A stretch of DNA of 64,000 bases from contig NZ_JACKZY010000002.1 of the NCBI RefSeq assembly GCF_020833685.1, positions 744,001 to 808,000 on the forward strand. The letters run 5' to 3'. The notes below the pieces were generated by a model. It did no database searches. It was not told where the DNA came from and saw nothing but the letters and a program-made list of their open reading frames with translations. Positions 1 through 64,000 of this stretch are shown one piece after another. This DNA is from Nitratireductor sp. B36. GTDB taxonomy: Bacteria > Pseudomonadota > Alphaproteobacteria > Rhizobiales > Rhizobiaceae. Numbering within the stretch: the stretch's first letter is position 1; each line of letters begins with the position of its first letter. A program made the translations under genes and the position numbers.

Positions 1-437
1 GCCAGATGCGCGGCGCGCGCGTTATGGCTCGGATATGGGCGTGCCACCCCTGTGCGCTGCGCTGACTCATAGCGCCAGTAGAACGATCGCGTTCCATGGC
101 GTGGTCTCAACAATGGCCGACCTGGACCGTACACATCGTTGAAACCGTAGAAATAGCCCGCAAAGCGGCCATGCGGATCATGCCAGGGCGACCATGAGGG
201 ATCGGTGCGATGGTTTAAGCGATAGGCAGTGCGGCAACGCTCTATCCAATGGCGACGATGCATGTCGCCCAGTGTCAACTGCATTCGGCCGGGAAAGAGG
301 TGCCGCATCGCGCGGCGTTCGTTCCAGCTGTCCAGGCATGTGCGGCTGCTGGTGGCCGAGAGCAGTTTGCCAGCAGCCGCCATTTGTGTGCCGACCAAAC
401 AATATGCCACGACAAGAATGACTTTAAAACAATGCAT
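1..437 (-). CDS. Exported protein of unknown function, cut by the left edge
   Basis: The reading frame starts at the ATG at 437 and stays open for 145 codons to the edge of the window, so the C-terminus is missing. A GGAG motif lies about nine bases before the ATG. The N-terminus looks like a signal peptide (MHCFKVILVVAYCLVGTQMAAAGK) with likely cleavage after the AAA/AG stretch. The mature part is rich in Arg, His, Trp and Tyr and has two Cys residues; a piece reading RCRTAYRLNHRTD faintly resembles the BA14K repeat of the neighbouring gene, but I would not assign the family. It lies downstream of, and on the same strand as, the BA14K gene, separated from it by a terminator, so it probably has its own promoter. 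Seen: open frame, signal peptide, ribosome binding site. Function unknown. Confidence 0.6.
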   Translation of the reverse strand, partial: MHCFKVILVVAYCLVGTQMAAAGKLLSATSSRTCLDSWNERRAMRHLFPGRMQLTLGDMHRRHWIERCRTAYRLNHRTDPSWSPWHDPHGRFAGYFYGFNDVYGPGRPLLRPRHGTRSFYWRYESAQRTGVARPYPSHNARAAHL

Positions 438-542
438 CAACTACAACTCCAGATAGCAGTCAGAATTCTGGATTGCTTAGCGAGGGTTGAAAAGCCAAAT
501 TGTCCTAAAGATCGTTTCAAGTCCGTGCGACAGGACAGGCTG

Positions 543-570
543 AAAAAAATGGCGCGGTCGATCCCGCGCC
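543..570 (-). terminator. Rho-independent terminator of the BA14K gene
   Basis: A GGCGCGG/CCGCGCC stem (551-570) is followed on the minus strand by a run of seven T (543-549). It lies 24 bases past the stop codon of the BA14K gene. Confidence 0.85.
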
Positions 571-593
571 AAAGCCAGAAATCTCGCCGTTGC

Positions 594-1043
594 CTAACGG
601 TAGTACGGCGAACGGCAGGACCGGCGTGGGCCGTGGTAGGGCTGAAACGTGTTATCCGACGCGCGGTAGGAGCGATAGCGATTGTAACACCACCGCACAT
701 GGGCACGTGACAGTCTCACCGGCTGGCCGTAGTAGGGGCGCGCGGGACGCGGGCGGACGTAGCCAGGACGGTAGTAATAGGGAGCTGGCCGGCCGAACTC
801 CAGGTAAAATCCTGCGCGCGGGCGATGCCTGTTCCAGTTGCGGCGTTGTTTATGGTGGCGCCATTTCCTGTGGTTGCGGTGATTTACCTGCGTTACAGGC
901 GTTTCTGCAGCCGAACGCTCTACCGCTCCGGAAGTCGCGCTACCAGCGATACCGAGTGTATTGGCATTTGCAGGTGCGCCGACGAAAGCGAAGCCAAGGG
1001 CGATCAGGCCCGAGCACGCGATTTTTGTCAGTCCGTGTTTCAT
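594..1043 (-). CDS. BA14K family exported protein
   Basis: A 149-residue exported protein. The start at 1043 is chosen because AGGAG lies seven bases upstream; a frame beginning nine codons earlier has no such site. Residues 1 to about 28 form a signal peptide ending in APANA. The middle is rich in His, Arg, Asn and Tyr. The C-terminus carries the BA14K signature, with [12 protein letters not shown] followed by an Asn/Thr-phe stretch and RRSCRSPYY, including the paired Cys. The family was named for an immunoreactive 14 kDa Brucella protein with reported lectin-like activity and is common in Rhizobiales. The role here is probably at the cell surface or in the periplasm. The gene is monocistronic with a terminator at 543-570. 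Confidence 0.8.
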
Positions 1044-1227
1044 AGTGGTCTCCTGGTTTCCAGACCCCAAAAAGCCCCTTCATCCCATCCAACAAGCAAT
1101 GTCAGAGATGCTTACACTATCAGAAGCAAGCATAATCTCCATGAACGCGCGATGAATGGAGAAGTTGCCTGTTTTTTGCACCGAGCTCAGGCTTGTAATC
1201 CGTGCTCGAGCGTTTAAACGTTCATGC

Positions 1228-2343
1228 ATGTCGCTGCGGCTTGCCACTTTCAACGTTGAAAATCTGATGAACCGGTTCGATTTCTCCGGTTTCCGCAACG
1301 ATCTGCATCGCGATCGCGCGCTATCGCTCTATGAAATCGAGGATGAAGCGCATTATCGCGCGCTCGAACAGGCGCGAGCCGTAGCGTTGACGGACGATGC
1401 GAGGCAATTGACTGCGCTTGCCATCGCAGCGACCCGTGCAGACATTCTGTGCCTTCAGGAAGTCGACAACCTCGCCGCACTCAAGGCATTCGAGTACGGC
1501 TATCTCTTCAAGATGATCGGGAACGGTTATCGGGAGAAGTATTCGGCGTCGGGGAACGATTCACGCGGGATCGATGTGGCGGTGATGATGCGGCCGATGA
1601 CTGCGCATGGCCAGCCGATCGAATTCGAGCGCCTGACCAGTCATGCCCATGTGACCTTCTCGGACCTAGACCTTCACAACAACGCTCTGGCTGACCTTGG
1701 TATCGAACCGCAGGACCGCATTTTCCGCAGGGATTGTCTGGAGCTGGACATCAAGATCGCTGGCCGCCCCATGACGCTCTACGTCGTGCACTTCAAGGCG
1801 ATGAGCCCGCCACGAAATGGGATGGATGGCCGTACTGCCTCGATGCCGGTGCGAATGGCTGAGGCGGCTGCGGTCCGCCGCATTATCGAAGAGCGTTTCG
1901 GCGGCGCCGCGCGGGCATCTTCGAAGCGCTGGGTGGTGTGCGGCGATTTGAACGATTATCGCGAGCGCCTGGTCATTTCCGGAGAAGCGCATGAGGGATA
2001 TCGTTTCGAGCCTGTGCAGGAAACGCTTTCCAGCGTCAACACGCTGACCGCTGGCGGCTTCTGCGAGAATCTGGTGGAGCGCCGACCTGAAATGGATCGC
2101 TGGACGCTTTATCACACCAGAGGGCCCGAAGAACGACATCTATGCCAGCTCGATTACCTTCTTGCTTCAAAAGCGCTCGCTGAGCGCAATCCACGGGCAG
2201 TACCTGAGATCATCCGCTCCGGTCAGCCATGGCGCACGATCTTTCCACCGGAGCAGGATGTACCCCGTTTTCCCCGCGTGGGCTGGGATCGCCCGAAAGC
2301 TTCCGATCATTGTCCGGTGGTGGTTCAACTCGACATAACCTGA
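1228..2343 (+). CDS. Endonuclease/exonuclease/phosphatase family protein
   Basis: A 371-residue member of the EEP (DNase I-like) superfamily, which hydrolyses phosphodiester or phosphomonoester bonds with a divalent metal. Diagnostic motifs in order: LRLATFNVENL at the N-terminus, LCLQEVDN with the metal-binding Glu, VVHFKAMS, VVCGDLNDYRE with the Asp-x-Asn pair, and the C-terminal SDHCPVVVQL with the catalytic Asp-His. No signal peptide is visible, so it is probably cytoplasmic. The ATG at 1228 is chosen because the fold begins straight after it; an upstream ATG at 1156 would add 24 residues unlike the family. The substrate cannot be told from sequence. It converges on the MacB-like operon, with only 25 bases between stop codons. 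Confidence 0.85.
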   Translation: MSLRLATFNVENLMNRFDFSGFRNDLHRDRALSLYEIEDEAHYRALEQARAVALTDDARQLTALAIAATRADILCLQEVDNLAALKAFEYGYLFKMIGNGYREKYSASGNDSRGIDVAVMMRPMTAHGQPIEFERLTSHAHVTFSDLDLHNNALADLGIEPQDRIFRRDCLELDIKIAGRPMTLYVVHFKAMSPPRNGMDGRTASMPVRMAEAAAVRRIIEERFGGAARASSKRWVVCGDLNDYRERLVISGEAHEGYRFEPVQETLSSVNTLTAGGFCENLVERRPEMDRWTLYHTRGPEERHLCQLDYLLASKALAERNPRAVPEIIRSGQPWRTIFPPEQDVPRFPRVGWDRPKASDHCPVVVQLDIT

Positions 2344-2368
2344 TCGGGCGGAGAGCCGGGAAAAGCGT

Positions 2369-3577
2369 TTATTCGTGCCGAAGGGCATCGATCGGATCAA
2401 GACGGGCGCCGCGTAGGGCGGGGAAAAAGCCGAAGACGATGCCGATGAACATAGAAACTGTGGCGATCGCGGTGATCGCGGCAGGGCTGGGCACGAAATC
2501 CACATTCATAAGAGCGGTTACGACCCAGGCGATGCCAAGGCCGATGCCGATCCCGATGACACCTCCAAGCAGTGACAGAACGGAGGCTTCTGTCAGGAAC
2601 TGAACCAGAATGTCGCGCTGGCGCGCACCGATGGCCATGCGGATGCCGATTTCGCGGGTGCGCTCGGTTACCGATACCAGCATGATGTTCATGATGCCTA
2701 TTCCGCCGACCAGAAGGCTGATGGCGGCGATCGCGCCGAGTATCGCCGTGACATTGCCAATAATGCTGCTCGCCTGGCGCATATATTCGGCCATGTCCTC
2801 AACCTGAAAGTCATCATTCCGTCCCGGTGCAATTCGGCGGAGACGGCGCATCTCCTCCGCCACCTTTGCCTTGAGGGTAGGGATAGATGCCTCGCTGGGT
2901 GCGTTGATCAATATCTGCTCAACATCGTTCTTTCCGCTGATGCGGGTTTGAAACAACCCGAGCGGCATCATCACGATAGTGTCCTGATCTCCGGAAAATG
3001 AGGCTCCCCTGGCGGAAAGTTCGCCGACAATCCGACAGTGGAACGAGCCAAGCCGAATGCGTGCGCCGATCGGATTCTCCACACCGAAAAGCGCTTCTGA
3101 CACCTTGCTACCAACCACGCAAATGCTGGCATTGCTGGCCAGTTCCACGGCTGTGGGCAAGCGTCCCCGTTTTAGCGACCAGTCGCGGAGTCCGAAATAG
3201 GCGCGGCTAACGCCCAGAATCTGACCAGAAAGTCCCCGCGCTCCATAGGAAACACGGAGACGGGTCTCTGCATGCCCGGCAACGATCCCATAAGGGCCGA
3301 TGGTCTTCTCGAGAGAGAGTAGATGCGTATTTGTCAGCGCGCGTGCTGTCGCGACGGCCGGCATGGATGGATCCGTGGGCATGCCGGCGAAAACGAAGAT
3401 AAGGCGGCTTCCAAGACCGGCCATCTCAGAACGAATTTTTTCCCGCGCGCCGCCACCGATCGTCAGCAGCGCGATCACCGCGGCGACGCCGATAATCACT
3501 CCGAGCAGTGTGAGAAAGGAGCGCATCTTGTTCCGGACGACCGAGAGAAGCGCCAAGCGAACCGACTCAAGCAGCAT
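2369..3577 (-). CDS. MacB/FtsX-type ABC transporter permease
   Basis: A 402-residue permease of the MacB type. One N-terminal membrane segment (residues about 15-45) is followed by a large periplasmic MacB_PCD domain and three C-terminal FtsX membrane segments (about 275-390). The stretch MNIMLVSVTERTREIGIRMAIGA is the typical FtsX coupling region (quoted here in two parts: MNIMLVSVTE and RTREIGIRMA). The start overlaps the stop of the ATPase gene by one base (TGATG), so the two are translationally coupled. Unlike the fused E. coli MacB, ATPase and permease are separate here. With the adaptor encoded upstream it would form a mechanotransmission-type exporter of peptides, siderophores, macrolides or lipids; the cargo is unknown, and no TolC-like gene is in the window. 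Confidence 0.88.
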   Translation of the reverse strand: MLLESVRLALLSVVRNKMRSFLTLLGVIIGVAAVIALLTIGGGAREKIRSEMAGLGSRLIFVFAGMPTDPSMPAVATARALTNTHLLSLEKTIGPYGIVAGHAETRLRVSYGARGLSGQILGVSRAYFGLRDWSLKRGRLPTAVELASNASICVVGSKVSEALFGVENPIGARIRLGSFHCRIVGELSARGASFSGDQDTIVMMPLGLFQTRISGKNDVEQILINAPSEASIPTLKAKVAEEMRRLRRIAPGRNDDFQVEDMAEYMRQASSIIGNVTAILGAIAAISLLVGGIGIMNIMLVSVTERTREIGIRMAIGARQRDILVQFLTEASVLSLLGGVIGIGIGLGIAWVVTALMNVDFVPSPAAITAIATVSMFIGIVFGFFPALRGARLDPIDALRHE

Positions 3578-4293
3578 CAGCCCATTCCCTCATCGCAACT
3601 GTCATAAGCGATCCGCCCGTCCCGAAAGCCGATCTGCCGCCCGGCAAAGGCTGCGATATCCGCTTCGTGTGTAACCATCACAATGGTCAGGCCCTGCTGC
3701 CGGTTGAGATCGGTCAAGAGCGTCATGATTTCATGGCTGCGCTCGGTGTCCAGATTTCCGGTCGGCTCGTCGGCCACGAGCAGGGTCGGTTCCGAGACGA
3801 GTGCGCGGGCAATCGCGACCCGTTGCTGCTGACCACCCGAGAGAGCGCTTGGGGTGTGATGCTCACGCCCTTCAAGCCCGACCTGCGCCAATGCTCTTCG
3901 CGCCAAGGTCCGGCGTCTGGGGGCCGACAGACCGCGATACACAAGAGGTAGCTCCACGTTGTCGAGAGCGGTGGTTCGTGGCAGCAGATTGTAGCCTTGA
4001 AACACAAAGCCGATGTGCCGGTTGCGCAGGTCGGCGCGAGTTCCCTTGTCCAGGCGACCAGCCTCAGTTCCGTTAAAATAGTAGTCGCCACGCGAGGGGG
4101 TGTCGAGCGAGCCCAGAATGTTCATTGCGGTGGATTTCCCCGAACCCGATGGCCCGGTGACCGCCACAAATGATCCTTTCTCGATCTGGAAGCTGACATC
4201 CGACAGCGCATGGATCTGCATGTCGCCTTCGCCATAGCTGCGCCAGACTTTCGAGAAGGCAAGAAGCGGGGAAGACCCGGGCGGCGCATTCAT
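3577..4293 (-). CDS. MacB/LolD-type ABC transporter ATP-binding protein
   Basis: A 238-residue ABC ATPase that powers the permease encoded next to it. The Walker A motif is GPSGSGKST, the signature is LSGGQQQRVAIARAL, and Walker B is LLVADEPTGNLD, a form characteristic of the LolD/MacB/FtsE group. The H-loop follows in IVMVTHEAD. Its ATG overlaps the stop codon of the adaptor gene by four bases (ATGA), and its own stop overlaps the permease start, so the three genes form one tightly coupled operon. Confidence 0.92.
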   Translation of the reverse strand: MNAPPGSSPLLAFSKVWRSYGEGDMQIHALSDVSFQIEKGSFVAVTGPSGSGKSTAMNILGSLDTPSRGDYYFNGTEAGRLDKGTRADLRNRHIGFVFQGYNLLPRTTALDNVELPLVYRGLSAPRRRTLARRALAQVGLEGREHHTPSALSGGQQQRVAIARALVSEPTLLVADEPTGNLDTERSHEIMTLLTDLNRQQGLTIVMVTHEADIAAFAGRQIGFRDGRIAYDSCDEGMG

Positions 4294-5519
4294 TGTATCA
4301 ACGCACCGAACTGCTCGCCGGTGATGACCTCCTGACCAGCCAGGAGGCCGGAGATAACCTCGGCCTTTTCCCAGTTGCGTACACCAAGCTTCACGCGGAC
4401 CGCTTGTGGTTTGCCGTTCTCAAGTACGTGGACGAGCATGAGATCGTTTGAGCCTTCGGATGCGGCCGGAGAGGATAGGTCTTCCAGGATACGGGGCCGA
4501 TAGCGCAGGGCGCTGGTGGGAATGAGGAGAGCGTCGCGAACTGCGTTGGTTCTGATCGAAACAGAGGCTGTCATGCCCGGACGCAGTTTTAGATCGGTGT
4601 TGCGTACGTCGAGATTCGCCTCGTAGGTGACCAGATCGTTTTCGCTCGTGTGTTCAAACGAAACATTGCGGATTGTTGCGTTGAAGCTCTCATCGGGATA
4701 GGCCTCGACGGTGAAACTCGCCTCTTGTCCGCTTCGCACCGCACCGATGTCGGCCTCGTTGATTTTCGCGACCAGTTCCATCTGGTCCAGATTTTCGGCC
4801 AAGATGAAGAGCACGCCGTCATCGGAGGAGGCAAATATTGTTTTGCCGGGTTCGGCCTTGCGTGCCAGAACCACTCCGTCGATCGGCGAGCGGATGGTCG
4901 TCCGGGCGAGGTCAAAGCGTCTCAGTTTGAGATCGGCCTCTTTGGCCTTTAGATCGGCTCGTGCGGTGGCGACACGGGTTTCGGCGCGGTCATGCTCGGC
5001 CTGAATATCTTCCAACTTCTGTTCGCTAAGGGCATTTCTTGCTTTTAGCGCCATGGCTCTTTCAAGCTTGCGCCCGGCTTCGCGCAAGGAAATTTCCGCG
5101 TCGGACAGGCTTGCCTTTGCCGTTGCCACAAACGCTTCTGCCCGTTCCACGGCATATTCGAACACTGTAGAATCGAGCGTGGCCAGTATATCGCCGCGGC
5201 GGATGCGCTGGCTCTGTTGCACGGGAACAGAATGGACTGTGCCTTTCAATTCGCTTGAGATCTCGACTTGAGTGCGAGGCCGCAAAACCGCTGTTGTTGC
5301 CACTTGAACGACGAGATCACCCCGCTGGACGGGTTGCACCGTGTAAGCGCTGTCTCTCTGACCTGACTGGGTGCCGGCGAGAACCCAAACACCCGTTGCC
5401 AGAATTGCTGCACCTGTCAGGAGCAAGGGCCACCGGCGGCGTTTCGGGTTGAGGGCGGTGTTTTTCTCCCGGTTCTGTGCGGTTGCCGGCCCGTCAACTT
5501 CATGGTTGGTCATGTCCAT
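4290..5519 (-). CDS. MacA-like HlyD-family periplasmic adaptor
   Basis: A 409-residue membrane fusion protein. A single membrane anchor lies near residues 30-50 (PLLLTGAAILATGVWVLAG), after a short cytoplasmic N-terminus. It is followed by a lipoyl/barrel-sandwich half-motif, a long coiled-coil hairpin rich in Ala, Glu, Arg and Lys (about 110-190), the second lipoyl half (RSPIDGVVLARKAEPGKTI) and beta-barrel and membrane-proximal domains. This is the MacA/HlyD layout. The ATG at 5519 is chosen because the frame upstream is unlike the family and AGG lies five bases before it; another in-frame ATG is at 5513. It is the first gene of the operon and would link the inner-membrane exporter to an outer-membrane channel encoded elsewhere. 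Confidence 0.85.
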   Translation of the reverse strand: MDMTNHEVDGPATAQNREKNTALNPKRRRWPLLLTGAAILATGVWVLAGTQSGQRDSAYTVQPVQRGDLVVQVATTAVLRPRTQVEISSELKGTVHSVPVQQSQRIRRGDILATLDSTVFEYAVERAEAFVATAKASLSDAEISLREAGRKLERAMALKARNALSEQKLEDIQAEHDRAETRVATARADLKAKEADLKLRRFDLARTTIRSPIDGVVLARKAEPGKTIFASSDDGVLFILAENLDQMELVAKINEADIGAVRSGQEASFTVEAYPDESFNATIRNVSFEHTSENDLVTYEANLDVRNTDLKLRPGMTASVSIRTNAVRDALLIPTSALRYRPRILEDLSSPAASEGSNDLMLVHVLENGKPQAVRVKLGVRNWEKAEVISGLLAGQEVITGEQFGALIQ

Positions 5520-5648
5520 GGTCGCCTGTTGTTTGCGGCGCCCCCCTTTCGTTCTGACGTGGTATGAGGAAAGTGGGCAAAAGATGGCGAAGCAGGGCGA
5601 GCTCTGCCGCATTGCCGCGATGAGATGAATTTTTCTGTGAGAGGCGAG

Positions 5649-6566
5649 ATGACTGGTCGAAACTATTATATTTACGACGTTTTTTCCGATGAGCCACTTT
5701 CAGGAAACCCATTGGCCGTGGTGCTGGATGCGGACGGGCTGGACGATGCGGCGATGCAGCGGATCGCGGGGGAGTTCAATCTGTCGGAGACCGTTTTTGT
5801 CGGACAGGCGGCGAGCAAGAACCACACTGCACGCCTCCGTATCTTCACGCCGCGTACGGAATTGCCTTTCGCCGGCCATCCCACGGTGGGAGCTGCGATT
5901 GCTCTTGCCGAGCGGGCAGCTAAGACAAGTGGCGCTCCCCAGACTTCCATCGTGATGTTGGAGGAGGCGGTAGGGCCAGTGCGCTGCGCAGTGACGGCGG
6001 GGAAGGGGGCGGCCTATGCGGAGTTCGATCTGCCCAGGCTTCCAATGTCGCTCCCGTTCCCCATAGAGCCGGAAGCGGTGGCGGCGGCGCTTGGGCTTGG
6101 TCATCACGAAATCGGCTTCGAGAACCACACGATCAGCACCTGGAGTGCAGGTGTGCCTTATGTCTGTGTGCCGGTGGCCGATCTGGGGGTGGCTCGCCGT
6201 GCGCGGCTCGATGCTGGCCTGTGGCGTTCGCTTCTTCCTCAGATGGAGGGACCGTCTGCCGCTCCCTATGTTTACTGCCGGGAGACGGTCAACCACGATC
6301 ACGCATTTCATGTCCGCATGTTCGCCCCTGATGACGGGATTCCCGAGGATCCGGCAACAGGATCGGCGGCGGCTGCCTTTGCAGGTGCGATCATGCAGCA
6401 TGATGCGCTTGTCGATGGAGCGCATGGGTTCCTGATCGAGCAAGGCATTGAAATGGGGCGGCCTTCCAGCATCCGCCTTGAAGTCGACGTCCACCACGGC
6501 GCGATCACTTCTGCCCGGATCGGCGGTCATGCGGTGCGCGTGGCGGAAGGGAAACTGTTGATTTGA
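5649..6566 (+). CDS. PhzF family isomerase/epimerase
   Basis: A 305-residue PhzF-fold protein, related to diaminopimelate epimerase and the phenazine enzyme PhzF. Family marks: YDVFSDEPLSGNPLAVV at the N-terminus, FNLSETVFV with the catalytic Glu, the FTPRTELPFAGHPTVGA block, and the C-terminal PEDPATGSAAAAFAG phosphate-binding-like loop. The start at 5649 (MTGRNYYIYDVF) is preferred over an upstream ATG at 5625, because it begins directly before the conserved fold and has AGAGG upstream. No phenazine genes are nearby, so phenazine synthesis is unlikely; the substrate is unknown. It is divergent from the MacA-like operon across a 129-base gap that must hold both promoters. Confidence 0.85.
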   Translation: MTGRNYYIYDVFSDEPLSGNPLAVVLDADGLDDAAMQRIAGEFNLSETVFVGQAASKNHTARLRIFTPRTELPFAGHPTVGAAIALAERAAKTSGAPQTSIVMLEEAVGPVRCAVTAGKGAAYAEFDLPRLPMSLPFPIEPEAVAAALGLGHHEIGFENHTISTWSAGVPYVCVPVADLGVARRARLDAGLWRSLLPQMEGPSAAPYVYCRETVNHDHAFHVRMFAPDDGIPEDPATGSAAAAFAGAIMQHDALVDGAHGFLIEQGIEMGRPSSIRLEVDVHHGAITSARIGGHAVRVAEGKLLI

Positions 6567-6672
6567 GCAATAAGTGACAAACTCATGTCAGAGTGTCTTG
6601 CATGCGTGGCCGAAACCGTTTAAGGAGCCGGTCATTCGGTTGACGGCGACCTGATCGCCGCCCGAAATGGTC

Positions 6673-6748
<76 letters not shown>

Positions 6749-6914
6749 ATCTTTTACTCATTGTATTTCAAACGGAATCTTTGGCCCCACCGGTGGAGCT
6801 ATGCACGCTGCATGCGCTGCCATGCATATGTTCATGGCCGTAAGGATGGACGCTGAGAGGGGTTTGGCGGCATTATAGAGCTCGCTTTTTCTTCATGATC
6901 GAAGCCAGACAGGT

Positions 6915-7583
6915 TTGAGTAACAAACAACACTCTAAGCAGAACGAAGATCGCCGCCGCGCGATGCTAGCGGTGTTGAGACGGCGTGGCATCGTCTCCGG
7001 AACAGTGCTCGATGCAATGGCCGAAGTGCCGCGTGACCTGTTTGTGCCGGAGCATCTCGCCGAGCTCGCCTATGAGGATGGGGCGCTGCCCATTGGTGAC
7101 GGGCAGACCATATCGCAGCCCTATATCGTTGCCCTGATGACCGAGGCTGCCGAGCTCAAACCGGAAAGCCGGGTTCTGGAGGTGGGTACGGGCTCGGGCT
7201 ATTCCACGGGCGTCCTGTCGCGGATCGCCGGGCATGTTTTTTCGATTGAACGTCACGATTCACTTGCGATCGCCGCGCGTCGGCGCCTGGCAGATGTGGG
7301 CTACCTCGACAATGTGAGCATCGTCGTGGGTGACGGGACGCTGGGACTGCCGGAGGAAGCTCCGTTCGACGCCATCATCGTGGCCGCAGCAGGACCGCGT
7401 GTGCCGGAGGCGCTGAAAGCGCAGCTCGCTCTCAACGGGCGGCTCGTCATGCCGGTGGGCTCTGCTGCAGGATTCCAGCAACTCAATTGCATCGTGCGTG
7501 AAGGGGAAACCGACTTTCGCACCGAGGTTCTCGCGCCGGTGTCCTTCGTCCCGTTGATCGGCGCCCAGGGCTGGCAGCGCTGA
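6915..7583 (+). CDS. pcm: Protein-L-isoaspartate O-methyltransferase
   Basis: A 222-residue SAM-dependent methyltransferase that methylates isoaspartyl residues and so starts repair of age-damaged proteins in the cytoplasm. The N-terminal helix has RRRGIVSGTVLDAMAEVPRDLFVPE, typical of the family (RRRGIVSGTVLDAM then AEVPRDLFVPE). Motif I, VLEVGTGSGYSTGVLSRIA, binds SAM, and post-I is VFSIERHD. DGQTISQPYIVALM is the substrate-binding signature. The most likely start is TTG at 6915, because the next ATG (6963) would remove half of the conserved first helix and the ATG at 6895 runs into a stop. A terminator follows at 7719-7750. Confidence 0.88.
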   Translation: MSNKQHSKQNEDRRRAMLAVLRRRGIVSGTVLDAMAEVPRDLFVPEHLAELAYEDGALPIGDGQTISQPYIVALMTEAAELKPESRVLEVGTGSGYSTGVLSRIAGHVFSIERHDSLAIAARRRLADVGYLDNVSIVVGDGTLGLPEEAPFDAIIVAAAGPRVPEALKAQLALNGRLVMPVGSAAGFQQLNCIVREGETDFRTEVLAPVSFVPLIGAQGWQR

Positions 7584-7718
7584 AGCTCCGCCTGGCTTGA
7601 ACCTGAAAGGCGGAGATCTTCGCGAAGGATTTTTCTGCGGAACTTTTGTCGCCTGGCGGTGTTTCCAGTCAAGGCGCGCACCCACCATCCCCCCCGACCC
7701 GAACCCAGCGCGCCGTTT

Positions 7719-7750
7719 GCCGGCCAGTTTCCTGGCCGGCTTTCTTTTTT
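7719..7750 (+). terminator. Rho-independent terminator after pcm
   Basis: A nine-pair stem GCCGGCCAG/CTGGCCGGC (7719-7727 with 7732-7740) with a four-base loop is followed by TTTCTTTTTT. It lies in the 172-base gap between the convergent pcm and tamB genes. Confidence 0.88.
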
Positions 7751-7755
7751 CGGGA

Positions 7756-10700
7756 TCAATAGTCTTTTTCGAAGAATATACCGAGGCTTGAATTACCATC
7801 GGATCCCACCGCGCCGCGCGCTTTCAGATCCTCGGTAATGTCGAGATTGATCGTGCCCCGCGTCGTGCCTTTCGCGCCGGCTTCAACCCCGAGATAAATA
7901 TTATCCTGGATGTAGCGACCCGCGCGCACCGCCGCGTTGCCCTCGCTGTCGGTGACGACATCCAGATCGTCGAGCCCCGTCGCATTGCGCAAAGAGCCCA
8001 GAAGAGAGCTGTTGGATCCGCCGGCGAGTTCTGCGGCGGCGGCAGCTAGCTGGGCAATCTGAACGGCAGAGAGCTCGTCGATGCCACGATTGAAGATGAG
8101 GCGGGCAAGCACTTCATCCTCGGGCAATTCCGGTTGCGAAGAGAACGTGATGTTCAGGTCGGAGACACGGCCGTTCACATTGATGAACACGATGATATCG
8201 TTGCCGCGCGAGCGGGCGATGAAGTCGAGTTGCGGATCGAGATCGCCCACCAGGGTGACTTCTCCTTCGTCGAAGGTTATGCGCTGACCGATGATCGACA
8301 GGCGGCCGCGAATGAGCTTGAAACCTCCGACCGGCTGAATGTTCGTTACCGGTCCTGTCAATCTTACCGAGCCACCGAGTTCCGCATCGAGGCCGCGACC
8401 GCGTACAAAGATGCGGGCCGGCGCTGTCACATTGATGTTCAGCCGCATAACGCTCGGCCGTGCGGAGGGCATCGGCGTACCGTCCTCTGCGCGTGCACGC
8501 TCGAGAGTGCGCTGTACAGCGGGGGGCGGATCGATATGGCGCACATTGATCTGAGCAGCGCCGCCGCCGATGCTTTCGGGCACGAGAATTTCGGCCCGCT
8601 CCACATTCACCTCGCCAGCAAGCAGCGGATCGCGGGTGAGGGCCCCTGTCATGGTCAGGGCACCGTTGACGGTCGCCGTCACCATTTCTCCGTCCGTGTG
8701 TCTGGCGTTGTTCAGCCCGATCCTGAGATCGGCGGGAAAGCCCGCCTGCGCATTGGTTGAAATCGTGCCGGATACGGAAACCCTGCCGCCTGCCGCCAGG
8801 GCCGCCGACCCTTCCGTGATCGATATCCGATCGCCATTGATGGCCGCAGCCAGGCGGACGTCGCCGACGCGCAGATTGGTGAGCGGATCAACCGCTGACG
8901 CGTTGGCAGTCGTGATTGTGCCGTTGACGACGGGATCTGCCACGGCGCCGGAGACGCGGATATTGGCGGAGGCGGTTCCGGAAAGCTGGGTTCCACGATC
9001 GGCAAGGAAACGATTGGCGATCGAAAGCGGTGCGGTGCCTGCAAGGTCAAGCCCAAGGCCGGACCCGGACAGCGGGATCGTGCCGCTCGCTTCTATTCCC
9101 AGCCCTGACGGGCCATCCGCCGTCAGTCGGGCAAGCTCAATCGCGTTGCCCGCGTAACGTCCGCTGGCGGCGAGTTGAAGCGGGCCGAGGCCGGCGCTGG
9201 ACAAAGGTGCAGCCCGCAGACCGGTGGCACGCATGTCGAAGCTTGCCTGCGGCTCGGTGAGTCTGCCGGTCACCCGTGCGCTGCCTGTCAACTGCCCGGC
9301 AAGGTCCTGACCGCGAACGACACGGTTCAGTGCGGCCAGTGGGAAAGCGTTGAGAGCAACATCCAGGGAAAGCTGACCGTCGTCGATGGGGACCGCGCCA
9401 CGTGCTGTGGCGTTCAAACCTTCCGGGCTGGTGATGGCGGTGTCGACGTTCAGTCGATCGCCATTGCTCGTCCCGGCAGCATTGATCGTCAGCGTACTCA
9501 AACCTGCTTGCGTCAAGATGGGAGAGGCGATCTGGCGTCCGTCGATGTCAAAATTGACAAGCGGTCTGTCTCGTGTGCCCTTGATCTCTGCCTTGCCGTC
9601 GAGCGTCCCGCCAAGACCGAGCTCGGGCTGGATCGTATTGGCGATGGAAAGGGGGACGCTTTGGAGATTGACCGCGAGATCGAGAGCATTGGCGAAGCGA
9701 CCTCCGGCCGTAATGCGACCGCCCGCGACATCGAGCACCAGCGGATCCAGTGTGAAGGCCTTGCCTTCCACAAGAAGGGACGTGGGGTCCACAAGACGGG
9801 CCTTTACCGCCCCCTGTTCCAGGCGGAGTTCGTTGAGCCTGAGGCGATAGCCTTCGCCTTCAGGTGCGAGTGCGCCCTGGGTTTCAATTTCAGTGCCCTG
9901 TTCAAGCAAGGCTTTGCCTTCGAAATCCGTGGCCCCTTCATTCTGGCGCGCGGTGGCTTCGACCAACGTAATGTTCAGGCCGCCTGCGCTGATCCCCTTG
10001 GCATTGATCGAGCCGACGGCGGAGGGCACCCCGAACAAATCCTCGATTGTTGCAGCAATTGCCGCATTTGAAATGCGCGTCTGATCGACGGCGAGATCGC
10101 GGACAGTGGCGTTTACGTCGGCAATCTGGCGTTCGTCCACATGGGAGAGGGAGAGATCGGCCTTCACGCTGCCGGTTGCCTCCCGGAGCAGCAACGCAGC
10201 CGCCGTGGAAACATCGGCGGCGTCGACATTGATGCGACCGTCGATCAGGCTTTTGCGCACATTCTGAACAAGATTGCCGCTGGCAGTGGCACCTCCTGCT
10301 CGGAAGGAAAATTCAGTCAGCCGCCGTTGATCCGGTGAAAGAACGAGTTGGCCGGACAGGTCCACTCGCTCCCCAGCCAGGAAGGCGGAGCCGTCGAGGG
10401 CCCCCGTCAGGACTTCATCTTCCAGTTGCCCATCGAAACCGACAGTGGCCTCGCTGAGGTCCCGGCCGGACAATCTGCCGCGCGGCGCATCGGCTTTGAC
10501 TGTGAGATTGATGCGTCCCTCTGCCCCCTCAGCGCGGCCTGTGGCTGTCAGGCGGCCTGATGCATTTTTCGCGACGAGGGCCATGTTTTCCAGCGCAGCG
10601 TCGAAGCGGAAGTTCGCTGTTCCGGTGGCAAAGGTACCGTCAGCCTGCATGTTGAACTGATCGTTTGCGAGGGAGAGCGCGCGTGCAGTCAATCCTTCAG

Positions 10701-12375
10701 GACCTCGGGCCACACCGCCCTTTATGCGCGTGGTGCCCGCAAGCAGCTTGCCGGCAACTTCGTTCTCGATACGCAGGTCGGTTGCCGTACCGTCGAGGTC
10801 GAGATCGAATGCGCCGCTGATGGGGCGCACGGTGCCATTGGCGGCGAGATTGACCGAACCGCCCAGTGCCTGACCCGCAAGGCCAGAGAAAGGGGCAATG
10901 TCGCTCGCTCTAAGCTTGATATCGCCGTTAAAGGCGAAATCTCGGATCTGGCCGGTGAGGGCGGTCTGCAGTCCGTTTCCGGAAATGCTAACCTTTTCCA
11001 GCACGACGGGATTGCCAGCCTGCCAGTCGCCGCGCGCCATGATATCAAGGGTGTCGCCGAGTGCTTCGGCGATCTTTGCTTGTGTGGCAGTGATCTCGGA
11101 AAGGCCTCCGTCGATCTCGAAGCTTATCCGCCGGGAAAGTGGATCATTCAGGTTTTGCGCCAACCCGCCCATCGTGAGGATGGTACGTCCGGCGGCTAGT
11201 TCTGCGGTCTGAAGTCCATTCAGCTCAAGCTTTCCGTTCCAACGCTCGGACCCGGCCTCGCCGAAGGTGATGTCCAGTTTTGCCGATTGAAGAGAGGTCT
11301 GTCCACCTGCAACGGGCAGAAGCACGCGGTCGCCCTTGGGGTTGGCTACTGAAGCGCCAAGTGAGAGAGCAGTGAGGAAATTGTCGCTGCTGGTCTCTGC
11401 AACGGCTTCGATGCGCATGGAGGCGCTGGCGACCTGAAAATTTTCAAGCAGGACCCCGCCACCTTTCTTCGAAACGCCATTGACGTTGATGCGGGTGCCG
11501 GCGCCGAAGAAATCCTGAAACTGGGCCGGCACGAGCCTCTTGATGGTGCCGGCGAGGCGGGCGGAAAAGCCCAGGCCCTCCTCGCGTTCGCGAAGCCGTG
11601 CCGTGCCGCCAAAAGCGGGTACGCCGTCCGCCTCAAGTGCAAGTTTGATGTCGAGCTGGCTTAGCGGTCCGCTGCCGGCAAGGGTGAGTTTGAGTGGCGG
11701 GCGGCCCTGGACGTTGAGAAGATTGGCGACCACGCCATTGGCCGGCTCATCGAGAACCAGATCGAGATCCAAAATCTCGGTTTCGTTGGAATACGCAGCT
11801 TCAAGCGCAAACTGGCCGCCAGGACCGTCCAGACGCTGCACGTCGAAATTGCTCTCGAGCGTTCCGCTGTCGATTTTGAGAGCGCCGGTCAAGGCGAGGT
11901 CGGCGGAAAGGCCGAAGACTTCTTGTCCGAAAGATGCCTGTTTTATCTCGAGCGCTTCGAGATTCACGGCAAGCGGCAGTTCCGGGACCTGGAAAGAGCG
12001 CGACTCGGGCGAGGGCAGTCCCTTATCGGGCAGTGGACGGCGTGTGACCTCAATATTTTCGGCGGCAAGCTTTTGTACTTCGAGACGCTGGCGCAGCAGT
12101 AGCGTGGAGCGGCTCCAGTCGATGGAGGCGTTGCTGATGCGCAGCCAAATCCCTTCCCTGTCAGCGATGGTGATTTCACCGATGGTGGCCTGTGAAGACA
12201 GCGCACCGGAAATGCCGGAAATGCGAATCTGCCGGTTGGGCGTGGAGAGCTGATCTTCCAGAAGACGCGTGAAGAATGAGCGCTCTTCATCGGGCGTGCG
12301 TTCACTGGGGGTGTCCTGCGCCATGGCGGGCAACAGGACGAAGAGCAGGATCAGAGCTGCGAAAAAGCGGATCAA
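7756..12375 (-). CDS. tamB: TamB, translocation and assembly module inner-membrane subunit
   Basis: A 1539-residue AsmA-like protein of the TamB (DUF490) family. It has an N-terminal signal/anchor (residues 1-20, ending in LLPAMA). A very long region of repeating beta-strand units with periodic Gly/Asp/Leu-rich turns follows, as expected for the beta-taco fold that bridges the periplasm. The C-terminal TamB domain (roughly residues 1150-1539) ends near the phenylalanine-rich FFEKDY. Together with TamA it moves lipids and/or outer-membrane proteins across the periplasm. The start codon is TTG at 12375 and overlaps the TGA of tamA by three bases, so translation is coupled. Length is in the usual family range. 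Confidence 0.95.
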   Translation of the reverse strand: MIRFFAALILLFVLLPAMAQDTPSERTPDEERSFFTRLLEDQLSTPNRQIRISGISGALSSQATIGEITIADREGIWLRISNASIDWSRSTLLLRQRLEVQKLAAENIEVTRRPLPDKGLPSPESRSFQVPELPLAVNLEALEIKQASFGQEVFGLSADLALTGALKIDSGTLESNFDVQRLDGPGGQFALEAAYSNETEILDLDLVLDEPANGVVANLLNVQGRPPLKLTLAGSGPLSQLDIKLALEADGVPAFGGTARLREREEGLGFSARLAGTIKRLVPAQFQDFFGAGTRINVNGVSKKGGGVLLENFQVASASMRIEAVAETSSDNFLTALSLGASVANPKGDRVLLPVAGGQTSLQSAKLDITFGEAGSERWNGKLELNGLQTAELAAGRTILTMGGLAQNLNDPLSRRISFEIDGGLSEITATQAKIAEALGDTLDIMARGDWQAGNPVVLEKVSISGNGLQTALTGQIRDFAFNGDIKLRASDIAPFSGLAGQALGGSVNLAANGTVRPISGAFDLDLDGTATDLRIENEVAGKLLAGTTRIKGGVARGPEGLTARALSLANDQFNMQADGTFATGTANFRFDAALENMALVAKNASGRLTATGRAEGAEGRINLTVKADAPRGRLSGRDLSEATVGFDGQLEDEVLTGALDGSAFLAGERVDLSGQLVLSPDQRRLTEFSFRAGGATASGNLVQNVRKSLIDGRINVDAADVSTAAALLLREATGSVKADLSLSHVDERQIADVNATVRDLAVDQTRISNAAIAATIEDLFGVPSAVGSINAKGISAGGLNITLVEATARQNEGATDFEGKALLEQGTEIETQGALAPEGEGYRLRLNELRLEQGAVKARLVDPTSLLVEGKAFTLDPLVLDVAGGRITAGGRFANALDLAVNLQSVPLSIANTIQPELGLGGTLDGKAEIKGTRDRPLVNFDIDGRQIASPILTQAGLSTLTINAAGTSNGDRLNVDTAITSPEGLNATARGAVPIDDGQLSLDVALNAFPLAALNRVVRGQDLAGQLTGSARVTGRLTEPQASFDMRATGLRAAPLSSAGLGPLQLAASGRYAGNAIELARLTADGPSGLGIEASGTIPLSGSGLGLDLAGTAPLSIANRFLADRGTQLSGTASANIRVSGAVADPVVNGTITTANASAVDPLTNLRVGDVRLAAAINGDRISITEGSAALAAGGRVSVSGTISTNAQAGFPADLRIGLNNARHTDGEMVTATVNGALTMTGALTRDPLLAGEVNVERAEILVPESIGGGAAQINVRHIDPPPAVQRTLERARAEDGTPMPSARPSVMRLNINVTAPARIFVRGRGLDAELGGSVRLTGPVTNIQPVGGFKLIRGRLSIIGQRITFDEGEVTLVGDLDPQLDFIARSRGNDIIVFINVNGRVSDLNITFSSQPELPEDEVLARLIFNRGIDELSAVQIAQLAAAAAELAGGSNSSLLGSLRNATGLDDLDVVTDSEGNAAVRAGRYIQDNIYLGVEAGAKGTTRGTINLDITEDLKARGAVGSDGNSSLGIFFEKDY

Positions 12376-14276
12376 AACGCTTGTCCTATTCCGACGTAAA
12401 AGGCAACGCTCGGATCGCCGTCGCGTCGATCGAGCGGAACGGCGACATCGAGACGCACGGGACCCAACGGGGTGAGATAGCGCAGACCGGCGCCGACACC
12501 GATCCGCACATCCTCCGAGAAGTCGGGGAAGGATTCCGCCCCAACGGTCCCGGCATCGATGAAACCGACGACGCCAATAGAATTGGTAACGCGCGCGCGC
12601 AGTTCGGCAGACGCTTCCATCAGCGACCGTCCGCCCGCGATACCATCCTCCATCTCCACGCCGATGTTTCGATAGGCGTAGCCGCGGACCGAACCACCCC
12701 CGCCGGCAAAGAACAGCTTGTCGGGCGGCGTTTCGTCAATGGGCGCGCCGACCAAGGCACCGATCTTGGCGCGTCCGGCCAGAACGAAGCGGCCGTCACT
12801 TCCGAAATCATGGTAGGCGCGGCCTTCCAGAAGCATCCGCGCGGCCAGGTTGCGGTATTCCATTTCGTAAAATGGTTCGAGCGACAATTCGGCAAAAAAT
12901 CCTTCGGTCGCATCGGCGGGGTTGTCCCGGCTGTCATAGGTCAGCGTGCCCGAGAGGCCGACGGTGGTGAAATCCCGTGTTCCGAAGTCGTCTTCGAAGC
13001 GGGCGCGGCCGGCATTGGCGAACAGGCTTCCAGACAGGGCTTCAGTAAACTCGTGCCGGAAGCCAAGTTCGGCGCTGACTGCCGTGCGTGTATAACGTTC
13101 GAGAACCTCCCGGTCGCCGAATATGGAGGCCTGGAAATCCGTGTCGGGCGTATAGACACCGGGCTTGATGAAAGTGGCGCCAACGCGGTAGGTCAGATCT
13201 TCAGGCTTGAACGTGTTGCCGATGCCGGAAACCTGCCCTTCGAAACGGAGTCGTTCAGCACGGCCGAAAAGGTTTCGGTGCATCCAGTAGGCTTGTACGC
13301 CAAGCCCGTCGAGCGTTGAATAGGTGCCGCCGACACCGAACCGGCGGGGCAGGCGTTCCTGGACGATAACGGCGAGTGGGAGGAGACCATCGGCCCCGAT
13401 CTCGTCCGCTTCCTCGATCCGGGCGGAGCGAAAAACATCAAGCTTCGACAGGCGCTCGCGGGCGCGGTCAATATCGTCCGGGTCGTATTCGCGACCGGGG
13501 ACCAGACCGGTCTGCCGCGCCACGAAGTCGGGATCCATCCGTTCCGTCCCGCTGACGGTGACAACGCCATACGCTGCACGGCGACCAGGCTCAACGGTCA
13601 GGATTGCGTCCACCGTTTTGGTTTCATGCGCGGCGGTAACGCGACGCTCCACGATCTCAGCCTTGGCATGTCCCTGATGGCGCCAGGCTTCAACCGCGAG
13701 GCGACCTGCCTTCAGGATGGTACCGGAGGCAGCGACTTCTCCTGACTGGAAACCTTCTTTTGCCGGGTCTTCGACGCGATCATTGCGGTTCAGCGGCGGC
13801 GGCGCCTGATTGATGATCCGCGCCTGGTCGAAATGAAAGACAGAGCCCGGGTCGACGGCGACGCGAACGCTGGCTGGATTGGCAATATCCGCGTCAATGG
13901 GAAGCCCGGATACCTCCTGCCCGTCAATGGTGATGCTGATGGAGCCGCCATAAAGCGCCGAACCGTAGAGCGTGTTGAGGAGACGGCGATAGTCGCCGCG
14001 CGCCTTGACGATCAACCCCGCAGCACCCGAAGCGGGTTTCTCGCGGTCCGCCCAGAGAGAGGAGGCGCCCTTGAGTTTTTTCTCGGTTTCGTCCGCGCCA
14101 TAGGGGAGGACAAATTCTACCGTGTAATTCCAGGGTTCACCGATTGTGTCCGGCTCTTCGGCAGCTTTGTCCTTGCCAAACAGCTTTAAGCCGAACAGCT
14201 CGAAGGCATTGGCAGAAGGCGGCGAAAAGGCGAGCATGAGCGCGAGCAGCAACGGCCCGTGCAAACGCCGACCCAT
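12372..14276 (-). CDS. tamA: TamA, Omp85-family outer-membrane assembly protein
   Basis: A 634-residue outer-membrane protein. The ATG at 14276 gives a classical signal peptide (HGPLLLALMLAFSPPSANA); an ATG 48 codons upstream would bury it, so it is rejected although no strong ribosome binding site is seen. Residues about 45-300 hold POTRA domains, with DAILTVEPGRRAAYG typical of a POTRA core. Residues about 300-634 form the 16-strand Omp85 barrel, with GGGGSVRGYAYRNIG matching the conserved RGY loop that projects into the barrel. The last residue is Phe, as for barrel substrates of BAM. It is the first gene of a two-gene operon with tamB. Confidence 0.94.
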   Translation of the reverse strand: MGRRLHGPLLLALMLAFSPPSANAFELFGLKLFGKDKAAEEPDTIGEPWNYTVEFVLPYGADETEKKLKGASSLWADREKPASGAAGLIVKARGDYRRLLNTLYGSALYGGSISITIDGQEVSGLPIDADIANPASVRVAVDPGSVFHFDQARIINQAPPPLNRNDRVEDPAKEGFQSGEVAASGTILKAGRLAVEAWRHQGHAKAEIVERRVTAAHETKTVDAILTVEPGRRAAYGVVTVSGTERMDPDFVARQTGLVPGREYDPDDIDRARERLSKLDVFRSARIEEADEIGADGLLPLAVIVQERLPRRFGVGGTYSTLDGLGVQAYWMHRNLFGRAERLRFEGQVSGIGNTFKPEDLTYRVGATFIKPGVYTPDTDFQASIFGDREVLERYTRTAVSAELGFRHEFTEALSGSLFANAGRARFEDDFGTRDFTTVGLSGTLTYDSRDNPADATEGFFAELSLEPFYEMEYRNLAARMLLEGRAYHDFGSDGRFVLAGRAKIGALVGAPIDETPPDKLFFAGGGGSVRGYAYRNIGVEMEDGIAGGRSLMEASAELRARVTNSIGVVGFIDAGTVGAESFPDFSEDVRIGVGAGLRYLTPLGPVRLDVAVPLDRRDGDPSVAFYVGIGQAF

Positions 14277-14599
14277 CGACGGTCTCGCGTCGATTCCACT
14301 CAAACCCGTCTCCCATTCTCGAGCTGAAGTGTCGGTCACCAACCTTGCCGTGACGTTAACGCCTGTCGCCCGTATGCTGCAAAACAGTGCGGTTAAACCA
14401 CAAACCGCTTTTGCGGCCAATGCGGCTTATCGGGTCAGGCCAGACAATTGTGGCTTAAAGCCGGCGTTATTGGGAATGAAGCGAGATCGGAACCAGGAAA
14501 GGCCGGAAAGGTTGTGTCATTGATGACAAAGATGCTCAACTGCCTCGACTGAGCTGAACAATCGCTGACGGTCGGGTTTTCAGGAAAGGTGCGTATTGC
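14277..14599. other. Intergenic region between divergent tamA and the thiolase gene
   Basis: A gap of 323 bases that must hold the promoters of tamAB (leftward) and of the fadI-fadJ pair (rightward). I see no open frame with a convincing ribosome binding site, no tRNA and no strong hairpin. An AGGAAAGG stretch about eleven bases before 14600 can serve the thiolase start. Confidence 0.5.
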
Positions 14600-15982
14600 A
14601 TGGCACAAATGCCCCGAGAGCAGAAGCGCGTTAACCGGAAGCCGCCTGTACGTGCGAGGCGAACGGCTCCTGTCCGTCAGACAAAATATCGTGAGAGCAA
14701 AGACAGGCCCGTCTTCATCGTGGACGGCGCACGGACCCCTTTTCTGAGGGCGCGCGGAAAGCCGGGTCCATTCACGCCGGTAGACCTTGCCGTTCAATGC
14801 GGGCGGCCCCTGCTGGCGCGACAGAATTTTTCTCCCGCCAGTTTTGACAAGGTGATCCTCGGCTGTGTCAACGTCCTTGCCGACGAGATGAACCCGGCAC
14901 GGGTGGCGGCACTGCGGCTCGGCATGGGTGATGCGATGCCGGCCTTCACTGTTCAGATCAATTGTGGTTCCGGGATGCAGTCGATAGACACCGCTTTCCG
15001 AACGATCGAAGCGGGAAAGGCCGATCTTATCCTTGCCGGAGGAACCGAAGCGCTTTCCCACGCGCCACTGGTGTGGCCGCAGGAAGGCGCTGCTTGGTTT
15101 GGCCGTTTCGCTTTTGCCAAATCGGTTTTAGAGAGGCTCGCCGCCCTGGGCGCGTTGCGACCGCGCATACTCAAGCCGGTCATCGGGCTTGAGCGGGGAC
15201 TGACCGACCCCGTCACCCAGCTCAATATGGGGCAGACGGCCGAGAAAATCGGCCATATCTTCAATATTTCCCGTGAAGCGGCTGACGCTTACGCCCTGGA
15301 AAGTCACCAGCGATTGGCGAGGGCACAGAAAAGCAACACTCTCAAAGGGGAAGTCGTTCCTGCAGTGACCCGCGATGGCGTCTTATATGACCATGATGAC
15401 GGCGTTCGCCCGGATACCTCGATGGAGCGGCTCGCCAAGCTGAAACCCGCTTTTGAGAAGCCTTTCGGCAAGGTCACCCCGGGCAATTCTTCGCAAATCA
15501 CCGATGGAGCCTCCTGGGTGATCCTTGCGTCCGAAGAGGCGCTCAAGAAGCACGGTCTTACCCCGCTGGCCCGGATTGTCGACAGTGAGTGGTCGGGACT
15601 TGATCCGTCCATCATGGGTCTGGGGCCGACATTGTGCTCGACGGCGTTGCTCGAACGGCAAGGTCTGACCCGTGAGGACATTGAATTGTGGGAGCTGAAT
15701 GAGGCTTTTGCGGCGCAGGTTCTTGCATGCCTCGCGGCGTGGGAGGACGACGACTATTGCCGCCATGTTCTCGGGCTCGAAGCTCCGTTCGGCCGCATCG
15801 ACCACAATCGCCTTAATGTGGATGGGGGAGCAATCAGCCTCGGGCACCCGGTGGGAACCAGCGGCAACCGGATCGTACTTCACCTGGTCAACGCCTTGCG
15901 CAGAGGTGGTTTCAAACGCGGTGTGGCAACCGAATGTATCGGCGGCGGCCTTGGTGGCGCGATGATGATGGAGGTGGTTTGA
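14600..15982 (+). CDS. fadI: Acetyl-CoA acyltransferase (3-ketoacyl-CoA thiolase), FadI-like
   Basis: A 460-residue thiolase that cleaves 3-ketoacyl-CoA with CoA in the last step of beta-oxidation. The fold starts at RPVFIVDGARTPF, after a basic N-terminal extension of about 35 residues rich in Arg and Lys. The acyl-accepting Cys lies in QINCGSGMQSI, the catalytic His in ISLGHPVGTSGNR, and the second catalytic Cys in ECIGGGLGGAM. The long insert between the two halves fits the FadI/HADHB type that pairs with a FadJ partner. The stop codon overlaps the ATG of the next gene by one base (TGATG), so the two subunits are probably made in step. The start could also be the ATG at 14609. Confidence 0.85.
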   Translation: MAQMPREQKRVNRKPPVRARRTAPVRQTKYRESKDRPVFIVDGARTPFLRARGKPGPFTPVDLAVQCGRPLLARQNFSPASFDKVILGCVNVLADEMNPARVAALRLGMGDAMPAFTVQINCGSGMQSIDTAFRTIEAGKADLILAGGTEALSHAPLVWPQEGAAWFGRFAFAKSVLERLAALGALRPRILKPVIGLERGLTDPVTQLNMGQTAEKIGHIFNISREAADAYALESHQRLARAQKSNTLKGEVVPAVTRDGVLYDHDDGVRPDTSMERLAKLKPAFEKPFGKVTPGNSSQITDGASWVILASEEALKKHGLTPLARIVDSEWSGLDPSIMGLGPTLCSTALLERQGLTREDIELWELNEAFAAQVLACLAAWEDDDYCRHVLGLEAPFGRIDHNRLNVDGGAISLGHPVGTSGNRIVLHLVNALRRGGFKRGVATECIGGGLGGAMMMEVV

Positions 15983-18084
15983 TGGCTGTTGGAACGATGC
16001 CTGCTGGCAAGCACCTCAACCGAAACCGGCTCGCGCTCGGTCCCGCCGCGCAGGAGGTCGCGAGAACCGAACATTGGTCGCTGTTCAAGGACGGGGACGC
16101 TGTTGCCTGGCTGGTGCTTGACCGGGCGGGGGAGAGCACGAACACGCTTTCCGAACCGGTGATGACCGAATTGGAGACCCTGCTGGAAAAGGTCGAGGCG
16201 GTGCAGCCGAAAGGGCTCGTGCTGCGCTCGGGCAAAGCCGGAGGTTTTATCGCCGGAGCCGATATTCGCGATTTTTCCGGTGTTTCTCAAACGGATGTGG
16301 TGGAAGCCCGCATGACGCGGGCCCATGCGATCGTTGACCGTCTGGCTGCGCTCCCCATGCCGAGCGTTGCGGTGGTCCACGGCCATTGCCTCGGCGGCGG
16401 GCTCGAGCTGGCTCTCGCGTGCAGGTTCAGGATAGCTGTCGAGGGAGCGGTCTTCGGGTTTCCCGAAGTGCTTCTCGGACTTCATCCCGGACTGGGAGGG
16501 ACGTTCCGGCTGCCGGCGCTGATCGATCCGGTCGAAGCCATGAAGATGATGCTGACCGGAAAATCCGTGCATACAGCCAAGGCACGGAAGTTCGGCCTGG
16601 TCGACGCCGTGGTCGAGGAGCGACATGTCGTGAACGCGGTCAAAGCGGCCATCTCGGGAGATCTGAAACCGACAAGGCGCGGCGCGGGTTTGAGCCGCTT
16701 CTCGTTTTATCGGGGTCTCGCCGCGCGCAAGATGCGTTCCATGGCTGCCAAGCATGCGCCGGAGGAACATTATCCCGCCCCTCATCGATTGATCGACCTT
16801 TGGGAAAACCACGGCGCCGGGAAAAAAGACGTGATGCAGAAGGAGGAAATCCGCTCCTTCTCGCGTCTTTTGACCGGTGAGACGGCGCAGAATCTCATCC
16901 ATGTCTTCTTCCTGCGTGAAACTCTGAAGGCTGGAGGAAAGGGGACGAGCGACATTGCGCAGGTTCACGTTATCGGTGCCGGGACAATGGGCGGGGATAT
17001 TGCCGCATGGTGCGCGGCGCGCGGTCTCAGGGTCACGCTGTCCGATCTCGATGAAAAGGCTCTTGCGGCAGCAATCGGAAGAGCAGGGAAGCTTTTTGAT
17101 ACACGTCTGCATAGCGGGATCGCCAGACGCGACGCATCCGATCGGCTGACACCGGATTTTGCGGGCGATGGTGTCAGGCAGGCTGATCTGGTGATTGAGG
17201 CGGTTGCGGAAAAGGCCGAGGTCAAGCGCAAGGTTTTCGAGACGGTCGCGCCTTTGATAAAGAAGGACGCTATTCTTGCGACGAACACGTCCAGCATCCC
17301 CCTGAAAGAGCTGCGAACGGCTGTTCCGTTTCCCGAAAGGCTGCTGGGGCTGCACTTCTTCAATCCTGTCGCACGCATGGAACTCGTCGAAGTCGTTTCA
17401 CATGATGGGGTTTCGGCTGCGGCGCTGGCGCGGCTTAAAGCTTTCTGCGGCTCTATCGACAGACTTCCCGCAGCGGTCAAAAGCTCGCCGGGCTTTCTCA
17501 TCAACCGCGTTCTGACGCCTTACCTCACCGAGGCGTTTGTTATGCTTGACGAAGGCATGGAAAAAGAAACCATCGATCAGTCTGCGGTTTCGTTCGGCAT
17601 GCCCATGGGGCCGATCGAACTTGCCGACCGCGTCGGCCTGGACATTTGTCTTGAAGTGGCGCGCACCATGCGGGCCGGTCTCGACACCCCAGTACCGGAT
17701 GTGCCCGCCTGGCTGGACTCCATGGTGGCGGAAGGCCACACCGGGCGGAAGGCGGGGCGCGGGTTTTATACCTACGATAGAAATGGCGAGCCGCGAAAAA
17801 GTGCCAAACACCCCGAGCCGCAGGCGGCCATCACGGATCGCCTGATCCTCCCCATGCTCAACACTTGCGTGACCTGCCTGCGCGAAGGCGTTGTGGGGGA
17901 CGAAAAAACGCTTGAGGGGTCGATGATCTTTGCCACGGGGTTTGCTCCGTTTCGGGGCGGGCCGCTTCGATATGCGCGTGCGCGTGGCATAGAGGAGATC
18001 GTTGCCGCGCTTGAGCGCCTGCAGGCGCAGCACGGCGATCGCTTCAATCCCGATCCGTATTGGCGAAATTTATCTTCGGGTTGA
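15982..18084 (+). CDS. fadJ: FadJ-like multifunctional beta-oxidation subunit (enoyl-CoA hydratase/3-hydroxyacyl-CoA dehydrogenase)
   Basis: A 700-residue fusion of two enzymes. Residues about 35-240 are a crotonase domain: GKAGGFIAGADI gives the oxyanion loop, and GHCLGGGLELALAC and FPEVLLGLHPGLGG carry the two catalytic Glu. Residues about 330-700 are a 3-hydroxyacyl-CoA dehydrogenase: the NAD loop is VIGAGTMGGDIAAW, and the catalytic His lies in GLHFFNPVARMELVEVV. Together they hydrate enoyl-CoA and oxidise the product to 3-ketoacyl-CoA, the substrate of the thiolase encoded just upstream. The ATG at 15982 is chosen because GGAGGT lies upstream and it overlaps the thiolase stop; the frame is open 16 codons further upstream but inside the thiolase gene. 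Confidence 0.9.
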   Translation: MAVGTMPAGKHLNRNRLALGPAAQEVARTEHWSLFKDGDAVAWLVLDRAGESTNTLSEPVMTELETLLEKVEAVQPKGLVLRSGKAGGFIAGADIRDFSGVSQTDVVEARMTRAHAIVDRLAALPMPSVAVVHGHCLGGGLELALACRFRIAVEGAVFGFPEVLLGLHPGLGGTFRLPALIDPVEAMKMMLTGKSVHTAKARKFGLVDAVVEERHVVNAVKAAISGDLKPTRRGAGLSRFSFYRGLAARKMRSMAAKHAPEEHYPAPHRLIDLWENHGAGKKDVMQKEEIRSFSRLLTGETAQNLIHVFFLRETLKAGGKGTSDIAQVHVIGAGTMGGDIAAWCAARGLRVTLSDLDEKALAAAIGRAGKLFDTRLHSGIARRDASDRLTPDFAGDGVRQADLVIEAVAEKAEVKRKVFETVAPLIKKDAILATNTSSIPLKELRTAVPFPERLLGLHFFNPVARMELVEVVSHDGVSAAALARLKAFCGSIDRLPAAVKSSPGFLINRVLTPYLTEAFVMLDEGMEKETIDQSAVSFGMPMGPIELADRVGLDICLEVARTMRAGLDTPVPDVPAWLDSMVAEGHTGRKAGRGFYTYDRNGEPRKSAKHPEPQAAITDRLILPMLNTCVTCLREGVVGDEKTLEGSMIFATGFAPFRGGPLRYARARGIEEIVAALERLQAQHGDRFNPDPYWRNLSSG

Positions 18085-18153
18085 AAAATCCCGGGAACTC
18101 AGCCCGATCCGGAGTCTTCTTCCTAGAGTGAATACTTCAAACAGGAGGCAAAG

Positions 18154-18336
18154 ATGCCGGCAAAATCCAAGGCGCAACAAAAAGCCGCCGGTGCCGCCCT
18201 CGCGGCCAAACGTGGTGAGACGTCCAAGTCGGAGCTCCAGGGCGCGTCGAAGGAAATGTATGAATCGATGAGCGAATCGGAGCTCGAAGAGCTTGCGGAG
18301 ACGAACCGTAAAGGGTTGCCGAACCGGAAGGACTGA
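18154..18336 (+). CDS. DUF3008 family small protein
   Basis: A 60-residue soluble protein rich in Lys, Ala, Glu and Ser (MPAKSKAQQKAAGAALAAKR), with the family's conserved middle SKEMYESMSESELEELA and a basic end. A strong AGGAGG lies seven bases before the ATG. DUF3008 proteins are widespread small proteins of unknown function in Proteobacteria and are sometimes seen among stress-induced genes. The composition suggests a mostly helical or disordered protein. It stands alone, 69 bases after fadJ, and could be cotranscribed with it. Confidence 0.8.
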   Translation: MPAKSKAQQKAAGAALAAKRGETSKSELQGASKEMYESMSESELEELAETNRKGLPNRKD

Positions 18337-18388
18337 GGCGCGCTCAACAGCGCGCCCGCTTCCGGTTCAGCCGGCGGCGGTTTTTTTT
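18337..18388 (+). terminator. Probable terminator after the DUF3008 gene
   Basis: An eight-pair perfect stem GGCGCGCT/AGCGCGCC (18337-18344 with 18349-18356) starts right at the stop codon. A second short stem (CCGG TTCAG CCGG) and a run of eight T (18381-18388) follow; the T run lies inside the 3' end of the convergent aminotransferase gene. The hairpin is certain; its use as a terminator is inferred. Confidence 0.55.
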
Positions 18389-19569
18389 ACCGGTTTATCC
18401 AGCCTGGCGGCAATGAAACGCTGCAGCCGTTTGGCCGCCTCGCGCAGCGTTTCCTCATCCTGGCACATGGAAATTCGGATATGCCCTTTGGCGGCATCAC
18501 CGAAACTGGCGCCCGGCAAGACTGCGACATTTTCCTGGTTCAGGAAGTCCCAGGCAAATTTCTCGCAATCCTGCTCTATCGCCCGTATGTCGAGCATTAC
18601 ATACATGCCACCCTGAGAGCCGCGCACGATCACGTCGTTCAAGCCGCGCACCGCATCAAGAAACGCTTCGCGCCGTCTGGTGTAGAGCTCTGCGATCTCA
18701 CGCATGCCGAACCCGTTCTCTGCGGCAGCGATGGCCGCGTGGGAAGTGAAATCGGGCAGACCGTAGGTGGCCACGAGGTTGAGATTGGTCAACACGGCGA
18801 TCATGTCGGCGGGCCCGGTGAGCCATCCGACCCGCCACCCGGTCATGCCGTGGCTCTTCGACAGGGAATTGATAACCAGCGTGCGCTCCTTCATATCGGG
18901 CAGGGCGCGCGGCGAGATGTGCTCCTTCTCCGAGCGGATGGTCCAGTAAACCTCGTCGGACAGGAGCCACAGATCGCGTTCGCGGCAGATCTCTGCGATA
19001 CGCTCGATCGTGGCGCGAGAGTAGACGGCTCCGGTGGGGTTGTTGGGCGAATTGATCAGGATTGCGCGCGTGTCTGCTTCGAGTGCGGCTTCGATTTCCT
19101 CGAGGCTCGGCTCAAAATCGTTTTCCGCATGGGTTTCGATTTCCGTATAGCGCCCCCCGGCGGCGCGCACCGTGCCTGGATAGGTGGCGTAATAGGGCGA
19201 GACGATTACCGCATGATCGCCCGGGTCGAGCACCCCCTGGAAAGCCGCGTAGAGCGCGCCCTGGCCGCCGATGGTGACCATGATCTCTTCGGAGCTTGTC
19301 CTGGTCCCTGTGCACTCTTCCGACAATTTCGCCAACGCCTGTCGCAGGCGGGGCAGACCGGGAAGTTGCGTGTAGTGGTGATGGCCGCCCTGGACGGCAT
19401 TGACGCAGGCTTCGACCGTACCTTCCGGAGTATCAAAATCGTGGTCGCCCACAGACAGCATGATGACGTTTTCACCGGCTTGCTTGCGGGTCATGGCGGC
19501 GAAGTGGATTTCCCACCCGTTTTTGCCGGACGGGACGATGCCTGAAATGCGGGAGGAGGGCTTTGGCAT
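18367..19569 (-). CDS. Class I/II PLP-dependent aminotransferase
   Basis: A 400-residue fold-type I aminotransferase. The PLP lysine is in VINSLSKSHGMTGWRVGW, the cofactor ring-contacting Asn-Asp block is ILINSPNNPTGAVY with LLSDEVYW, and the C-terminal substrate Arg is in KGHIRISMCQ. The length is typical. The ATG at 19569 is chosen because GGAG lies six to seven bases upstream; an ATG nine codons earlier lacks such a site. The amino acid substrate cannot be told from sequence: aspartate, arginine:pyruvate and aromatic aminotransferases all share this form. It converges on the DUF3008 gene and is divergent from the nitroreductase gene. Confidence 0.87.
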   Translation of the reverse strand: MPKPSSRISGIVPSGKNGWEIHFAAMTRKQAGENVIMLSVGDHDFDTPEGTVEACVNAVQGGHHHYTQLPGLPRLRQALAKLSEECTGTRTSSEEIMVTIGGQGALYAAFQGVLDPGDHAVIVSPYYATYPGTVRAAGGRYTEIETHAENDFEPSLEEIEAALEADTRAILINSPNNPTGAVYSRATIERIAEICRERDLWLLSDEVYWTIRSEKEHISPRALPDMKERTLVINSLSKSHGMTGWRVGWLTGPADMIAVLTNLNLVATYGLPDFTSHAAIAAAENGFGMREIAELYTRRREAFLDAVRGLNDVIVRGSQGGMYVMLDIRAIEQDCEKFAWDFLNQENVAVLPGASFGDAAKGHIRISMCQDEETLREAAKRLQRFIAARLDKPVKKTAAG

Positions 19570-19775
19570 TGGGGGCTCCAGGGGCGAACTTGGCATTCGA
19601 CTTGAAAAAAACAGGCCCTTCGACTACGAGGACCGGCGCATTGGTCGGCGTTTTAGCAAATCGACCGGCGTGAGAACAGCGCAGTGAGTGAGTGCATTTG
19701 GTCCTGAATGGATCGCGATATTGATGCAGGGGGCATTGTCGCGCATCTGAAAGGACCGCCAGGAAGGATAGTGGC

Positions 19776-20483
19776 ATGTTGGCCCCTGACAAGAAGAACG
19801 AACTGTCCATTACCGACATTGTCGATCAGGCGATGCTGACGCGGCGCTCCGTGCGGGCGTTTCTGCCCGATCCTGTCGATGACGAGACGATCAGAGATAT
19901 TCTTCGTGTCGCCGCGCGCGCGCCCTCGGGCACCAACATGCAGCCCTGGAAGGTCTATGTGGTGTCGGGCGAGCGCAAACAGGCGCTTTCCGAGGCTATT
20001 CTTTCTTCCGGTGTACGCCCGGAAAAGATCGAATGGGACGAGTACAAATATTATCCCGACAAGTTCTTCGAGCCCTATCTCTCGCGCCGTCGTGCGGTGG
20101 GTTATGCACTTTATAGCCTTTTGGGCATCGGTCGCCGTGAGGTGGAGCGCATGCGCGCTCAGCATGATCGCAATTTCACCTTCTTCGATGCTCCCGTCGG
20201 CCTGATCTTCACCATCGACCGACGATTGAACAAGGGATCGTGGATCGATCTCGGCATGTTTGTACAATCGGTGATGATTGCCGCACGCGGGCGTGATCTT
20301 CATACCTGCCCACAGGCTGCATTTGCACCTTACCATAAGCAGATCCGCCCGATCCTCGGCATTCCCGATGAGGAAATTGTCGTCTGCGGTATGGCGCTTG
20401 GCTACGAGGATGCCTCAAAACCAGAGAATGCCCTGCGTAGTGAACGGGCGCCGCTCGAGGAGTTTGTCTCCTTCGTTCGTTAA
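19776..20483 (+). CDS. Nitroreductase family flavoprotein
   Basis: A 235-residue FMN-dependent NAD(P)H oxidoreductase. Family marks: MLTRRSVRAFLPDPVDDETI, APSGTNMQPWKVYVV (FMN phosphate site) and the C-terminal VVCGMALGYED block. AGGAAGG lies eight bases before the ATG. Such enzymes reduce nitroaromatics, quinones or flavins; the physiological substrate is unknown. No signal peptide or membrane segment is seen. It stands alone, divergent from the aminotransferase gene across about 200 bases. Confidence 0.87.
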   Translation: MLAPDKKNELSITDIVDQAMLTRRSVRAFLPDPVDDETIRDILRVAARAPSGTNMQPWKVYVVSGERKQALSEAILSSGVRPEKIEWDEYKYYPDKFFEPYLSRRRAVGYALYSLLGIGRREVERMRAQHDRNFTFFDAPVGLIFTIDRRLNKGSWIDLGMFVQSVMIAARGRDLHTCPQAAFAPYHKQIRPILGIPDEEIVVCGMALGYEDASKPENALRSERAPLEEFVSFVR

Positions 20484-20611
20484 GTCATTTCCCACGAATG
20501 TTGCTTACGAAATTGTAATTTCCCGGCAAGGTCGTCGTAATGTGAGATCGGCGACTATCTCCTCGTTCCCTGCCGCATTTCCCTGGCGGCGCCCCTTACG
20601 AGGAGACTGAT

Positions 20612-21196
20612 ATGAAAAACAAGATTCTTTTGTCCGCCGTGGCCCTGAGCCTGATTGCCGGTTCTGCTGCGATCGCTCAGGAAGCTTCGTCCGACCAAGC
20701 TGCACCGCCGGCTGCAGGAGAGCGAATGAAAGGCGGCAAGATGATGCGGGGGTTTTCCCGCATCGATACCAACGGCGATGGGAACCTATCCATCGAAGAG
20801 TTTTCCTCTGTTCATATCGAGCGTTTGAAGGCCGCCGATGCTGATGGCGACGGCGTGCTGTCTGAAGCCGAACTTCAGGATATGGCTATGAAGCGCATGG
20901 CCGAGCGGCGGGCGAAACGCGCTGCACAGCGTCTCGACATCGATGGTGATGGCACCGTTACGATCGCGGAGATTGAAAGCCAGCAGGCAAAGCGCTTTGC
21001 GCTGATGGATGCCAATGACGATGGCAAAGTCGACCAGCGCGAAATGCGTCGTGGCTTCCGCCAGATGGCGGGGGAGCGTGGCGGACGCCACGAAAAAATG
21101 ATGCACCACAAGCGTGACCACAGAGGTGGCCCGCGCGGTGAAATGCATCAGGGCAATCCGCCGGCGGAAATGGCTCCTGACGGCGATAATGGCTGA
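20612..21196 (+). CDS. Exported EF-hand calcium-binding protein
   Basis: A 194-residue protein with a signal peptide (residues 1-22, ending in AAIAQ). Four EF-hand loops follow at regular spacing: DTNGDGNLSIEE, DADGDGVLSEAE, DIDGDGTVTIAE and DANDDGKVDQRE, each with Asp at positions 1, 3 and 5 and Glu at 12. The fourth has Asp in place of Gly at the fourth loop position but keeps the ligands. The C-terminus is rich in His, Met, Arg and Gly and could bind another metal. An AGGAG site precedes the ATG. A periplasmic calcium buffer or sensor is likely, but the partner is unknown. Confidence 0.87.
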   Translation: MKNKILLSAVALSLIAGSAAIAQEASSDQAAPPAAGERMKGGKMMRGFSRIDTNGDGNLSIEEFSSVHIERLKAADADGDGVLSEAELQDMAMKRMAERRAKRAAQRLDIDGDGTVTIAEIESQQAKRFALMDANDDGKVDQREMRRGFRQMAGERGGRHEKMMHHKRDHRGGPRGEMHQGNPPAEMAPDGDNG

Positions 21197-21270
21197 CGAC
21201 GTCCGCCGGAGGCGCCGAACGTGCCTTCGGGATAATAAAACCGGTTCGTGGGTGCTCCGCGAGCCGGCCG

Positions 21271-21300
21271 ATAGGTCCGGTGTCGCCGCGCCGGGCCTAT
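21271..21300. terminator. Hairpin between convergent EF-hand and soxG genes
   Basis: ATAGGTCCGG (21271-21280) pairs with CCGGGCCTAT (21291-21300), ten pairs with one G-T wobble, at the end of soxG. No T run follows on either strand, so its role as a terminator is only suggested by position between convergent genes. Confidence 0.4.
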
Positions 21301-21887
21301 CTTATAGCATAGCCCACATCTTCGGATGCGCGGCGGAGCGTTTTGGCGAAAGCCCGCGCAAATGAGCGGAAGACATATAGCTCGAAGCGTTTCTCGCCAC
21401 GGCGCTGGATTTGAACAAACAGGTCGTGATGCGCTGTGGCCCGCCCGGTGTGGACGGGAAAGGCGGAGAGGCTGAAATCGAGCGCGAAAAGCTTGGCAAG
21501 AACCCATTCGACCTTGGGGCCTTCAACCGCGAACACCGCGCGCCCATGGGAGAGATCGGTCACGGTTCCCACGCTCTCATCAATGGCGGCAATGATAACG
21601 CCGGCCAGAGCCTCGCCCTGACCACTCACGATAAATCGGCCAGGGCCGATGTTGAAGGCGCATGTGCCTTCACGGTTGGCAGCGCCGCTTCCCGGTGAAG
21701 CTGAAAGTTTTAGACGGCAGATGGCGGAAAGATTTTCCGCCAGCGTCTTTTCCTCGCCAGGCCAGGCGCTGGCCTCGACGATCGATCCCTTTAGGGCTTC
21801 CAAAATCGTCACACCGGTCCCTTCAACAAAGTCGCCATAGGAGCCGGGGCGGAAATCGCTGCCCAGCGGTGATGCGCGCTCAACCAT
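21297..21887 (-). CDS. soxG: Sarcosine oxidase gamma subunit
   Basis: The smallest-domain partner of heterotetrameric sarcosine oxidase, 196 residues, related to the GcvT fold. GRFIVSGQGE and VTDLSHGRAVFAVEGPKVEWVLAKL (VTDLSHGRAVFAV then EGPKVEWVLAKL) are the recognisable blocks, and FELYVFRSFARAF lies near the end. The ATG at 21887 overlaps the end of soxA by eight bases. The frame is open further upstream, but that part lies within soxA. It is the last gene of soxBDAG; identification rests on weak family motifs plus the operon order. Confidence 0.88.
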   Translation of the reverse strand: MVERASPLGSDFRPGSYGDFVEGTGVTILEALKGSIVEASAWPGEEKTLAENLSAICRLKLSASPGSGAANREGTCAFNIGPGRFIVSGQGEALAGVIIAAIDESVGTVTDLSHGRAVFAVEGPKVEWVLAKLFALDFSLSAFPVHTGRATAHHDLFVQIQRRGEKRFELYVFRSFARAFAKTLRRASEDVGYAIR

Positions 21888-24873
21888 GCATGCGTTCTCC
21901 ATCAGGATCGAAGAGATGATGGCTGACGATTTCCACCTGGCCGAAACGCTTGCGCAGCGGATCAGACAGATACGCTCGCGTGCCATGGCGGGCCTTGCCA
22001 CCCCGGACAAGCGCAAGGCCGATATATTTCTGCAGCGCAGGTGAGTAGCAGAAGGCTGTCACATGGCCGATGCTTTCGCCGGGCTCGTCCGGAGTTCCAC
22101 GCTCAACCAGATGCGCACCTCCGCCAAGCTTTTGTCCATCCAGAGAGATGACGCCGACAAGCCTGAGGCGGTTTTTGTCGATGAGGGCCGGGCGGTCCAT
22201 CAGGCCCGAACCGATGAAGGGCTTTTTCTTTGACAGCATCCAGTCGAGATAGAGATCGCGGGCGGTGGTTCGCCCGTCAATCTCGGCTCCGGTCACGTGG
22301 CCTTTCTCGATTCGTAATGCACCGAGCGCTTCCATCCCATAGGGGGTGATGTCGAACGGTTCGCCCGCCTCCATCAAGGCTTCCCATATGAGTGTTCCGT
22401 AACCGGCAGCGCAATAGACCTCATAGGCAAGCTCGCCGGAAAAGGAGAGGCGGCAGATCATGACGGGTGCGCCTTCGATCTCGCCATGCACGATGCCCAT
22501 GAAAGGCAGCGTCTCATTGTCGACCCTGGTTCCGGTAACGCAACGCTCCAGCACGGCGCGCGCCTTCGGCCCGGCAATGGCCGCGCCGGCCCACTGGTCC
22601 GTCACCGAGGTGAGATGGACCTTGAGTTCGGGCCAGAGAATGTCGAGACAATATTCCAGATGCTGCATCACCGCGCCGGCATTGGCGGTGGTGGTGGTCA
22701 TCAGGAAGTCGGTCTCGCCAAGCCGCCAGGTGGTGCCGTCGTCAAAGGCAATGCCGTCTTCGCGCAGCATCAGGCCATAGCGCGCCTTGCCCACTTTCAG
22801 CGTGGAGAAAGTGTTGGTGTAGACCCGATCGAGGAAGGTGGCGGCGTCGGGTCCCTTCACCGCGATCTTGCCCAGTGTGGAAACATCGACAATGCCCACG
22901 GAGCGGCGCACCGCCGCTGCCTCGCGGATGTAAGCCTGTTCGACCGTTTCGCCGGCAGCGGCATAAACCAGTGGGCGATGCCAGAGACCTGCCGGCGTCA
23001 TCTCGGCACCGTGGTCCACATGCCAGTCATGTATGGGGGTATAGCGCTCTGGCTTCAGATCGCCATAACGTTCCGCGGCCATCGCACCGATGGCCACCGG
23101 CGAATAGGGCGGTCGAAAGCGCGTGGTACCGGCCTCGGGGATCGTGATGCCGCGGGCCGCCGCCATGATGGCGAGGCCGGGCACATTCGATGTCTTGCCC
23201 TGATCGGTCGCCATGCCGAGCGTGGTATAGCGCTTCAGATGCTCGACGCTGACAAAGCCTTCGCGGTGGGCGAGCCGCACATCATCGGCGATCACATCGT
23301 GCTGGAAATCGACAAAAGCCTTGCCTTTTCCGCGAATTTCCAGAACCGGGGCTGGCGTCAGGTCGAGAGGTTCAGGCGCGATCTCGGGCAGCTTGCCGCG
23401 TGAGGGGCGCTTGCCAGCACATTTGAGGCCCGCATCACGGCCGCTTCCAAGGGCGTCAACAGTGCCGAATGTACCGAGGAATGCGCCTGCGCCTGCCCAC
23501 CGTTGTGTTGGCTCGGGTGGCAGGAAGGCCTGTTTTTCCTCATCCCAGACGGGCTTTGCGCCAGCCTGGCTCGCCAGATGAAGAACGGGCTGCCAACCAC
23601 CGGAAACCGCCAGACTGTCGCACTCGAGCGGTCTGGCATCTCCCGACAGCGTACCGGATGCCGCATCGTACGCTTGAACAAACACGCGTGAAAGCGTCTT
23701 GCCGCACTTGGTGCCCACGATGGCGTGTCCGGTGAGCGGCGAAACGCCCGCTGCGGTGGCAAGTTCGCTGGCGGCACTGCTGATCCTCGCGCGCACATCC
23801 ACAATGGCTGCGACATGGCCGCCAGCCCGCTTGATGGTGGCTGCCGCCTCATAGGCACTGTCATTGTTGGTGAAAAAGATCGTTCTGTTTCCCGGCAGAA
23901 TGCCGAATTCCGCGGCATAGCGGCGTGCGGCGCCGGCCAACATGACACCCGGACGATCATTGCCGGGAAAGACGATCGGGCGTTCAAGCGCACCCGTTGC
24001 AAGCACAACATCCGTTGCGCGGATCGTCCAGTGCCGCTGGCGTGGGTGTCCCTTCGGCGTGCGGGCCACATGATCGTGGACGCGTTCGAGCGCGGCCAAC
24101 GTGTTGCCGTCATAATAGCCCCAGACCGCTGTGCGCGTTAAAAGGCGGACATTGTCGAGGCTGGCTAGCCGTGCTGTCAGGTTTGAAGCCCATTCGTGGG
24201 CTTGTTTTCCCTCATTGGTTTCGCCGGACCAGCGCGCAAAGCCGCCCGTGACAGGCTCCTGTTCGGCGAGGATCACGCGCTTTCCGGCCTTTGCCGCAGC
24301 CTCGGCTGCCATCAGGCCGGCGATGCCTCCGCCCACCACCAGAACGTCGCAGAAGGCGTTCACCCGCTCGTAGCGTGAAGGATCGGCCTCGTAATCGGCT
24401 CTGCCAAGACCGGCGGCACGGCGGATGAAATGTTCGCACATCATCCAGAAGCGCGTACCCTTGAGTGGCCCGATCACCGGCCCCATGAAGGTCTTGTAGT
24501 AGAAGCCCGCACCGATCAGCCGGCCGCCGAGTTGGTTTACCGCTCCAAGATCCCATGCCAGAGAGGGGAAGCGGTTCTGGCTTTCCGCACGCAGACCGTC
24601 ATAGATTTCGATCTGCGTGGCAGGAATGTTGGGCTCGCGCACGCCTCCCCGCAACAGCGTAACGAGCGCGTTCGGTTCGTCGACACCGGCGCTGAAGACA
24701 CCGCGCGGGCGGTGATATTTGAAGGAGCGACCCATCAGCGAAACACCGTTGGCGAGCAGCGCCGAGGCCAAAGTGTCGCCGGCATGGCCGGACAGGTTCT
24801 CGCCGTCGAAGGTGAAACGGACGGTGCGGGTACGGTCGATCAACCCGCCGGAAGTGGATCGGCGCGGGCTCAT
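21880..24873 (-). CDS. soxA: Sarcosine oxidase alpha subunit
   Basis: A 997-residue alpha subunit of the four-subunit sarcosine oxidase, which converts sarcosine to glycine and passes the methyl carbon to THF. The N-terminus holds a small ferredoxin-like domain (FKYHRPRGVFSAGVDEPNALV region) and a Rossmann NAD site, VVGGGIAGLMAAEAAAKAG. The C-terminal half, from about residue 600, is a GcvT-like aminomethyltransferase domain that binds folate (GKIAVKGPDAATFLDRVYTNTF, quoted in part as GKIAVKGPDAATFLDRV). The start at 24873 overlaps the soxD stop by four bases (ATGA). Length matches the usual 965-1005 residues. Confidence 0.94.
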   Translation of the reverse strand: MSPRRSTSGGLIDRTRTVRFTFDGENLSGHAGDTLASALLANGVSLMGRSFKYHRPRGVFSAGVDEPNALVTLLRGGVREPNIPATQIEIYDGLRAESQNRFPSLAWDLGAVNQLGGRLIGAGFYYKTFMGPVIGPLKGTRFWMMCEHFIRRAAGLGRADYEADPSRYERVNAFCDVLVVGGGIAGLMAAEAAAKAGKRVILAEQEPVTGGFARWSGETNEGKQAHEWASNLTARLASLDNVRLLTRTAVWGYYDGNTLAALERVHDHVARTPKGHPRQRHWTIRATDVVLATGALERPIVFPGNDRPGVMLAGAARRYAAEFGILPGNRTIFFTNNDSAYEAAATIKRAGGHVAAIVDVRARISSAASELATAAGVSPLTGHAIVGTKCGKTLSRVFVQAYDAASGTLSGDARPLECDSLAVSGGWQPVLHLASQAGAKPVWDEEKQAFLPPEPTQRWAGAGAFLGTFGTVDALGSGRDAGLKCAGKRPSRGKLPEIAPEPLDLTPAPVLEIRGKGKAFVDFQHDVIADDVRLAHREGFVSVEHLKRYTTLGMATDQGKTSNVPGLAIMAAARGITIPEAGTTRFRPPYSPVAIGAMAAERYGDLKPERYTPIHDWHVDHGAEMTPAGLWHRPLVYAAAGETVEQAYIREAAAVRRSVGIVDVSTLGKIAVKGPDAATFLDRVYTNTFSTLKVGKARYGLMLREDGIAFDDGTTWRLGETDFLMTTTTANAGAVMQHLEYCLDILWPELKVHLTSVTDQWAGAAIAGPKARAVLERCVTGTRVDNETLPFMGIVHGEIEGAPVMICRLSFSGELAYEVYCAAGYGTLIWEALMEAGEPFDITPYGMEALGALRIEKGHVTGAEIDGRTTARDLYLDWMLSKKKPFIGSGLMDRPALIDKNRLRLVGVISLDGQKLGGGAHLVERGTPDEPGESIGHVTAFCYSPALQKYIGLALVRGGKARHGTRAYLSDPLRKRFGQVEIVSHHLFDPDGERMHG

Positions 24874-25145
24874 GCGGCGTCTCCGCCAGAAGTCTTTCGG
24901 GCGAAGGAGACCGTGAAAATCTCGTGGGTCAGCGTGTCGCGTTCCACCACCAGATGCGCTCGGCACCCACCTGCGTGCTGCCAGAACTCGCGGTGCCGTC
25001 CGGCCGGGTTCGGCCGGTGATAGACATAGTCGAGCCAGGCCTTCGTGTCAGTCGAGGCAAGGTCGGGTCGGGTGCGCGTCGCATCCCCCTGATAGGAGAA
25101 TTCGGCGAGGTCGCGAGGGCCGCAATGGGGGCAGTCGATCAGCAT
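24870..25145 (-). CDS. soxD: Sarcosine oxidase delta subunit
   Basis: A 91-residue zinc-binding subunit. It begins MLIDCPHCGPRDLAEFSYQG, where Cys5, His7 and Cys8 are zinc ligands, and ends with the family block FWQHAGGCRAHLVVERDT, which supplies the remaining ligands. The ATG at 25145 is the family start; the open frame extends further but only over the soxB 3' end. It lies 10 bases after soxB and overlaps soxA by four bases. Confidence 0.93.
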   Translation of the reverse strand: MLIDCPHCGPRDLAEFSYQGDATRTRPDLASTDTKAWLDYVYHRPNPAGRHREFWQHAGGCRAHLVVERDTLTHEIFTVSFARKTSGGDAA

Positions 25146-25155
25146 GGCATTCCCC

Positions 25156-26415
25156 TCAATGCAGTTTGGGTATTGGGCCGTGACCCGTTTCATCGATTGC
25201 GGCACCGCGCTCGAAGCGGCTGAGCGTGAAGGGCGCGTTGATGGCGTGGGGTTCGTCCTTTGCGATGGTCCATGCGAAGGAATAGCCGGAGGCTGGTGTT
25301 GCCTTGAAGCCGCCATAGCACCAGCCGCAATTGAGATAGAGACCGGGCAGGGGACCCCTGGTGATAATCGGGGATCCGTCCATCGACATGTCCATCACGC
25401 CACCCCAGGAGCGCAGAAGCCTCAGCCGTGCGACGGAGGGGAACATGGCGCAGATTTCGCTCATCACATCCTCGACCGTGGGCAGGTTTCCGCGCTGGGC
25501 GTAGGAATTGTAGAAATCCAGGCTGCCGCCGAAAACCAGCCCGCCCTTGTCCGATTGCGACATGTAAAGATGGCCGGCACCGAAGGTCACGACGCAGTCG
25601 ACAAAGGGCTTGATGGCTTCTGACACGAAGGCCTGAAGAACATGGCTTTCAATAGGAAATCGCTCAATGCCCGCGCGCTGCAGCACGCGGCTGGTGCTGC
25701 CGGCCACGGCCAGCGCAACCTTTTTTGCACGGATCTCGCCTCTTGTGGTGGAAACGCCCGTGATCTGATCGCCGGTGCGCAGGAAGCCCGTCACCTCGCA
25801 ATTCTCGATCAGGTCGACGCCCCGGCGATCGGCTGCCCGCGCATAACCCCAGGCGATCGCATCGTGGCGTGCGGTGCCCGCGCGTGGCTGAAGAAGTCCG
25901 CCGACGACCGGAAAGCGCGCCGATTTTGACGTGTCGAGACCGGGCACCTTGCGTGCGATCTGCTGCGGCGTGAGCCACTCGGCGTCGACACCGCTATGGC
26001 GCATCGCATTGCCCCGGCGGATGAAAGCGTCGGCCTGACCCGGACTGTGAGCGAGGTTCAGAACGCCACGCTGGGAGAACATCACATTGTAATTGAGCTC
26101 ATGGGAGAGGTTTTCCCAGAGTTTCATCGAAAATTCGTAGAAACGAAGGGATTCGGGTAAGAGATAGTTGGAGCGTACAATCGTCGTGTTGCGACCGATA
26201 TTGCCGGAGCCCAGCCAACCCTTTTCCAGTACGGCCACATTGGTGATGCCGTGTTCGGCTGCAAGATAATAGGCAGTTGCGAGCCCATGGCCCCCACCAC
26301 CGATGACGATGACATCATAGCTCGGTTTGGGATCGGGCTTGCGCCAAGCCGGCTTCCAGTCACGATTGCCCGATAAGGCATTTTTCAGAAGCGAAAGAGC
26401 TGAATATTCCGCCAT
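25156..26415 (-). CDS. soxB: Sarcosine oxidase beta subunit
   Basis: A 419-residue FAD/FMN-binding subunit where sarcosine is oxidised. The ADP-binding loop is VIGGGGHGLATAYYLA. GRNTTIVRSNYLL follows, and the region of the covalent FMN His is conserved. The C-terminus has GGVMDMSMDGSPII and NCGWCYGGFKATP, typical of the family. The ATG at 26415 gives the family N-terminus (MAEYSALSLLKNAL). First gene of soxBDAG, so the promoter must lie in the 172-base gap shared with the divergent mechanosensitive channel gene. In Pseudomonas this operon is controlled by GbdR; a GbdR-like gene is at 41772-42770. Confidence 0.94.
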   Translation of the reverse strand: MAEYSALSLLKNALSGNRDWKPAWRKPDPKPSYDVIVIGGGGHGLATAYYLAAEHGITNVAVLEKGWLGSGNIGRNTTIVRSNYLLPESLRFYEFSMKLWENLSHELNYNVMFSQRGVLNLAHSPGQADAFIRRGNAMRHSGVDAEWLTPQQIARKVPGLDTSKSARFPVVGGLLQPRAGTARHDAIAWGYARAADRRGVDLIENCEVTGFLRTGDQITGVSTTRGEIRAKKVALAVAGSTSRVLQRAGIERFPIESHVLQAFVSEAIKPFVDCVVTFGAGHLYMSQSDKGGLVFGGSLDFYNSYAQRGNLPTVEDVMSEICAMFPSVARLRLLRSWGGVMDMSMDGSPIITRGPLPGLYLNCGWCYGGFKATPASGYSFAWTIAKDEPHAINAPFTLSRFERGAAIDETGHGPIPKLH

Positions 26416-26587
26416 GCGCCGCCATTCTTTTTGCCAGACCCAGACCAAAGCTATAGGACAGGCTGGACACTGGAGGCAAATAAAGCGCCATGGCTTTTCA
26501 CAGACCCGACTCCGGCACGGCCCTATGCTTGCTGCGCAGGCGTGGCTCAGGCAATGTTCTCTGATTAAAGCCGATCTCCGATTGCGT

Positions 26588-29077
26588 ATGATTCTGAAAA
26601 GACTGCTAGACATGTTGCTGACATTTCGCGCCTTGCCGGTCGTCCTGTGCCTCGTTTTCCAGCTGGCCAGCCTTGCGCCGGCGTTGGCTCAGGGACCGGA
26701 AAACTTCCTGACGACGCAACGCGAAAAGCTCTCTGAAATCGAAGCCACCGTCGACGGTCTGGAACAGGAGATCGACGATCAGGCCACGGACGATGGCGAA
26801 CTCGTCTCGGTCCGGGTTGAGTTGGAAAAGCTGGCGCGGGAAGTCTTCGATGCCAGCCTGGCATTTCGTCCGAGGCTTTCTGAGATCAATACGCGTCTCG
26901 AACAATTGGGGGAACCGCGCAAGGAGGGCGAACCGGCAGAACCGGAGGAGGTGACGCGGGAACGCACCCGCCTGCTCGACGAGAAGGCGAGTTTCAACGT
27001 GCTGATCGGCGATGCCGAGAGGCTTTCCGTTCGCATCAACAGTGTCGTCGATGGGATTGCAGAACTGCGTCGTGACCTCTTCACACGGACGCTTTCACGC
27101 CGCTACGACGTTTCGGCCGCCTTGAGTGCGGACGTTGCCGGGGAGTTCGCACAAGAGGTCGGGCGTGTTTATCAGCGGGTTTCCGCCTGGCTCTCTTTCG
27201 TGTTCAAATATCGCCTGAAATCGCTCTTGCTTGCCACCACACTGGCAACGATTGCCGCTCTTACGCTGCTTTTCGGGGGGCGGCGGTTGTTTGGCGATTT
27301 CGTAGAGCCGGATCCCACCGAGGCAGAACCCACCTATCTCAGCCGTCTCTCGGTGGGGCTCTTTTCCACCCTGATCCCGTCCTTGTCGATCGGGGTTTTT
27401 CTGGCATCGACCTACTATTTTCTGGATTATTTCAGTCTTCTCCGAACTGATATTCAACCGCTTCTCTGGTCGCTTTTTTCCGTCATCATCCTCGTCTATT
27501 TCGTCTACCGCCTGGCGCGCGCCATTCTTGCGCCGCGACGTCCGAACTGGCGGCTTTTGCCGGTGCGGTCTCAGGCAGCTCAATGGCTGCTTGTTCTGGC
27601 GGTGGTCACCGCGATCGCGACCGGGTTCGATTATTTCATGGACCAGGTCTATTCGCTGTTCGGTTCTCAGCTCTCGCTGACAGTGGCCACCAGCCTCGTG
27701 GCGACCGTCATTGTGGGACTGCTTATCATGGCGATTGGCGGCGTCAGTCCTCTGGATGACGAGGAGGGCAATCCGAAGCCATGGCCACTCAAGTTCCGCT
27801 ATCTCTTGTTCGCTCTGGGGGCTGCCATCATCATCGCGGCGATGCTCGGCTATATCGGCTTTGCGCGGTTCCTTTCCCAGCAGGCCGTGGTCACGGGCGC
27901 GATCATCGCCACGATGTATATCGGCTTCCTGACGGCAGGGGCGATCACGTCGGAGGGCGCGTTCGCCAATTCCTGGTTGGCACGGCGGCTGGAGCGTTAC
28001 ACGGCTTTCGATGAAACCGCGCTTGACCAGCTCGGCCTTGTCACCGGCATGCTGATCAACATGATCGTAATCCTGATCGGCGTCCCGCTCATCCTTCTGC
28101 AGTGGGGGTTCCGATGGGCCGATCTGACGGCGTGGAGCTATCGTATCGCCGGCAGGATACAGGTCGGCTCTCTCTCATTCTCCATCGTGGGAATCCTCAC
28201 CGGTATACTCGTTTTTGTAATTGGCTATTTCGTCACACGCTGGTTCCAGAGCTGGCTCGACGGCAAGGTGATGGCGCGCAGCCGCATGGATTCTGGCGTG
28301 CGCAATTCCATCCGCACCGGCATCGGCTATGTGGGGCTGGTGATCGCTGCGCTGATCGGTATCTCGGCGGCCGGTATCAATCTGTCCAATCTCGCCCTTG
28401 TGGCTGGTGCTCTTTCGCTCGGAATCGGTTTCGGGCTGCAGAACATTGTCTCGAACTTCGTTTCGGGTCTGATTTTGCTCGCCGAACGCCCGTTCAAGGC
28501 GGGCGACTGGATCGTTGCGGGCGGCGTGTCCGGCACGGTAAAGAAGATTTCCGTCCGCGCCACGGAGATTGAAACGTTTCAGCGCCAGTCGGTGATCCTG
28601 CCGAATTCCGAGCTGATCAATGCGGCCGTCGGCAACTGGACCCACCGCAACAAGCTTGGACGCATGGAGATACCGATCGGTGTTGCCTACGGGTCCGACG
28701 TTCGGCGCGTACACGAGATCCTGCTTGAAATTGCCAGATCCCATCCGCTTGTTCTCAAGAACCCTGAACCGTTCGTACTGTTTGCCGGCTTTGGCGATTC
28801 CTCTCTCGATTTCGAGATCCGTGTTTATCTTTCAGACATCCTCATGCAGCTCAACGTGCAGAACGACATCCGTTTTGCCATCGTCGATGCGTTTGAAGCA
28901 GAGGGGATCGAAATTCCGTTTCCGCAACGCGATATCCACGTGCGCTCCGGGCTGTTCAGGGCGCAGGAGTCCGACGAGACGCCGAACGAAGAAGAATTGG
29001 CGGACGGTGTCGAGGACGAGCAAGGTGATTTACCGGCAGGCAAAAGGCGGCGCCGACGCAAGGTCGACCCGGAATAG
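26588..29077 (+). CDS. Large MscS-family mechanosensitive channel with DUF3772 domain
   Basis: An 829-residue inner-membrane protein. Residues 1-35 form a signal peptide ending in LAPALA. A periplasmic, coiled-coil-rich DUF3772 domain (about 40-190, KLSEIEATVDGLEQEID) follows, then about eight or more membrane helices (200-600). The MscS pore helix and beta domain are at 590-760: LVAGALSLGIGFGLQNIVSN, LAERPFKAGDWI and ILPNSELINAAVGNWT. The C-terminus is a charged tail ending in KGKRRRRRKVD-like sequence. Such channels release solutes on hypo-osmotic shock. The ATG at 26588 is chosen because it starts the signal peptide; the frame is open upstream but overlaps soxB. Confidence 0.9.
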   Translation: MILKRLLDMLLTFRALPVVLCLVFQLASLAPALAQGPENFLTTQREKLSEIEATVDGLEQEIDDQATDDGELVSVRVELEKLAREVFDASLAFRPRLSEINTRLEQLGEPRKEGEPAEPEEVTRERTRLLDEKASFNVLIGDAERLSVRINSVVDGIAELRRDLFTRTLSRRYDVSAALSADVAGEFAQEVGRVYQRVSAWLSFVFKYRLKSLLLATTLATIAALTLLFGGRRLFGDFVEPDPTEAEPTYLSRLSVGLFSTLIPSLSIGVFLASTYYFLDYFSLLRTDIQPLLWSLFSVIILVYFVYRLARAILAPRRPNWRLLPVRSQAAQWLLVLAVVTAIATGFDYFMDQVYSLFGSQLSLTVATSLVATVIVGLLIMAIGGVSPLDDEEGNPKPWPLKFRYLLFALGAAIIIAAMLGYIGFARFLSQQAVVTGAIIATMYIGFLTAGAITSEGAFANSWLARRLERYTAFDETALDQLGLVTGMLINMIVILIGVPLILLQWGFRWADLTAWSYRIAGRIQVGSLSFSIVGILTGILVFVIGYFVTRWFQSWLDGKVMARSRMDSGVRNSIRTGIGYVGLVIAALIGISAAGINLSNLALVAGALSLGIGFGLQNIVSNFVSGLILLAERPFKAGDWIVAGGVSGTVKKISVRATEIETFQRQSVILPNSELINAAVGNWTHRNKLGRMEIPIGVAYGSDVRRVHEILLEIARSHPLVLKNPEPFVLFAGFGDSSLDFEIRVYLSDILMQLNVQNDIRFAIVDAFEAEGIEIPFPQRDIHVRSGLFRAQESDETPNEEELADGVEDEQGDLPAGKRRRRRKVDPE

Positions 29078-29182
29078 TGGCGGGAAGCTGGATGCGCCGT
29101 TCAGTTGCCGTTCAGGTTGAAATCTCTATAAACGGGGCCAAAGGGCAGTCGTGCCCGCTGTTACAGGGGTGGTGAAACACCG

Positions 29183-29455
29183 ATGAAAACCATGAAGATA
29201 TTTGCACTTGCGGCCACCACGTTCATTTTCGCCGGCGGTTCGGCCTTTGCTGCGAGTGTGGTCAATCGCGACAGCGAACCACAGACCATCGTCGTTACCG
29301 AAGGCGGCTCGCAATCGGAGATCGTGGTGGGTGCGGGCGAAACGATCGAGTTCTGTGCGGCCGGCTGCTTTGTCACCATGCCCAATGGTGACCGCGAGGT
29401 GCTGACCGGTTCTGAAACAGTCGAGATTTCCGAGGGCCGTGGCCGCGTGCGCTGA
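29183..29455 (+). CDS. Small exported protein of unknown function
   Basis: A 90-residue protein with a clear signal peptide (MKTMKIFALAATTFIFAGG, ending in SAFA). The mature part of about 66 residues has two Cys spaced by three residues (FCAAGCFV), alternating short polar beta-strand-like segments (SVVNRDSEPQTIVVTEGG) and an acidic pI. A second ATG three codons in is an alternative start. It is followed by a strong terminator, so it is monocistronic. I do not recognise a family with certainty; conserved small periplasmic proteins of this kind occur in Rhizobiales. Confidence 0.7.
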   Translation: MKTMKIFALAATTFIFAGGSAFAASVVNRDSEPQTIVVTEGGSQSEIVVGAGETIEFCAAGCFVTMPNGDREVLTGSETVEISEGRGRVR

Positions 29456-29494
29456 GTGTATCGGTCTCGAGGTTCGAATGCCTCATCAACAAAA

Positions 29495-29522
29495 CTCCGG
29501 CAGACCCTGCCGGGGTTTTTTT
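29495..29522 (+). terminator. Rho-independent terminator
   Basis: A CCGGCAG/CTGCCGG stem (29497-29503 with 29507-29513) with a three-base loop, followed by GG and seven T. It ends the small exported-protein gene. Confidence 0.92.
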
Positions 29523-29677
29523 GTGCGCCCGGTTTTCGCTGCTTGTCCTTAGGGAAGCCTTAAGCCTGTTTTTGATTTCTGTCTGCACATTTGCCTCGTC
29601 TATCGATGGCTTCAGACTTTGGAAGCTCCTTTCGCGTATGGCCGTTTGAAGAACGGTCATCTCGTCGGGGGGCTTTT

Positions 29678-31111
29678 ATGGACGCGCGATCTGAACGCAA
29701 TGCAGTGCCTTTGGCTGTCGATCTCGACGGCACGCTGATTGCGACCGATCTTCTGTGGGAGAGCCTCTTTATGCTCCTGCGCCGGAAGCCGCTGTGTCTG
29801 TTTCTCCTTCCACTTTGGCTGCTGGGCGGCAAGGCGCGGCTCAAATGCGAGATCGCCGCACGTGTAGAGCTGGACGCGGCAGGGCTGCCTTATCGGCAGG
29901 ATCTGCTCGCACAGCTACGCAAAGACAAGGCAGACGGGCGACACATTGTTCTGGCAACGGCTTCGCCGAAGAAATTCGCGGATGCAATCGCAGAACACCT
30001 CGGGGTCTTTGACGAAGTCATCTCCACCGAACCCGGGCGCAACATGGCATCCGGCATGAAGCGTGACGCGCTGATCGAGGCGTTTGGCGATGGCGGATTC
30101 GACTATGCGGGCAATAGCCGCGCCGATGTTGCTGTCTTCGATGCCGCACGCAGTGCGATCGTGGTTGCGCCTGATCGCGCCGCCGCGCGCTGGCATGCCG
30201 TCAATGGTGGCGAGTTGCTGACGGCACCCCAGCCAACGGTCAAGACTTATGTGAAAATGCTCAGAGTTCATCAATGGCTGAAGAACAGTCTGATCTTCGT
30301 GCCGCTGATTCTCAGCCATGAATATTTCAATGTTCCGCTGCTCGTCCTCTGTGTCCTGGCCTTCATCTCATTCAGCACGGCGGCCTCGGCCATCTATATT
30401 CTGAACGATTTTTTCGACCTCGGACTGGACCGCCGGCACCCCACGAAGCGGAACAGACCCTTTGCTAGCGGGATGCTTTCCATTCCTTTCGGCTTTGCTT
30501 CGATGCTCGGGCTTCTGGCGATCAGCGGCGCAACGGCGCTTTTCCTGCCGCCGCTTTTTGGCCTGGTGCTGATTGCCTATCTGGTGGCCACGACCGCTTA
30601 CTCCCTATCCCTCAAGCGGATGTTGCTGATTGACGTGTTGACGCTGGCAGGTCTCTACACGGTGCGCATTCTTGCCGGTAGCGCGGCGACCATGATTGGC
30701 GTCTCATTCTGGCTACTGGCATTCTCCGTGTTCTTCTTTCTCTCGCTTGCGCTGGTCAAGCGGTATGTTGAGCTCCGCTCCACGGAGCTCCCGGCCGGCG
30801 AGCGCATTGCGGGGAGGGGGTATCGCGCAGAGGATCAGGAAGTGATTGCGCAGGCGGGTATGGCCTCCGCCTTTTCCTCGGCGATGGTTCTGGCGCTCTA
30901 TATCCAAAGTAGCGCTGTGCGTGATCTTTACGAGATGCCGTGGCTGATCTGGCCGCTTTGCCCAATCGTCCTCTACATCACGATCCGCATGTGGATCCTG
31001 GCGCGGCGCGATGAAATGCACGACGATCCCATCGTCTTCATCATCAGTGACTGGCGCAGTCAGCTGTTTGGTTTGCTTGGTGCGCTTCTCCTGTTCACGG
31101 CGGGGTTCTGA
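29678..31111 (+). CDS. HAD phosphatase-UbiA prenyltransferase fusion, DPPR-synthase-like
   Basis: A 477-residue fusion. Residues 1-200 are a HAD-type phosphatase: motif I is DLDGT at 15-19 and a later motif is GFDYAGNSRADVAVFDAA-like, here DYAGNSRADVAVFDA. Residues 205-477 are an eight-to-nine-helix UbiA prenyltransferase with the Asp-rich motif NDFFDLGLDRRHPTKRNRP. That motif closely follows the one in mycobacterial decaprenyl-phosphate phosphoribosyltransferase (Rv3806c). The inferred reaction is transfer of phosphoribose from PRPP to polyprenyl phosphate, then removal of the 5-phosphate by the HAD domain. NoeC of Azorhizobium, needed for Nod-factor arabinosylation, is a related protein as I recall. 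First gene of a five-gene operon. A GGGGGG stretch precedes the ATG at 29678. Confidence 0.82.
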   Translation: MDARSERNAVPLAVDLDGTLIATDLLWESLFMLLRRKPLCLFLLPLWLLGGKARLKCEIAARVELDAAGLPYRQDLLAQLRKDKADGRHIVLATASPKKFADAIAEHLGVFDEVISTEPGRNMASGMKRDALIEAFGDGGFDYAGNSRADVAVFDAARSAIVVAPDRAAARWHAVNGGELLTAPQPTVKTYVKMLRVHQWLKNSLIFVPLILSHEYFNVPLLVLCVLAFISFSTAASAIYILNDFFDLGLDRRHPTKRNRPFASGMLSIPFGFASMLGLLAISGATALFLPPLFGLVLIAYLVATTAYSLSLKRMLLIDVLTLAGLYTVRILAGSAATMIGVSFWLLAFSVFFFLSLALVKRYVELRSTELPAGERIAGRGYRAEDQEVIAQAGMASAFSSAMVLALYIQSSAVRDLYEMPWLIWPLCPIVLYITIRMWILARRDEMHDDPIVFIISDWRSQLFGLLGALLLFTAGF

Positions 31112-31114
31112 GGC

Positions 31115-32464
31115 ATGACTGAATTCGGGGCGTTCGGATTGGTGCGCAAAGGCACGGCTCAGGCGATCGGCGCTGAAGACGCGATCGAGCGGCTGCGTGC
31201 GGGCCGGGGATTGCCTGAGACAGTTCTGCCCTATGGCAATGGGCGCTCCTATGGTGACACATGCCTGAACGATGCCGGCGCGCTGATCGACATGCGCTCC
31301 ATGAAGCGCATCCTCTCATTCGATGCAGAGAAGGGGATTCTGACGGCTGAGGCCGGGCTCATGCTGTCGGACCTCATTGCTCATGTCGGTCCAAGGGGAT
31401 GGTTTCCCGCCGTGGTGCCGGGCACGCAGTTTGTCACCCTGGGCGGCGCGATTGCCAATGACGTTCATGGCAAGAACCATCATCGGCGCGGCACGTTCGG
31501 ATGCAATGTGGTCTCGTTCACGCTGCTGCGCTCGGACGGCCAGACGCGGCATTGCAGCGAACAGGAGAACGTGGAGCTCTTTCGCGCCACCATAGGCGGC
31601 ATGGGGCTGACCGGCCTCATCGTCGAGGCGACGATCCGGCTGATGAAGGTCGCTTCCGCCGATGTGAACGAGCATGTGCGTGGTTTTTCAGGGCTCGGCG
31701 AATATTTTGACCTTGCCGAAGAGGCTGACACCAACAACGAATATGCTGTGGCCTGGCTCGATCAACTGGCTTCCGGCGCCAATGCGGGCAGGGGGTTCCT
31801 GCTCACGGCAAATCATGCGGAGGATGGGGAGGTCTACAGTTCTCCTTCCAGCCCCCGTCTTGTCATTCCATTCCGGCCACCGCTCAACCTCCTGAACCGC
31901 TGGTCCCTGGCCCTGTTCAACCGTGCATTCGCATGGAGCAAGGCACGGGCGGAAGGCGTCCGGCGTTCTTCATATCAAAGCTATTTCTTTCCGCTCGATG
32001 CCGTGCGCCACTGGAACCGGCTCTATGGTCCGCGAGGTCTTCTGCAGCATCAAAGCGTGGTGCCGTTCGACGCGGCGCGGGAGACCATTCCGGCCATGCT
32101 AATGGCGGCGCGCGAGGCTGGGCAGGCTTCGTTTCTGACCGTGCTCAAGCGTTTCGGCGATGTCGCTTCGCCAGGCATTCTGTCGTTTCCGAGACCGGGC
32201 TATACGCTGACGCTGGACTTCTCCAATGCCGGCTCGTCCACATATGCCCTGTTTGAGCAGCTTGATCGCATGACGGTCGAGGCGGGTGGTGCGGTCAATC
32301 CCTATAAGGATGCGCGCATGGGAGCGGATTTGTTCGAAGCGTCTTTCCCGGGGTGGCGCGATCTCGAGGCGTTGCGCGATCCTGCATTTCTTTCCGACTT
32401 CTGGCGGCGCACGGCGCTGCAATTGCCGGCCGGGGCCACACGGGGGCGCCATGCTGCCGAATAA
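31115..32464 (+). CDS. DprE1-like FAD-binding oxidase (polyprenyl-phosphoribose 2-oxidase)
   Basis: A 449-residue VAO/PCMH-type flavoprotein. GNGRSYGD (41-48), VPGTQFVTLGGAIANDVHGK followed by NHH (to 123) and the GTFGCNV loop match mycobacterial DprE1 almost residue for residue. A C-terminal substrate domain follows, with FFPLDAVRHWNRLYGPRGLLQHQ (FFPLDAVRHWNRLYG then PRGLLQHQ) equivalent to the DprE1 FYHPLD..WNR.YGP block. DprE1 oxidises the C2' hydroxyl of decaprenyl-phosphoryl-ribose to a ketone. The position equivalent to the DprE1 Cys387, the benzothiazinone target, reads GYTLTLDF and so is Thr. The gene starts four bases after the UbiA gene stop. Activity on the product of the UbiA protein is inferred. 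Confidence 0.85.
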   Translation: MTEFGAFGLVRKGTAQAIGAEDAIERLRAGRGLPETVLPYGNGRSYGDTCLNDAGALIDMRSMKRILSFDAEKGILTAEAGLMLSDLIAHVGPRGWFPAVVPGTQFVTLGGAIANDVHGKNHHRRGTFGCNVVSFTLLRSDGQTRHCSEQENVELFRATIGGMGLTGLIVEATIRLMKVASADVNEHVRGFSGLGEYFDLAEEADTNNEYAVAWLDQLASGANAGRGFLLTANHAEDGEVYSSPSSPRLVIPFRPPLNLLNRWSLALFNRAFAWSKARAEGVRRSSYQSYFFPLDAVRHWNRLYGPRGLLQHQSVVPFDAARETIPAMLMAAREAGQASFLTVLKRFGDVASPGILSFPRPGYTLTLDFSNAGSSTYALFEQLDRMTVEAGGAVNPYKDARMGADLFEASFPGWRDLEALRDPAFLSDFWRRTALQLPAGATRGRHAAE

Positions 32465-32575
32465 ATGGCCGGTTCCGGTTGCGCACCGAAAAACTCACGC
32501 AATGGATGCAATTTTTCTGCAGCGCTTCACGCTTTGTTTGCAAGAGGACGCTATGACGGACAAGGGCGGGACACG

Positions 32576-33013
32576 ATGAAATATATACCCTTCATACTCT
32601 TCACGGTGATGACCAACGCGGCGGCGCAGCTCATGCTGAAGCACGGCATGATGACGCTCGGCGATTTGAGCTTTGCCGGTGCCAACCCGATCCTGAAGAT
32701 CCTTCAGATTGTCTTCAGTCCGTGGATTTTTGCGGGCCTGTGTGTGTTCGTCATTTCCATGGCCTCTCATCTCTACGTGCTTTCGAAGGTGGATCTGTCC
32801 TTCGCCTATCCATTTCTGAGCCTTGCCTATGTGGCGGTGGCGGTGTTCGCGTATCTGCTCTTCAAGGAGGATCTGAACGCCTATCGCATTGCCGGCATTG
32901 CGCTCATCTGCGTCGGCACCGTGCTGATCGCACAGAGCGGCCGCGAGATGCCTGAAGAGCAGGCGGCGCTCGCCAAAGACAAACCTCAGTCCGAAAGGTC
33001 GATGATCCAATGA
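32576..33013 (+). CDS. Small EamA/SMR-type membrane protein, probable polyprenyl-phosphosugar flippase
   Basis: A 145-residue protein with four predicted membrane helices (about 4-25, 45-70, 75-95 and 100-120) and a charged tail of about 25 residues. The fold is that of the SMR family and of the ArnE/ArnF subunits that flip aminoarabinose-phosphoundecaprenol. FAYPFLSLAYVAVAVFAYLLF and GIALICVGTVLIA are typical of this group (first quoted as PFLSLAYVAVAVFAYLL). The start at 32576 follows GGGCGGG. Its ATG lies 112 bases after the oxidase stop, and its stop overlaps the SDR gene by four bases. The inferred role is to move the lipid-linked pentose across the inner membrane. Confidence 0.75.
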   Translation: MKYIPFILFTVMTNAAAQLMLKHGMMTLGDLSFAGANPILKILQIVFSPWIFAGLCVFVISMASHLYVLSKVDLSFAYPFLSLAYVAVAVFAYLLFKEDLNAYRIAGIALICVGTVLIAQSGREMPEEQAALAKDKPQSERSMIQ

Positions 33014-34017
33014 GACATATCATTTTTGGCGGTGACGGCTTCGTCGGCCGGCACCTGGCACCCAAGCTCGTGGCCGATGGCGAAGAGGTTATTGTTGCCG
33101 ACATCGTGAAGAGCGACCTGCCGCACTATCGCCAGGTGACGTTTGTCCATTGCGATGTGACCGATCCCGCGGCGATTGAGGCGGTGGGCATGAAAGCCGA
33201 CGACATGGTCTATAACCTGTCGGCCAAGATGCTCTCGCCGATCCAGGTGCGCGCCAAACGGCATGATTTCTTCTATCCGGTGAACTATCACGGCACGGTC
33301 AACATCATCGAGGCGATGGACAAGGCGGGTGCGAAAAAACTCGTCCACTTCACCACCGACATGATCTACGGCCATACCGTCACCTATCCGATGACAGAGG
33401 ATCACCCGGTTTCGCCGCTTGGCGAATATGGTCAGTCCAAGCTCGATACGGAAGTTCTGGCCGCCGAATGGCGCAAGCGCGGCATGAACATCTCGCTGTT
33501 CCGCCCGCGTCTCATCATCGGGCCGGGACGCCTGGGCATTCTGGAAAAGCTGTTCAAGCTGGTGGACATGAATCTGCCGGTGCCGATGATCGGCTCGGGC
33601 AAGAATCCCTATCAGTTCATCTCTGTGTTCGACTGCGCGGAAGCTGCGCGCCTTGCCTGGAAGGCCGGTGTGCCGAACGAGGCCTATAATCTCGGCTCGC
33701 TCAACCCGCCGCCGGTGCGCAAGCTGCTTGGCGATCTGGTGAAGCATGCGGGCTCCAAATCGATCCTTGTGCCGACGCCCGGATGGGCCGTGAAGCGCAC
33801 GCTCGATTTGCTTGACCGAATGAACATGCCGCTCATGGATCCGGAGCAATATCTGATTGCCGACGAGATGTGCGTGCTCGACGTCTCCAAGGGTGAGCGC
33901 GACCTGGGCTGGGTGCCGCAATACAATGACGGCGACATGCTGATTGCCGCCTATGACGAATATCGTGCCAAGAAATCTGGCCAGGCCGTCGGCGCCAGCC
34001 AGGTTGCGGCCGAGTAG
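33010..34017 (+). CDS. Extended SDR: NAD-dependent epimerase/dehydratase
   Basis: A 335-residue extended short-chain dehydrogenase. The NAD loop is IIFGGDGFVGRHLAPKL, a DVTD acidic turn follows, and the catalytic Thr-Tyr-Lys set is in FTTDMIYGHT and EYGQSKLDTEV. The C-terminal lobe binds the sugar or lipid-sugar substrate. In mycobacteria the DprE1 ketone is reduced by DprE2, a shorter classical SDR; this protein is of the extended kind, so it may act on another sugar or carry out a different step. The start overlaps the flippase-like gene by four bases and the aminotransferase gene follows after 11 bases, which argues for one pathway. Confidence 0.82.
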   Translation: MRHIIFGGDGFVGRHLAPKLVADGEEVIVADIVKSDLPHYRQVTFVHCDVTDPAAIEAVGMKADDMVYNLSAKMLSPIQVRAKRHDFFYPVNYHGTVNIIEAMDKAGAKKLVHFTTDMIYGHTVTYPMTEDHPVSPLGEYGQSKLDTEVLAAEWRKRGMNISLFRPRLIIGPGRLGILEKLFKLVDMNLPVPMIGSGKNPYQFISVFDCAEAARLAWKAGVPNEAYNLGSLNPPPVRKLLGDLVKHAGSKSILVPTPGWAVKRTLDLLDRMNMPLMDPEQYLIADEMCVLDVSKGERDLGWVPQYNDGDMLIAAYDEYRAKKSGQAVGASQVAAE

Positions 34018-34028
34018 GAGAGGTCGCC

Positions 34029-35501
34029 ATGACCGTCGTGACAAAGACCGAGACAGAAGGGGCAAGGCCCGTGATGGATGCACCCGAACTCGCACCCAGG
34101 ACAATCGCGAAACCCGATCTTCTCACCGTGGAAGATGCCAAGGCTTTGAGCGTCGAGCGGATGACCGATCTGTTCAAGGCGCATCTGAACCCCGGCCAGC
34201 TTCACTTCATGAAGCTTCTGGGCTTCCACAAGATCAAGATCGAGAGCGCGGAGGGGATGTATTACATCGACCAGAACGGTCGAAAGATCCTCGACTTCTT
34301 CGGCGGTTTCGGCTCGCTGGCCTTTGGCCACAACCATCCGCGCATTCTCGAAGCGCGCAGGAAATTCCAGGATGAGAAGCGCCACGAGATCGCCATCGCC
34401 TTTATGTCGCAATATGCCACGGCACTCGCTGCCAATCTGGCCGCCTGTTCGCCGGGCGAACTCGACATGGTGTTTTTGGGCTCCTCGGGCTCCGAGGCCA
34501 TGGAATCGGCGATCAAGCTTGCCGAGCGCGCTGCCGGTCCCAAGCGGCCGAAGGTCGTCTATGCGGAGAATTCCTTCCACGGCAAGACAAAGGGCGTTCT
34601 CACCATCACCGATGGCAATCTCTACCGCGCCGAGTTCCGTCTGACGGACAACACGGTGCGTGTGCCCTTTGGCGATATTGACGCCATCGAAACAGCTTTC
34701 CGCACCGATCCGGAAATTGGCTCGATCGTTCTTGAAACGGTGCAGGGTGGCGGCGGCATCAACGAGGCGTCGCGCGAATTCTGGCAGAAGCTGCGCCAGC
34801 TCTGCGACCAGTATGGCGTCATCTGGGTGGCCGACGAGGTGCAGTGCGGCTACGGGCGCACGGGCCGTTTCTACGCCTTCGAGCATTACGACGTGGTGCC
34901 GGACATTACCGCGCTCGCCAAGTCGCTGGGCGCTGGCAAGGCGGCCATGGCCGCGATGATTGCCAAGCGCGACATCTACATGAAGGCCTATGGCACGCCG
35001 AAAACGGCGATGATCCACGCCATGGCCACGTTTGGCGGTATCGGCGAGGCCTGCGCCACGGCCATCGAGGGCACCAATGTGCTCTATGACGAGGCGCTGA
35101 TGGAGAACGCCGAAAGCACCGGTGCTTATCTCGTCGAGCGGCTTAATGCACTGAAGGGCAAGTATCCGCGCATCATCAAGGACATTCGTGGCCGTGGCTG
35201 CATGGTCGGGCTCGAATTCCACGATTTCTCGCAGACCCTGCCGGCGGTTCTGCGCCCGGTGGTGGGCGTGCTGGACGAGAAGCTAAAGGGTTCGCTCTCT
35301 GGCTTTGTCGGTGCGCTTCTGCTGCGCGATTACGATGTTCTGGTGGCCTTCACCGAATACAACCGCAATGTCATCCGTCTCCTGCCGCCGCTGATCATGC
35401 AGCCAGAGCACGTGGACAAGCTGGTGGATTCGCTCGACGCGCTGCTTGGGCGCGGTGTCGTTTCCATCGTGAAGGATTTCGTCAAAAGCCAGGTGAAATG
35501 A
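34029..35501 (+). CDS. Class III PLP-dependent aminotransferase
   Basis: A 490-residue class III aminotransferase. Family blocks: GRKILDFFGGFGSLAFGHNHP, FLGSSGSEAMESAIKLA, the PLP-binding VIWVADEVQCGYGRTGRFYA (quoted as VADEVQCGYGRTGRF), and the lysine region ITALAKSLGAGKAAMAAM. Residues 1-45 form an N-terminal extension. Relatives include ornithine and acetylornithine aminotransferases and HpnO of hopanoid synthesis. The position as last gene of the DprE1-like operon suggests that it aminates a keto-sugar intermediate, but an amino acid substrate cannot be excluded. GGAGAGG precedes the ATG. Confidence 0.85.
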   Translation: MTVVTKTETEGARPVMDAPELAPRTIAKPDLLTVEDAKALSVERMTDLFKAHLNPGQLHFMKLLGFHKIKIESAEGMYYIDQNGRKILDFFGGFGSLAFGHNHPRILEARRKFQDEKRHEIAIAFMSQYATALAANLAACSPGELDMVFLGSSGSEAMESAIKLAERAAGPKRPKVVYAENSFHGKTKGVLTITDGNLYRAEFRLTDNTVRVPFGDIDAIETAFRTDPEIGSIVLETVQGGGGINEASREFWQKLRQLCDQYGVIWVADEVQCGYGRTGRFYAFEHYDVVPDITALAKSLGAGKAAMAAMIAKRDIYMKAYGTPKTAMIHAMATFGGIGEACATAIEGTNVLYDEALMENAESTGAYLVERLNALKGKYPRIIKDIRGRGCMVGLEFHDFSQTLPAVLRPVVGVLDEKLKGSLSGFVGALLLRDYDVLVAFTEYNRNVIRLLPPLIMQPEHVDKLVDSLDALLGRGVVSIVKDFVKSQVK

Positions 35502-35583
35502 GAGCCTGCTTCTGAGAGAATGAGTCTGAAACGCTTTTCAAGGCTTTGAAACGTTTAGGAATAGCGCCTCTCGCGCGACAACT

Positions 35584-35610
35584 GGCCGGGCTTGTCCCGG
35601 CCTTCTTTTT
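35584..35610 (+). terminator. Rho-independent terminator of the polyprenyl-pentose operon
   Basis: GGCCGGG (35584-35590) pairs with CCCGGCC (35596-35602) around the loop CTTGT, followed by TTCTTTTT. It lies 83 bases after the aminotransferase stop. Confidence 0.88.
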
Positions 35611-35620
35611 GTCTGCGATG

Positions 35621-35754
35621 GCGCACGCCCCTCATCCGCCTGCCGGCACCTTCTCCCCGCAGGCGGGGAGAAGGAGGCTTTCATCAGCGTTGCGGCCATC
35701 GCCCTTCTCCCCGTAAACGGGGAGAAGGGCGGCAGGCGGATGAGGGGTGTGCGC
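35621..35754. repeat. RIME-like palindromic intergenic repeat
   Basis: A 134-base element whose 24-base ends are inverted copies with one mismatch (35621-35644 and 35731-35754; core CCCCTCATCCGCCTGCC). Two inner hairpins are present: CCTTCTCCCCGC/GCGGGGAGAAGG (35649-35674) and a perfect 14-pair stem at 35701-35730. Sequence and layout match the Rhizobium-specific intergenic mosaic element (RIME) type found between genes in Rhizobiales. It sits between two convergent genes and may also stop transcription. No transposase and no second copy in the window. Confidence 0.85.
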
Positions 35755-35778
35755 CCGGCTTTGAAAGAGCTGCCGCGC

Positions 35779-37506
35779 CTATTCGATCCGGTCTGCCATT
35801 TCCGGGCTCAGATAGGCGTCGAAGCATTGGTTCAGCGCGACGCGCTCATGGTCCTGCATGGCGGGGGCGTAAATCTTCAGAAGATCCGCATTGGCCGTGG
35901 TCAGTGGGCAGGTGGGGTGCAGGATCAGGTCCGTGTGGCGAACGGCTTCCAGCGCTTCGGCATCCGGCGGGGGAACGGCGCGTGTCGGATCGGCACCAAT
36001 GGCCACATGCAGGGGCGCCTGGCGGTCGAGAAGCCACGGGAAGGGATTGACGAAGTTGAGGTTGAGAATGGTTTCGAACCTGATGCCCTGTTCGGCTTCC
36101 AGCTCCCGGATCGCGTCGATGGCACCGTCGATGGCCAGGAGATGCGCGGCCTGAAAGTCGAATTCCGAATAGTACATATAGGCCGGAAGTTCCTGAATGC
36201 GGATGAAATCGGCATAGGTATCGCGATGCCGGGCGTAGAAATCGAGCATCTTTTCCGACCGCCGGAGGACTTCGGGGCGCATGTTGACGCGTCCCAATGT
36301 TTTCAGGTTGCTGTTCGGCAGCTCAACATTCTTGATCGCGCCGATATAGGTGCGAGCCGCGCGCTCAACCGTGTTGACGAGTGGCGGGAGTGCTGCGGCA
36401 GCGGCGAGAGCGACTGCGACCAGAAAGGCCGGGCTGCGCGCTGTTTCGGTCTGCCAGAGCCGCGTGAGGGCGGGCAGAACTGCGGGCCAGATGAAGATGA
36501 GCGCCTGACTTCCGGTGTTCTGGGTCTCGAAGAAAATGCCGGCGATGAGCACCGCCATGATCCAGAAGGCTTCATGGTCGATGACGCTTGCCATGCCCGA
36601 GAGGCTTCTCGAGCGAAGCTTTGCCAAAAGGGCGGCGCGATCGTGGAAGATCAGCGCGAGTGCGAGAAGGCCCGCCGGAGCGACAATGCCGAATGTGTGG
36701 GACGCGGCCTGAAGGAAACGCGGCAGAAGGCTTCCCTCATTCATCACCACCAGTGCCAGAATATCGGCGAAATAGTTGAGCGTGAAACCGCTTGCGGCTT
36801 CCAAAAGACCGAGAATGCCGAGGAACAGGACGGCGGACGCGATGGCGGTTCGCAATGAGATGCGGCCTGCTGCAAAGGCAAAGGCGCAGAGCAAACCGCC
36901 GGAAACGAATCCGGTGATCTTTGTCAGGAAAAGCCCTGTCATGCCGGCCACGATGGAAATCAGCAGGAGACGCTGATCACGCAGATAGATGAGCGCGACA
37001 GTCAGCACATAAAGAAGCTGGCAGACCTGCCTGTTGTATATGCCAAACCCGTCGGAGCCGGGAAAGGAATAGAATTCGCGGGTGTTGAAAGGCAGCACGG
37101 CGAAGACGAGAAATGGCAGGAGCAGCGCCAGCGCGGTTGCGCGTGACCTTTGATCCACTCGCCAGAGTGCCAGCGCCATCAGCGGTGCGGTGACTGCAAA
37201 AAGCGACCAGTGCACGAGCAGCAGCGGTTGTGCGTTGGAAAAGAGTTTGACGCCGCCGGCAAACAGATAATAGCCGAGGGGGCCTACCGGTGCGAAGAAA
37301 TCCGTGGCCGGAACCTGCCCGGAAAAGAGCCTGTTGGCAGCATCGAAATAGATGAACAGGTCCCAGTACATGGGACCGATCGGCACATTCAGCGGCAGGG
37401 CGAGAAACGCCGCCATCACAAGTGCGGTGATCGCGAGAATGGAAACCGGGCTTGTCAGCCAAGTGCGCCGTTTTGCTGTCGCTGCGTGATCGACCGCCAT
37501 CGTCAT
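35779..37506 (-). CDS. Polytopic membrane protein, GT-C-type glycosyltransferase candidate
   Basis: A 575-residue inner-membrane protein with about ten to twelve hydrophobic helices in residues 20-390 and a soluble C-terminal region of about 180 residues. The first periplasmic loop reads YWDLFIYFDAANRLFSGQVP and then TDFFAPVGPLGYYLF, the acidic first-loop layout seen in GT-C enzymes that use polyprenyl-phosphate sugars. It lacks an exact family name from reading alone. The start at 37506 is the second of three in-frame ATG and gives a sensible N-terminus. It converges on the DprE1-like operon across the RIME-like repeat; using that operon's lipid-linked sugar as donor is an attractive inference. 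Confidence 0.7.
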   Translation of the reverse strand: MTMAVDHAATAKRRTWLTSPVSILAITALVMAAFLALPLNVPIGPMYWDLFIYFDAANRLFSGQVPATDFFAPVGPLGYYLFAGGVKLFSNAQPLLLVHWSLFAVTAPLMALALWRVDQRSRATALALLLPFLVFAVLPFNTREFYSFPGSDGFGIYNRQVCQLLYVLTVALIYLRDQRLLLISIVAGMTGLFLTKITGFVSGGLLCAFAFAAGRISLRTAIASAVLFLGILGLLEAASGFTLNYFADILALVVMNEGSLLPRFLQAASHTFGIVAPAGLLALALIFHDRAALLAKLRSRSLSGMASVIDHEAFWIMAVLIAGIFFETQNTGSQALIFIWPAVLPALTRLWQTETARSPAFLVAVALAAAAALPPLVNTVERAARTYIGAIKNVELPNSNLKTLGRVNMRPEVLRRSEKMLDFYARHRDTYADFIRIQELPAYMYYSEFDFQAAHLLAIDGAIDAIRELEAEQGIRFETILNLNFVNPFPWLLDRQAPLHVAIGADPTRAVPPPDAEALEAVRHTDLILHPTCPLTTANADLLKIYAPAMQDHERVALNQCFDAYLSPEMADRIE

Positions 37507-37743
37507 GTGTGTCCCCGAAAGCAAATATCCTGCCGTTGGGGCAGTTTTTACCGGAGAGGCGGTGAAAAGAGGTTAATCGGCTGGGCAAAACGTCCGATTT
37601 GCTTAATGGCGCGCGCCGCTTCTGTGATGTCGCATTCAGGCAAAACAGCCCTGTGCCCGTCAGACTAGGATCGGCTTCTGTCACGGGTCATATCCAGCCT
37701 GGCTGCACAGTTCGGCCGGAGAGCGATCGAGGGGAGTGAGAGC

Positions 37744-40263
37744 ATGAAGGCCAATGCGCGAGCGGTAGTCATCGGCGGTGGCGTGGTGGGGGTATCGACG
37801 CTCTACCACCTGGCCAAAAAAGGCTGGTCTGATGTGGTGCTGCTTGAGCGCAAGGAATTGACATCCGGCTCCACCTGGCACGCCGCCGGCTTGCTGCCGC
37901 TGTTCAACATGAGCTACTCCGTCGGACAGATCCACAAATACTCGGTGAAATTCTATCAGGAGCTTCAGGAGGAGACCGGCATGAATGTCGGTTTCACGCA
38001 GTGCTCCAACATTCGTCTCGCGCGTACCAAAGATCGTTGGGACGAGTACATGTATTACGCCGGGATTGCCGAAACCATTGGCATTCCTGTCAATGTTCTC
38101 ACGCCTGAACAGGTGAAGGAGATCTGGCCGCTTTGCGAGACCGACGGGCTTCTCGGCGCGATCCAGCATCCCGACGACGGCTATATCCAGCCGGCCGATC
38201 TGACACAGGCACTTGCCAAGGGCGCGCGTGATCTCGGCGCAACCATCTATCGCAACACCGCCGTGACCGCGATTGCACAGGGCGATGACGGGACCTGGAC
38301 CGTCACCACCGACAAGGGCGAGATTGCCTGTGACCATGTGATCTCCTGCACCGGCAATTTTGCCCGCAGGACGGGTGCCATGGTCGGGCTCGACGTGCCG
38401 GTGATCCCGGTCGAGCACCAGTACATCGTCACTGAGCCGCATCCCGCCATTGTCGCGCGCAAGAAAGAGGGGCTGCCCGAAATGGGCGTTCTGCGCGAGA
38501 GCGATTCCTCCTGGTATATGCGCGAGGAGAATGGCGGTCTCCTGCTTGGTCCTTACGAGGTCGGTGCGCCCTGCTGCTATGTGGACGGTCCGACCGACGA
38601 CAGTGAGTACGAGCTGTTCCAGGAGGATCTGGAGCGGCTCATGCCCTATGTGGAAACGGCGATCGCGCGCGTGCCTGCGTTCGGTGAAGTGGGCATCAAG
38701 AAGATCTACAACGGCGCCATCGCCTATACGCCCGATGGCTCTCCCATTATCGGACAGGCGCCGGGGCTGAAGAATTTCTGGCTGAATGAAGGACACTCAT
38801 TCGGTGTGACGGCAGCCGGCGGTGCTGGTTGGCAGCTTGCCGAATGGATCGTCGAGGGCGAGCCGTCCATCGACATGATGGGTGTCGATCCGCGCCGCTT
38901 CGGACCCTATGCCACCGAAGGCTATCTGCGCGAAAAGAACGAGGAGGCCTATGCCAATGTCTTCACCGTGCATTATCCGGATGAGGAGCGTCCGGCCGCC
39001 CGGCCACTGAAGACGACGCCGAGCTATGAGCGAATGAAGAAGCTCGGTGCCGTGTTCGGCTCCGTTTACGGGTGGGAGCGGCCCAACTGGTTTGCGCCGG
39101 AGGGTTATCAAGTTCCGGAAAGCGAACTGGGCGTTGGTGCGGATGTTCTCCTGACGCACAATCACGCGCCGGCGCTTGCCGATGGTCGTGTCGTTGAAAA
39201 ATGGTCGTTCCGCCGCTCAAACTATTTTGAACATGTCGGGAACGAGGTGCAGAACGTCCACGAGAATGTCGGGCTTCTCGACATGTCGGCCTTCGCCAAG
39301 ATCGAGGTTTCGGGGCCGGGGGCAAGGGCCTGGCTCGACAGCATTCTCGCCAATCGCATCCCGAAGAAACGGGGCAGGGTGGCGCTGTGCCATCTGCTCA
39401 CGAAGAACGGCGGGGTGCGTTCCGAATTCACGGTTTACGAGTGGAAGCCGGGGCGGTTCTATCTGGTGTCCGCCGGTGCCTATGAGGCGCATGATCATGA
39501 CGTGCTCTTCAAGCTTGCTCCCGAGGACGGTTCTGTTGCTCTGCGGCCATTGACGCAGCAATATGGCGTGTTCGTTCTGGCCGGGCCGAAAAGCCGTGAC
39601 GTGATGCGCAGGCTTACCCGCACGGATCTATCCAATGCGGCGTTTCCGTGGCTTTCGGGCAAGGAGATTTCAATCGGGCGGGCGAGCGCCCATGCGCTGC
39701 GCGTGAATTTCGTAGGTGAGCTTGGCTGGGAGTTGCACCATCCGATCGAACAGCAGAACCTGATCTTCGATCTGATCATGGACGCAGGCGCGGAGTTCGG
39801 CATCAAGCCCTTTGGCATTCGCGCCATGACAGCGATGGCCATTGAGAAGAGCTATCGTCTGATCCCACGCGAACTCTCCATTGAATATACGGCCTGGGAA
39901 AGCGGGCTCGACCGTTTCGTCCATCCCGACAAGGGTGATTTCATCGGTCGTGAGGCGCTTCTCAAGCAGCGCGAGTCGGGGCTCAACTGGAACTATGTCA
40001 CGCTGCAGGTCGCGGGTGTCGTTGACGCCGATGCGCGTGGTAATGAGGCAATCTACAAGGCCGGAGAACTGGTCGGGCGCGCGACCCATGGCGGTTTTGG
40101 CTGGCGGGTGGGCAAAAGCCTGGCGCTCGCCATGGTGCGCCCCGAGCATGCTGCGGAAGGGACTGAACTGGACATCAGGATTTTGGGCAAGCTCCACCCG
40201 GCGAAGGTGATCGGAGAAAGCCCGTTCGATCCAGAGAATGCAGCCTTGCGCGCCGACGGCTAG
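37744..40263 (+). CDS. Dimethylglycine/sarcosine dehydrogenase family flavoprotein with GcvT domain
   Basis: An 839-residue enzyme of the DMGDH/SARDH family. An N-terminal FAD domain has the loop VIGGGVVGVSTLYHLAKKG, and SGSTWHAAGLLPLF carries the His that is covalently bound to FAD in mammalian DMGDH. The middle is a FAO_M linker, and residues about 430-830 are GcvT-N plus GcvT-C folate-binding domains (NVGLLDMSAFAKIEVSGPGA, GELGWELHHPIE-like, FGIRAMTAMAIEKSYR). It would demethylate dimethylglycine or sarcosine and pass the carbon to THF as methylene-THF. GAGGGGAG precedes the ATG. The GbdR-like regulator three genes downstream and soxBDAG in the same window fit glycine betaine breakdown. 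Confidence 0.87.
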   Translation: MKANARAVVIGGGVVGVSTLYHLAKKGWSDVVLLERKELTSGSTWHAAGLLPLFNMSYSVGQIHKYSVKFYQELQEETGMNVGFTQCSNIRLARTKDRWDEYMYYAGIAETIGIPVNVLTPEQVKEIWPLCETDGLLGAIQHPDDGYIQPADLTQALAKGARDLGATIYRNTAVTAIAQGDDGTWTVTTDKGEIACDHVISCTGNFARRTGAMVGLDVPVIPVEHQYIVTEPHPAIVARKKEGLPEMGVLRESDSSWYMREENGGLLLGPYEVGAPCCYVDGPTDDSEYELFQEDLERLMPYVETAIARVPAFGEVGIKKIYNGAIAYTPDGSPIIGQAPGLKNFWLNEGHSFGVTAAGGAGWQLAEWIVEGEPSIDMMGVDPRRFGPYATEGYLREKNEEAYANVFTVHYPDEERPAARPLKTTPSYERMKKLGAVFGSVYGWERPNWFAPEGYQVPESELGVGADVLLTHNHAPALADGRVVEKWSFRRSNYFEHVGNEVQNVHENVGLLDMSAFAKIEVSGPGARAWLDSILANRIPKKRGRVALCHLLTKNGGVRSEFTVYEWKPGRFYLVSAGAYEAHDHDVLFKLAPEDGSVALRPLTQQYGVFVLAGPKSRDVMRRLTRTDLSNAAFPWLSGKEISIGRASAHALRVNFVGELGWELHHPIEQQNLIFDLIMDAGAEFGIKPFGIRAMTAMAIEKSYRLIPRELSIEYTAWESGLDRFVHPDKGDFIGREALLKQRESGLNWNYVTLQVAGVVDADARGNEAIYKAGELVGRATHGGFGWRVGKSLALAMVRPEHAAEGTELDIRILGKLHPAKVIGESPFDPENAALRADG

Positions 40264-40355
40264 CGAATTGCAAATCGTGCTTCGCTCTTGCTCAGGTGGA
40301 CGATTACGCCAAATAGCGGGATTTGTATGCGGTCGATCATGCGCTAGACTGGGCT

Positions 40356-41198
40356 ATGCGCAGGTCAGAAACGACTCAGCGATTTCCTAGAAGCAGCTTG
40401 ATCGCTGCCTTCGCTGGGCTTTATAGCGTTTTTTTTGCTGGCGGACCGGCAGCGAAAGCCCAGGAAATCGTTGATGTCCAGCTTGTTTTGGCGGTCGATG
40501 TCTCGCTGTCCATGTCCTCAGGCGAACTGGAGATTCAGCGCCGCGGATATGCAGAAGCTCTTGTTCATGATGACGTTGTGAATGCCATTTTGAGTGGGCT
40601 GCATGGAAAGATTGCCGTGACCTATTTCGAATGGGCCGGTCATTTTTCGCAACGCGTGATCATCCCCTGGACCCGCATCGCTTCTGCCGAAGACGCTCAG
40701 CGCGTGGCCGAGCAATTGTCAGCCAATCCCCCTAGCAGTGCGCGCCGGACCTCGATCTCCGGCGCCCTTGATTTTGCCAGTGATCTGCTTGCTGAAAGCG
40801 GGTTCCGGGGGCTGCGCCGCGTGGTGGACGTCTCCGGAGATGGTCCCAACAACCAGGGCGGCCCGGTGGTAGCGGCACGCGACCGGCTGGTGGATATGGG
40901 CATAACCATCAATGGCCTGCCCCTGATGACCAATGGCGGGCTGACAACCAGTTTCGACGTCAAGGACCTCGATACCTACTATCGAAACTGTGTTATCGGA
41001 GGGCCGGGCGCCTTTGTCGTGCCGGTGAATGACTGGTCGCAGTTCCCAGAAGCCATTCGGCGCAAGCTTGTGCTGGAGCTTGCGGACACGAAAAAGCACG
41101 AGCTGCATGTGGTGCCCGCGCAGTTTCATAGTGCCTATGACTGCCTCGTCGGCGAAAAGATGTGGCGGGACCGCTCCTGGATGTGGCGCGATCCCTGA
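40356..41198 (+). CDS. DUF1194 family exported protein with von Willebrand A-like fold
   Basis: A 280-residue protein. Residues 1-35 look like a long signal peptide ending in GGPAAKA. The domain then opens with QLVLAVDVSLSMSSGELEIQR, whose DVSLSMS resembles the metal-ion-dependent adhesion site DxSxS of von Willebrand A domains. RRTSISGALDFASDLLAESG and VVDVSGDGPNNQGG supply the other metal-site loops. DUF1194 proteins are common exported proteins in Alphaproteobacteria with unknown role. The start is uncertain: ATG at 40356 gives a better signal peptide than the ATG at 40323. Convergent with the SRPBCC gene, six bases apart. Confidence 0.82.
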   Translation: MRRSETTQRFPRSSLIAAFAGLYSVFFAGGPAAKAQEIVDVQLVLAVDVSLSMSSGELEIQRRGYAEALVHDDVVNAILSGLHGKIAVTYFEWAGHFSQRVIIPWTRIASAEDAQRVAEQLSANPPSSARRTSISGALDFASDLLAESGFRGLRRVVDVSGDGPNNQGGPVVAARDRLVDMGITINGLPLMTNGGLTTSFDVKDLDTYYRNCVIGGPGAFVVPVNDWSQFPEAIRRKLVLELADTKKHELHVVPAQFHSAYDCLVGEKMWRDRSWMWRDP

Positions 41199-41204
41199 TG
41201 GCAC

Positions 41205-41690
41205 TTACAGTCTGGAGGCAATCTCTTCGAGTTGCTCGGCGCATTGGCCCCAACCCTCATGGAAGCCCATCTTTTCATGAGCTTCGACATCTTCCGCGTT
41301 CCAGTGGCGCGCCCGGGCGATATAGCGTGTCTTGCCTTCGCCGGCGTCCTCCAAGGTGAGGATCATGGTCATGAAGGGCTTTTGAGAGGGCTTCCACGCC
41401 TCGGTAAAGGCATCGGTGGTAACGATTTTCTCGTTCTCAATCACCTCAAGAAATACGCCTGGATTGGGATACTCGTTTCCATCCGGATCCCTCATAACAA
41501 CGAGGCTTGAGCCGCCCGGGCGCACGTCCATCTCAACTTTCGAGATGGTCCATGGCTTTGGTACGAACCACTGCTGGAGGATCTCCGGGTCTGTCCAGGC
41601 ACGGAAGATTTTTTCGCGCGGTGCATCGATGATGCGGGCCAGAACCAGTTCGTTTTCGGCGGATGGTGTGACGTCGATGGTCGTGGTCAT
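41205..41690 (-). CDS. SRPBCC (AHSA1-like) domain protein
   Basis: A 161-residue START/Bet v1-fold protein. NELVLARIIDAPREKIFRAWTDPEILQQWFVP (in part: IIDAPREKIFRAWTDPE and LQQWFVP) is the diagnostic N-terminus of the AHSA1 group, and the end reads MGFHEGWGQCAEQLEEIA, which is also typical. Such proteins bind hydrophobic ligands or act as Hsp90 co-chaperone-like domains in eukaryotes; in bacteria the role is mostly unknown. It is upstream-adjacent on the same strand to the GbdR-like gene (82 bases), so it may be in its transcription unit. Confidence 0.85.
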   Translation of the reverse strand: MTTTIDVTPSAENELVLARIIDAPREKIFRAWTDPEILQQWFVPKPWTISKVEMDVRPGGSSLVVMRDPDGNEYPNPGVFLEVIENEKIVTTDAFTEAWKPSQKPFMTMILTLEDAGEGKTRYIARARHWNAEDVEAHEKMGFHEGWGQCAEQLEEIASRL

Positions 41691-41771
41691 TGTGGTGCTC
41701 CCATTGGTTGTCTATGCGTCGAGAACGAATGGCAGACCTCCACTCCGACACGTGTCGTTGATTTTTTTCGG

Positions 41772-42770
41772 TCAAGCGACGAGAAGCTGCTTGCGGTCGG
41801 CGCGTTCCTGCTGGGGCGATCGGGCGTAGAGTTCGCGGTAGCATTTTGAGAAATGCGATGCCGAAACAAAGCCACAGGCGACGGCAACCTCCACCACAGG
41901 CAGGGAAGACTGGATAAGCAGGTGGCGGGCTCGGTCGAGCCGGATTTCCAGATAATAGCGCGCTGGGGAACGTCCCATCTCCTGCCGGAAGAGCCGCTCG
42001 ATCTGGCGGCGGGAAAGGCCGACATTCTCGGCGATCTGTACCAGAGACAGAGGTTCGGCCAGGTTGGCCTCCATCAGTTCGATGATGGTCAGGACTTTGG
42101 AATTTTGAACACCGAGCCTGGCCCTCAGCGGCAGGCGCTGGCGGTCGGATGGGCTGCGGACGCGATCTGTTAATAATTGCTCGCAGACCCGGTTGATCAG
42201 GCTTTCATCAAAATCTTCACCGATCAGTTTCAGCATCATATCCATTGCGGCTGTGCCACCAGCGCAGGTGTAGATATTCGCCTCTGTCTCGAAGAGATCA
42301 GCAAACACATTGGCACGAGGGTATCTTTCAGCGAAACCAGGCAGGTTCTCCCAGTGTATTGCGCATCGCCGGTCGGTGAGGAGACCGGCTCCGGCCAGAA
42401 CATAGGCTGCCGTGCACAGCCCGCCAATGGCGACGCCGCGGTTGTACTCCTCGCGCAGCCAGGCAAAAACGGTCTTGTTGTTGTAGTCCTCGATGTTCAG
42501 ACCACCGCACACGATGACCATTGACGGGCGCTCGTGCCCGACCATCTTCTGCCTTTCGGCTGCGAGAGAAGTCCCGACGGCAACCTCCACACCATTGGAT
42601 GCGCGAACAGGTGCTCCGTCGCTGCTTGCCAGGCGCCATGTATAGGCCTCATAGCCTGCCATCCGATTGGCGGTTCGCAATGGCTCCAGCGCGGCCGAAA
42701 AAGCCATCATGGTGAAGTCGGGGATGAGAAAGAAAACGATTGACCGTTTGTGATGGTTCTCGCCCGGCAT
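41772..42770 (-). CDS. GlxA/GbdR-like AraC-family transcriptional regulator
   Basis: A 332-residue regulator. Residues about 10-190 are a DJ-1/PfpI-like sensing domain (SIVFFLIPDFTMMAFSAALE, and GGLCTAAYVLAGAGLL at the nucleophile-elbow position with Cys present). Residues about 215-325 are an AraC helix-turn-helix pair (LSLVQIAENVGLSRRQIERLF and VAVACGFVSASHFSKCY). This is the layout of GbdR, which senses glycine betaine or dimethylglycine and activates gbcAB, dgcAB and soxBDAG in Pseudomonas. The ATG at 42770 is chosen for its GGGAGG site. Two genes away is a DMG/sarcosine dehydrogenase, so GbdR-like function is likely; carnitine regulator CdhR and ArgR have the same layout. Confidence 0.82.
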   Translation of the reverse strand: MPGENHHKRSIVFFLIPDFTMMAFSAALEPLRTANRMAGYEAYTWRLASSDGAPVRASNGVEVAVGTSLAAERQKMVGHERPSMVIVCGGLNIEDYNNKTVFAWLREEYNRGVAIGGLCTAAYVLAGAGLLTDRRCAIHWENLPGFAERYPRANVFADLFETEANIYTCAGGTAAMDMMLKLIGEDFDESLINRVCEQLLTDRVRSPSDRQRLPLRARLGVQNSKVLTIIELMEANLAEPLSLVQIAENVGLSRRQIERLFRQEMGRSPARYYLEIRLDRARHLLIQSSLPVVEVAVACGFVSASHFSKCYRELYARSPQQERADRKQLLVA

Positions 42771-43312
42771 GGTGCCTCCCGATCGCACATGACGCCCGCT
42801 TCCCGGGTCAAGTCGCTGTCACCCAAGCGTCATCAGGAAACGGGTTTTCTGTCAATCCGGGAGGCCGCGGAGGGCGTGTTTTACCGGCATTTGCGTTCGA
42901 TGCCGACGATCCCGAGTGCGCAAACAATGTTCTCCCCCGCGCCGGTGTGACGCGGTGGGTTTTCAATATGGCCTGGGAGGGATTGGTCAGTTGACGAGAA
43001 AACCGAACCGCGCACCAGCGAGTGCGCCGGTCTCGCCCGGCATGGTCTTGCCGAACCGCTGACGGGCAAACACCGTGTTCGGGTTCGAGCCCCGTTGGCG
43101 GCGTATAAAGCGGGCAAACAGCTTCATTCTGCGCTCCAGAAACATTTTTATCGAAAGACAATCGGCTCTCACCGAGCGCCTTCTCATGCAGGATGGAGTG
43201 GGGTCGCTCGTTCGATGCAGCGAAATTATCGTGTGCGGATGATCAAGGAGATGGAAAAAGCGAAGCGCACGTTAGAAAAAGCGACATTCAGAGGATCTGC
43301 AGCGCAGGGCAG
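42771..43312. other. Intergenic stretch upstream of the GbdR-like gene
   Basis: About 540 bases with no well-supported gene on the plus strand. It must hold the promoter of the GbdR-like gene. One small minus-strand frame with a GGAG site (42987-43127) is listed separately at low confidence. No strong hairpin, tRNA or repeat is seen. Confidence 0.4.
42987..43127 (-). CDS. Candidate 46-residue basic protein
   Basis: A short frame starting at the ATG at 43127, with GGAG seven bases upstream. The product begins MKLFARFIRRQRGSNPN and ends GARFGFLVN; it is basic, with eight Arg and two Lys, no membrane segment and no known family that I can name. It lies downstream of the terminator at 43313-43343 on the same strand, so it would need its own promoter. 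The support is only the ribosome binding site and the frame, so it may be chance. Confidence 0.25.
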   Translation of the reverse strand: MKLFARFIRRQRGSNPNTVFARQRFGKTMPGETGALAGARFGFLVN

Positions 43313-43343
43313 AAAAAAAGACCCCGACATACGGGCCGGGGTC
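43313..43343 (-). terminator. Rho-independent terminator
   Basis: On the minus strand GACCCCG (43337-43343 complement) pairs with CGGGGTC (43320-43326 complement) across a ten-base loop, and seven T follow (43313-43319). It ends the small-gene pair at 43394-43738. Confidence 0.9.
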
Positions 43344-43393
43344 AGCTTCGCTTAGGATAGGCTGCGCATAAGCGCGTGGCTTTTGTCTTCATG

Positions 43394-43525
43394 TCAGTGC
43401 GAGCACCGGCCTGAGGGCCTGGGCTTCCTCGCGGGGTGGCTGCCGTATTTCGCGTGATGGGTCATCGCGTCGAACTCGATCGCGAAATCCCGCACGGCCT
43501 TCAGGGCCTTTGTCAGCAATGTCAT
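43394..43525 (-). CDS. 43-residue small protein of unknown function
   Basis: A short frame with one of the best ribosome binding sites in the window: AAGGAGGAG lies six bases before the ATG at 43525. The product starts MTLLTKALKAVRDFAIEFDA and ends RKPRPSGRCSH. The first half looks like an amphipathic helix, the second is basic and rich in Pro, His and Arg. It follows the DUF1127 gene on the same strand and is followed after about 50 bases by a strong terminator, so it has the signs of a real gene in a two-gene unit. Some DUF1127 proteins have a similar short helix plus basic tail. Function unknown. Confidence 0.6.
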   Translation of the reverse strand: MTLLTKALKAVRDFAIEFDAMTHHAKYGSHPARKPRPSGRCSH

Positions 43526-43555
43526 TCCACACTCCTCCTTGTCTGGGACAGCACT

Positions 43556-43738
43556 TCAGAAACGGGATATGCTGCGATTGTCCTGCCCATCGGACTGAAC
43601 ACCGGTGTAATGTGCGGGCCAGCCGATATCCTTGCGGATTTCTGCAGGAAGCGTGTCGATCAGACGCTCGGTGCGCCTACGGTTCAGAGTCGTCCGGTAG
43701 TGACGGACATACTGGTTCATGCGTGTGAATACAGACAT
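43556..43738 (-). CDS. DUF1127 (YjiS-like) small protein
   Basis: A 60-residue protein with the DUF1127 core RRRTERLIDTLPAEIRKDIGWP near residues 22-43 and a basic N-terminus (MSVFTRMNQYVRHYRTTLN). GGAGAAGG precedes the ATG at 43738; the frame is open a little further upstream without a site. DUF1127 proteins in Agrobacterium act in RNA and phosphate/carbon metabolism, and in Brucella several are controlled by the LysR regulator VtlR. Here the gene is divergent from a LysR gene, the same kind of arrangement. Followed by the 43-residue gene and a terminator. Confidence 0.82.
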   Translation of the reverse strand: MSVFTRMNQYVRHYRTTLNRRRTERLIDTLPAEIRKDIGWPAHYTGVQSDGQDNRSISRF

Positions 43739-43869
43739 TGTCCTTCTCCTCTGTCTGGCTGCTTTGCCAGACGTCATCGCCTGACAAGGTTGACTATGCC
43801 GCAAGGTTGATGTTCAATCAAACACAATCGAATGATCTTTTTGTTCAAAGTTATTGAATGGAGAACGGC
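43739..43869. promoter_or_regulatory. Divergent promoter region between DUF1127 and LysR genes
   Basis: 131 bases, noticeably AT-rich in the half next to the LysR gene (repeated TTCAA/TTGAA words such as GTTCAATC, TTGTTCAAAG and TTATTGAA). Divergent LysR genes usually bind here to regulate themselves and the neighbour. A TTGACT at 43790 could be a -35 box. The exact sites are not determined by eye. Confidence 0.45.
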
Positions 43870-44769
43870 ATGAACGCCCCCCTCAATCATCCGATGCCCT
43901 TATTGGAGCTCGATGTGCTGCGCACCTTTGTGGCAATTGCGGAGACCGGCAGTTTCACCGCAGCGTCCAATGCGGTTTTCCGGACGCCTTCAGCCGTCTC
44001 CATGCAGATCAAGAAGCTCGAGGAAATGTTAGGACGCTCGGTCTTTCAGCGCGATGCGCGCTCGGTGTCACTCACTGCAGACGGCGAGTTATTATTGAAC
44101 TATGCCAGGAGATTGCTGGCTTTGAACCGGGAAGCGGTATCGAAGTTCGTGATGCCCGATATCAGCGGCATCGTTCGATTAGGATCGCCGGATGACTATG
44201 GCGAGCGCATCTTACCCAGCGTTCTCAAACGCTTTGCAGAAACCCACCCTTCCATTGCTGTCGATGTGGTCATTGACCAGAGCGCGAACCTGCGCAAGCG
44301 CATGGCCAACCGGCAACTCGATCTTACACTTCTCACATGCACCGAAGGATCTGAAGACAGCAGCGTTCAGATCGTTTTCACCGAACCCATAGTCTGGGCG
44401 GGTGCCAAGGGCGGTTGCGCTCATTTGCGCGAACCGCTGCCGCTTTCCCTTTGGGAGGAGGGCTGCGCCTGGCGCGCTGGCGCGCTCTCTGCCATGGAAA
44501 AAGATGGCCGCGACTACCGTATCGCCTATATGAGCGCCCACACGGCCGGACAGCGGGCTGCTATCCTGTCGGACCTCGCCATCGCGCCACTGCCCAAATC
44601 CTTCCTGCGGGACGATCTCGTGGAACTTGGTCCGAAGGACGGTTTGCCGAAGCTATGCAACTATCACATCGGCATGGTCGTTGCTCCTGATGCCTCGGCG
44701 CCGGTGCGGGCTGCGGCCGACCATATTCGCTCGACTTTTGATATTTTCAGCGAATCCGGTCGGTTTTGA
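43870..44769 (+). CDS. LysR family transcriptional regulator
   Basis: A 299-residue regulator. Residues 10-70 are the winged helix-turn-helix, with LELDVLRTFVAIAETGSFTAAS and SAVSMQIKKLEEMLGRSVF (first quoted as LDVLRTFVAIAETGSFTAA). Residues about 95-290 are the periplasmic-binding-protein-like effector domain, beginning GIVRLGSPDDYGERILP. The ATG at 43870 has GGAG six bases upstream; an ATG four codons earlier is the alternative. It is divergent from a DUF1127 gene, as in the VtlR regulon of Brucella, but orthology to VtlR cannot be settled from reading. The stop overlaps an upstream possible start of the LigD-polymerase gene. Confidence 0.88.
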   Translation: MNAPLNHPMPLLELDVLRTFVAIAETGSFTAASNAVFRTPSAVSMQIKKLEEMLGRSVFQRDARSVSLTADGELLLNYARRLLALNREAVSKFVMPDISGIVRLGSPDDYGERILPSVLKRFAETHPSIAVDVVIDQSANLRKRMANRQLDLTLLTCTEGSEDSSVQIVFTEPIVWAGAKGGCAHLREPLPLSLWEEGCAWRAGALSAMEKDGRDYRIAYMSAHTAGQRAAILSDLAIAPLPKSFLRDDLVELGPKDGLPKLCNYHIGMVVAPDASAPVRAAADHIRSTFDIFSESGRF

Positions 44770-44816
44770 ACGAAACGCGCGCCGTCGGAGCTGAAACAAG
44801 CTGGAGGCCGGTGCAG

Positions 44817-45716
44817 ATGAGTTCGGACGATCGATTGCAGATTGGCGGTGTTTCGCTGTCCAGTCCGGATAAGGTGCTGTTCGAAGAGGACAGTATCACC
44901 AAAAGCGACCTGGCGCGGTATTATGAGCAGGCGAGGCAGCGGATGCTGCCGCATCTGAAGAGGCGGCTCATCAGTCTGGTGCGTTGCCCGGACGGGCGGG
45001 CGAGACCCTGCTTCTTTCAGCGGCATGGCGGGAAAGGGTTCCCGGAGGCTGTGCGACGCCTGGAGATAGCCGAGAAGAGTGGCGATAAGGACGAATATCT
45101 CTATATCGATGATTTGAAGAGCGTGATCGCTGCAGTGCAGATGAGCACGCTGGAATTCCATATCTGGGGCTCGCGCATTGATCGCCTCGAGTTCCCGGAC
45201 CGGCTGGTCTTCGATCTTGACCCTGACCAGGAACTCGATTTCAACGCTGTTCGAAGCGCGGCATTTGCCGTGCGAGCCCGACTGGCTGATCTCGGCCTGC
45301 GTACAGTGGCTCTTTTGACCGGGGGCAAGGGTATCCACGTAGTCGCGCCGCTGGAGCGGCGCCGGCAATGGGCTGATGTCAAGGATTTCGCCCGCGGGTT
45401 TGCAAAACGTCTTTCCGACGACGAGCCTGAACGGTTTCTGGCCGAAGCCTCGAAAGCCAAGCGGGAAGGGCGGGTTTTTGTCGACTGGCTGCGCAACGAA
45501 CGCTCGGCCACGGCCATCGCGCCTTATTCGACGCGAGCGAAGCCCGGAGCGCCAGTGGCCACACCTGTCTCCTGGAGCGAGCTCGAGGCCATCACTTCAT
45601 CCAGTGCTTTCAACTTGACCTCTATGCCAGAGCGACTGAAAGCACCTGATCCTTGGGCTGAGAGTGCCGACTGGCGCCAATCGATCACCGATAAAATGCT
45701 GAAAGCCGTGCATTGA
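44817..45716 (+). CDS. Stand-alone LigD-type DNA primase/polymerase domain
   Basis: A 299-residue protein of the archaeo-eukaryotic primase superfamily equal to the polymerase domain of bacterial LigD, which fills and extends DNA ends in non-homologous end joining. Metal-binding DLDPDQE (catalytic Asp-x-Asp) lies in LVFDLDPDQELDFN; LLTGGKGIHVVAPL and RVFVDWLRNERSATAIAPYS-type blocks follow (FVDWLRNERSATAIAPYS). The ligase and phosphoesterase domains of full LigD are absent and no ku gene is nearby. ATG 44817 is chosen for its GGAGG; a TTG at 44766 overlapping the lysR stop is an alternative. It converges on the reactivase gene of the corrinoid cluster. Confidence 0.88.
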   Translation: MSSDDRLQIGGVSLSSPDKVLFEEDSITKSDLARYYEQARQRMLPHLKRRLISLVRCPDGRARPCFFQRHGGKGFPEAVRRLEIAEKSGDKDEYLYIDDLKSVIAAVQMSTLEFHIWGSRIDRLEFPDRLVFDLDPDQELDFNAVRSAAFAVRARLADLGLRTVALLTGGKGIHVVAPLERRRQWADVKDFARGFAKRLSDDEPERFLAEASKAKREGRVFVDWLRNERSATAIAPYSTRAKPGAPVATPVSWSELEAITSSSAFNLTSMPERLKAPDPWAESADWRQSITDKMLKAVH

Positions 45717-45771
45717 GGGCAGGGCCTCTGACAATGAATGCAGACGTTTTGCATCCATTCGCATGTTGTTG

Positions 45772-47829
45772 CTATTGGTGTTTCCTTCGTGCCGCACGTT
45801 CCTCGCGGGAGCGCCGGCGAGGGCGCGCGTGGCCTGTTTCATTGGCTGCGGTATCCGACCTCGAACGAGGGGGGAGATGCACCTGCCCGGCGAGTTTCAG
45901 GAACGGGTCGACCTTGTTGGGAAGAGCCATGGCATTCACGAAATGCTCCTGGAATTTTGGCTCAAGCGCTGTTTCGATTTTCTCGATGCGGCGCACCGTT
46001 TGTTCGATTTCACGGCGATGGCCGCGATTGAGCAAGGCCATGCGTGCACCCGTTCCGGCGGCGTTGCCAACCGCCGACACACGGGTCAGATCGCAATCGG
46101 GTATGAGACCCAGAACCATGGCATATTGCGGATCGATGAAGGAGCCGAAGGCGCCGGCAAAGCGGATGGTGTCCACGGTCTCCACGTCCTGCTTCTCCAT
46201 CAAAAGCTTGATGCCGGCATAGAGCGCCGCCTTGGCAAGCTGGATGGCCCGTACGTCATTTTGGGTGACAGTGATGCGCGGTTCAGTTTCGCTCAGAACA
46301 TAGGAAAACGTACGGCCCTCGGGGACGATGCGCGGACTTTCACCCGCCAGCATTCCGTTCACCACGCCATCTTCGGAAATGATGCCGGCGAGATACATCT
46401 CCGCGATGACCTCGATGATACCGGAACCGCAGATGCCGGTGACGCCGGTCTGGCCGAGCGAAGCGAGAAAACCCGGTTCGTCCGACCAGAGTTCGCTGCC
46501 GATCACACGAAAACGCGGTGTGAGCGTTTCACGGTCGATGCGCACCCGTTCGATGGCGCCGGGTGCCGCCCGCTGACCGGAGGAAATTTCCGCACCCTCG
46601 AAGGCAGGACCGGTGGGTGAAGATGCGGCGACCACTCGGCTTTTGTTGCCCAGAACGATCTCCGCATTGGTCCCCACATCGACGATGAGCATCATTTCAT
46701 CCTGCCGATGAGGGCCTTCAGAAAGGGTGACGGCAGCTGCGTCGGCTCCGACATGGCCCGCAATGCAGGGCAGGAGATAGGTTCGCGCGCCCGGATTGAG
46801 GTTGAGCTTCAAATCGTCCGCCCTGATGCTGACGGCCTCGGACACTGCCAGCGCGAAGGGGGCACCGCCAAGTTCCGTCGGGTCTATGCCAAGAAACAGG
46901 TGGTGCATGATGGGATTGGCAACAAAGACGGTGTCCAGAATGTCGGTGCGCGCGATGCCGCCGTCTTCGGCAACTTTCTGCACGAGTTTGGAGATTTCCT
47001 CGCGTACGGCGCGGGTCATCCCCTCGCGTCCGTCCGGGTTCATCATCACGTAAGACACCCGACTCATCAGATCTTCGCCGAAGCGGATTTGCGGGTTTGA
47101 CGCGCCAGCCGAGGCCACCACGCGACCCGACAACAGCGACACGAGATGCATGGCGATGGTGGTGGAACCGATGTCGCAGGCAAGACCGTAGGCCTCATTC
47201 TTCAAGCCCGGCCACAGAGCAATGAGCCGGGCAATGTCGTCATCCGAGTCTTGATGGAGGGCGGCGGTAACGGCCCAATTGCCCTTGCGCAAGATCGCCT
47301 GCACTTGTGGCAGGAGATGCGCGTCTACCTCGATGCGACCAAAGCTCCAGTCTCTCTGCAGAGCGGCTTTCAGGCGGTCGAGATCGCCGAGGGGCTTGTG
47401 CATGTCGGGCTCTTCAACCTCGACATAGCAAAGGTGCACGGCGGGGTGTCGCTCGATGACACGCGTATCGGCGTCCTTGCGCACCACCTGCGCATTGATG
47501 ACCGCATCCTGAGGCACATCAACCACCAGATCACCCTCGATGGTGGCGGAACAGGAAAGGCGGCGGCCGGGCGGCAGTACGCGCTTTTCTGCATATCGGG
47601 CTTCCTTTGCGCCGAGCGGTGATATGTGAGCCGGGGACGAAGAAATCTTGTGCTTGGCGAAATGTCCTTCCTGCACCTCAATCTGGCATCGCCCGCAGGT
47701 GGCGCGCCCGCCGCACACGCTCTCCACATAGACACCAAGCTGCCGCGCGGCATCGAGCACGGTCGTGCCCCTTCGGAAGCGACCTCGCTTGCCCGACGGC
47801 ATGAAGAGCACGAGGGGATCGTCATTCAT
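45772..47829 (-). CDS. RamA-like ASKHA-domain corrinoid reactivation protein
   Basis: A 685-residue protein. An N-terminal 2Fe-2S domain has Cys39, Cys45, Cys48 (CGGRATCGRC) and Cys93. The ASKHA ATPase-like region (about 210-650) has ACDIGSTTIAMHL, LIVDVGTNAEIVLGN, ICGSGIIEVIAEM and AGAFGSFIDP, the phosphate and adenosine loops of the family. It would use ATP and an electron to reduce Co(II) to Co(I) in inactivated corrinoid protein. The last 30 residues are a basic tail (RPRRRSREERAARRK). The start at 47829 begins just before the ferredoxin domain. It is the last gene of the corrinoid operon on this strand. Confidence 0.88.
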   Translation of the reverse strand: MNDDPLVLFMPSGKRGRFRRGTTVLDAARQLGVYVESVCGGRATCGRCQIEVQEGHFAKHKISSSPAHISPLGAKEARYAEKRVLPPGRRLSCSATIEGDLVVDVPQDAVINAQVVRKDADTRVIERHPAVHLCYVEVEEPDMHKPLGDLDRLKAALQRDWSFGRIEVDAHLLPQVQAILRKGNWAVTAALHQDSDDDIARLIALWPGLKNEAYGLACDIGSTTIAMHLVSLLSGRVVASAGASNPQIRFGEDLMSRVSYVMMNPDGREGMTRAVREEISKLVQKVAEDGGIARTDILDTVFVANPIMHHLFLGIDPTELGGAPFALAVSEAVSIRADDLKLNLNPGARTYLLPCIAGHVGADAAAVTLSEGPHRQDEMMLIVDVGTNAEIVLGNKSRVVAASSPTGPAFEGAEISSGQRAAPGAIERVRIDRETLTPRFRVIGSELWSDEPGFLASLGQTGVTGICGSGIIEVIAEMYLAGIISEDGVVNGMLAGESPRIVPEGRTFSYVLSETEPRITVTQNDVRAIQLAKAALYAGIKLLMEKQDVETVDTIRFAGAFGSFIDPQYAMVLGLIPDCDLTRVSAVGNAAGTGARMALLNRGHRREIEQTVRRIEKIETALEPKFQEHFVNAMALPNKVDPFLKLAGQVHLPPRSRSDTAANETGHARPRRRSREERAARRKHQ

Positions 47830-47901
47830 GGCGAGGTCCGTTTTCCTGGAAGCGGATCTGGAAATGCGTTGCGTGGCCAGTGGAGGCAAATCAAAGCTTG
47901 T

Positions 47902-48858
47902 TCACCCCCGCGCCCGACGCGCCTCGCGGCCGCCGCGCCGCCGCCCGCCGGAGGAAGCGGGGGCTGCAGCAGCCGCAACCGGCTCGCCTGATGCTGCGGG
48001 CTGGTGGTCGCGATAGGTCATGATCCAGTTCTGGCAGTTTGGGTCTGTGCCGTTCAACACATTGGCCGCGCGCACCATTTCCATTTCCTGCGGACGGCAG
48101 GGGTTCATGATTGCGCTCGTCATGCCGGCTCCGATCACCATGGGGATAAAGCCCGCATTGATGCCATGCCTGTGCGGCAGGCCGAAGGAAATGTTCGAGA
48201 GCCCGCAAGTGGTGTTCACCTTCAACTCCTCTCGAAGTCGCCGCAGGAGACGGAACACCTGCTGGCCGGCGGTCCCCATGGCGCCGATGGGCATCACCAG
48301 AGGATCCACGACGATGTCATGGGCGGGAATGCCATGGTCGGCAGCGCGCTGAACGATTTTTTTTGCAACCTCGAAACGCACATCGGGGTCCTCGGATATT
48401 CCGGTCTCGTCGTTGGAGATGGCGACGACGGGCACGTCATATTTCCGGATCAGCGGAAGGATCGCCTCGAGCTTTTCCTCTTCCCCGGTGACCGAATTGA
48501 CCAAGGGTCTGCCTTTGGCGATCTTCAGGCCCGCCTCGATAGCGGCAGAGACTGAGGAATCGATGGAAAGCGGTACGTCCACCAGGTTCTGTACGATTTC
48601 AAGGGTCTGGACCAGAAGTCCGGGTTCCGTCGCGTTGGGGTCGACCGCCGTAACGCCGGCATTCACGTCGAGCATGGTGGCGCCGGCAGCCACCTGAGCC
48701 AGTGCATCGCTTTTCACGGTCTCGAAATTGCCGGCCACCATTTCCGCAGCGAGCTTTTTTCGCCCGGTCGGGTTGATGCGCTCGCCGATCACGCAGAAAG
48801 GTTGGTCGAAGCCGATCACGACTTCCCGGCTTGCAGAGGCGACGATGGTTCTGGTCAT
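47902..48858 (-). CDS. Methyl-cobalamin:tetrahydrofolate methyltransferase (pterin-binding family)
   Basis: A 318-residue TIM-barrel pterin-binding protein related to MtvA, MtgA and the methyltransferase half of MetH and CFeSP methyltransferases. VIGERINPTGRKKLA, GATMLDVNAGV, PLSIDSSVSAAIEAGL, LVNSVTGEEEKL and VVDPLVMPIGAMG are the folate-binding loops. It would move the methyl group from methyl-cobalamin on the corrinoid protein to THF. The C-terminus, from about residue 288, is not part of the fold: an Ala/Pro/Ser stretch ending GGRRRGGREARRARG. The ribosome binding site AGGAGG lies seven bases before the ATG. It lies between metF-like and ramA-like genes. Confidence 0.88.
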   Translation of the reverse strand: MTRTIVASASREVVIGFDQPFCVIGERINPTGRKKLAAEMVAGNFETVKSDALAQVAAGATMLDVNAGVTAVDPNATEPGLLVQTLEIVQNLVDVPLSIDSSVSAAIEAGLKIAKGRPLVNSVTGEEEKLEAILPLIRKYDVPVVAISNDETGISEDPDVRFEVAKKIVQRAADHGIPAHDIVVDPLVMPIGAMGTAGQQVFRLLRRLREELKVNTTCGLSNISFGLPHRHGINAGFIPMVIGAGMTSAIMNPCRPQEMEMVRAANVLNGTDPNCQNWIMTYRDHQPAASGEPVAAAAAPASSGGRRRGGREARRARG

Positions 48859-48910
48859 TCAAATTCCTCCTGGAGGCATGGTGGGCGTCCATGCGGCTGC
48901 TCGATGGTTT

Positions 48911-50023
48911 TCATTCGCTGGATGCCTCGCTCGCATCCTTCACCATGTCCACGGGCGTTTCGCTCGGATTGTCATGCAGAATGTGATCGAGCCGCTCGGC
49001 CACCATGGCATCGTCGGCGCCCGGCTCCCGCTTCCACGGTTTGCGGCCTTTCAGGACGCCGGAATCGTGAACGATTTCCGCGACGAATTCCTCTTGCCGG
49101 TAGGCCATGACATGAATGCCGGAAACGCCCTCGATTTCCTTCACCTCATTGATGATGTCGATGCACAGGCGCTTGCCTTCTTCCTTCTGCTTTTCCGCGC
49201 CTTCAAGCCGCGTGATCACGGCATCGGGAATGTGGACGCCGGGGACGTTCGAGCGGATCCAGCGGGCGGTTTTTGCCGAGGCGAGCGGCCCAACACCAAC
49301 CAGGATGAAACATTTCTCGTCGAGCCCCATATCGCGCACCCGCTTCATGTAGTCCCTGAGCATCGGCACATCATAGCAGTACTGGCTCTGAACGAATTGC
49401 GCGCCGGCAGCGATCTTTTTGGCAAGTCGGTGAGGGCGAAAATCAAAGGGCGGGGCGAATGGATTGATGGCCGCGCCGAGGAAAACGGCGGGTGGCGTTG
49501 TGAGGGTGCGACCGGAAAGAAACTTTTCCTCGTCGCGCATGGTGCGGACGGTTTCCAGAAGGGACATGCAGTCGAGGTCGAAAACGGGTTTTGCGCCCGG
49601 CTGGTCGCCTGCCTGCACGCCATCGCCCGTCAGGCACATGATATTGCCTACGCCCATGGCGGCGGCCCCCAAAACGTCGCCCTGTATGGCGATGCGGTTC
49701 CTGTCACGACATGCGATCTGCATGATCGTGGCGTAGCCCATGCGCGTGAGCAGCGCGCAGATTCCCATGGAAGACATGTGGCAATTGGCACCGGAGGCGT
49801 CCACTGCGTTGATGCCGTCCACCCATCCATCGAAGATTGCCGCTCGCTCAAAGACATCCTGCGCATTGGCGCTGTCGGGTGGATTGAGTTCTGCTGTCAC
49901 CGCAAATTCACCGCGCCGCAGCACACGTTCCAGCCGGCCCCGCGACGAATGACCGGGCAGGGGCTCGAGCGGCAGGTCGACGCCATCAGGGTTTTCGTCG
50001 ATCTGGGGCGGGCGGGGCATCAT
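48911..50023 (-). CDS. metF: Methylenetetrahydrofolate reductase (MetF family)
   Basis: A 370-residue flavoprotein with the MetF barrel. FAVTAELNPPDSA at the N-terminus contains the catalytic Glu; IMCLTGDGVQAGDQPGAKPV and FVQSQYCYDV carry the folate and flavin contacts. In the direction suited to this cluster it would oxidise methyl-THF to methylene-THF. Compared with E. coli MetF it is longer, with an acidic C-terminal tail. The start overlaps the stop of the upstream metV-like gene by four bases (ATGA). Confidence 0.85.
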   Translation of the reverse strand: MMPRPPQIDENPDGVDLPLEPLPGHSSRGRLERVLRRGEFAVTAELNPPDSANAQDVFERAAIFDGWVDGINAVDASGANCHMSSMGICALLTRMGYATIMQIACRDRNRIAIQGDVLGAAAMGVGNIMCLTGDGVQAGDQPGAKPVFDLDCMSLLETVRTMRDEEKFLSGRTLTTPPAVFLGAAINPFAPPFDFRPHRLAKKIAAGAQFVQSQYCYDVPMLRDYMKRVRDMGLDEKCFILVGVGPLASAKTARWIRSNVPGVHIPDAVITRLEGAEKQKEEGKRLCIDIINEVKEIEGVSGIHVMAYRQEEFVAEIVHDSGVLKGRKPWKREPGADDAMVAERLDHILHDNPSETPVDMVKDASEASSE

Positions 50024-50616
50024 TCAGTATGGCTCCGTTCGGCATCCCGCGTGCGTGCTGCTTGTGCCGTGACCCGTAGCCAGGCAGAGCTTTCTCTTAA
50101 GGACTGGTCGACAGGCTTCTGCACGTCGAAGATCGTTTGCCCCCCGCGCATCGCCTGAGCCCCCTCCCAAGCCTTCACCCAGACGCATGGCATGTCCGGT
50201 TCCACCTCGCAGTTCCCATTGCTGCGTACGCCGCCGCAGGGACCGTTGCGCAGCTGCTTTGGGCAATTCATGGGGCAGGACATGCCAGTGGAAGACAGGA
50301 TGCACTGGCCGCACATGCGGCAGTCGAACATCAACCCCTTCATATGGCGCTCGATGAATTTTACTGGCGCCTCGGCGCGTGCATACCCTACGGCCTTCCA
50401 GAATGGGTGAAGGAGGAGGAAGAAGCGCGAAAAGCGAGCGTAGACCCATTCAAGAAAGCGCGCGTGGCGCACAGACCAGCGGCGCATCGTATAGCGGCGC
50501 TGGACGCGGCGCTGCGGCGAAACATCGGCTGGTTTGTAAGCAAGGGTTTCACGCGCCTTTTTTACCAGCGTTGCCTGGGTGACGGTCGGTGGCTTTGTGG
50601 CGCTATCGATCGGCAT
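50020..50616 (-). CDS. MTHFR C-terminal domain protein (MetV-like)
   Basis: A 198-residue Cys-rich protein of the methylenetetrahydrofolate reductase C-terminal family, the partner subunit (MetV) of MetF in acetogens. Eight Cys at 99, 102, 105, 114, 118, 127, 136 and 144 form CRMCGQCILSSTGMSCPMNC and then NGPCGGVRSNGNC with PC, fit for zinc or an iron-sulfur cluster. In acetogens this partner passes electrons to or stabilises MetF. The ATG at 50616 is chosen because the frame upstream overlaps another gene. It overlaps the PF13769 gene by 14 bases and metF by four bases, so the three are coupled. Confidence 0.85.
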   Translation of the reverse strand: MPIDSATKPPTVTQATLVKKARETLAYKPADVSPQRRVQRRYTMRRWSVRHARFLEWVYARFSRFFLLLHPFWKAVGYARAEAPVKFIERHMKGLMFDCRMCGQCILSSTGMSCPMNCPKQLRNGPCGGVRSNGNCEVEPDMPCVWVKAWEGAQAMRGGQTIFDVQKPVDQSLRESSAWLRVTAQAARTRDAERSHTE

Positions 50617-50905
50617 GGCCACCCGCCTTGACGAGCGCCAGCAGGCGTTCTCTGTTGAACTCGCGGTCAATCGCTTCAAGAGCCAGATTGGCCTCTGCTT
50701 CCAGATCGTCGCTAACGGAGACCGGCTCGCCGCGCCGCCACTCGGCAAGGTAGGCGTCGGTGTCCCGCGCGCCGACGCGCATGGCGCACATGTCGATGGC
50801 CTCGGTGAAGCGAAGGGGCAGTTCGCGCTTGGCTGTCTGCCGTCCCTTTCTGACAATCACCTGAGCGGGGATGTCGCGCCAATATACTATGATCAGCTGG
50901 GCCAT
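50603..50905 (-). CDS. PF13769 ("virulence factor") family small protein
   Basis: A 100-residue protein that starts MAQLIIVYWRDIPAQVIV and contains AIDMCAMRVGARDTDAYLAEW, both marks of the PF13769 family. The family name says virulence factor, but no virulence role follows from it; members are found next to corrinoid methyltransferase genes in Rhizobiales. AGGAAGG lies upstream of the ATG. It overlaps the metV-like gene by 14 bases, which links it to the methyl-transfer pathway. The mixed alpha/beta composition, with a single Cys, suggests a soluble protein. Confidence 0.8.
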   Translation of the reverse strand: MAQLIIVYWRDIPAQVIVRKGRQTAKRELPLRFTEAIDMCAMRVGARDTDAYLAEWRRGEPVSVSDDLEAEANLALEAIDREFNRERLLALVKAGGHADR

Positions 50906-51019
50906 AAGCGCCTGTTCCTTCCTCGATTTTCAGAATTGCTGCATTGCTGCGCGCCCGCTTGCTGCAAGGCGACGCGCGTGCATTCAAATGCGACGTGGAA
51001 GGGAAGAGTAGCGCGAGGG

Positions 51020-51667
51020 CTAGTGCATCACAGCGCCGGCCATCATGCTGGCGCCGATCACGACGCCCGCAATGACCATGAGGGAGAGGACACCACAGGT
51101 GATGGCAATACCAAGAAGGATACCGTCACGCTCGGAGAGGGCCAATCCGATCAGCGCACAGGAGAAGGCGGGAAACCAGTTGCCGAGCGGGATAGGAAGG
51201 GTCACGGCGATCGACAGGATCAGGGCGGCAAGGCCGATGATCCTGTCGGCATGATCGCGTGCAAACGGCCAGTAACGCGGCTTGATCAGCCGCTCGAGCC
51301 AGATCAGACGCGGGATGAGGCGTTCGCTCATATGGCGAAATTTGTCGGCGCCGATGGCCTTGTTGAGCAGGAAACGGGGTAGCCAGACGGTGCGATTGCC
51401 CATCACCATCTGCAGGGCGACCAGAACCAGCGGCGGCCCGAGCACGAGCGTGCTGCCGGGGGGGAAGGGCAGGAGGTTGAGGCTGGCAAAGAAAACAAGA
51501 AGGGTGGCGAAGCTGCGGTCGCCCAGCGCCTGGCGGATTTCGCCGATGGTTACCTTGTCTTCAGCGTGCTTCGCGAGGTCGCGAAAGATGCGCGACAGCC
51601 TGCGCGGCGGAAGGTGAGCCGGCGGTGCGCTCAACACCGTATCCAAATCCATTCCCTCCGCCTTCAT
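51020..51667 (-). CDS. exoD: ExoD family membrane protein
   Basis: A 215-residue inner-membrane protein of the ExoD family. The N-terminal soluble part has KVTIGEIRQALGDRSFATLLVFFASLN in two recognisable pieces (TIGEIRQALGDRSFA and LLVFFASLNLLPFPPG), followed by four to five membrane helices (about 65-85, 88-108, 140-165, 168-190 and 195-213). In Sinorhizobium meliloti ExoD is needed for effective nodule invasion and alkaline tolerance, though its activity is not known. The start may also be ATG 51652. It sits between corrinoid-cluster genes but need not be part of that pathway. Confidence 0.87.
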   Translation of the reverse strand: MKAEGMDLDTVLSAPPAHLPPRRLSRIFRDLAKHAEDKVTIGEIRQALGDRSFATLLVFFASLNLLPFPPGSTLVLGPPLVLVALQMVMGNRTVWLPRFLLNKAIGADKFRHMSERLIPRLIWLERLIKPRYWPFARDHADRIIGLAALILSIAVTLPIPLGNWFPAFSCALIGLALSERDGILLGIAITCGVLSLMVIAGVVIGASMMAGAVMH

Positions 51668-51778
51668 TTCACTCTTTAGCCAGCCGTTCGAATCCCGGTC
51701 GGGATGACGTACAGTTTTGTATGGATGGCGTTAAGCCTTCATGACAAAAGCCGCAAGCATCGTTCTGCTGGCCCAGGC

Positions 51779-52408
51779 TTATGGGAGACGGCGGAATTCA
51801 AGAATATCGAGCACGGATTCACGCTGCGGTGCCGGGAATTCCATCCGCCAACCATCGTCACGGTCGCGAAAAACATAGGCTACCTGATCGCTGTCGCGGC
51901 CGGAGCCATAGGATGGCGGGCGGTCGGGCGACACGAAATAGCTGCCGAGATAAATCAGCCGATTGTCGGAGTCGGTAAAAAAGCGGCCTTTGGTCCGCTG
52001 CGATCCGGTCAGTTTTTCCAACACCCAGCCGGCGCCGTCGTCACTGACCTTGCAACGGAACCAGTCATAGACCACGAGTGGAACAAGACCGCCTGCTTTT
52101 ATGGTGCGGCACTCCCAATCGCCCGTGAGATCGAACTCCTCAAACGAGCGTTGATCGCGCTGCTCGATTTCTTCCAGAATTGCCACATCCGGCGCTGCTC
52201 CACCGGTTTTCGCCTGCTTCACGGCTTCGGCACGTATCCGTTCATATGCGTCGAGACGCGCGGCGTCGCGGTAAGTGATGTCCTGCATCACCGTGTCTTT
52301 TTCGAAACCGGCCCGCTCCATATCGAGTTTTTCCTGAACCAGCGACTGTGCGCTTACCGGGACTGTGCTCAGGCCTATAACCAGGGCGGGGAGGAAAATG
52401 CGGCGCAT
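51779..52408 (-). CDS. DUF4893 family exported protein
   Basis: A 209-residue exported protein with a signal peptide (residues 1-20, VPVSAQ cleavage). The mature part has the DUF4893 pattern: DITYRDAARLDAYERI, DLTGDWECRTIKAGG, VYDWFRCKVSDDGAGWVLEKLTG (in part: YDWFRCKVSDDGAGW), and AYVFRDRDDGWRMEFP near the end. Two conserved Cys may form a disulfide. The role is unknown. It lies between exoD and the DUF1638 gene on the same strand with gaps of 111 and 80 bases. Confidence 0.85.
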   Translation of the reverse strand: MRRIFLPALVIGLSTVPVSAQSLVQEKLDMERAGFEKDTVMQDITYRDAARLDAYERIRAEAVKQAKTGGAAPDVAILEEIEQRDQRSFEEFDLTGDWECRTIKAGGLVPLVVYDWFRCKVSDDGAGWVLEKLTGSQRTKGRFFTDSDNRLIYLGSYFVSPDRPPSYGSGRDSDQVAYVFRDRDDGWRMEFPAPQRESVLDILEFRRLP

Positions 52409-52488
52409 GAAAATATCTCCTGAAAATCACCTAATATGCTGGAAAATTGCACCGCCAATGTAACCATTTCATGGCGTCGGATGCGCCG

Positions 52489-53124
52489 CTATCGACCGCT
52501 TTGCGCCGCTAAGGCAAGCGCGTTGGTCAGATCGCCGTAGCCGGTTTGACGCTTTTCATAGGCCAATCCCAAAAAAACTGCCGCATTCTGCGCGACGCGT
52601 TCGAGCTCTGGGTCTTCTGTCTGCGCAAGGTAGACGAGTTTCTCATAATTGCCGAAGAAATCGCCGATCAATTCGGGATGCCTGTCGAGACCGAGCGGTT
52701 TCATGAAAAAGGCATCGAACTGGCGACACAGAAAGTCGGTCATGTAGAAGGAAAGCATGTCGTCTTCGGCAGTGGCATTGAAGGCCGAAAGCCCCTGGTA
52801 AAATGCAAAACAATGCGGGCCATCGATGCGCGGGACACCGTGTTTCTCACAGACGCGGTCGAGCGCTCCTCCGGTGCCGCAATCCGCATAACCGACGAAG
52901 ATGTGACGATAGCCCTTCGAGCGCGCCTTGATTATGGCCGCATCCATGGCGGGGGCGATCCGGTCGGGGCGATAATGGTATTCTGCGGGGAGGCAGGTCA
53001 GCTCCAGATGCGTGAAGCCAAGCGCGTCTCGCACTGCCAGAACCTCTCGCGCGATCATGCCGCATGCGATGACGAGAACCTTTTCGGGTCCGAGAACTTT
53101 TTGCGGTTTCGCGCGTTTCTGCAT
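52489..53124 (-). CDS. DUF1638 family protein
   Basis: A 211-residue soluble protein of the DUF1638 family. VLVIACGMIAREVLAV near the N-terminus, LPAEYHYRPDRIAPAMDAAI, HIFVGYADCGTGGALDRVC and the C-terminal FGNYEKLVYLAQTED are its conserved blocks. Four Cys occur in the first 150 residues, in CGMI, CLPAEYH, DCGTGG and VCEKH contexts, plus His, suggesting a metal site. The family is found near methyltransferase and corrinoid genes in archaea and bacteria, as here, so it may insert or recognise the corrinoid or the methylated substrate. The ATG at 53124 is chosen over a GTG at 53130. Confidence 0.82.
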   Translation of the reverse strand: MQKRAKPQKVLGPEKVLVIACGMIAREVLAVRDALGFTHLELTCLPAEYHYRPDRIAPAMDAAIIKARSKGYRHIFVGYADCGTGGALDRVCEKHGVPRIDGPHCFAFYQGLSAFNATAEDDMLSFYMTDFLCRQFDAFFMKPLGLDRHPELIGDFFGNYEKLVYLAQTEDPELERVAQNAAVFLGLAYEKRQTGYGDLTNALALAAQSGR

Positions 53125-53173
53125 CGTCACTGTCCCGTTGATGCGGGCGATCTATCTGCGATGGAGACAAACC

Positions 53174-53332
53174 ATGAAAGTGTCCCTTCTTTCCCGGCTG
53201 GCCATTCTCGTTCTCGTCGCCGGTTCTGTTGCCGGCTGCGCCAACACAATTCGCGGCGTTGGCAAGGATGCGGCCAACGCGGTCGACGCAACGCAGAGCG
53301 CGGGACGCGACATTTCGCGGTCTACCTACTGA
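53174..53332 (+). CDS. Entericidin-like small lipoprotein
   Basis: A 52-residue lipoprotein: the ATG at 53174 follows GGAG, residues 1-23 form the signal with lipobox VAGC (Cys25), and the mature part reads ANTIRGVGKDAANAVDATQ, typical of the entericidin A/B family. Entericidins act as small cell-envelope toxin/antidote peptides in E. coli; the Rhizobiales versions are usually single genes of unknown role. The gene is the only plus-strand gene in this part of the corrinoid cluster, lying between the divergent DUF1638 and the convergent corrinoid protein gene. Confidence 0.85.
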   Translation: MKVSLLSRLAILVLVAGSVAGCANTIRGVGKDAANAVDATQSAGRDISRSTY

Positions 53333-53362
53333 CACCCGACCGGCGGGTGAGCATAGCCAGGA

Positions 53363-54061
53363 TCAGGCGCCAGCCGATACATTGTGCTTGCGCTTGATCA
53401 GTTCCTTGGCCATCTCGACCGTTACCGCCGCGTCGCGGCAATAGGCATCGGCTCCCACCGCCTTGCCGAACTCTTCGTTGAGCGGCGCACCGCCGACGAG
53501 GACAATGTAGTCGTCGCGGATGCCTTTTTCCTTCATCGTGTCGATGACGACCTTCATATAAGGCATGGTGGTCGTCAGCAGTGCGGACATACCGACAATG
53601 TCCGGCTGATGCTCCTCGATGGCATTCAGGTAATTTTCAACCGGATTGTTGATGCCGATGTCGATAACATCGAAGCCGGCACCTTCCATCATCATTCCGA
53701 CCAGGTTCTTGCCGATGTCGTGGATGTCGCCCTTGACTGTCCCGATCACCATCTTGCCTTGCTTGGGCGCGCCGGTTTCGGCAAGAAGCGGCCGCAGGAT
53801 GGCCATGCCGGCTTTCATTGCGTTGGCCGAAAGGAGCACCTCAGGGACGAAGAGAATGCCGTCACGAAAATCCTCACCGACGATGCGCATGCCTTCAACC
53901 AGAGCGTCCGTCAGCACTTCATAGGGTTGCCACCCGCGGCTCAGAAGGATGTGCGTGCCTTCCTCGATCTCCTCTTTGAGCCCGTCATAAAGGTCGTCGT
54001 GCATCTGCTGCACGAGCTCGTCATCCGGAAGCTCCGAGAGGATGATTTCGTCGTCGGACAT
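53363..54061 (-). CDS. Corrinoid (B12-binding) methyl carrier protein
   Basis: A 232-residue protein of the MttC/MtbC type. The N-terminal four-helix cap (about 15-95) covers the cofactor: LYDGLKEEIEEGTHILLSRG and FRDGILFVPEVLLSANAMKAG (in pieces FVPEVLLSANAMKAG). The B12 domain has the His-on signature DIHDIGKN (Asp112, His114, Gly117), then VGMSALLTTTMP (Ser-x-Leu loop) and LVGGAPL (GG loop). It carries the methyl group from the MttB-like protein to the THF methyltransferase. ATG 54061 has AGGAGG six bases upstream; an ATG at 54100 is 13 codons earlier. It is divergent from the A-B-C-A-B array. Confidence 0.92.
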   Translation of the reverse strand: MSDDEIILSELPDDELVQQMHDDLYDGLKEEIEEGTHILLSRGWQPYEVLTDALVEGMRIVGEDFRDGILFVPEVLLSANAMKAGMAILRPLLAETGAPKQGKMVIGTVKGDIHDIGKNLVGMMMEGAGFDVIDIGINNPVENYLNAIEEHQPDIVGMSALLTTTMPYMKVVIDTMKEKGIRDDYIVLVGGAPLNEEFGKAVGADAYCRDAAVTVEMAKELIKRKHNVSAGA

Positions 54062-54366
54062 GCTCTGCCTCCTGCTCGTCATGTTGCGCAAACGTTGCAT
54101 GCCGTGCTGCGCTCATGATGGTACGCCATAGTGCGATGTCGGCAGAATACGGTGCGAAACACCTGAATATATAGCTGATTTGCGACTCGGGCCGTCAGGA
54201 AAGCGACGGCCTGACACAAGCGGCACTGGCAGCGAAGATAGAAATTGAAAGGTTGTATTCTTATGAGCCTAAAATCATAGGTTGATTATTAGCGGTATGT
54301 TAAGCGGTGTAGGGTTTCATAGAAGCTGCAAGAGGGGGCTTGTCTGCTTGTGTAAGGAGCAGGGTC
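54062..54366. promoter_or_regulatory. Divergent promoter region with nested inverted repeats
   Basis: 305 bases between the corrinoid protein gene (leftward) and the first small exported-protein gene (rightward). It holds two overlapping inverted repeats: GGCCGTC/GACGGCC (54190-54196 with 54205-54211) and GTCAGG/CCTGAC (54194-54199 with 54210-54215). The part next to the rightward gene is AT-rich, with a TTGAAA at 54245. The repeats may be an operator or a hairpin; no gene is seen. Confidence 0.5.
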
Positions 54367-54837
54367 ATGTTCAGAACCTCTCTATCTGCAGTTTTGCTTA
54401 GCGCCATTTTTATTGCACCCGCCGCGGCTGTTACTGACACGGTCATTTTCAACGGCAATGTCATTTCAACATGTCTGATCACTGTAGGAACGCCCGGTAT
54501 TCTGTCTACCAATGGCGCGATGAATGTCCTTTCATCGAGCGAGGCAGGTGGCGTTTCAGGTACGGCCACCGTTGTCACCACGGGAGCGGGGTTCAATCTA
54601 TCGACGTCCGCGCCATCGACCTTTTTTCTCGCGCCTGCTGGCGGAGATGACGATGTGAGCTTTGCCACGCATTACAGCGCGTCAGGGGTGACATCGCTCC
54701 TCGATGTGGTGGGCTCTGTCACGTCTCCGCTCGGGCTCGGCTTGACCAATGTCGATGTCGATCTGTCCGCAACGAAGTCGGCTGGTGTTTTTCCCGCTGG
54801 AAATTACACGGCCCAGGTGACGCTGACCTGTGAATAA
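54367..54837 (+). CDS. Exported pilin-like protein A1 (spore coat U-like type)
   Basis: A 156-residue protein with a signal peptide (residues 1-22, ending in APAAA). The mature part is rich in Ser, Thr, Val and Gly with regular beta-strand spacing, one Cys near its start (STCLITVG) and one at the very end (TLTCE). GNYTAQVTLTCE at the C-terminus is like the last strand of spore coat U and pilin-fold subunits. An AAGGAG lies seven bases before the ATG at 54367. It is a paralogue of the gene at 55763 (shared TTGAGF, AGG, Y-A-VT-TCE). It overlaps the next gene by eight bases. A surface-fibre subunit is inferred; no usher gene is nearby. Confidence 0.75.
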   Translation: MFRTSLSAVLLSAIFIAPAAAVTDTVIFNGNVISTCLITVGTPGILSTNGAMNVLSSSEAGGVSGTATVVTTGAGFNLSTSAPSTFFLAPAGGDDDVSFATHYSASGVTSLLDVVGSVTSPLGLGLTNVDVDLSATKSAGVFPAGNYTAQVTLTCE

Positions 54838-55228
54838 ACGTGTGTGGATGAGTGTCGTGCTGGCCGCGGTCGTCGCGGCTGGTTGCGGCGCGAGCGCTGC
54901 GCAGTCGATGACGCCGATGCGCGGCAAGATATCGAGTTTTGACGATACGTTTTCGGTGCGGGTTTTTCCTTACAACCCCTATCCGCACAGAATTCGCATG
55001 GCGGTGAAAGTCTACGATCAAGACTTCCGGCCGATCGCTGCGCAGGTTTCTCCCGCAGAAGCGATGGTCGGCAGCAAATCATCCCGCTCTGTGCTCGTCT
55101 CGATAGGGTTCAACGACCAGAAGGTCAGGCGTGTCAGGATCTGTACCGAGAGTGTGCCGTTTCCTGGCCGCGGCACCAACATTAAGGCTCAAGTATGCGG
55201 ACGTTTCATAGCTTATCGTATCGATTGA
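54830..55228 (+). CDS. Exported chaperone-like protein B1 (PapD N-terminal-like)
   Basis: A 132-residue protein. A GTG start at 54830 gives the basic N-terminus NKR and then a signal peptide (WMSVVLAAVVAAGCGASAA); the cleavage site may be after ASA, or the Cys could be lipidated. The mature domain starts QSMTPMRGKISSFDDTF and has VRVFPYNPYPHRIRMAVKV, DFRPIAAQVSP and SSRSVLVSIGF, ending in RRVRICTESVPF and AQVCGRFIAY. The block order is that of the first domain of pilus chaperones (PapD-like), but the second domain is missing. Two Cys may form a disulfide. It is 8 bases overlapped with A1 and about 34 bases with the next gene. Close paralogue of 56229-56615. Confidence 0.72.
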   Translation: MNKRVWMSVVLAAVVAAGCGASAAQSMTPMRGKISSFDDTFSVRVFPYNPYPHRIRMAVKVYDQDFRPIAAQVSPAEAMVGSKSSRSVLVSIGFNDQKVRRVRICTESVPFPGRGTNIKAQVCGRFIAYRID

Positions 55229-55653
55229 TGGGGGGCTTTGTGCTTCTGTTCCTGAGCGCATCCGTTGTTTACGGGGATAGCGATCAGTATGTCATCAATC
55301 AAAATCAGACCGGTGTGACCCTGCCTGGGGTTGTGATGCCGAATGGCTTTGACGAGATCAGGGCGGCGGACGGGACCACCTGCCGTGCCTCCATGGCGAA
55401 TTCCGGTGCTTATCTGGATTCAGGCGTCATCGGAGACAACAGTTCGCACCGCATTTCCGCCTATGGGCGACTGGTGGTGCCGCTGGGGCAAAAACCGCGG
55501 CGGCTGGACTGCGACAAGCTTTATCAGCTGGAACTGAAACGTCTGGAACTGGAGGTTGAGCTCATGCGGCAGGGGCTGGATCCGCGCATGCGGTCTAATC
55601 CCGAGGGAGATTGGGCAAGCGACGCTTCCTGGTCCAACAAGGGCAGGCGCTAA
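55195..55653 (+). CDS. Exported protein C of unknown function
   Basis: A 152-residue protein with a signal peptide (ending in SASVVYG at about residue 27). AAGG lies seven bases before the ATG at 55195; an ATG at 55228, at the stop of B1, is an alternative start. The mature part has YVINQNQTGVTLPGVVMPNGF, two Cys (GTTCRASM and RLDCDKL) and a heptad-like helix LYQLELKRLELEVELMRQG near the end, which looks coiled-coil. I do not recognise the family. It lies between the two A-B pairs and shares their layout of overlapping genes, so it probably belongs to the same system. Confidence 0.65.
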   Translation: MRTFHSLSYRLMGGFVLLFLSASVVYGDSDQYVINQNQTGVTLPGVVMPNGFDEIRAADGTTCRASMANSGAYLDSGVIGDNSSHRISAYGRLVVPLGQKPRRLDCDKLYQLELKRLELEVELMRQGLDPRMRSNPEGDWASDASWSNKGRR

Positions 55654-55762
55654 CAGCGCCTGTTCTTTGGGATAATTGTTTCTTTTCATGCTCTTATTCC
55701 TGTTGACGGAGCTTTGTTTCGGCACTACATGGCGCCCTTGATTTTCAACCTAGGGTTTTGTC

Positions 55763-56221
55763 ATGAAGTATATTTATTCTTGTGCGTTGTTGCTTTTGAG
55801 TACCGTTTCCTCTTTCGGAGCCCAGCTTGATATTCCTTTTAGAGCCTCTCTTGAGGAGAGCTGCACCATCGAGCTTCAGTCCGATGGTTTGCTCGTTCGG
55901 GATGGTTTGGAAGTTCTGGATTCCGCAGCCGCCGGTGGGCGGGCTGGCGTGGCTACGATCTACACGACAGGTGCCGGGTTTCAGACCTCGCTGAATACGC
56001 CGCAAGCCTTTTCATCTGCTCCGAGCGGCACGGGCGGTGTGACGTTCACCTCCACCTATAGCTCGACAGGGGCCACGACCACTCCGAAAGTTGCAGGTTC
56101 GACCATCACTTCGCTTGAAGTGGGTGCCAGCACTCTGTCGGTGGATCTCCGTGCCGTAGCGAGCAATGCCATCTTCCAGAAAGGCGATTATGAAGCCTTC
56201 GTCACAGTGACCTGTGAATAG
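55763..56221 (+). CDS. Exported pilin-like protein A2
   Basis: A 152-residue paralogue of A1: signal peptide (residues 1-19, ending in SFGA), first Cys in ESCTIELQSDG, AGGRAGVATIYTTGAGF, FTSTYSSTGATT and the end GDYEAFVTVTCE, matching A1 in the same order. Its C-terminus again has the Tyr-x-Ala-x-Val-Thr pattern of pilin-type last strands. It is 109 bases after gene C, with the motif AGGG upstream. The stop codon lies seven bases inside the possible GTG start of B2. The pair A2-B2 repeats the layout A1-B1, so it arose by tandem duplication. Confidence 0.73.
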   Translation: MKYIYSCALLLLSTVSSFGAQLDIPFRASLEESCTIELQSDGLLVRDGLEVLDSAAAGGRAGVATIYTTGAGFQTSLNTPQAFSSAPSGTGGVTFTSTYSSTGATTTPKVAGSTITSLEVGASTLSVDLRAVASNAIFQKGDYEAFVTVTCE

Positions 56222-56228
56222 GGAAATC

Positions 56229-56615
56229 ATGTACAGATTGATACTGGCAGTGATGATTGCGGCTTGCGCCGGTACTACACCGGCCTGGTCGCAATCCATG
56301 TCGCCCATGCGGGGAGAGATCCGCAGTTTCGCGGACAGTTTCGCTGTACGGGTGCAGCCGAGGAACCCCTACAAACATCGCATCAATGTGAGCATTCGCG
56401 CTTATGATGCGGATTTCAGGCCGATTGAAGCGCGCATATCGCCACCGGATTTTTCGCTCGGGGCCGGTGCCTCGCGCTCGGTGCTGGTTGTGGTGAATTT
56501 CAACGGAGCACGTGAACGAAGGGTGCGTATATGCACCGAGAGCGCACCTCTTGCAGGCAAGGGCGTTGGAATGAAGGCGCAGATCTGCGGAAAATTCATC
56601 GGCCATCATCTGTGA
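56229..56615 (+). CDS. Exported chaperone-like protein B2
   Basis: A 128-residue paralogue of B1. The ATG at 56229 has AGGG five bases upstream; a GTG at 56214 overlapping A2 is the alternative. A signal peptide ends in PAWSQS. The mature part has SMSPMRGEIRSFADSF, NPYKHRINVSIRAYDADFRP, ASRSVLVVVNF, RRVRICTESAPL and KAQICGKFIGHH, aligning with B1 along its whole length. Both B proteins keep the two Cys in RICTES and Q-CG-FI. It is the last gene of the array, about 180 bases before the MttB-family gene. Confidence 0.72.
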   Translation: MYRLILAVMIAACAGTTPAWSQSMSPMRGEIRSFADSFAVRVQPRNPYKHRINVSIRAYDADFRPIEARISPPDFSLGAGASRSVLVVVNFNGARERRVRICTESAPLAGKGVGMKAQICGKFIGHHL

Positions 56616-56797
56616 GGCGTGATTGGCAATGAGCTCTCTGCGGGAAACGATGGCAGATCGATCGTTTCCATTTTTACGCTGTTCCCTTCTGCTCACCAGT
56701 TGCGACACCATCTGCCGCTCGCGGAACGGAAGTTGCCGCTGCAGACGCTAGGCTCGCATCATGAGTCTCATGACGATCCTGGCGTGGAGTTTGCGCG

Positions 56798-58381
56798 ATG
56801 ACGATGATGGCCGGTGACGAGGGAACACAGGATCTGCCGCGCCGGAGCCGCTCCGGACGTGGCGAGCGCGGTGGCGCGGCGGCGCGCAGGGCGGCGCGAA
56901 GCAGTGGCGGGCCGGGGCTGCAATTGTCGTATATCCGCCGGTCGCTGAAACCCTATGAGGTGCTCGATGAGGAAGCGCTTTCACTCGTGGAGGCAAATGC
57001 CGACACGGTTCTCGAGGAGATAGGGATTGAATTCCGTGATGATCCGGAAGCGCTTTCTCTCTGGAAGGACGCGGGAGCGGATGTCAGAGGTGACAGGGTG
57101 CATTTCCCCAAGGGATTGTGCCGGCAACTTCTCAAAACGGCACCTTCAACCTTCACGCAGCACGCGCGCAATCGGGAGCGTTCTGTGGAGATCGGTGGCA
57201 ACTCCACGGTCTTTGCGCCGGTCTATGGTCCACCCTTTGTGCGGGATCTCGATGGAACGCGCCGCTATGCGACCATTGAAGATTTCCGTAATTTCGTAAA
57301 ACTCGCCTATATGGCTCCATCGATCCATCATTCAGGCGGCACCGTGTGCGAGCCTGTGGATGTGCCGGTCAACAAGCGCCATCTCGACATGGTGTTTGCG
57401 CATATGCGCTATTCCGACAAGCCCTTCATGGGCTCTGTCACGGCGCCGGATCGCGCCGAAGACACGGTCGCCATGGCGAAAATTCTGTTTGGCGAGGATT
57501 TTGTCGATCAGAACACAGTGGTCATTAATCTGATCAACGCCAACTCGCCCATGGTCTTTGACGAAACCATGCTGGGAGCGGCAAAGGTCTATGCGCGGGC
57601 CAATCAGGCCTGCATCGTCACACCATTCATTCTCGCCGGCGCCATGAGTCCGGTCACGGTCATCGGCACACTGACGCAGGTCCTGGCCGAAGTTCTGGCC
57701 GGTGCAGCGTTCACGCAACTCGTTCGTCCCGGAGCGCCAGTTCTTTTCGGCACGTTCGCTTCCTCGATTTCCATGCAATCGGGCGCGCCCACCTTCGGTA
57801 CGCCGGAACCCTCTCTGGTTTCCTACGGGGCAGCGCAGCTTGCGCGACGCCTTGGGCTTCCCTTCCGAACCGGTGGTTCGCTCACGGGCTCCAAGATACC
57901 TGATGCCCAGGCGGCTTATGAAAGCGCCAACACGCTGAACTCGACCGTTCTCGCTGGAACCAATTTCGTGCTTCACGCAGCTGGATGGCTGGAGGGCGGC
58001 CTGGTCTCTTCCTATGAGAAGTTCATGATGGATGTCGATCAGCTCGGCATGCAACAGCGGCTGTGTGAACCTCTCGACGTTTCGGAAAATGGTCAGGCGA
58101 TGGACGCGATCCGCGAAGTGGGGCCGGGAAGCCATTATCTGGGCTGTGCCCATACGCAGGCCAATTTCCAGACGGCGTTCTATCGCTCGTCAGTTGCCGA
58201 CAACAATTCCTATGAGCAATGGGCGGGAGAGGGTGAGAAAACCGCGGCGCAACGGGCCAACCAGCTCGCCCGGAGCTGGCTCGACGCGTATCAGGCCCCG
58301 CCACTCGATGCAGGCATTGAAGAGGGCCTGCTTGATTTTATCGCCCGGCGGAAGGAATCGATGCCGGACGCCTTCGCGTGA
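56798..58381 (+). CDS. MttB-family corrinoid methyltransferase without pyrrolysine
   Basis: A 527-residue TIM-barrel methyltransferase of the trimethylamine methyltransferase (MttB) superfamily. Residues 14-38 are a basic, Arg/Gly/Ala-rich tail. From about residue 41, LSYIRRSLKPYEVLDEEALS and then IHHSGGTVCEPVDVP, LVRPGAPVLFGTFASSISMQ (in part: GAPVLFGTFASS), GLPFRTGGSLTGSKIPDAQA and HAAGWLEGGLVSSYEKF follow the family. No in-frame amber codon is present, so this is the non-pyrrolysine branch, whose known members act on glycine betaine, proline betaine or carnitine. It would pass the methyl group to the corrinoid protein. GGAG lies eight bases before the ATG. The substrate is not known. Confidence 0.9.
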   Translation: MTMMAGDEGTQDLPRRSRSGRGERGGAAARRAARSSGGPGLQLSYIRRSLKPYEVLDEEALSLVEANADTVLEEIGIEFRDDPEALSLWKDAGADVRGDRVHFPKGLCRQLLKTAPSTFTQHARNRERSVEIGGNSTVFAPVYGPPFVRDLDGTRRYATIEDFRNFVKLAYMAPSIHHSGGTVCEPVDVPVNKRHLDMVFAHMRYSDKPFMGSVTAPDRAEDTVAMAKILFGEDFVDQNTVVINLINANSPMVFDETMLGAAKVYARANQACIVTPFILAGAMSPVTVIGTLTQVLAEVLAGAAFTQLVRPGAPVLFGTFASSISMQSGAPTFGTPEPSLVSYGAAQLARRLGLPFRTGGSLTGSKIPDAQAAYESANTLNSTVLAGTNFVLHAAGWLEGGLVSSYEKFMMDVDQLGMQQRLCEPLDVSENGQAMDAIREVGPGSHYLGCAHTQANFQTAFYRSSVADNNSYEQWAGEGEKTAAQRANQLARSWLDAYQAPPLDAGIEEGLLDFIARRKESMPDAFA

Positions 58382-58383
58382 AA

Positions 58384-59169
58384 TCAACCGGCCGGAAACG
58401 CGTGAATCTTTCGTCCATCGACTGTCTGAAGCACAAGGGCGCCTTCGGGCGTGGTGGCGTAAAGTCTAACGTCAGCCAGGATGGAGAGGAACTTTTGCTC
58501 CTGATCCATCAGGGCTTCGGCACAGGCCATTCTGGTGGTGGCAGCCGGCCCCACTTTCAGTTTGCCATTCGCCTCGGTCCAGCTTGTCGAATAGCGGTTG
58601 CATGAAGCGTGGCCACTGACGCTGCCGTCCGTCGCGAACATGACGGACACACGTGAGCTGTCGATTATGCCGCGTCCATCGATGTCTTCCACAACCCACT
58701 CCGTATCAACGATTGCGTCCATGGTGACGGGGGTGAGGCGGGTTTCAGTTTTCGCAGGCAAAAGGAACATTGTTCGTAGGTCGATTTCGCCTTGTTCGGG
58801 ATCGATCAAGACCGCCTCCAACGACCAACGCTTCAGCGAACCAACATGAATGGCGCCATGGAGGTGGTATATTCTGTCTGGCTGAAGCTGGCTCTTTTTC
58901 ACTGAGAGGCTGAAGGGAATGGGCACTTGCTTTCCGTTGAGTGCGATCCTTGCTTCCGCAATGGGAGGCGCGTCCGCGGGGGGCAGGGCATCACGGAGCT
59001 CAACGGTTGCGACACTGTCCAGCGGCAGCGCTACGCGCACGAGATAGGCAAGTTCGCCGGAAATCGTCAGCATATCGTTCTCCGCGTCTTGGGCGAGGGC
59101 TTCGGAGCCCATGATTGCGCCAGCCATGAGGGCAATGCTTCTGAGGAGGGTGCGTCTTTGCAACAACAT
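58384..59169 (-). CDS. YbaY-like and META domain exported protein
   Basis: A 261-residue protein with a Tat/Sec-like signal (residues 1-28: MLLQRRTLLRSIALMAGAIM ending in ALAQ). Residues about 35-135 resemble the YbaY/YscW lipoprotein fold (SGELAYLVRVALPLDSVATV, then IPFSLSVKKSQLQP). Residues about 150-258 are a META (HslJ-like) domain: DTEWVVEDIDGRGIIDSSRVS in part (TEWVVEDIDGRGI) and SGHASCNRYSTSW with the Cys, then MACAEALMDQEQKFL. Such proteins are envelope stress or novobiocin-resistance related in E. coli (HslJ). The ATG at 59169 gives the signal; the frame upstream is unlike the family. Confidence 0.8.
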   Translation of the reverse strand: MLLQRRTLLRSIALMAGAIMGSEALAQDAENDMLTISGELAYLVRVALPLDSVATVELRDALPPADAPPIAEARIALNGKQVPIPFSLSVKKSQLQPDRIYHLHGAIHVGSLKRWSLEAVLIDPEQGEIDLRTMFLLPAKTETRLTPVTMDAIVDTEWVVEDIDGRGIIDSSRVSVMFATDGSVSGHASCNRYSTSWTEANGKLKVGPAATTRMACAEALMDQEQKFLSILADVRLYATTPEGALVLQTVDGRKIHAFPAG

Positions 59170-59352
59170 GCTTGTCTTCAATCTGTACCGGGTGTCCCGT
59201 AGTTTTTGGTTGTATCTGCTCTCTGGTGCTATTTTATGGCGCATAAAAAGTGGGCAGATCATCGGTCGATCAAAGCTTGCGTGTCGCGGTAACCGGCCTA
59301 TGATGTGGCAATTGGCGCGTCCGCGCCTGATTTCAGCACCCGGAGAGTTTTG

Positions 59353-60402
59353 ATGGAAAAGCGCCGTCTTGGACGCAGCGACCTCCTTGTTTCTCAGATT
59401 TGCCTAGGCACCATGACTTATGGTGAGCAGAACACCGAGGCAGAAGGCCACGAACAGATGGACCGCGCCGTGGAGCGCGGGGTGAATTTTCTGGATATGG
59501 CCGAACTTTATCCAATCCCCCCGAAAGCAGAGACACAGGGCCGGACGGAACGCATCGTCGGCACCTGGATGAAAGCGCGGGGCAATCGCGATCAGGTCAT
59601 CATAGCGTCCAAGGTGATCGGCCGCACGGCCAATGAATGGTTCCGGGGCAACAGGCCATCGAAGCTGGTGCGCGCCGACATTATGGATGCCATCGACAAG
59701 TCGCTTGCCCGGCTCCAAACGGACTATATTGACCTTTACCAGATTCACTGGCCAGACCGTGAAAACCCGTTTGGCTCCAACCCGACACGTGTCACGTCGG
59801 TGTCGGAGCCGCTGGCTGATGAAACACCGATCGCGGAAACGCTGGCGGTGTTCGATGATCTGGTGAAAGCTGGAAAAATCCGGCATTTCGGTCTTTCCAA
59901 TGAGAGTTCCTGGGGTGTCATGCGGTTCATAGCCGAGGCCGACAAAGGTGTTGGGCCAAGGGTCGTCTCCTTGCAGAACGCCTACAACCTCATGAACCGC
60001 ACTTTTGAAGTGAACCTTGCAGAGACCTGTCAGCGTGAAGAGATCGGCTTGCTTGCCTACTCGCCGCTGGCCCAGGGCTATCTGACCGGAAAGTACGATG
60101 ATGGCGCCATGCCGGAAGGGTCGCGGAAGGTTCTGTTCGACCGCCTTCAAAGGTACGAAAAGCCGGGTGGTCCGGAGGCTGCCAAGGCTTACAACATGAT
60201 GGCGCGAGAATTCGGTCTCACGCCGGCCACGTTCGCACATGCCTTTGTGAATTCGCGGCCTTTTATGGCATCCAATATCATCGGGGCGACCACGATGGCG
60301 CATCTTGAAGAGGCGCTTAATGCTCTCGAGGTGCGCTGGACAGAGGAGATGCAGACGGCTGTCGATGATCTGCATCAGCGGATCGGCAATCCAAGCCCTT
60401 GA
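59353..60402 (+). CDS. Aldo/keto reductase, Tas-like
   Basis: A 349-residue NADP(H)-dependent TIM-barrel reductase. RRLGRSDLLVSQICLGTMTYG at the N-terminus, the catalytic Asp and Tyr in VNFLDMAELYPIPP, Lys in VIIASKVIG and His in YQIHWPDR form the catalytic tetrad. LLAYSPLAQGYLTGKY and the C-terminal NPSP follow the Tas group, including the insert NPFGSNPTRV. The ATG at 59353 has GGAG seven bases upstream; the ATG at 59305 lacks one. The substrate is unknown: Tas acts on aldehydes and can support prephenate metabolism. It stands alone. Confidence 0.88.
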   Translation: MEKRRLGRSDLLVSQICLGTMTYGEQNTEAEGHEQMDRAVERGVNFLDMAELYPIPPKAETQGRTERIVGTWMKARGNRDQVIIASKVIGRTANEWFRGNRPSKLVRADIMDAIDKSLARLQTDYIDLYQIHWPDRENPFGSNPTRVTSVSEPLADETPIAETLAVFDDLVKAGKIRHFGLSNESSWGVMRFIAEADKGVGPRVVSLQNAYNLMNRTFEVNLAETCQREEIGLLAYSPLAQGYLTGKYDDGAMPEGSRKVLFDRLQRYEKPGGPEAAKAYNMMAREFGLTPATFAHAFVNSRPFMASNIIGATTMAHLEEALNALEVRWTEEMQTAVDDLHQRIGNPSP

Positions 60403-60553
60403 GGCGCCAGCAGGATGATGCCGGTGGCGGCATCGTTCTTGATAGAATTTCAACAGAATTCGTTTTCCTGTCGGATCGGTGTGGTCTTCTGCGTCCTTCG
60501 AGCATCGCAATGACGGTGCGTCGCAGCGACGGCCGGTTTGACAGGAGAGCGCG

Positions 60554-61480
60554 ATGTTTAAAACTGCCTTTGCTGCCGCTTGTACGGCTCTTTTCCTCAC
60601 AGTATTCGCGGCTTCGCCTGCGCAGGCGGCAGCCGGGATATCCAAACCGCTGAAGAGCGGGGAGGTGGAAGCTGGCGGCCTTCAATATCACTATCAGATC
60701 CACGGGGAGGGTGAGCCGCTGCTCCTGTTGCATGGGGGTCTCGGACTGATCGAGATGTTCGGGCCGGTGTTGTCCATGCTTGCAGCAGAGCGGGAGGTTA
60801 TTGCCATCGACCTGCAGGGGCATGGCCGCAGCGAGCTTGGTGATCGTCCGATCAGCCTGGAGGCGATGGGCGATGATATGGCGTCTATTCTCGAACAACT
60901 GGGTTATGACCGTGTGGATGCCATGGGCTATTCCATGGGAGGCGGTGTTGTCCTGCGTCTGGCCGTGCAACACCCGGACAAGGTGCGACGCATCGCGCTT
61001 GTCTCGGCGGGCTTTGCGCAGGAAGGCTTCTATCCTGAAATGCTTCCCATGCAGGCTCAGGTGGGGGCCGGCATGGCCGAGATGATGAAGGATACGCCCA
61101 TGTATCAGTCCTATGCTGCGGTGGCGCCGGATCCCTCTCTCTTCCCGGACCTGCTCGACCGCATGGGCGCCTTCATGCGCAAGCCCTATAATTTTGCCGA
61201 GGATGTGAAGACATTGGACATGCCTGTGATGCTGGTGTTTGGCGATTCGGATATGTATCGGCCTGAGCATATTGTGGCGTTTTACCAATTGCTCGGTGGC
61301 GGGCTGAAAGATGCTGGCTGGCAGCGCGAGAACATGTCTCAAAACCGCCTGGCGATCCTGCCGAATCTTACGCACTACGACATCGGTGTTTCGCCCAGGC
61401 TGGCCGAAACCGTGTTGCCGTTTCTGAACGATGACCAGGTCAATGCGCCGTGGACAGCGGATGACCTGATGCGCAAATAG
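60554..61480 (+). CDS. Exported alpha/beta hydrolase
   Basis: A 308-residue alpha/beta hydrolase with a signal peptide (residues 1-25, ending in PAQAAA). HGGLGLIEMFGPVLSML is the oxyanion-region block, GYSMGGGVVLRL holds the nucleophile Ser, VFGDSDMYRPEH the acid, and LTHYDIG the catalytic His. AGGAG lies before the ATG. The substrate is unknown, but an esterase or lipase-like action in the periplasm is likely. It stands alone between the aldo/keto reductase and a convergent L,D-transpeptidase. Confidence 0.85.
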   Translation: MFKTAFAAACTALFLTVFAASPAQAAAGISKPLKSGEVEAGGLQYHYQIHGEGEPLLLLHGGLGLIEMFGPVLSMLAAEREVIAIDLQGHGRSELGDRPISLEAMGDDMASILEQLGYDRVDAMGYSMGGGVVLRLAVQHPDKVRRIALVSAGFAQEGFYPEMLPMQAQVGAGMAEMMKDTPMYQSYAAVAPDPSLFPDLLDRMGAFMRKPYNFAEDVKTLDMPVMLVFGDSDMYRPEHIVAFYQLLGGGLKDAGWQRENMSQNRLAILPNLTHYDIGVSPRLAETVLPFLNDDQVNAPWTADDLMRK

Positions 61481-61499
61481 ACGCGTTGCGGGAGAACGT

Positions 61500-61526
61500 C
61501 CCTTGCCGGTCGGGAACCGGCAAGGG
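61500..61526. terminator. Perfect hairpin between convergent genes
   Basis: CCCTTGCCGGT (61500-61510) and ACCGGCAAGGG (61516-61526) pair over 11 bases around a five-base loop, 20 bases after the hydrolase stop and 17 bases before the end of the L,D-transpeptidase gene. No T run follows on either side; a bidirectional terminator or mRNA 3'-end hairpin is likely. Confidence 0.55.
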
Positions 61527-61542
61527 TATTCATGCTTGTGGG

Positions 61543-62292
61543 TCAGACCATGTCAGGCCCAGCTTGTCCGCCGCCAAGCACGACCATGCGGGAGCCACGC
61601 GGGACGCGCTTGTAGAGATCGATGATGTCGTGGTTCAGCAAGCGAATGCAGCCTGATGACACCGACCGCCCGATTGACCAGGGCTCCGTCGTGCCGTGGA
61701 TGCGGTAGAGCGTGTCCTTGCCATCCTTGTACAGATAGAGCGCGCGCGCGCCGAGTGGATTGTCGATCCCGCCCTGCATGCCGGCGGCGAGGGGACGGTA
61801 GCGCTCCGGTTCACGATTTATCATCGCGAGAGTGGGGGCCCAGTTCGGCCACTCGGCCTTCCGTCCGATAACGCCGTCGCCTTCATATTCCAGCCCCGCC
61901 TTGGCGACGCCGATGCCGTATCGCATGGCCTTCCCGTTCTCCATTACCAGGTAGAGAAAACGGTTTGCGGGATCAACAACAATGGTACCCACCGGCTCGT
62001 TGGTCGGATAATCGACCATCTGGCGCAGATATTTGCGATCCATCTTGGTGACGTCGATTGCCGGAATGACGATGCCGTTGTCATCGATCTCGCGGTACAT
62101 CTCCTGATAGTAGGAGAGCATGGGACCGGGGACGTCTGCCGCGGGGATGGTGCTGCGGCCTGTGGTGGTGCAGGCGGCAGCGAATGCAGGCAGGAGCAGC
62201 AACATGACGAGCCGCGCAACGCGGGGGGCTGCGCGTACAACATTGATGTGGAACAAGGACACTCTCCTTACGTATGGGATTCGGAATTTCAT
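61543..62292 (-). CDS. L,D-transpeptidase (YkuD domain) lipoprotein
   Basis: A 249-residue cell-wall enzyme with a lipoprotein signal: the lipobox is AFAAAC at about residue 41, after a basic n-region of 25 residues. The YkuD domain (about 100-245) has IVVDPANRFLYLVMENGKAM and the active site HGTTEPWSIGRSVSSGCIRL, with the conserved His and the Cys in SSGCIR. It makes 3-3 cross-links in peptidoglycan or attaches outer-membrane proteins to it. The start at 62292 is the one that gives a lipoprotein signal; earlier ATGs do not. Confidence 0.9.
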   Translation of the reverse strand: MKFRIPYVRRVSLFHINVVRAAPRVARLVMLLLLPAFAAACTTTGRSTIPAADVPGPMLSYYQEMYREIDDNGIVIPAIDVTKMDRKYLRQMVDYPTNEPVGTIVVDPANRFLYLVMENGKAMRYGIGVAKAGLEYEGDGVIGRKAEWPNWAPTLAMINREPERYRPLAAGMQGGIDNPLGARALYLYKDGKDTLYRIHGTTEPWSIGRSVSSGCIRLLNHDIIDLYKRVPRGSRMVVLGGGQAGPDMV

Positions 62293-62706
62293 GTGTGGTT
62301 CGCCTCTCCGGCGCGGATGCGTGGGAGCGTTGAGTGGCGCTTGGCATGCGGTTCTCGAAAAATTGTGGCAAAGACCGGACCTGTGCCCGAATGTCGCGCG
62401 AATAGCGTTCTTCAGTCGAAATCCGCCCATGCGGTGAGGCATTTTTCCCACAGTCTGCGCCTCGTGAGGGGCGGCCCAACGCCGTTCACCGCTCTCAGGG
62501 GCTCATTGCGCTTTCCTGACACGGATTGGGAGGGGGGCGGGCGGCCTGTTCACTGGGAAGCAAACACGGGTGGCACAACTTTCATCGTTGCAACGTGGTT
62601 AACAGGTCGATTCAAACTTTATTGGTAAGTTTGCAATAACACTGCCCTTTCAACCGGTGGAACGGGCACCGGGCTTCCAAATTCCTCGAACTCCTGCAGA
62701 TCGTCT
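62293..62706. promoter_or_regulatory. Divergent promoter region between L,D-transpeptidase and GH25 genes
   Basis: 414 bases without a supported gene. Both peptidoglycan-related genes must take their promoters from it. The stretch at about 62573-62640 is AT-rich (AACTTTCATCGTTGCAACG and onward) and near the GH25 gene. I see no clear operator, repeat or terminator. Confidence 0.4.
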
Positions 62707-63705
62707 ATGCGTGTTCCTGCATTCCTTCGACCTGTCCTTTTAACGCTTGCTCTGACCGGCTGCACTGGCGGACCCAGCATTGACACCGCACTCAAGATCG
62801 ATCCGCCCTCACGCGAGGTGACGAGCTCGATCGTGAGGCCGGATGTGGGACTGCCGGGCGCCGCAATCGCTGAAAGCGAGGCCAGTCACGTGAGCGAGGC
62901 GGGGATGACGGCCATTGCCGAGCCTGACCGTGTCTCGACACCTGCGCTTGAGCAGGTGGCCATGATCACACCGCCAAAGCCGACACTGCGCCCCAAGAGC
63001 GCTGCGCGCGGTAAAGTGTATCGCAGCCAGTTTGGTGATGCTCATCCGATCAATTTCGGGAAGATCACACCGAAACATCATGCGGTGCACGGTGTTGATG
63101 TTTCGCGCTGGCAGGGTGATATCGACTGGGAGAGGCTGCGAGAGCGTGGCGCCAACTTCGCCTATATCAAGGCGACGGATGGGGTCGACCATATCGATCC
63201 GATGTTCAAGAAAAACTGGAACGGAGCAGCTGAAGCCGGCATTCGACGTGGTGCCTATCATTTTTTCTTCTGGTGTCGCAGGGCTTCCGATCAGGCTGAA
63301 TGGTTCATCCGCAATGTTCCGAAGGTGAAGGGCGCGCTGCCGCCGGTCCTGGATGTGGAATGGAACCACCAGTCAAGTTGTAAGTGGAAGCCATCGCGCG
63401 CGGAAGTCATCGAAAAAATGCAGGTTTTTCTGGACCGGTTGGAACGTCATTATGGACAGCGGCCAATCATTTACACCGCGCCCGATTTTTATGAAGACAA
63501 TCTGAAGGGGGCTTTCCCCAACCATCCGTTCTGGCTGCGTGCCGTGGCGGAACACCCCTCGAAAGTCTATCCGGGTCGGGATTGGGTGTTCTGGCAGTAT
63601 TCAGGCTCTGGCCTGAGCCAAGGCGTGAACGGCAGGATCGACCTCAATGTCTTTCACGGCGATGAAAGCGCCTGGTGGCGCTGGCTGGGGAAGGTGGCCG
63701 GCTGA
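62707..63705 (+). CDS. GH25-family lysozyme-like lipoprotein
   Basis: A 332-residue lipoprotein. The lipobox LTGC puts the lipidated Cys at residue 19, followed by a low-complexity linker of about 100 residues. The GH25 barrel runs from about residue 125: HGVDVSRWQGDIDW (first catalytic-region Asp at 131), FAYIKATDG, AYHFFFWCRRASDQAEWFI and PVLDVEWN, which holds the catalytic Asp-x-Glu pair of the family. GYRSP-type strands are replaced by RPIIYTAPDFYEDNLKG and WVFWQYSGSG near the end. It would cut beta-1,4 bonds in peptidoglycan in the periplasm or at the outer membrane, as a cell-wall remodelling enzyme. Confidence 0.88.
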   Translation: MRVPAFLRPVLLTLALTGCTGGPSIDTALKIDPPSREVTSSIVRPDVGLPGAAIAESEASHVSEAGMTAIAEPDRVSTPALEQVAMITPPKPTLRPKSAARGKVYRSQFGDAHPINFGKITPKHHAVHGVDVSRWQGDIDWERLRERGANFAYIKATDGVDHIDPMFKKNWNGAAEAGIRRGAYHFFFWCRRASDQAEWFIRNVPKVKGALPPVLDVEWNHQSSCKWKPSRAEVIEKMQVFLDRLERHYGQRPIIYTAPDFYEDNLKGAFPNHPFWLRAVAEHPSKVYPGRDWVFWQYSGSGLSQGVNGRIDLNVFHGDESAWWRWLGKVAG

Positions 63706-63728
63706 TCCTGCCGGAGAAGCGGACTCCC

Positions 63729-64000
63729 TCAGCTGCACCAGGTTTCCTTGAAACCGCGCCAGCGATGAGCGAGCCCTTCGGCGATGAGTTGATCGCCGAT
63801 GGGCTTTCCGTCCCGGTAGAGGCTTCTGAGTTTGCGACCATAAACATCCCGATCGCGCATGCTCGTGCGACGCAGCTCGAACGGACCTGAATTGACCAGC
63901 TGCTGAAAGCGGCGTTGCGCGCGGCGAGCGAGCTTTTTTTCGTATGCGCATTCGGGCGAGAACAGTTCGGGCGTGTTGAACCCTGTCACCCTGATTTTAT
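63729..64000 (-). CDS. Thermonuclease (SNase-like) family protein, cut by the right edge
   Basis: The last 90 codons of a nuclease gene that continues past the window. The visible part reads KIRVTGFNTPELFSPECAYE, then RAQRRFQQLVNSGP, DVYGRKLRSLYRDGKPIGDQ and LIAEGLAHRW. RVTG-NTPE is the equivalent of the Arg35 to Glu43 active-site loop of staphylococcal nuclease and DVYGR the Arg87 loop. The position of Asp40 is Asn here. The N-terminal strand and any signal peptide lie outside. Phosphodiester cleavage of nucleic acid is expected, with the caveat of the Asn. Confidence 0.8.
   Translation of the reverse strand, partial: KIRVTGFNTPELFSPECAYEKKLARRAQRRFQQLVNSGPFELRRTSMRDRDVYGRKLRSLYRDGKPIGDQLIAEGLAHRWRGFKETWCS

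Follow-up and report, generated by a model that had tools for sequence, protein, structure and literature searches.

How does a bacterium that looks aerobic come to carry a complete corrinoid-dependent demethylation system, and what would keep its separately encoded enzymes together around one corrinoid carrier? The question is raised by a stretch of 64,000 nucleotides from Nitratireductor sp. B36, hereafter called the window, in whose host genome three COX1-type matches exceed the cut-off, in line with the aerobic life assumed in the original prediction.

Components of the Cluster

All the named parts of the predicted non-pyrrolysine methyl-transfer system were found by Pfam analysis, and the system is complete, as originally proposed. 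On the reverse strand lies a RamA/RACo-like 2Fe-2S ASKHA corrinoid reactivase, hereafter abbreviated as RACE (45772..47889), containing the domains Fer2, RACo_linker, Raco_middle and RACo_C_ter; the last is matched with 301 bits, the protein scores 322 bits against PDB 3zyy, and NCBIfam activase models are matched under their cut-offs. The same strand carries MtgD (47902..48858), a pterin-binding methyl-THF:corrinoid methyltransferase of family PF00809 (Pterin_bind; NCBIfam PRK07535, 400.7 bits vs a cut-off of 259), MetF2 of the methylene-THF reductase family (48911..50023; PF02219, MTHFR), which is expected to work in the oxidative direction, and a cysteine-rich MetV-type protein (50020..50616; PF12225, DUF5981), the start of which is probably 50616 instead of 50856, as judged from its relatives. 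Then follow, also in reverse, a small conserved PF13769 protein (50603..50905; 87 bits), a DUF1638 protein (52489..53130; PF07796) and the corrinoid carrier MtgC (53363..54061), which has the anticipated DIHDIGKN motif along with B12-binding and B12-binding_2 domains (PF02310 and PF02607). The family name of PF13769, 'Virulence_fact', is a mere label. The DUF1638 protein is a candidate second reactivation factor with Cys and His residues conserved across 23 sequences. An alignment of 20 sequences of relatives places the start of MtgC at 54061, not 54100; its scores with two NCBIfam MtgC models lie under the cut-offs (214 vs 370 and 182 vs 310 bits). Beyond an interval with five small ORFs, the forward strand encodes MtgB (56798..58381), a non-pyrrolysine member of the MttB family that matches the MTTB profile (PF06253, 788 bits) at positions 2-500 of 500 and has PDB 4yyc as its nearest structure, followed by 2qne and 9yce.

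Elsewhere in the host genome, on a contig other than that of the window, we found the homocysteine methyltransferase MtgE (PF02574; G000:C1:302940-304091) and a second MttB that adjoins a DMGDH-like gene. The host also encodes a full MetH, so that a role of the system as methionine synthase need not be essential. DUF1638, the PF13769 protein, MtgE, the second MttB and the shared tags described below had been absent from the original prediction.

Conservation and Published Relatives

Around MttB relatives the usual gene order recurs. In a synteny sample of 80 loci, several of them truncated at a contig end or at the limit of the fetched flank, MtgC accompanies the MttB relative in 77, DUF1638 in 76, PF13769 and MtgD in 71 each and RACE in 65, a recurrence that excludes chance clustering. 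The combination of a non-pyrrolysine PF06253 MttB, a separate MtgC, a PF00809 MtgD, a RamA-like reactivase with DUF1638, and MtgE is that of MtgBCDE systems, which have already been published as aerobic betaine demethylases and split methionine synthases (PMC12478193; PMC5764234). Mutants of the aerobic Ruegeria pomeroyi show such a system to serve glycine betaine use and methionine synthesis, and a colocalised one is reported for Sinorhizobium meliloti (PMC12478193); in aerobically grown Phaeobacter inhibens, RamA-like and DUF1638 proteins have been tied to B12 reactivation (PMC5764234). The earlier suggestion that a corrinoid system is odd in an aerobe is therefore contradicted by R. pomeroyi and P. 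inhibens, and the idea that the cluster is a rarity is rejected given the 80 loci with relatives and the published aerobic systems. We consider it fairly probable that in the window a Rhizobiaceae-type bacterium encodes the aerobic MtgBCDE system, with docking on MtgC through a shared tag. Betaine demethylation and methionine-synthase activity are predicted for it from sequence.

Substrate of MtgB

The absence of an in-frame amber codon, noted originally, holds: the frame is open without a stop, and Leu362 of MtgB stands in the alignment where Methanosarcina MttB has Pyl334, so that there is no amber position. A trimethylamine enzyme is rejected on account of this Leu and of a TIGR02369 score of 273 bits, against a cut-off of 525.

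The substrate, described previously as unclear, is likely to be glycine betaine, on the basis of gene context and pocket residues. The context comprises a GbdR-like AraC-family regulator (41772..42788, reverse strand), presumed to sense betaine since GbdR is its best NCBIfam match (367 bits, under the cut-off of 480), as well as the two sets of companions that had been recognized at the outset. These are, for a downstream step, a DMG/sarcosine-dehydrogenase-like protein with FAD and GcvT domains (37744..40263, forward strand; DAO, FAO_M, GCV_T, GCV_T_C) and a SoxG/A/B-like region for heterotetrameric sarcosine oxidase (21297..26613, reverse strand; SoxG, SO_alpha_A3/GCV_T, DAO), in which the SoxG-like protein reaches 22.9 bits vs a cut-off of 21. 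Moreover, the only PF00848 ring-hydroxylase in the host genome misfits GbcA, scoring 210 bits as benzoate dioxygenase and 117 bits with GbcA (cut-off 670). As to the pocket, the betaine contacts Y94, N199, R309 and H345 of DhMtgB, which are docking predictions in PMC6855144, align with Y143, N247, R357 and H393 of MtgB. A point against betaine is position 353, aromatic in DhMtgB but Gly401 in the window protein; both host MttB proteins have Gly there.

A division of labour in which the second MttB is the betaine enzyme and the window protein takes proline betaine, carnitine or a choline-type amine would suit the DMGDH-like neighbour of the second gene on its separate contig, and relatives such as L065, L073-L075 and L091 have both MttB genes within one cluster. 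We regard this division as unlikely, because all four predicted contacts are retained in the window MttB, while Ala stands in place of Y94 in the second one.

An Arginine-Rich Tag Shared by Four Families

The new element here is an Arg-rich terminal tag common to families that contact the carrier, N-terminal on MttB and C-terminal on MtgD, the reactivase and MtgE. In the window it forms the end of RACE (RPRRRSREERAARRKHQ; 45775..45825, reverse strand), the end of MtgD (GGRRRGGREARRARG; 47905..47949, reverse strand) and the N-terminal region of MtgB (RRSRSGRGERGGAAARRAAR; 56840..56899, forward strand). The tag recurs across the alphaproteobacterial genomes sampled and, as a sequence feature, is well supported; word searches in the main texts of PMC12478193 and PMC5764234 turned up neither tails nor arginine-rich ends.

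Tags were counted, either by R+K or by Arg only, after removal of matches that were short or open-ended. Of the gene families, 26 occur in 12 loci or more; when these were compared for Arg in their last 25 residues, the top three medians belonged to RACE (8), MtgE (7) and MtgD (6), with family identity verified, and the next was 4. Among the 80 loci, at least five Arg occur in the last 15 residues of RACE in 51/52 cases (by R+K, in all 52 readable ones), of MtgE in 64/64 and of MtgD in 63/70, a figure that R+K leaves unchanged. The same threshold is reached in 0/53 MetF2, 0/54 MetV, 0/71 PF13769, 0/31 ExoD and 0/49 DUF4893 proteins, in 0/75 DUF1638 proteins, also linked to reactivation, and in 0/76 MtgC, the basic C-terminus of which (KRKHN) passes a mixed R+K threshold in 49/76 and the Arg-only one in none. 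Three of 212 coding-like ORFs in the host background reach five Arg and none six, compared with seven for both MtgD and RACE and five for MtgE, and neither terminus of the MetH of the host bears such a tag.

The follow-up across the class covered 23 of 24 positives, G126 with its fragmentary MttB matches being left out, and G165 (for MtgD) and G153 (for MtgE), where the sole match was to a MetH domain, stood outside the counts of those proteins. Scored by R+K, the tag is present in 19/22 MtgD, 20/22 RACE and 18/21 MtgE. All exceptions were scored as misses: for MtgD, a basic stretch slightly inside the end (L176, L180) and a fragment (L196); for RACE, a tag followed by a long extra tail (L165) and an untagged protein (L172); for MtgE, RRRSSRR followed by a stop, past which the match continued (L209), and two untagged proteins (L222, L224).

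MttB N-termini were taken from 69 ORFs with a length of 300 residues or more, in 70 loci drawn from a subset of the MttB places plus L329. Outside the window 63/69 are tag-like, with at least six basic residues in 25; among them are most of the paralogues that share just 25-30% identity in the enzyme body. The six under the threshold are L256, L257, L258, L265, L271 and L286, of which L258 comes from a genome where no carrier other than the usual one passed E 1e-20. The best natural control is offered by MttB proteins encoded next to a dedicated carrier (L255, L256, L257): one is clearly untagged and two have ambiguous starts and basic stretches, and the three are not counted as support.

Outside the class, the close system of L329 bears tags on MttB, MtgD and RACE together with the acidic segment described below. 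Distant RACE/corrinoid loci from two other Pseudomonadota families (L330-L337) show the tag in 0/7 readable RACE C-termini of 8 and no MtgC-like segment in the 6 readable carrier N-termini of 8, a weak control since the carriers there are just 23-31% identical. A coding scan for RRGGRxARR in 22 genomes (G126 and G181 left out) gave about as many hits as the reversed pattern used as control (host 3+3 vs 3+5) and is uninformative on further tagged families.

High GC over-represents Arg and the tag sequences are variable, as would befit tails arising by functionless compositional drift. This origin is extremely improbable and was rejected, because tags are retained, largely with AGA codons, in a genome whose fetched loci have 34% GC; the low host background and the untagged neighbouring genes also speak against it.

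A Possible Docking Code on MtgC

The putative partner of the tag is MtgC, the N-terminus of which (in the window MSDDEIILSELPDDELVQQM; 54002..54061, reverse strand) has a net acidic excess of 5-11 in 22/22 class-sample copies, with the start picked by rule. The model of MtgC, built on a shallow alignment, has a mean pLDDT of 59.7 and does not resolve the position of this segment. Genomes have one close MtgC vs up to 11 near-full-length MttB places (G147).

We propose that Co(I) on MtgC would receive, through MtgB, the methyl group of a quaternary amine, in all likelihood glycine betaine, and that MtgD would pass it to THF for oxidation of methyl-THF by MetF2/MetV; the same methyl group could go to homocysteine through MtgE, while RACE, with DUF1638, would return oxidised Co(II) to Co(I). 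The flexible-looking basic Arg/Gly tag would dock MtgB and its paralogues, MtgD, MtgE and RACE on MtgC, such that one carrier serves many methyltransferases and electrostatics take the place of the covalent linkage of MetH. That the tag binds MtgC we hold with evenly balanced confidence; the broader code, in which one conserved basic terminal tag brings every client to the acidic N-terminal segment of the one MtgC, is put forward a little more tentatively.

With their Arg/Gly and low-complexity linkers, the tags also resemble in composition the RGG tails that bind nucleic acids. Such a resemblance, common to the client families, would be expected if the tags bound RNA or DNA or drove condensates, clustering the enzymes without specific contact with MtgC. 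We find this unlikely, since the tag follows carrier contact, being absent from the cluster neighbours MetF2, MetV, PF13769, ExoD and DUF4893, and the acidic end of MtgC is seen in all 22 class-sample copies. Still less probable is tethering to another partner, for example DUF1638 or the PF13769 protein, or else the membrane or some scaffold yet unseen: the first two are conserved neighbours, but MtgC is the component that every tagged enzyme must contact chemically, as established for these families, and the AlphaFold model of DUF1638 (mean pLDDT 70.9) matched no PDB fold at E <= 0.001 with Foldseek.

If docking on MtgC is correct, it would account for the cohesion of the split methionine synthase, and loss of a tail of about 15 residues would offer a test of how aerobes handle Co(I). 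Under the docking code, aerobes could further widen their range of demethylation substrates with each tagged methyltransferase acquired, and oxygen-sensitive Co(I) would stay near its reactivase. Many MttB paralogues have no known substrate, and a tag defining the users of a shared B12 carrier would provide a sequence rule for spotting more clients; for the ocean, MtgBCD has been put forward as a major pathway by which N-osmolytes are demethylated (PMC12478193).

Comparison with Known Systems

The closest counterparts are the MtgBCDE systems of R. pomeroyi, P. inhibens and S. meliloti, which share with the window a non-pyrrolysine MttB, a separate carrier, a PF00809 enzyme, a RamA-like protein, DUF1638, MetF2 and an MtgE elsewhere in the genome. 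The Nitratireductor host differs in adding a full MetH, also reported for some Hyphomicrobiales (PMC12478193), in having five small ORFs between mtgC and mtgB, and in the location of MtgE and the second MttB on a separate contig.

MtgABC of Desulfitobacterium hafniense (PDB 2qne, 9yce) likewise has an MttB-superfamily glycine betaine:corrinoid methyltransferase, with the same predicted contacts. The alignment begins with 9yce residue 3 at residue 50 of the window MtgB, and 9yce, taken as D. hafniense-type because its letters match 2qne, accordingly lacks the N-terminal tag. As THF methyltransferase, D. hafniense has a different protein, MtgA. The family and carrier chemistry are shared by pyrrolysine MttB/MttC of Methanosarcina (PDB 7xcl, 7xcn), which has pyrrolysine where the window has Leu. 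MetH has the same chemistry and module families, yet its homocysteine, folate, cobalamin and activation modules are covalently joined in one chain, whereas the window has separate genes. Recruitment of several enzymes to a hub by one small element is also known from the peripheral-subunit-binding domains of E2 proteins and the cargo peptides of bacterial compartments; here, in contrast, the element is a basic Arg/Gly tail that may stand at either terminus and is apparently directed towards a mobile corrinoid carrier.

Gene Cluster and Protein Identities

Pfam searches found all parts of the demethylation cluster named in the original prediction where it had placed them. The minus strand carries, in order from 54061 to 45772, mtgC (the corrinoid carrier), DUF1638, DUF4893, an ExoD-family gene, PF13769, metV, metF2, mtgD (the pterin-binding methyl-THF:corrinoid methyltransferase) and the gene for the RamA/RACo-like reactivase, hereafter abbreviated as RACE; mtgB, encoding the non-pyrrolysine MttB, runs in the opposite direction (56798-58381). 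The window MttB matches PF06253 with 788 bits over nearly the full profile length and with no stop in frame, its Leu362 occupying the pyrrolysine column of the alignment. The pterin protein is assigned to PRK07535 (NCBIfam, 401 bits vs. a cut-off of 259), and the NCBIfam models for MtgC and the corrinoid activase match window proteins under their cut-offs. The top solved structure for the MttB is 4yyc (946 bits, labeled "putative trimethylamine methyltransferase"), followed by 2qne (408 bits, putative methyltransferase label), identified as MtgB in PMC9842639, and 9yce (406 bits, glycine betaine methyltransferase label).

Among the accompanying genes, the DUF1638 product (52489-53130) has residues C23, C46, H52, C84, H106, C107 and C135 invariant across 23 aligned sequences, a Cys/His pattern that suggests metal or cluster binding; neither a sequence search (E <= 1) nor a fold comparison (E <= 0.001) found a relative in the PDB. 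The PF13769 protein (50603-50905), encoded beside metV and kept in 71 of 80 related loci, is a candidate component of the methyl-transfer system. A gene for a LigD-type primase-polymerase (44766-45716) adjoins the cluster. The mtgC-mtgB interval (54340-56615) holds five small ORFs, none with a Pfam match, four of which make two paralogous pairs (58/152 and 68/131 identical aligned residues); they give the impression of secreted proteins of fimbria type. Measured to the aligned start of MtgB, the interval spans 2.7 kb in the window; in 77 relatives it is 0.25-1 kb, bar two (1.8 and 2.8 kb).

Probable Substrate

Other window genes supply the remainder of a betaine-to-glycine route: they encode a GbdR-like AraC regulator (its best family is GbdR at 367 bits, where the cut-off is 480), a DMG/sarcosine-dehydrogenase-like protein and SoxB/A/G-like proteins. 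Docking to Desulfitobacterium hafniense MtgB led to the proposal of Y94, N199, R309 and H345 as betaine contacts (PMC6855144), and printed alignments place Y143, N247, R357 and H393 of the window MttB at these positions. The second MttB of the host, a paralogue elsewhere in its genome, has Ala at the Y94 position in the printed alignments and keeps the residues at the N199, R309 and H345 positions; position 353 (Phe in D. hafniense MtgB) is Gly in both host proteins. The sole PF00848 match in the host genome scores 210 bits for BenA vs. 117 bits for GbcA, the cut-off of which is 670. Given the betaine-route genes, the kept contacts and this poor match to GbcA, our best guess for the substrate of the window MttB is glycine betaine.

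Conservation and Distribution

A scan of named genomes for the window MttB gave at least 588 confirmed relatives, of which 80 were kept, nearly all labeled as Mesorhizobium, Sinorhizobium, Phyllobacterium, Aquamicrobium or other Hyphomicrobiales; among the matches listed, the highest identity was about 86% (Aquamicrobium, Chelativorans). Judged by these relatives, the host is probably of Rhizobiaceae type. The commonest order is reactivase, mtgD, metF2-metV, PF13769, DUF1638, mtgC and divergent mtgB, often with mtgE (homocysteine methyltransferase) and sometimes with a second MttB and a DMGDH-like gene downstream. Over the 80 loci, including those with cut ends, we counted MtgC in 77, DUF1638 in 76, PF13769 and MtgD in 71 each, RACE in 65, MtgE in 64, and MetF2 and MetV in 54 each. 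The metF2-metV pair was not found in some relatives; at locus L065 the place between mtgD and PF13769 is taken by a different MTHFR-family gene (5299-6207, 35 bits), which suggests that the methyl-THF oxidising enzyme has been swapped at this and similar loci. At locus L023 the next listed gene is ExoD-like.

On another contig of the host, a cobyric acid synthase gene lies close to those for MtgE, the second MttB and the DMGDH-like neighbor of the latter; the genome also has a full MetH (2176 bits) and three COX1-type matches above cut-off. In two genomes of the host's family (G069 and G105) the MetH activation domain is unmatched and two homocysteine methyltransferase-family proteins are present, so that MetH may there have given way to the split synthase.

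MttB was present in 24 of 96 sampled alphaproteobacterial genomes. Among the 23 positive genomes taken further, a close MtgC occurs in 22, one per genome, a reactivase match in all 23 (one a fragment) and a close MtgD match in 22 (one partial). A plasmid labeled Paracoccus aminovorans (NZ_CP109864.1, 670122-671576) encodes an MttB 84% identical to that of the window, as close to it as the Mesorhizobium copies, which hints at either horizontal transfer or a label problem.

A Shared Arg/Gly-Rich Tag

Four host proteins carry an Arg/Gly-rich terminal stretch, hereafter called the tag, which is N-terminal on MttB (RRSRSGRGERGGAAARRAAR) and C-terminal on MtgD (GGRRRGGREARRARG), RACE (RPRRRSREERAARRKHQ) and MtgE (GARRSRRGRN). 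When the 26 gene families present in at least 12 loci were ranked by the median number of Arg among their 25 C-terminal residues, RACE (8), MtgE (7) and MtgD (6), whose identity was checked, came first to third, and the next family had 4. At least five Arg or Lys in the last 15 residues occur in RACE (52/52), MtgE (64/64) and MtgD (63/70), as compared with MetF2 (0/53), DUF1638 (0/75), PF13769 (0/71), ExoD (0/31), MetV (1/54) and DUF4893 (1/49); MtgC reaches 49/76 because of its KRKHN end. Counting at least five Arg only, the values are 51/52 for RACE, 64/64 for MtgE and 63/70 for MtgD, with none in MtgC (0/76), MetF2 (0/53), MetV (0/54), PF13769 (0/71), ExoD (0/31), DUF4893 (0/49) or DUF1638 (0/75). 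Against the host background of 212 coding-like ORFs from 20 sampled genome stretches, of which 3 reach five Arg within the 15 C-terminal residues and none reaches six, host MtgD and RACE have seven each and MtgE five.

The tag extends to the class sample of alphaproteobacterial genomes, where the Arg plus Lys rule holds for MtgD in 19/22, RACE in 20/22 and MtgE in 18/21; among the misses, several are cut or carry the stretch just short of the terminus. At least six basic residues per 25-residue stretch are found in 63 of 69 MttB N-termini; by a slightly different rule, counting Arg, the host N-terminal background has at least six in 16/212 and at least seven in 4/212. MttB paralogues with bodies only 25-30% identical keep tag forms such as RRGGREARRAARAAPL and RRSGGRAARRASRAAPL. 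The annotated MttB start takes in a tag-like stretch on plasmids of Leisingera sp. M527, Cereibacter sphaeroides 2.4.1, Rhodobacter sp. CZR27 and S. meliloti (pSymA), Roseobacter litoralis being a weaker plasmid example. Base composition is ruled out as the cause of the tags, since sampled genome G171, with fetched loci of 34% GC, keeps them, encoded by AGA, CGT, CGC and AGG.

The Carrier and Its Acidic End

MtgC is the sole protein that every tagged enzyme must meet. Its N-terminus, ahead of where the alignment with 1y80 and MttC begins, is conserved and acidic (e.g. MSDDEIILSELPDDELVQQM). For starts set by rule, the acidic excess is 5-11 in the class sample (22/22 copies) and 5-8 over 77 loci. 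In sampled genome G147, which has one close MtgC, 11 of the 14 MttB matches mark near-full-length places. Tags and acidic end co-occur in L329, a locus outside the Alphaproteobacteria with an MtgC 75% identical; eight loci whose reactivases and carriers are distant have neither tag nor acidic end where readable. Because these lineages are not strictly independent, such co-occurrence supports, and does not prove, a pairing of tag and acidic end.

Proposed Mechanism and Comparison with Known Systems

The sequences show the parts, their synteny, the tags, the acidic end and a one-to-many ratio of carrier to MttB; demethylation, methyl-THF formation and the need for reactivation proteins are established in relatives. 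Methyl groups of glycine betaine would flow in the host from MtgB via MtgC to MtgD, followed by oxidation through MetF2/MetV, and the tag would dock on MtgC. Such docking would link the separate parts of the enzyme and hold its reactivase close to the oxygen-sensitive cobalt.

The main surprise of the original prediction, namely such a system in an aerobe, falls away, since aerobic operation is established in relatives (PMC12478193, PMC5764234). According to PMC12478193, Ruegeria pomeroyi demethylates glycine betaine via MtgBCD, as seen by proteomics and mtgC and mtgD mutants, and its MtgCD form with MtgE a split methionine synthase; mtg genes are colocalised in S. meliloti, and some Hyphomicrobiales genomes have MetH alongside MtgBCD. 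In P. inhibens, mutant fitness during aerobic growth pointed to a split synthase, a RamA-like protein and DUF1638 (PMC5764234). In a limited check of openly accessible papers, including word searches of PMC12478193, PMC12366255 and PMC5764234, no mention of the tag was found. Solved relatives stop close to the folded core: the alignment with the window MttB starts at residue 3 of 9yce, and RACo (3zyy) extends 10 residues past the aligned part, in contrast to 47 in the window reactivase.
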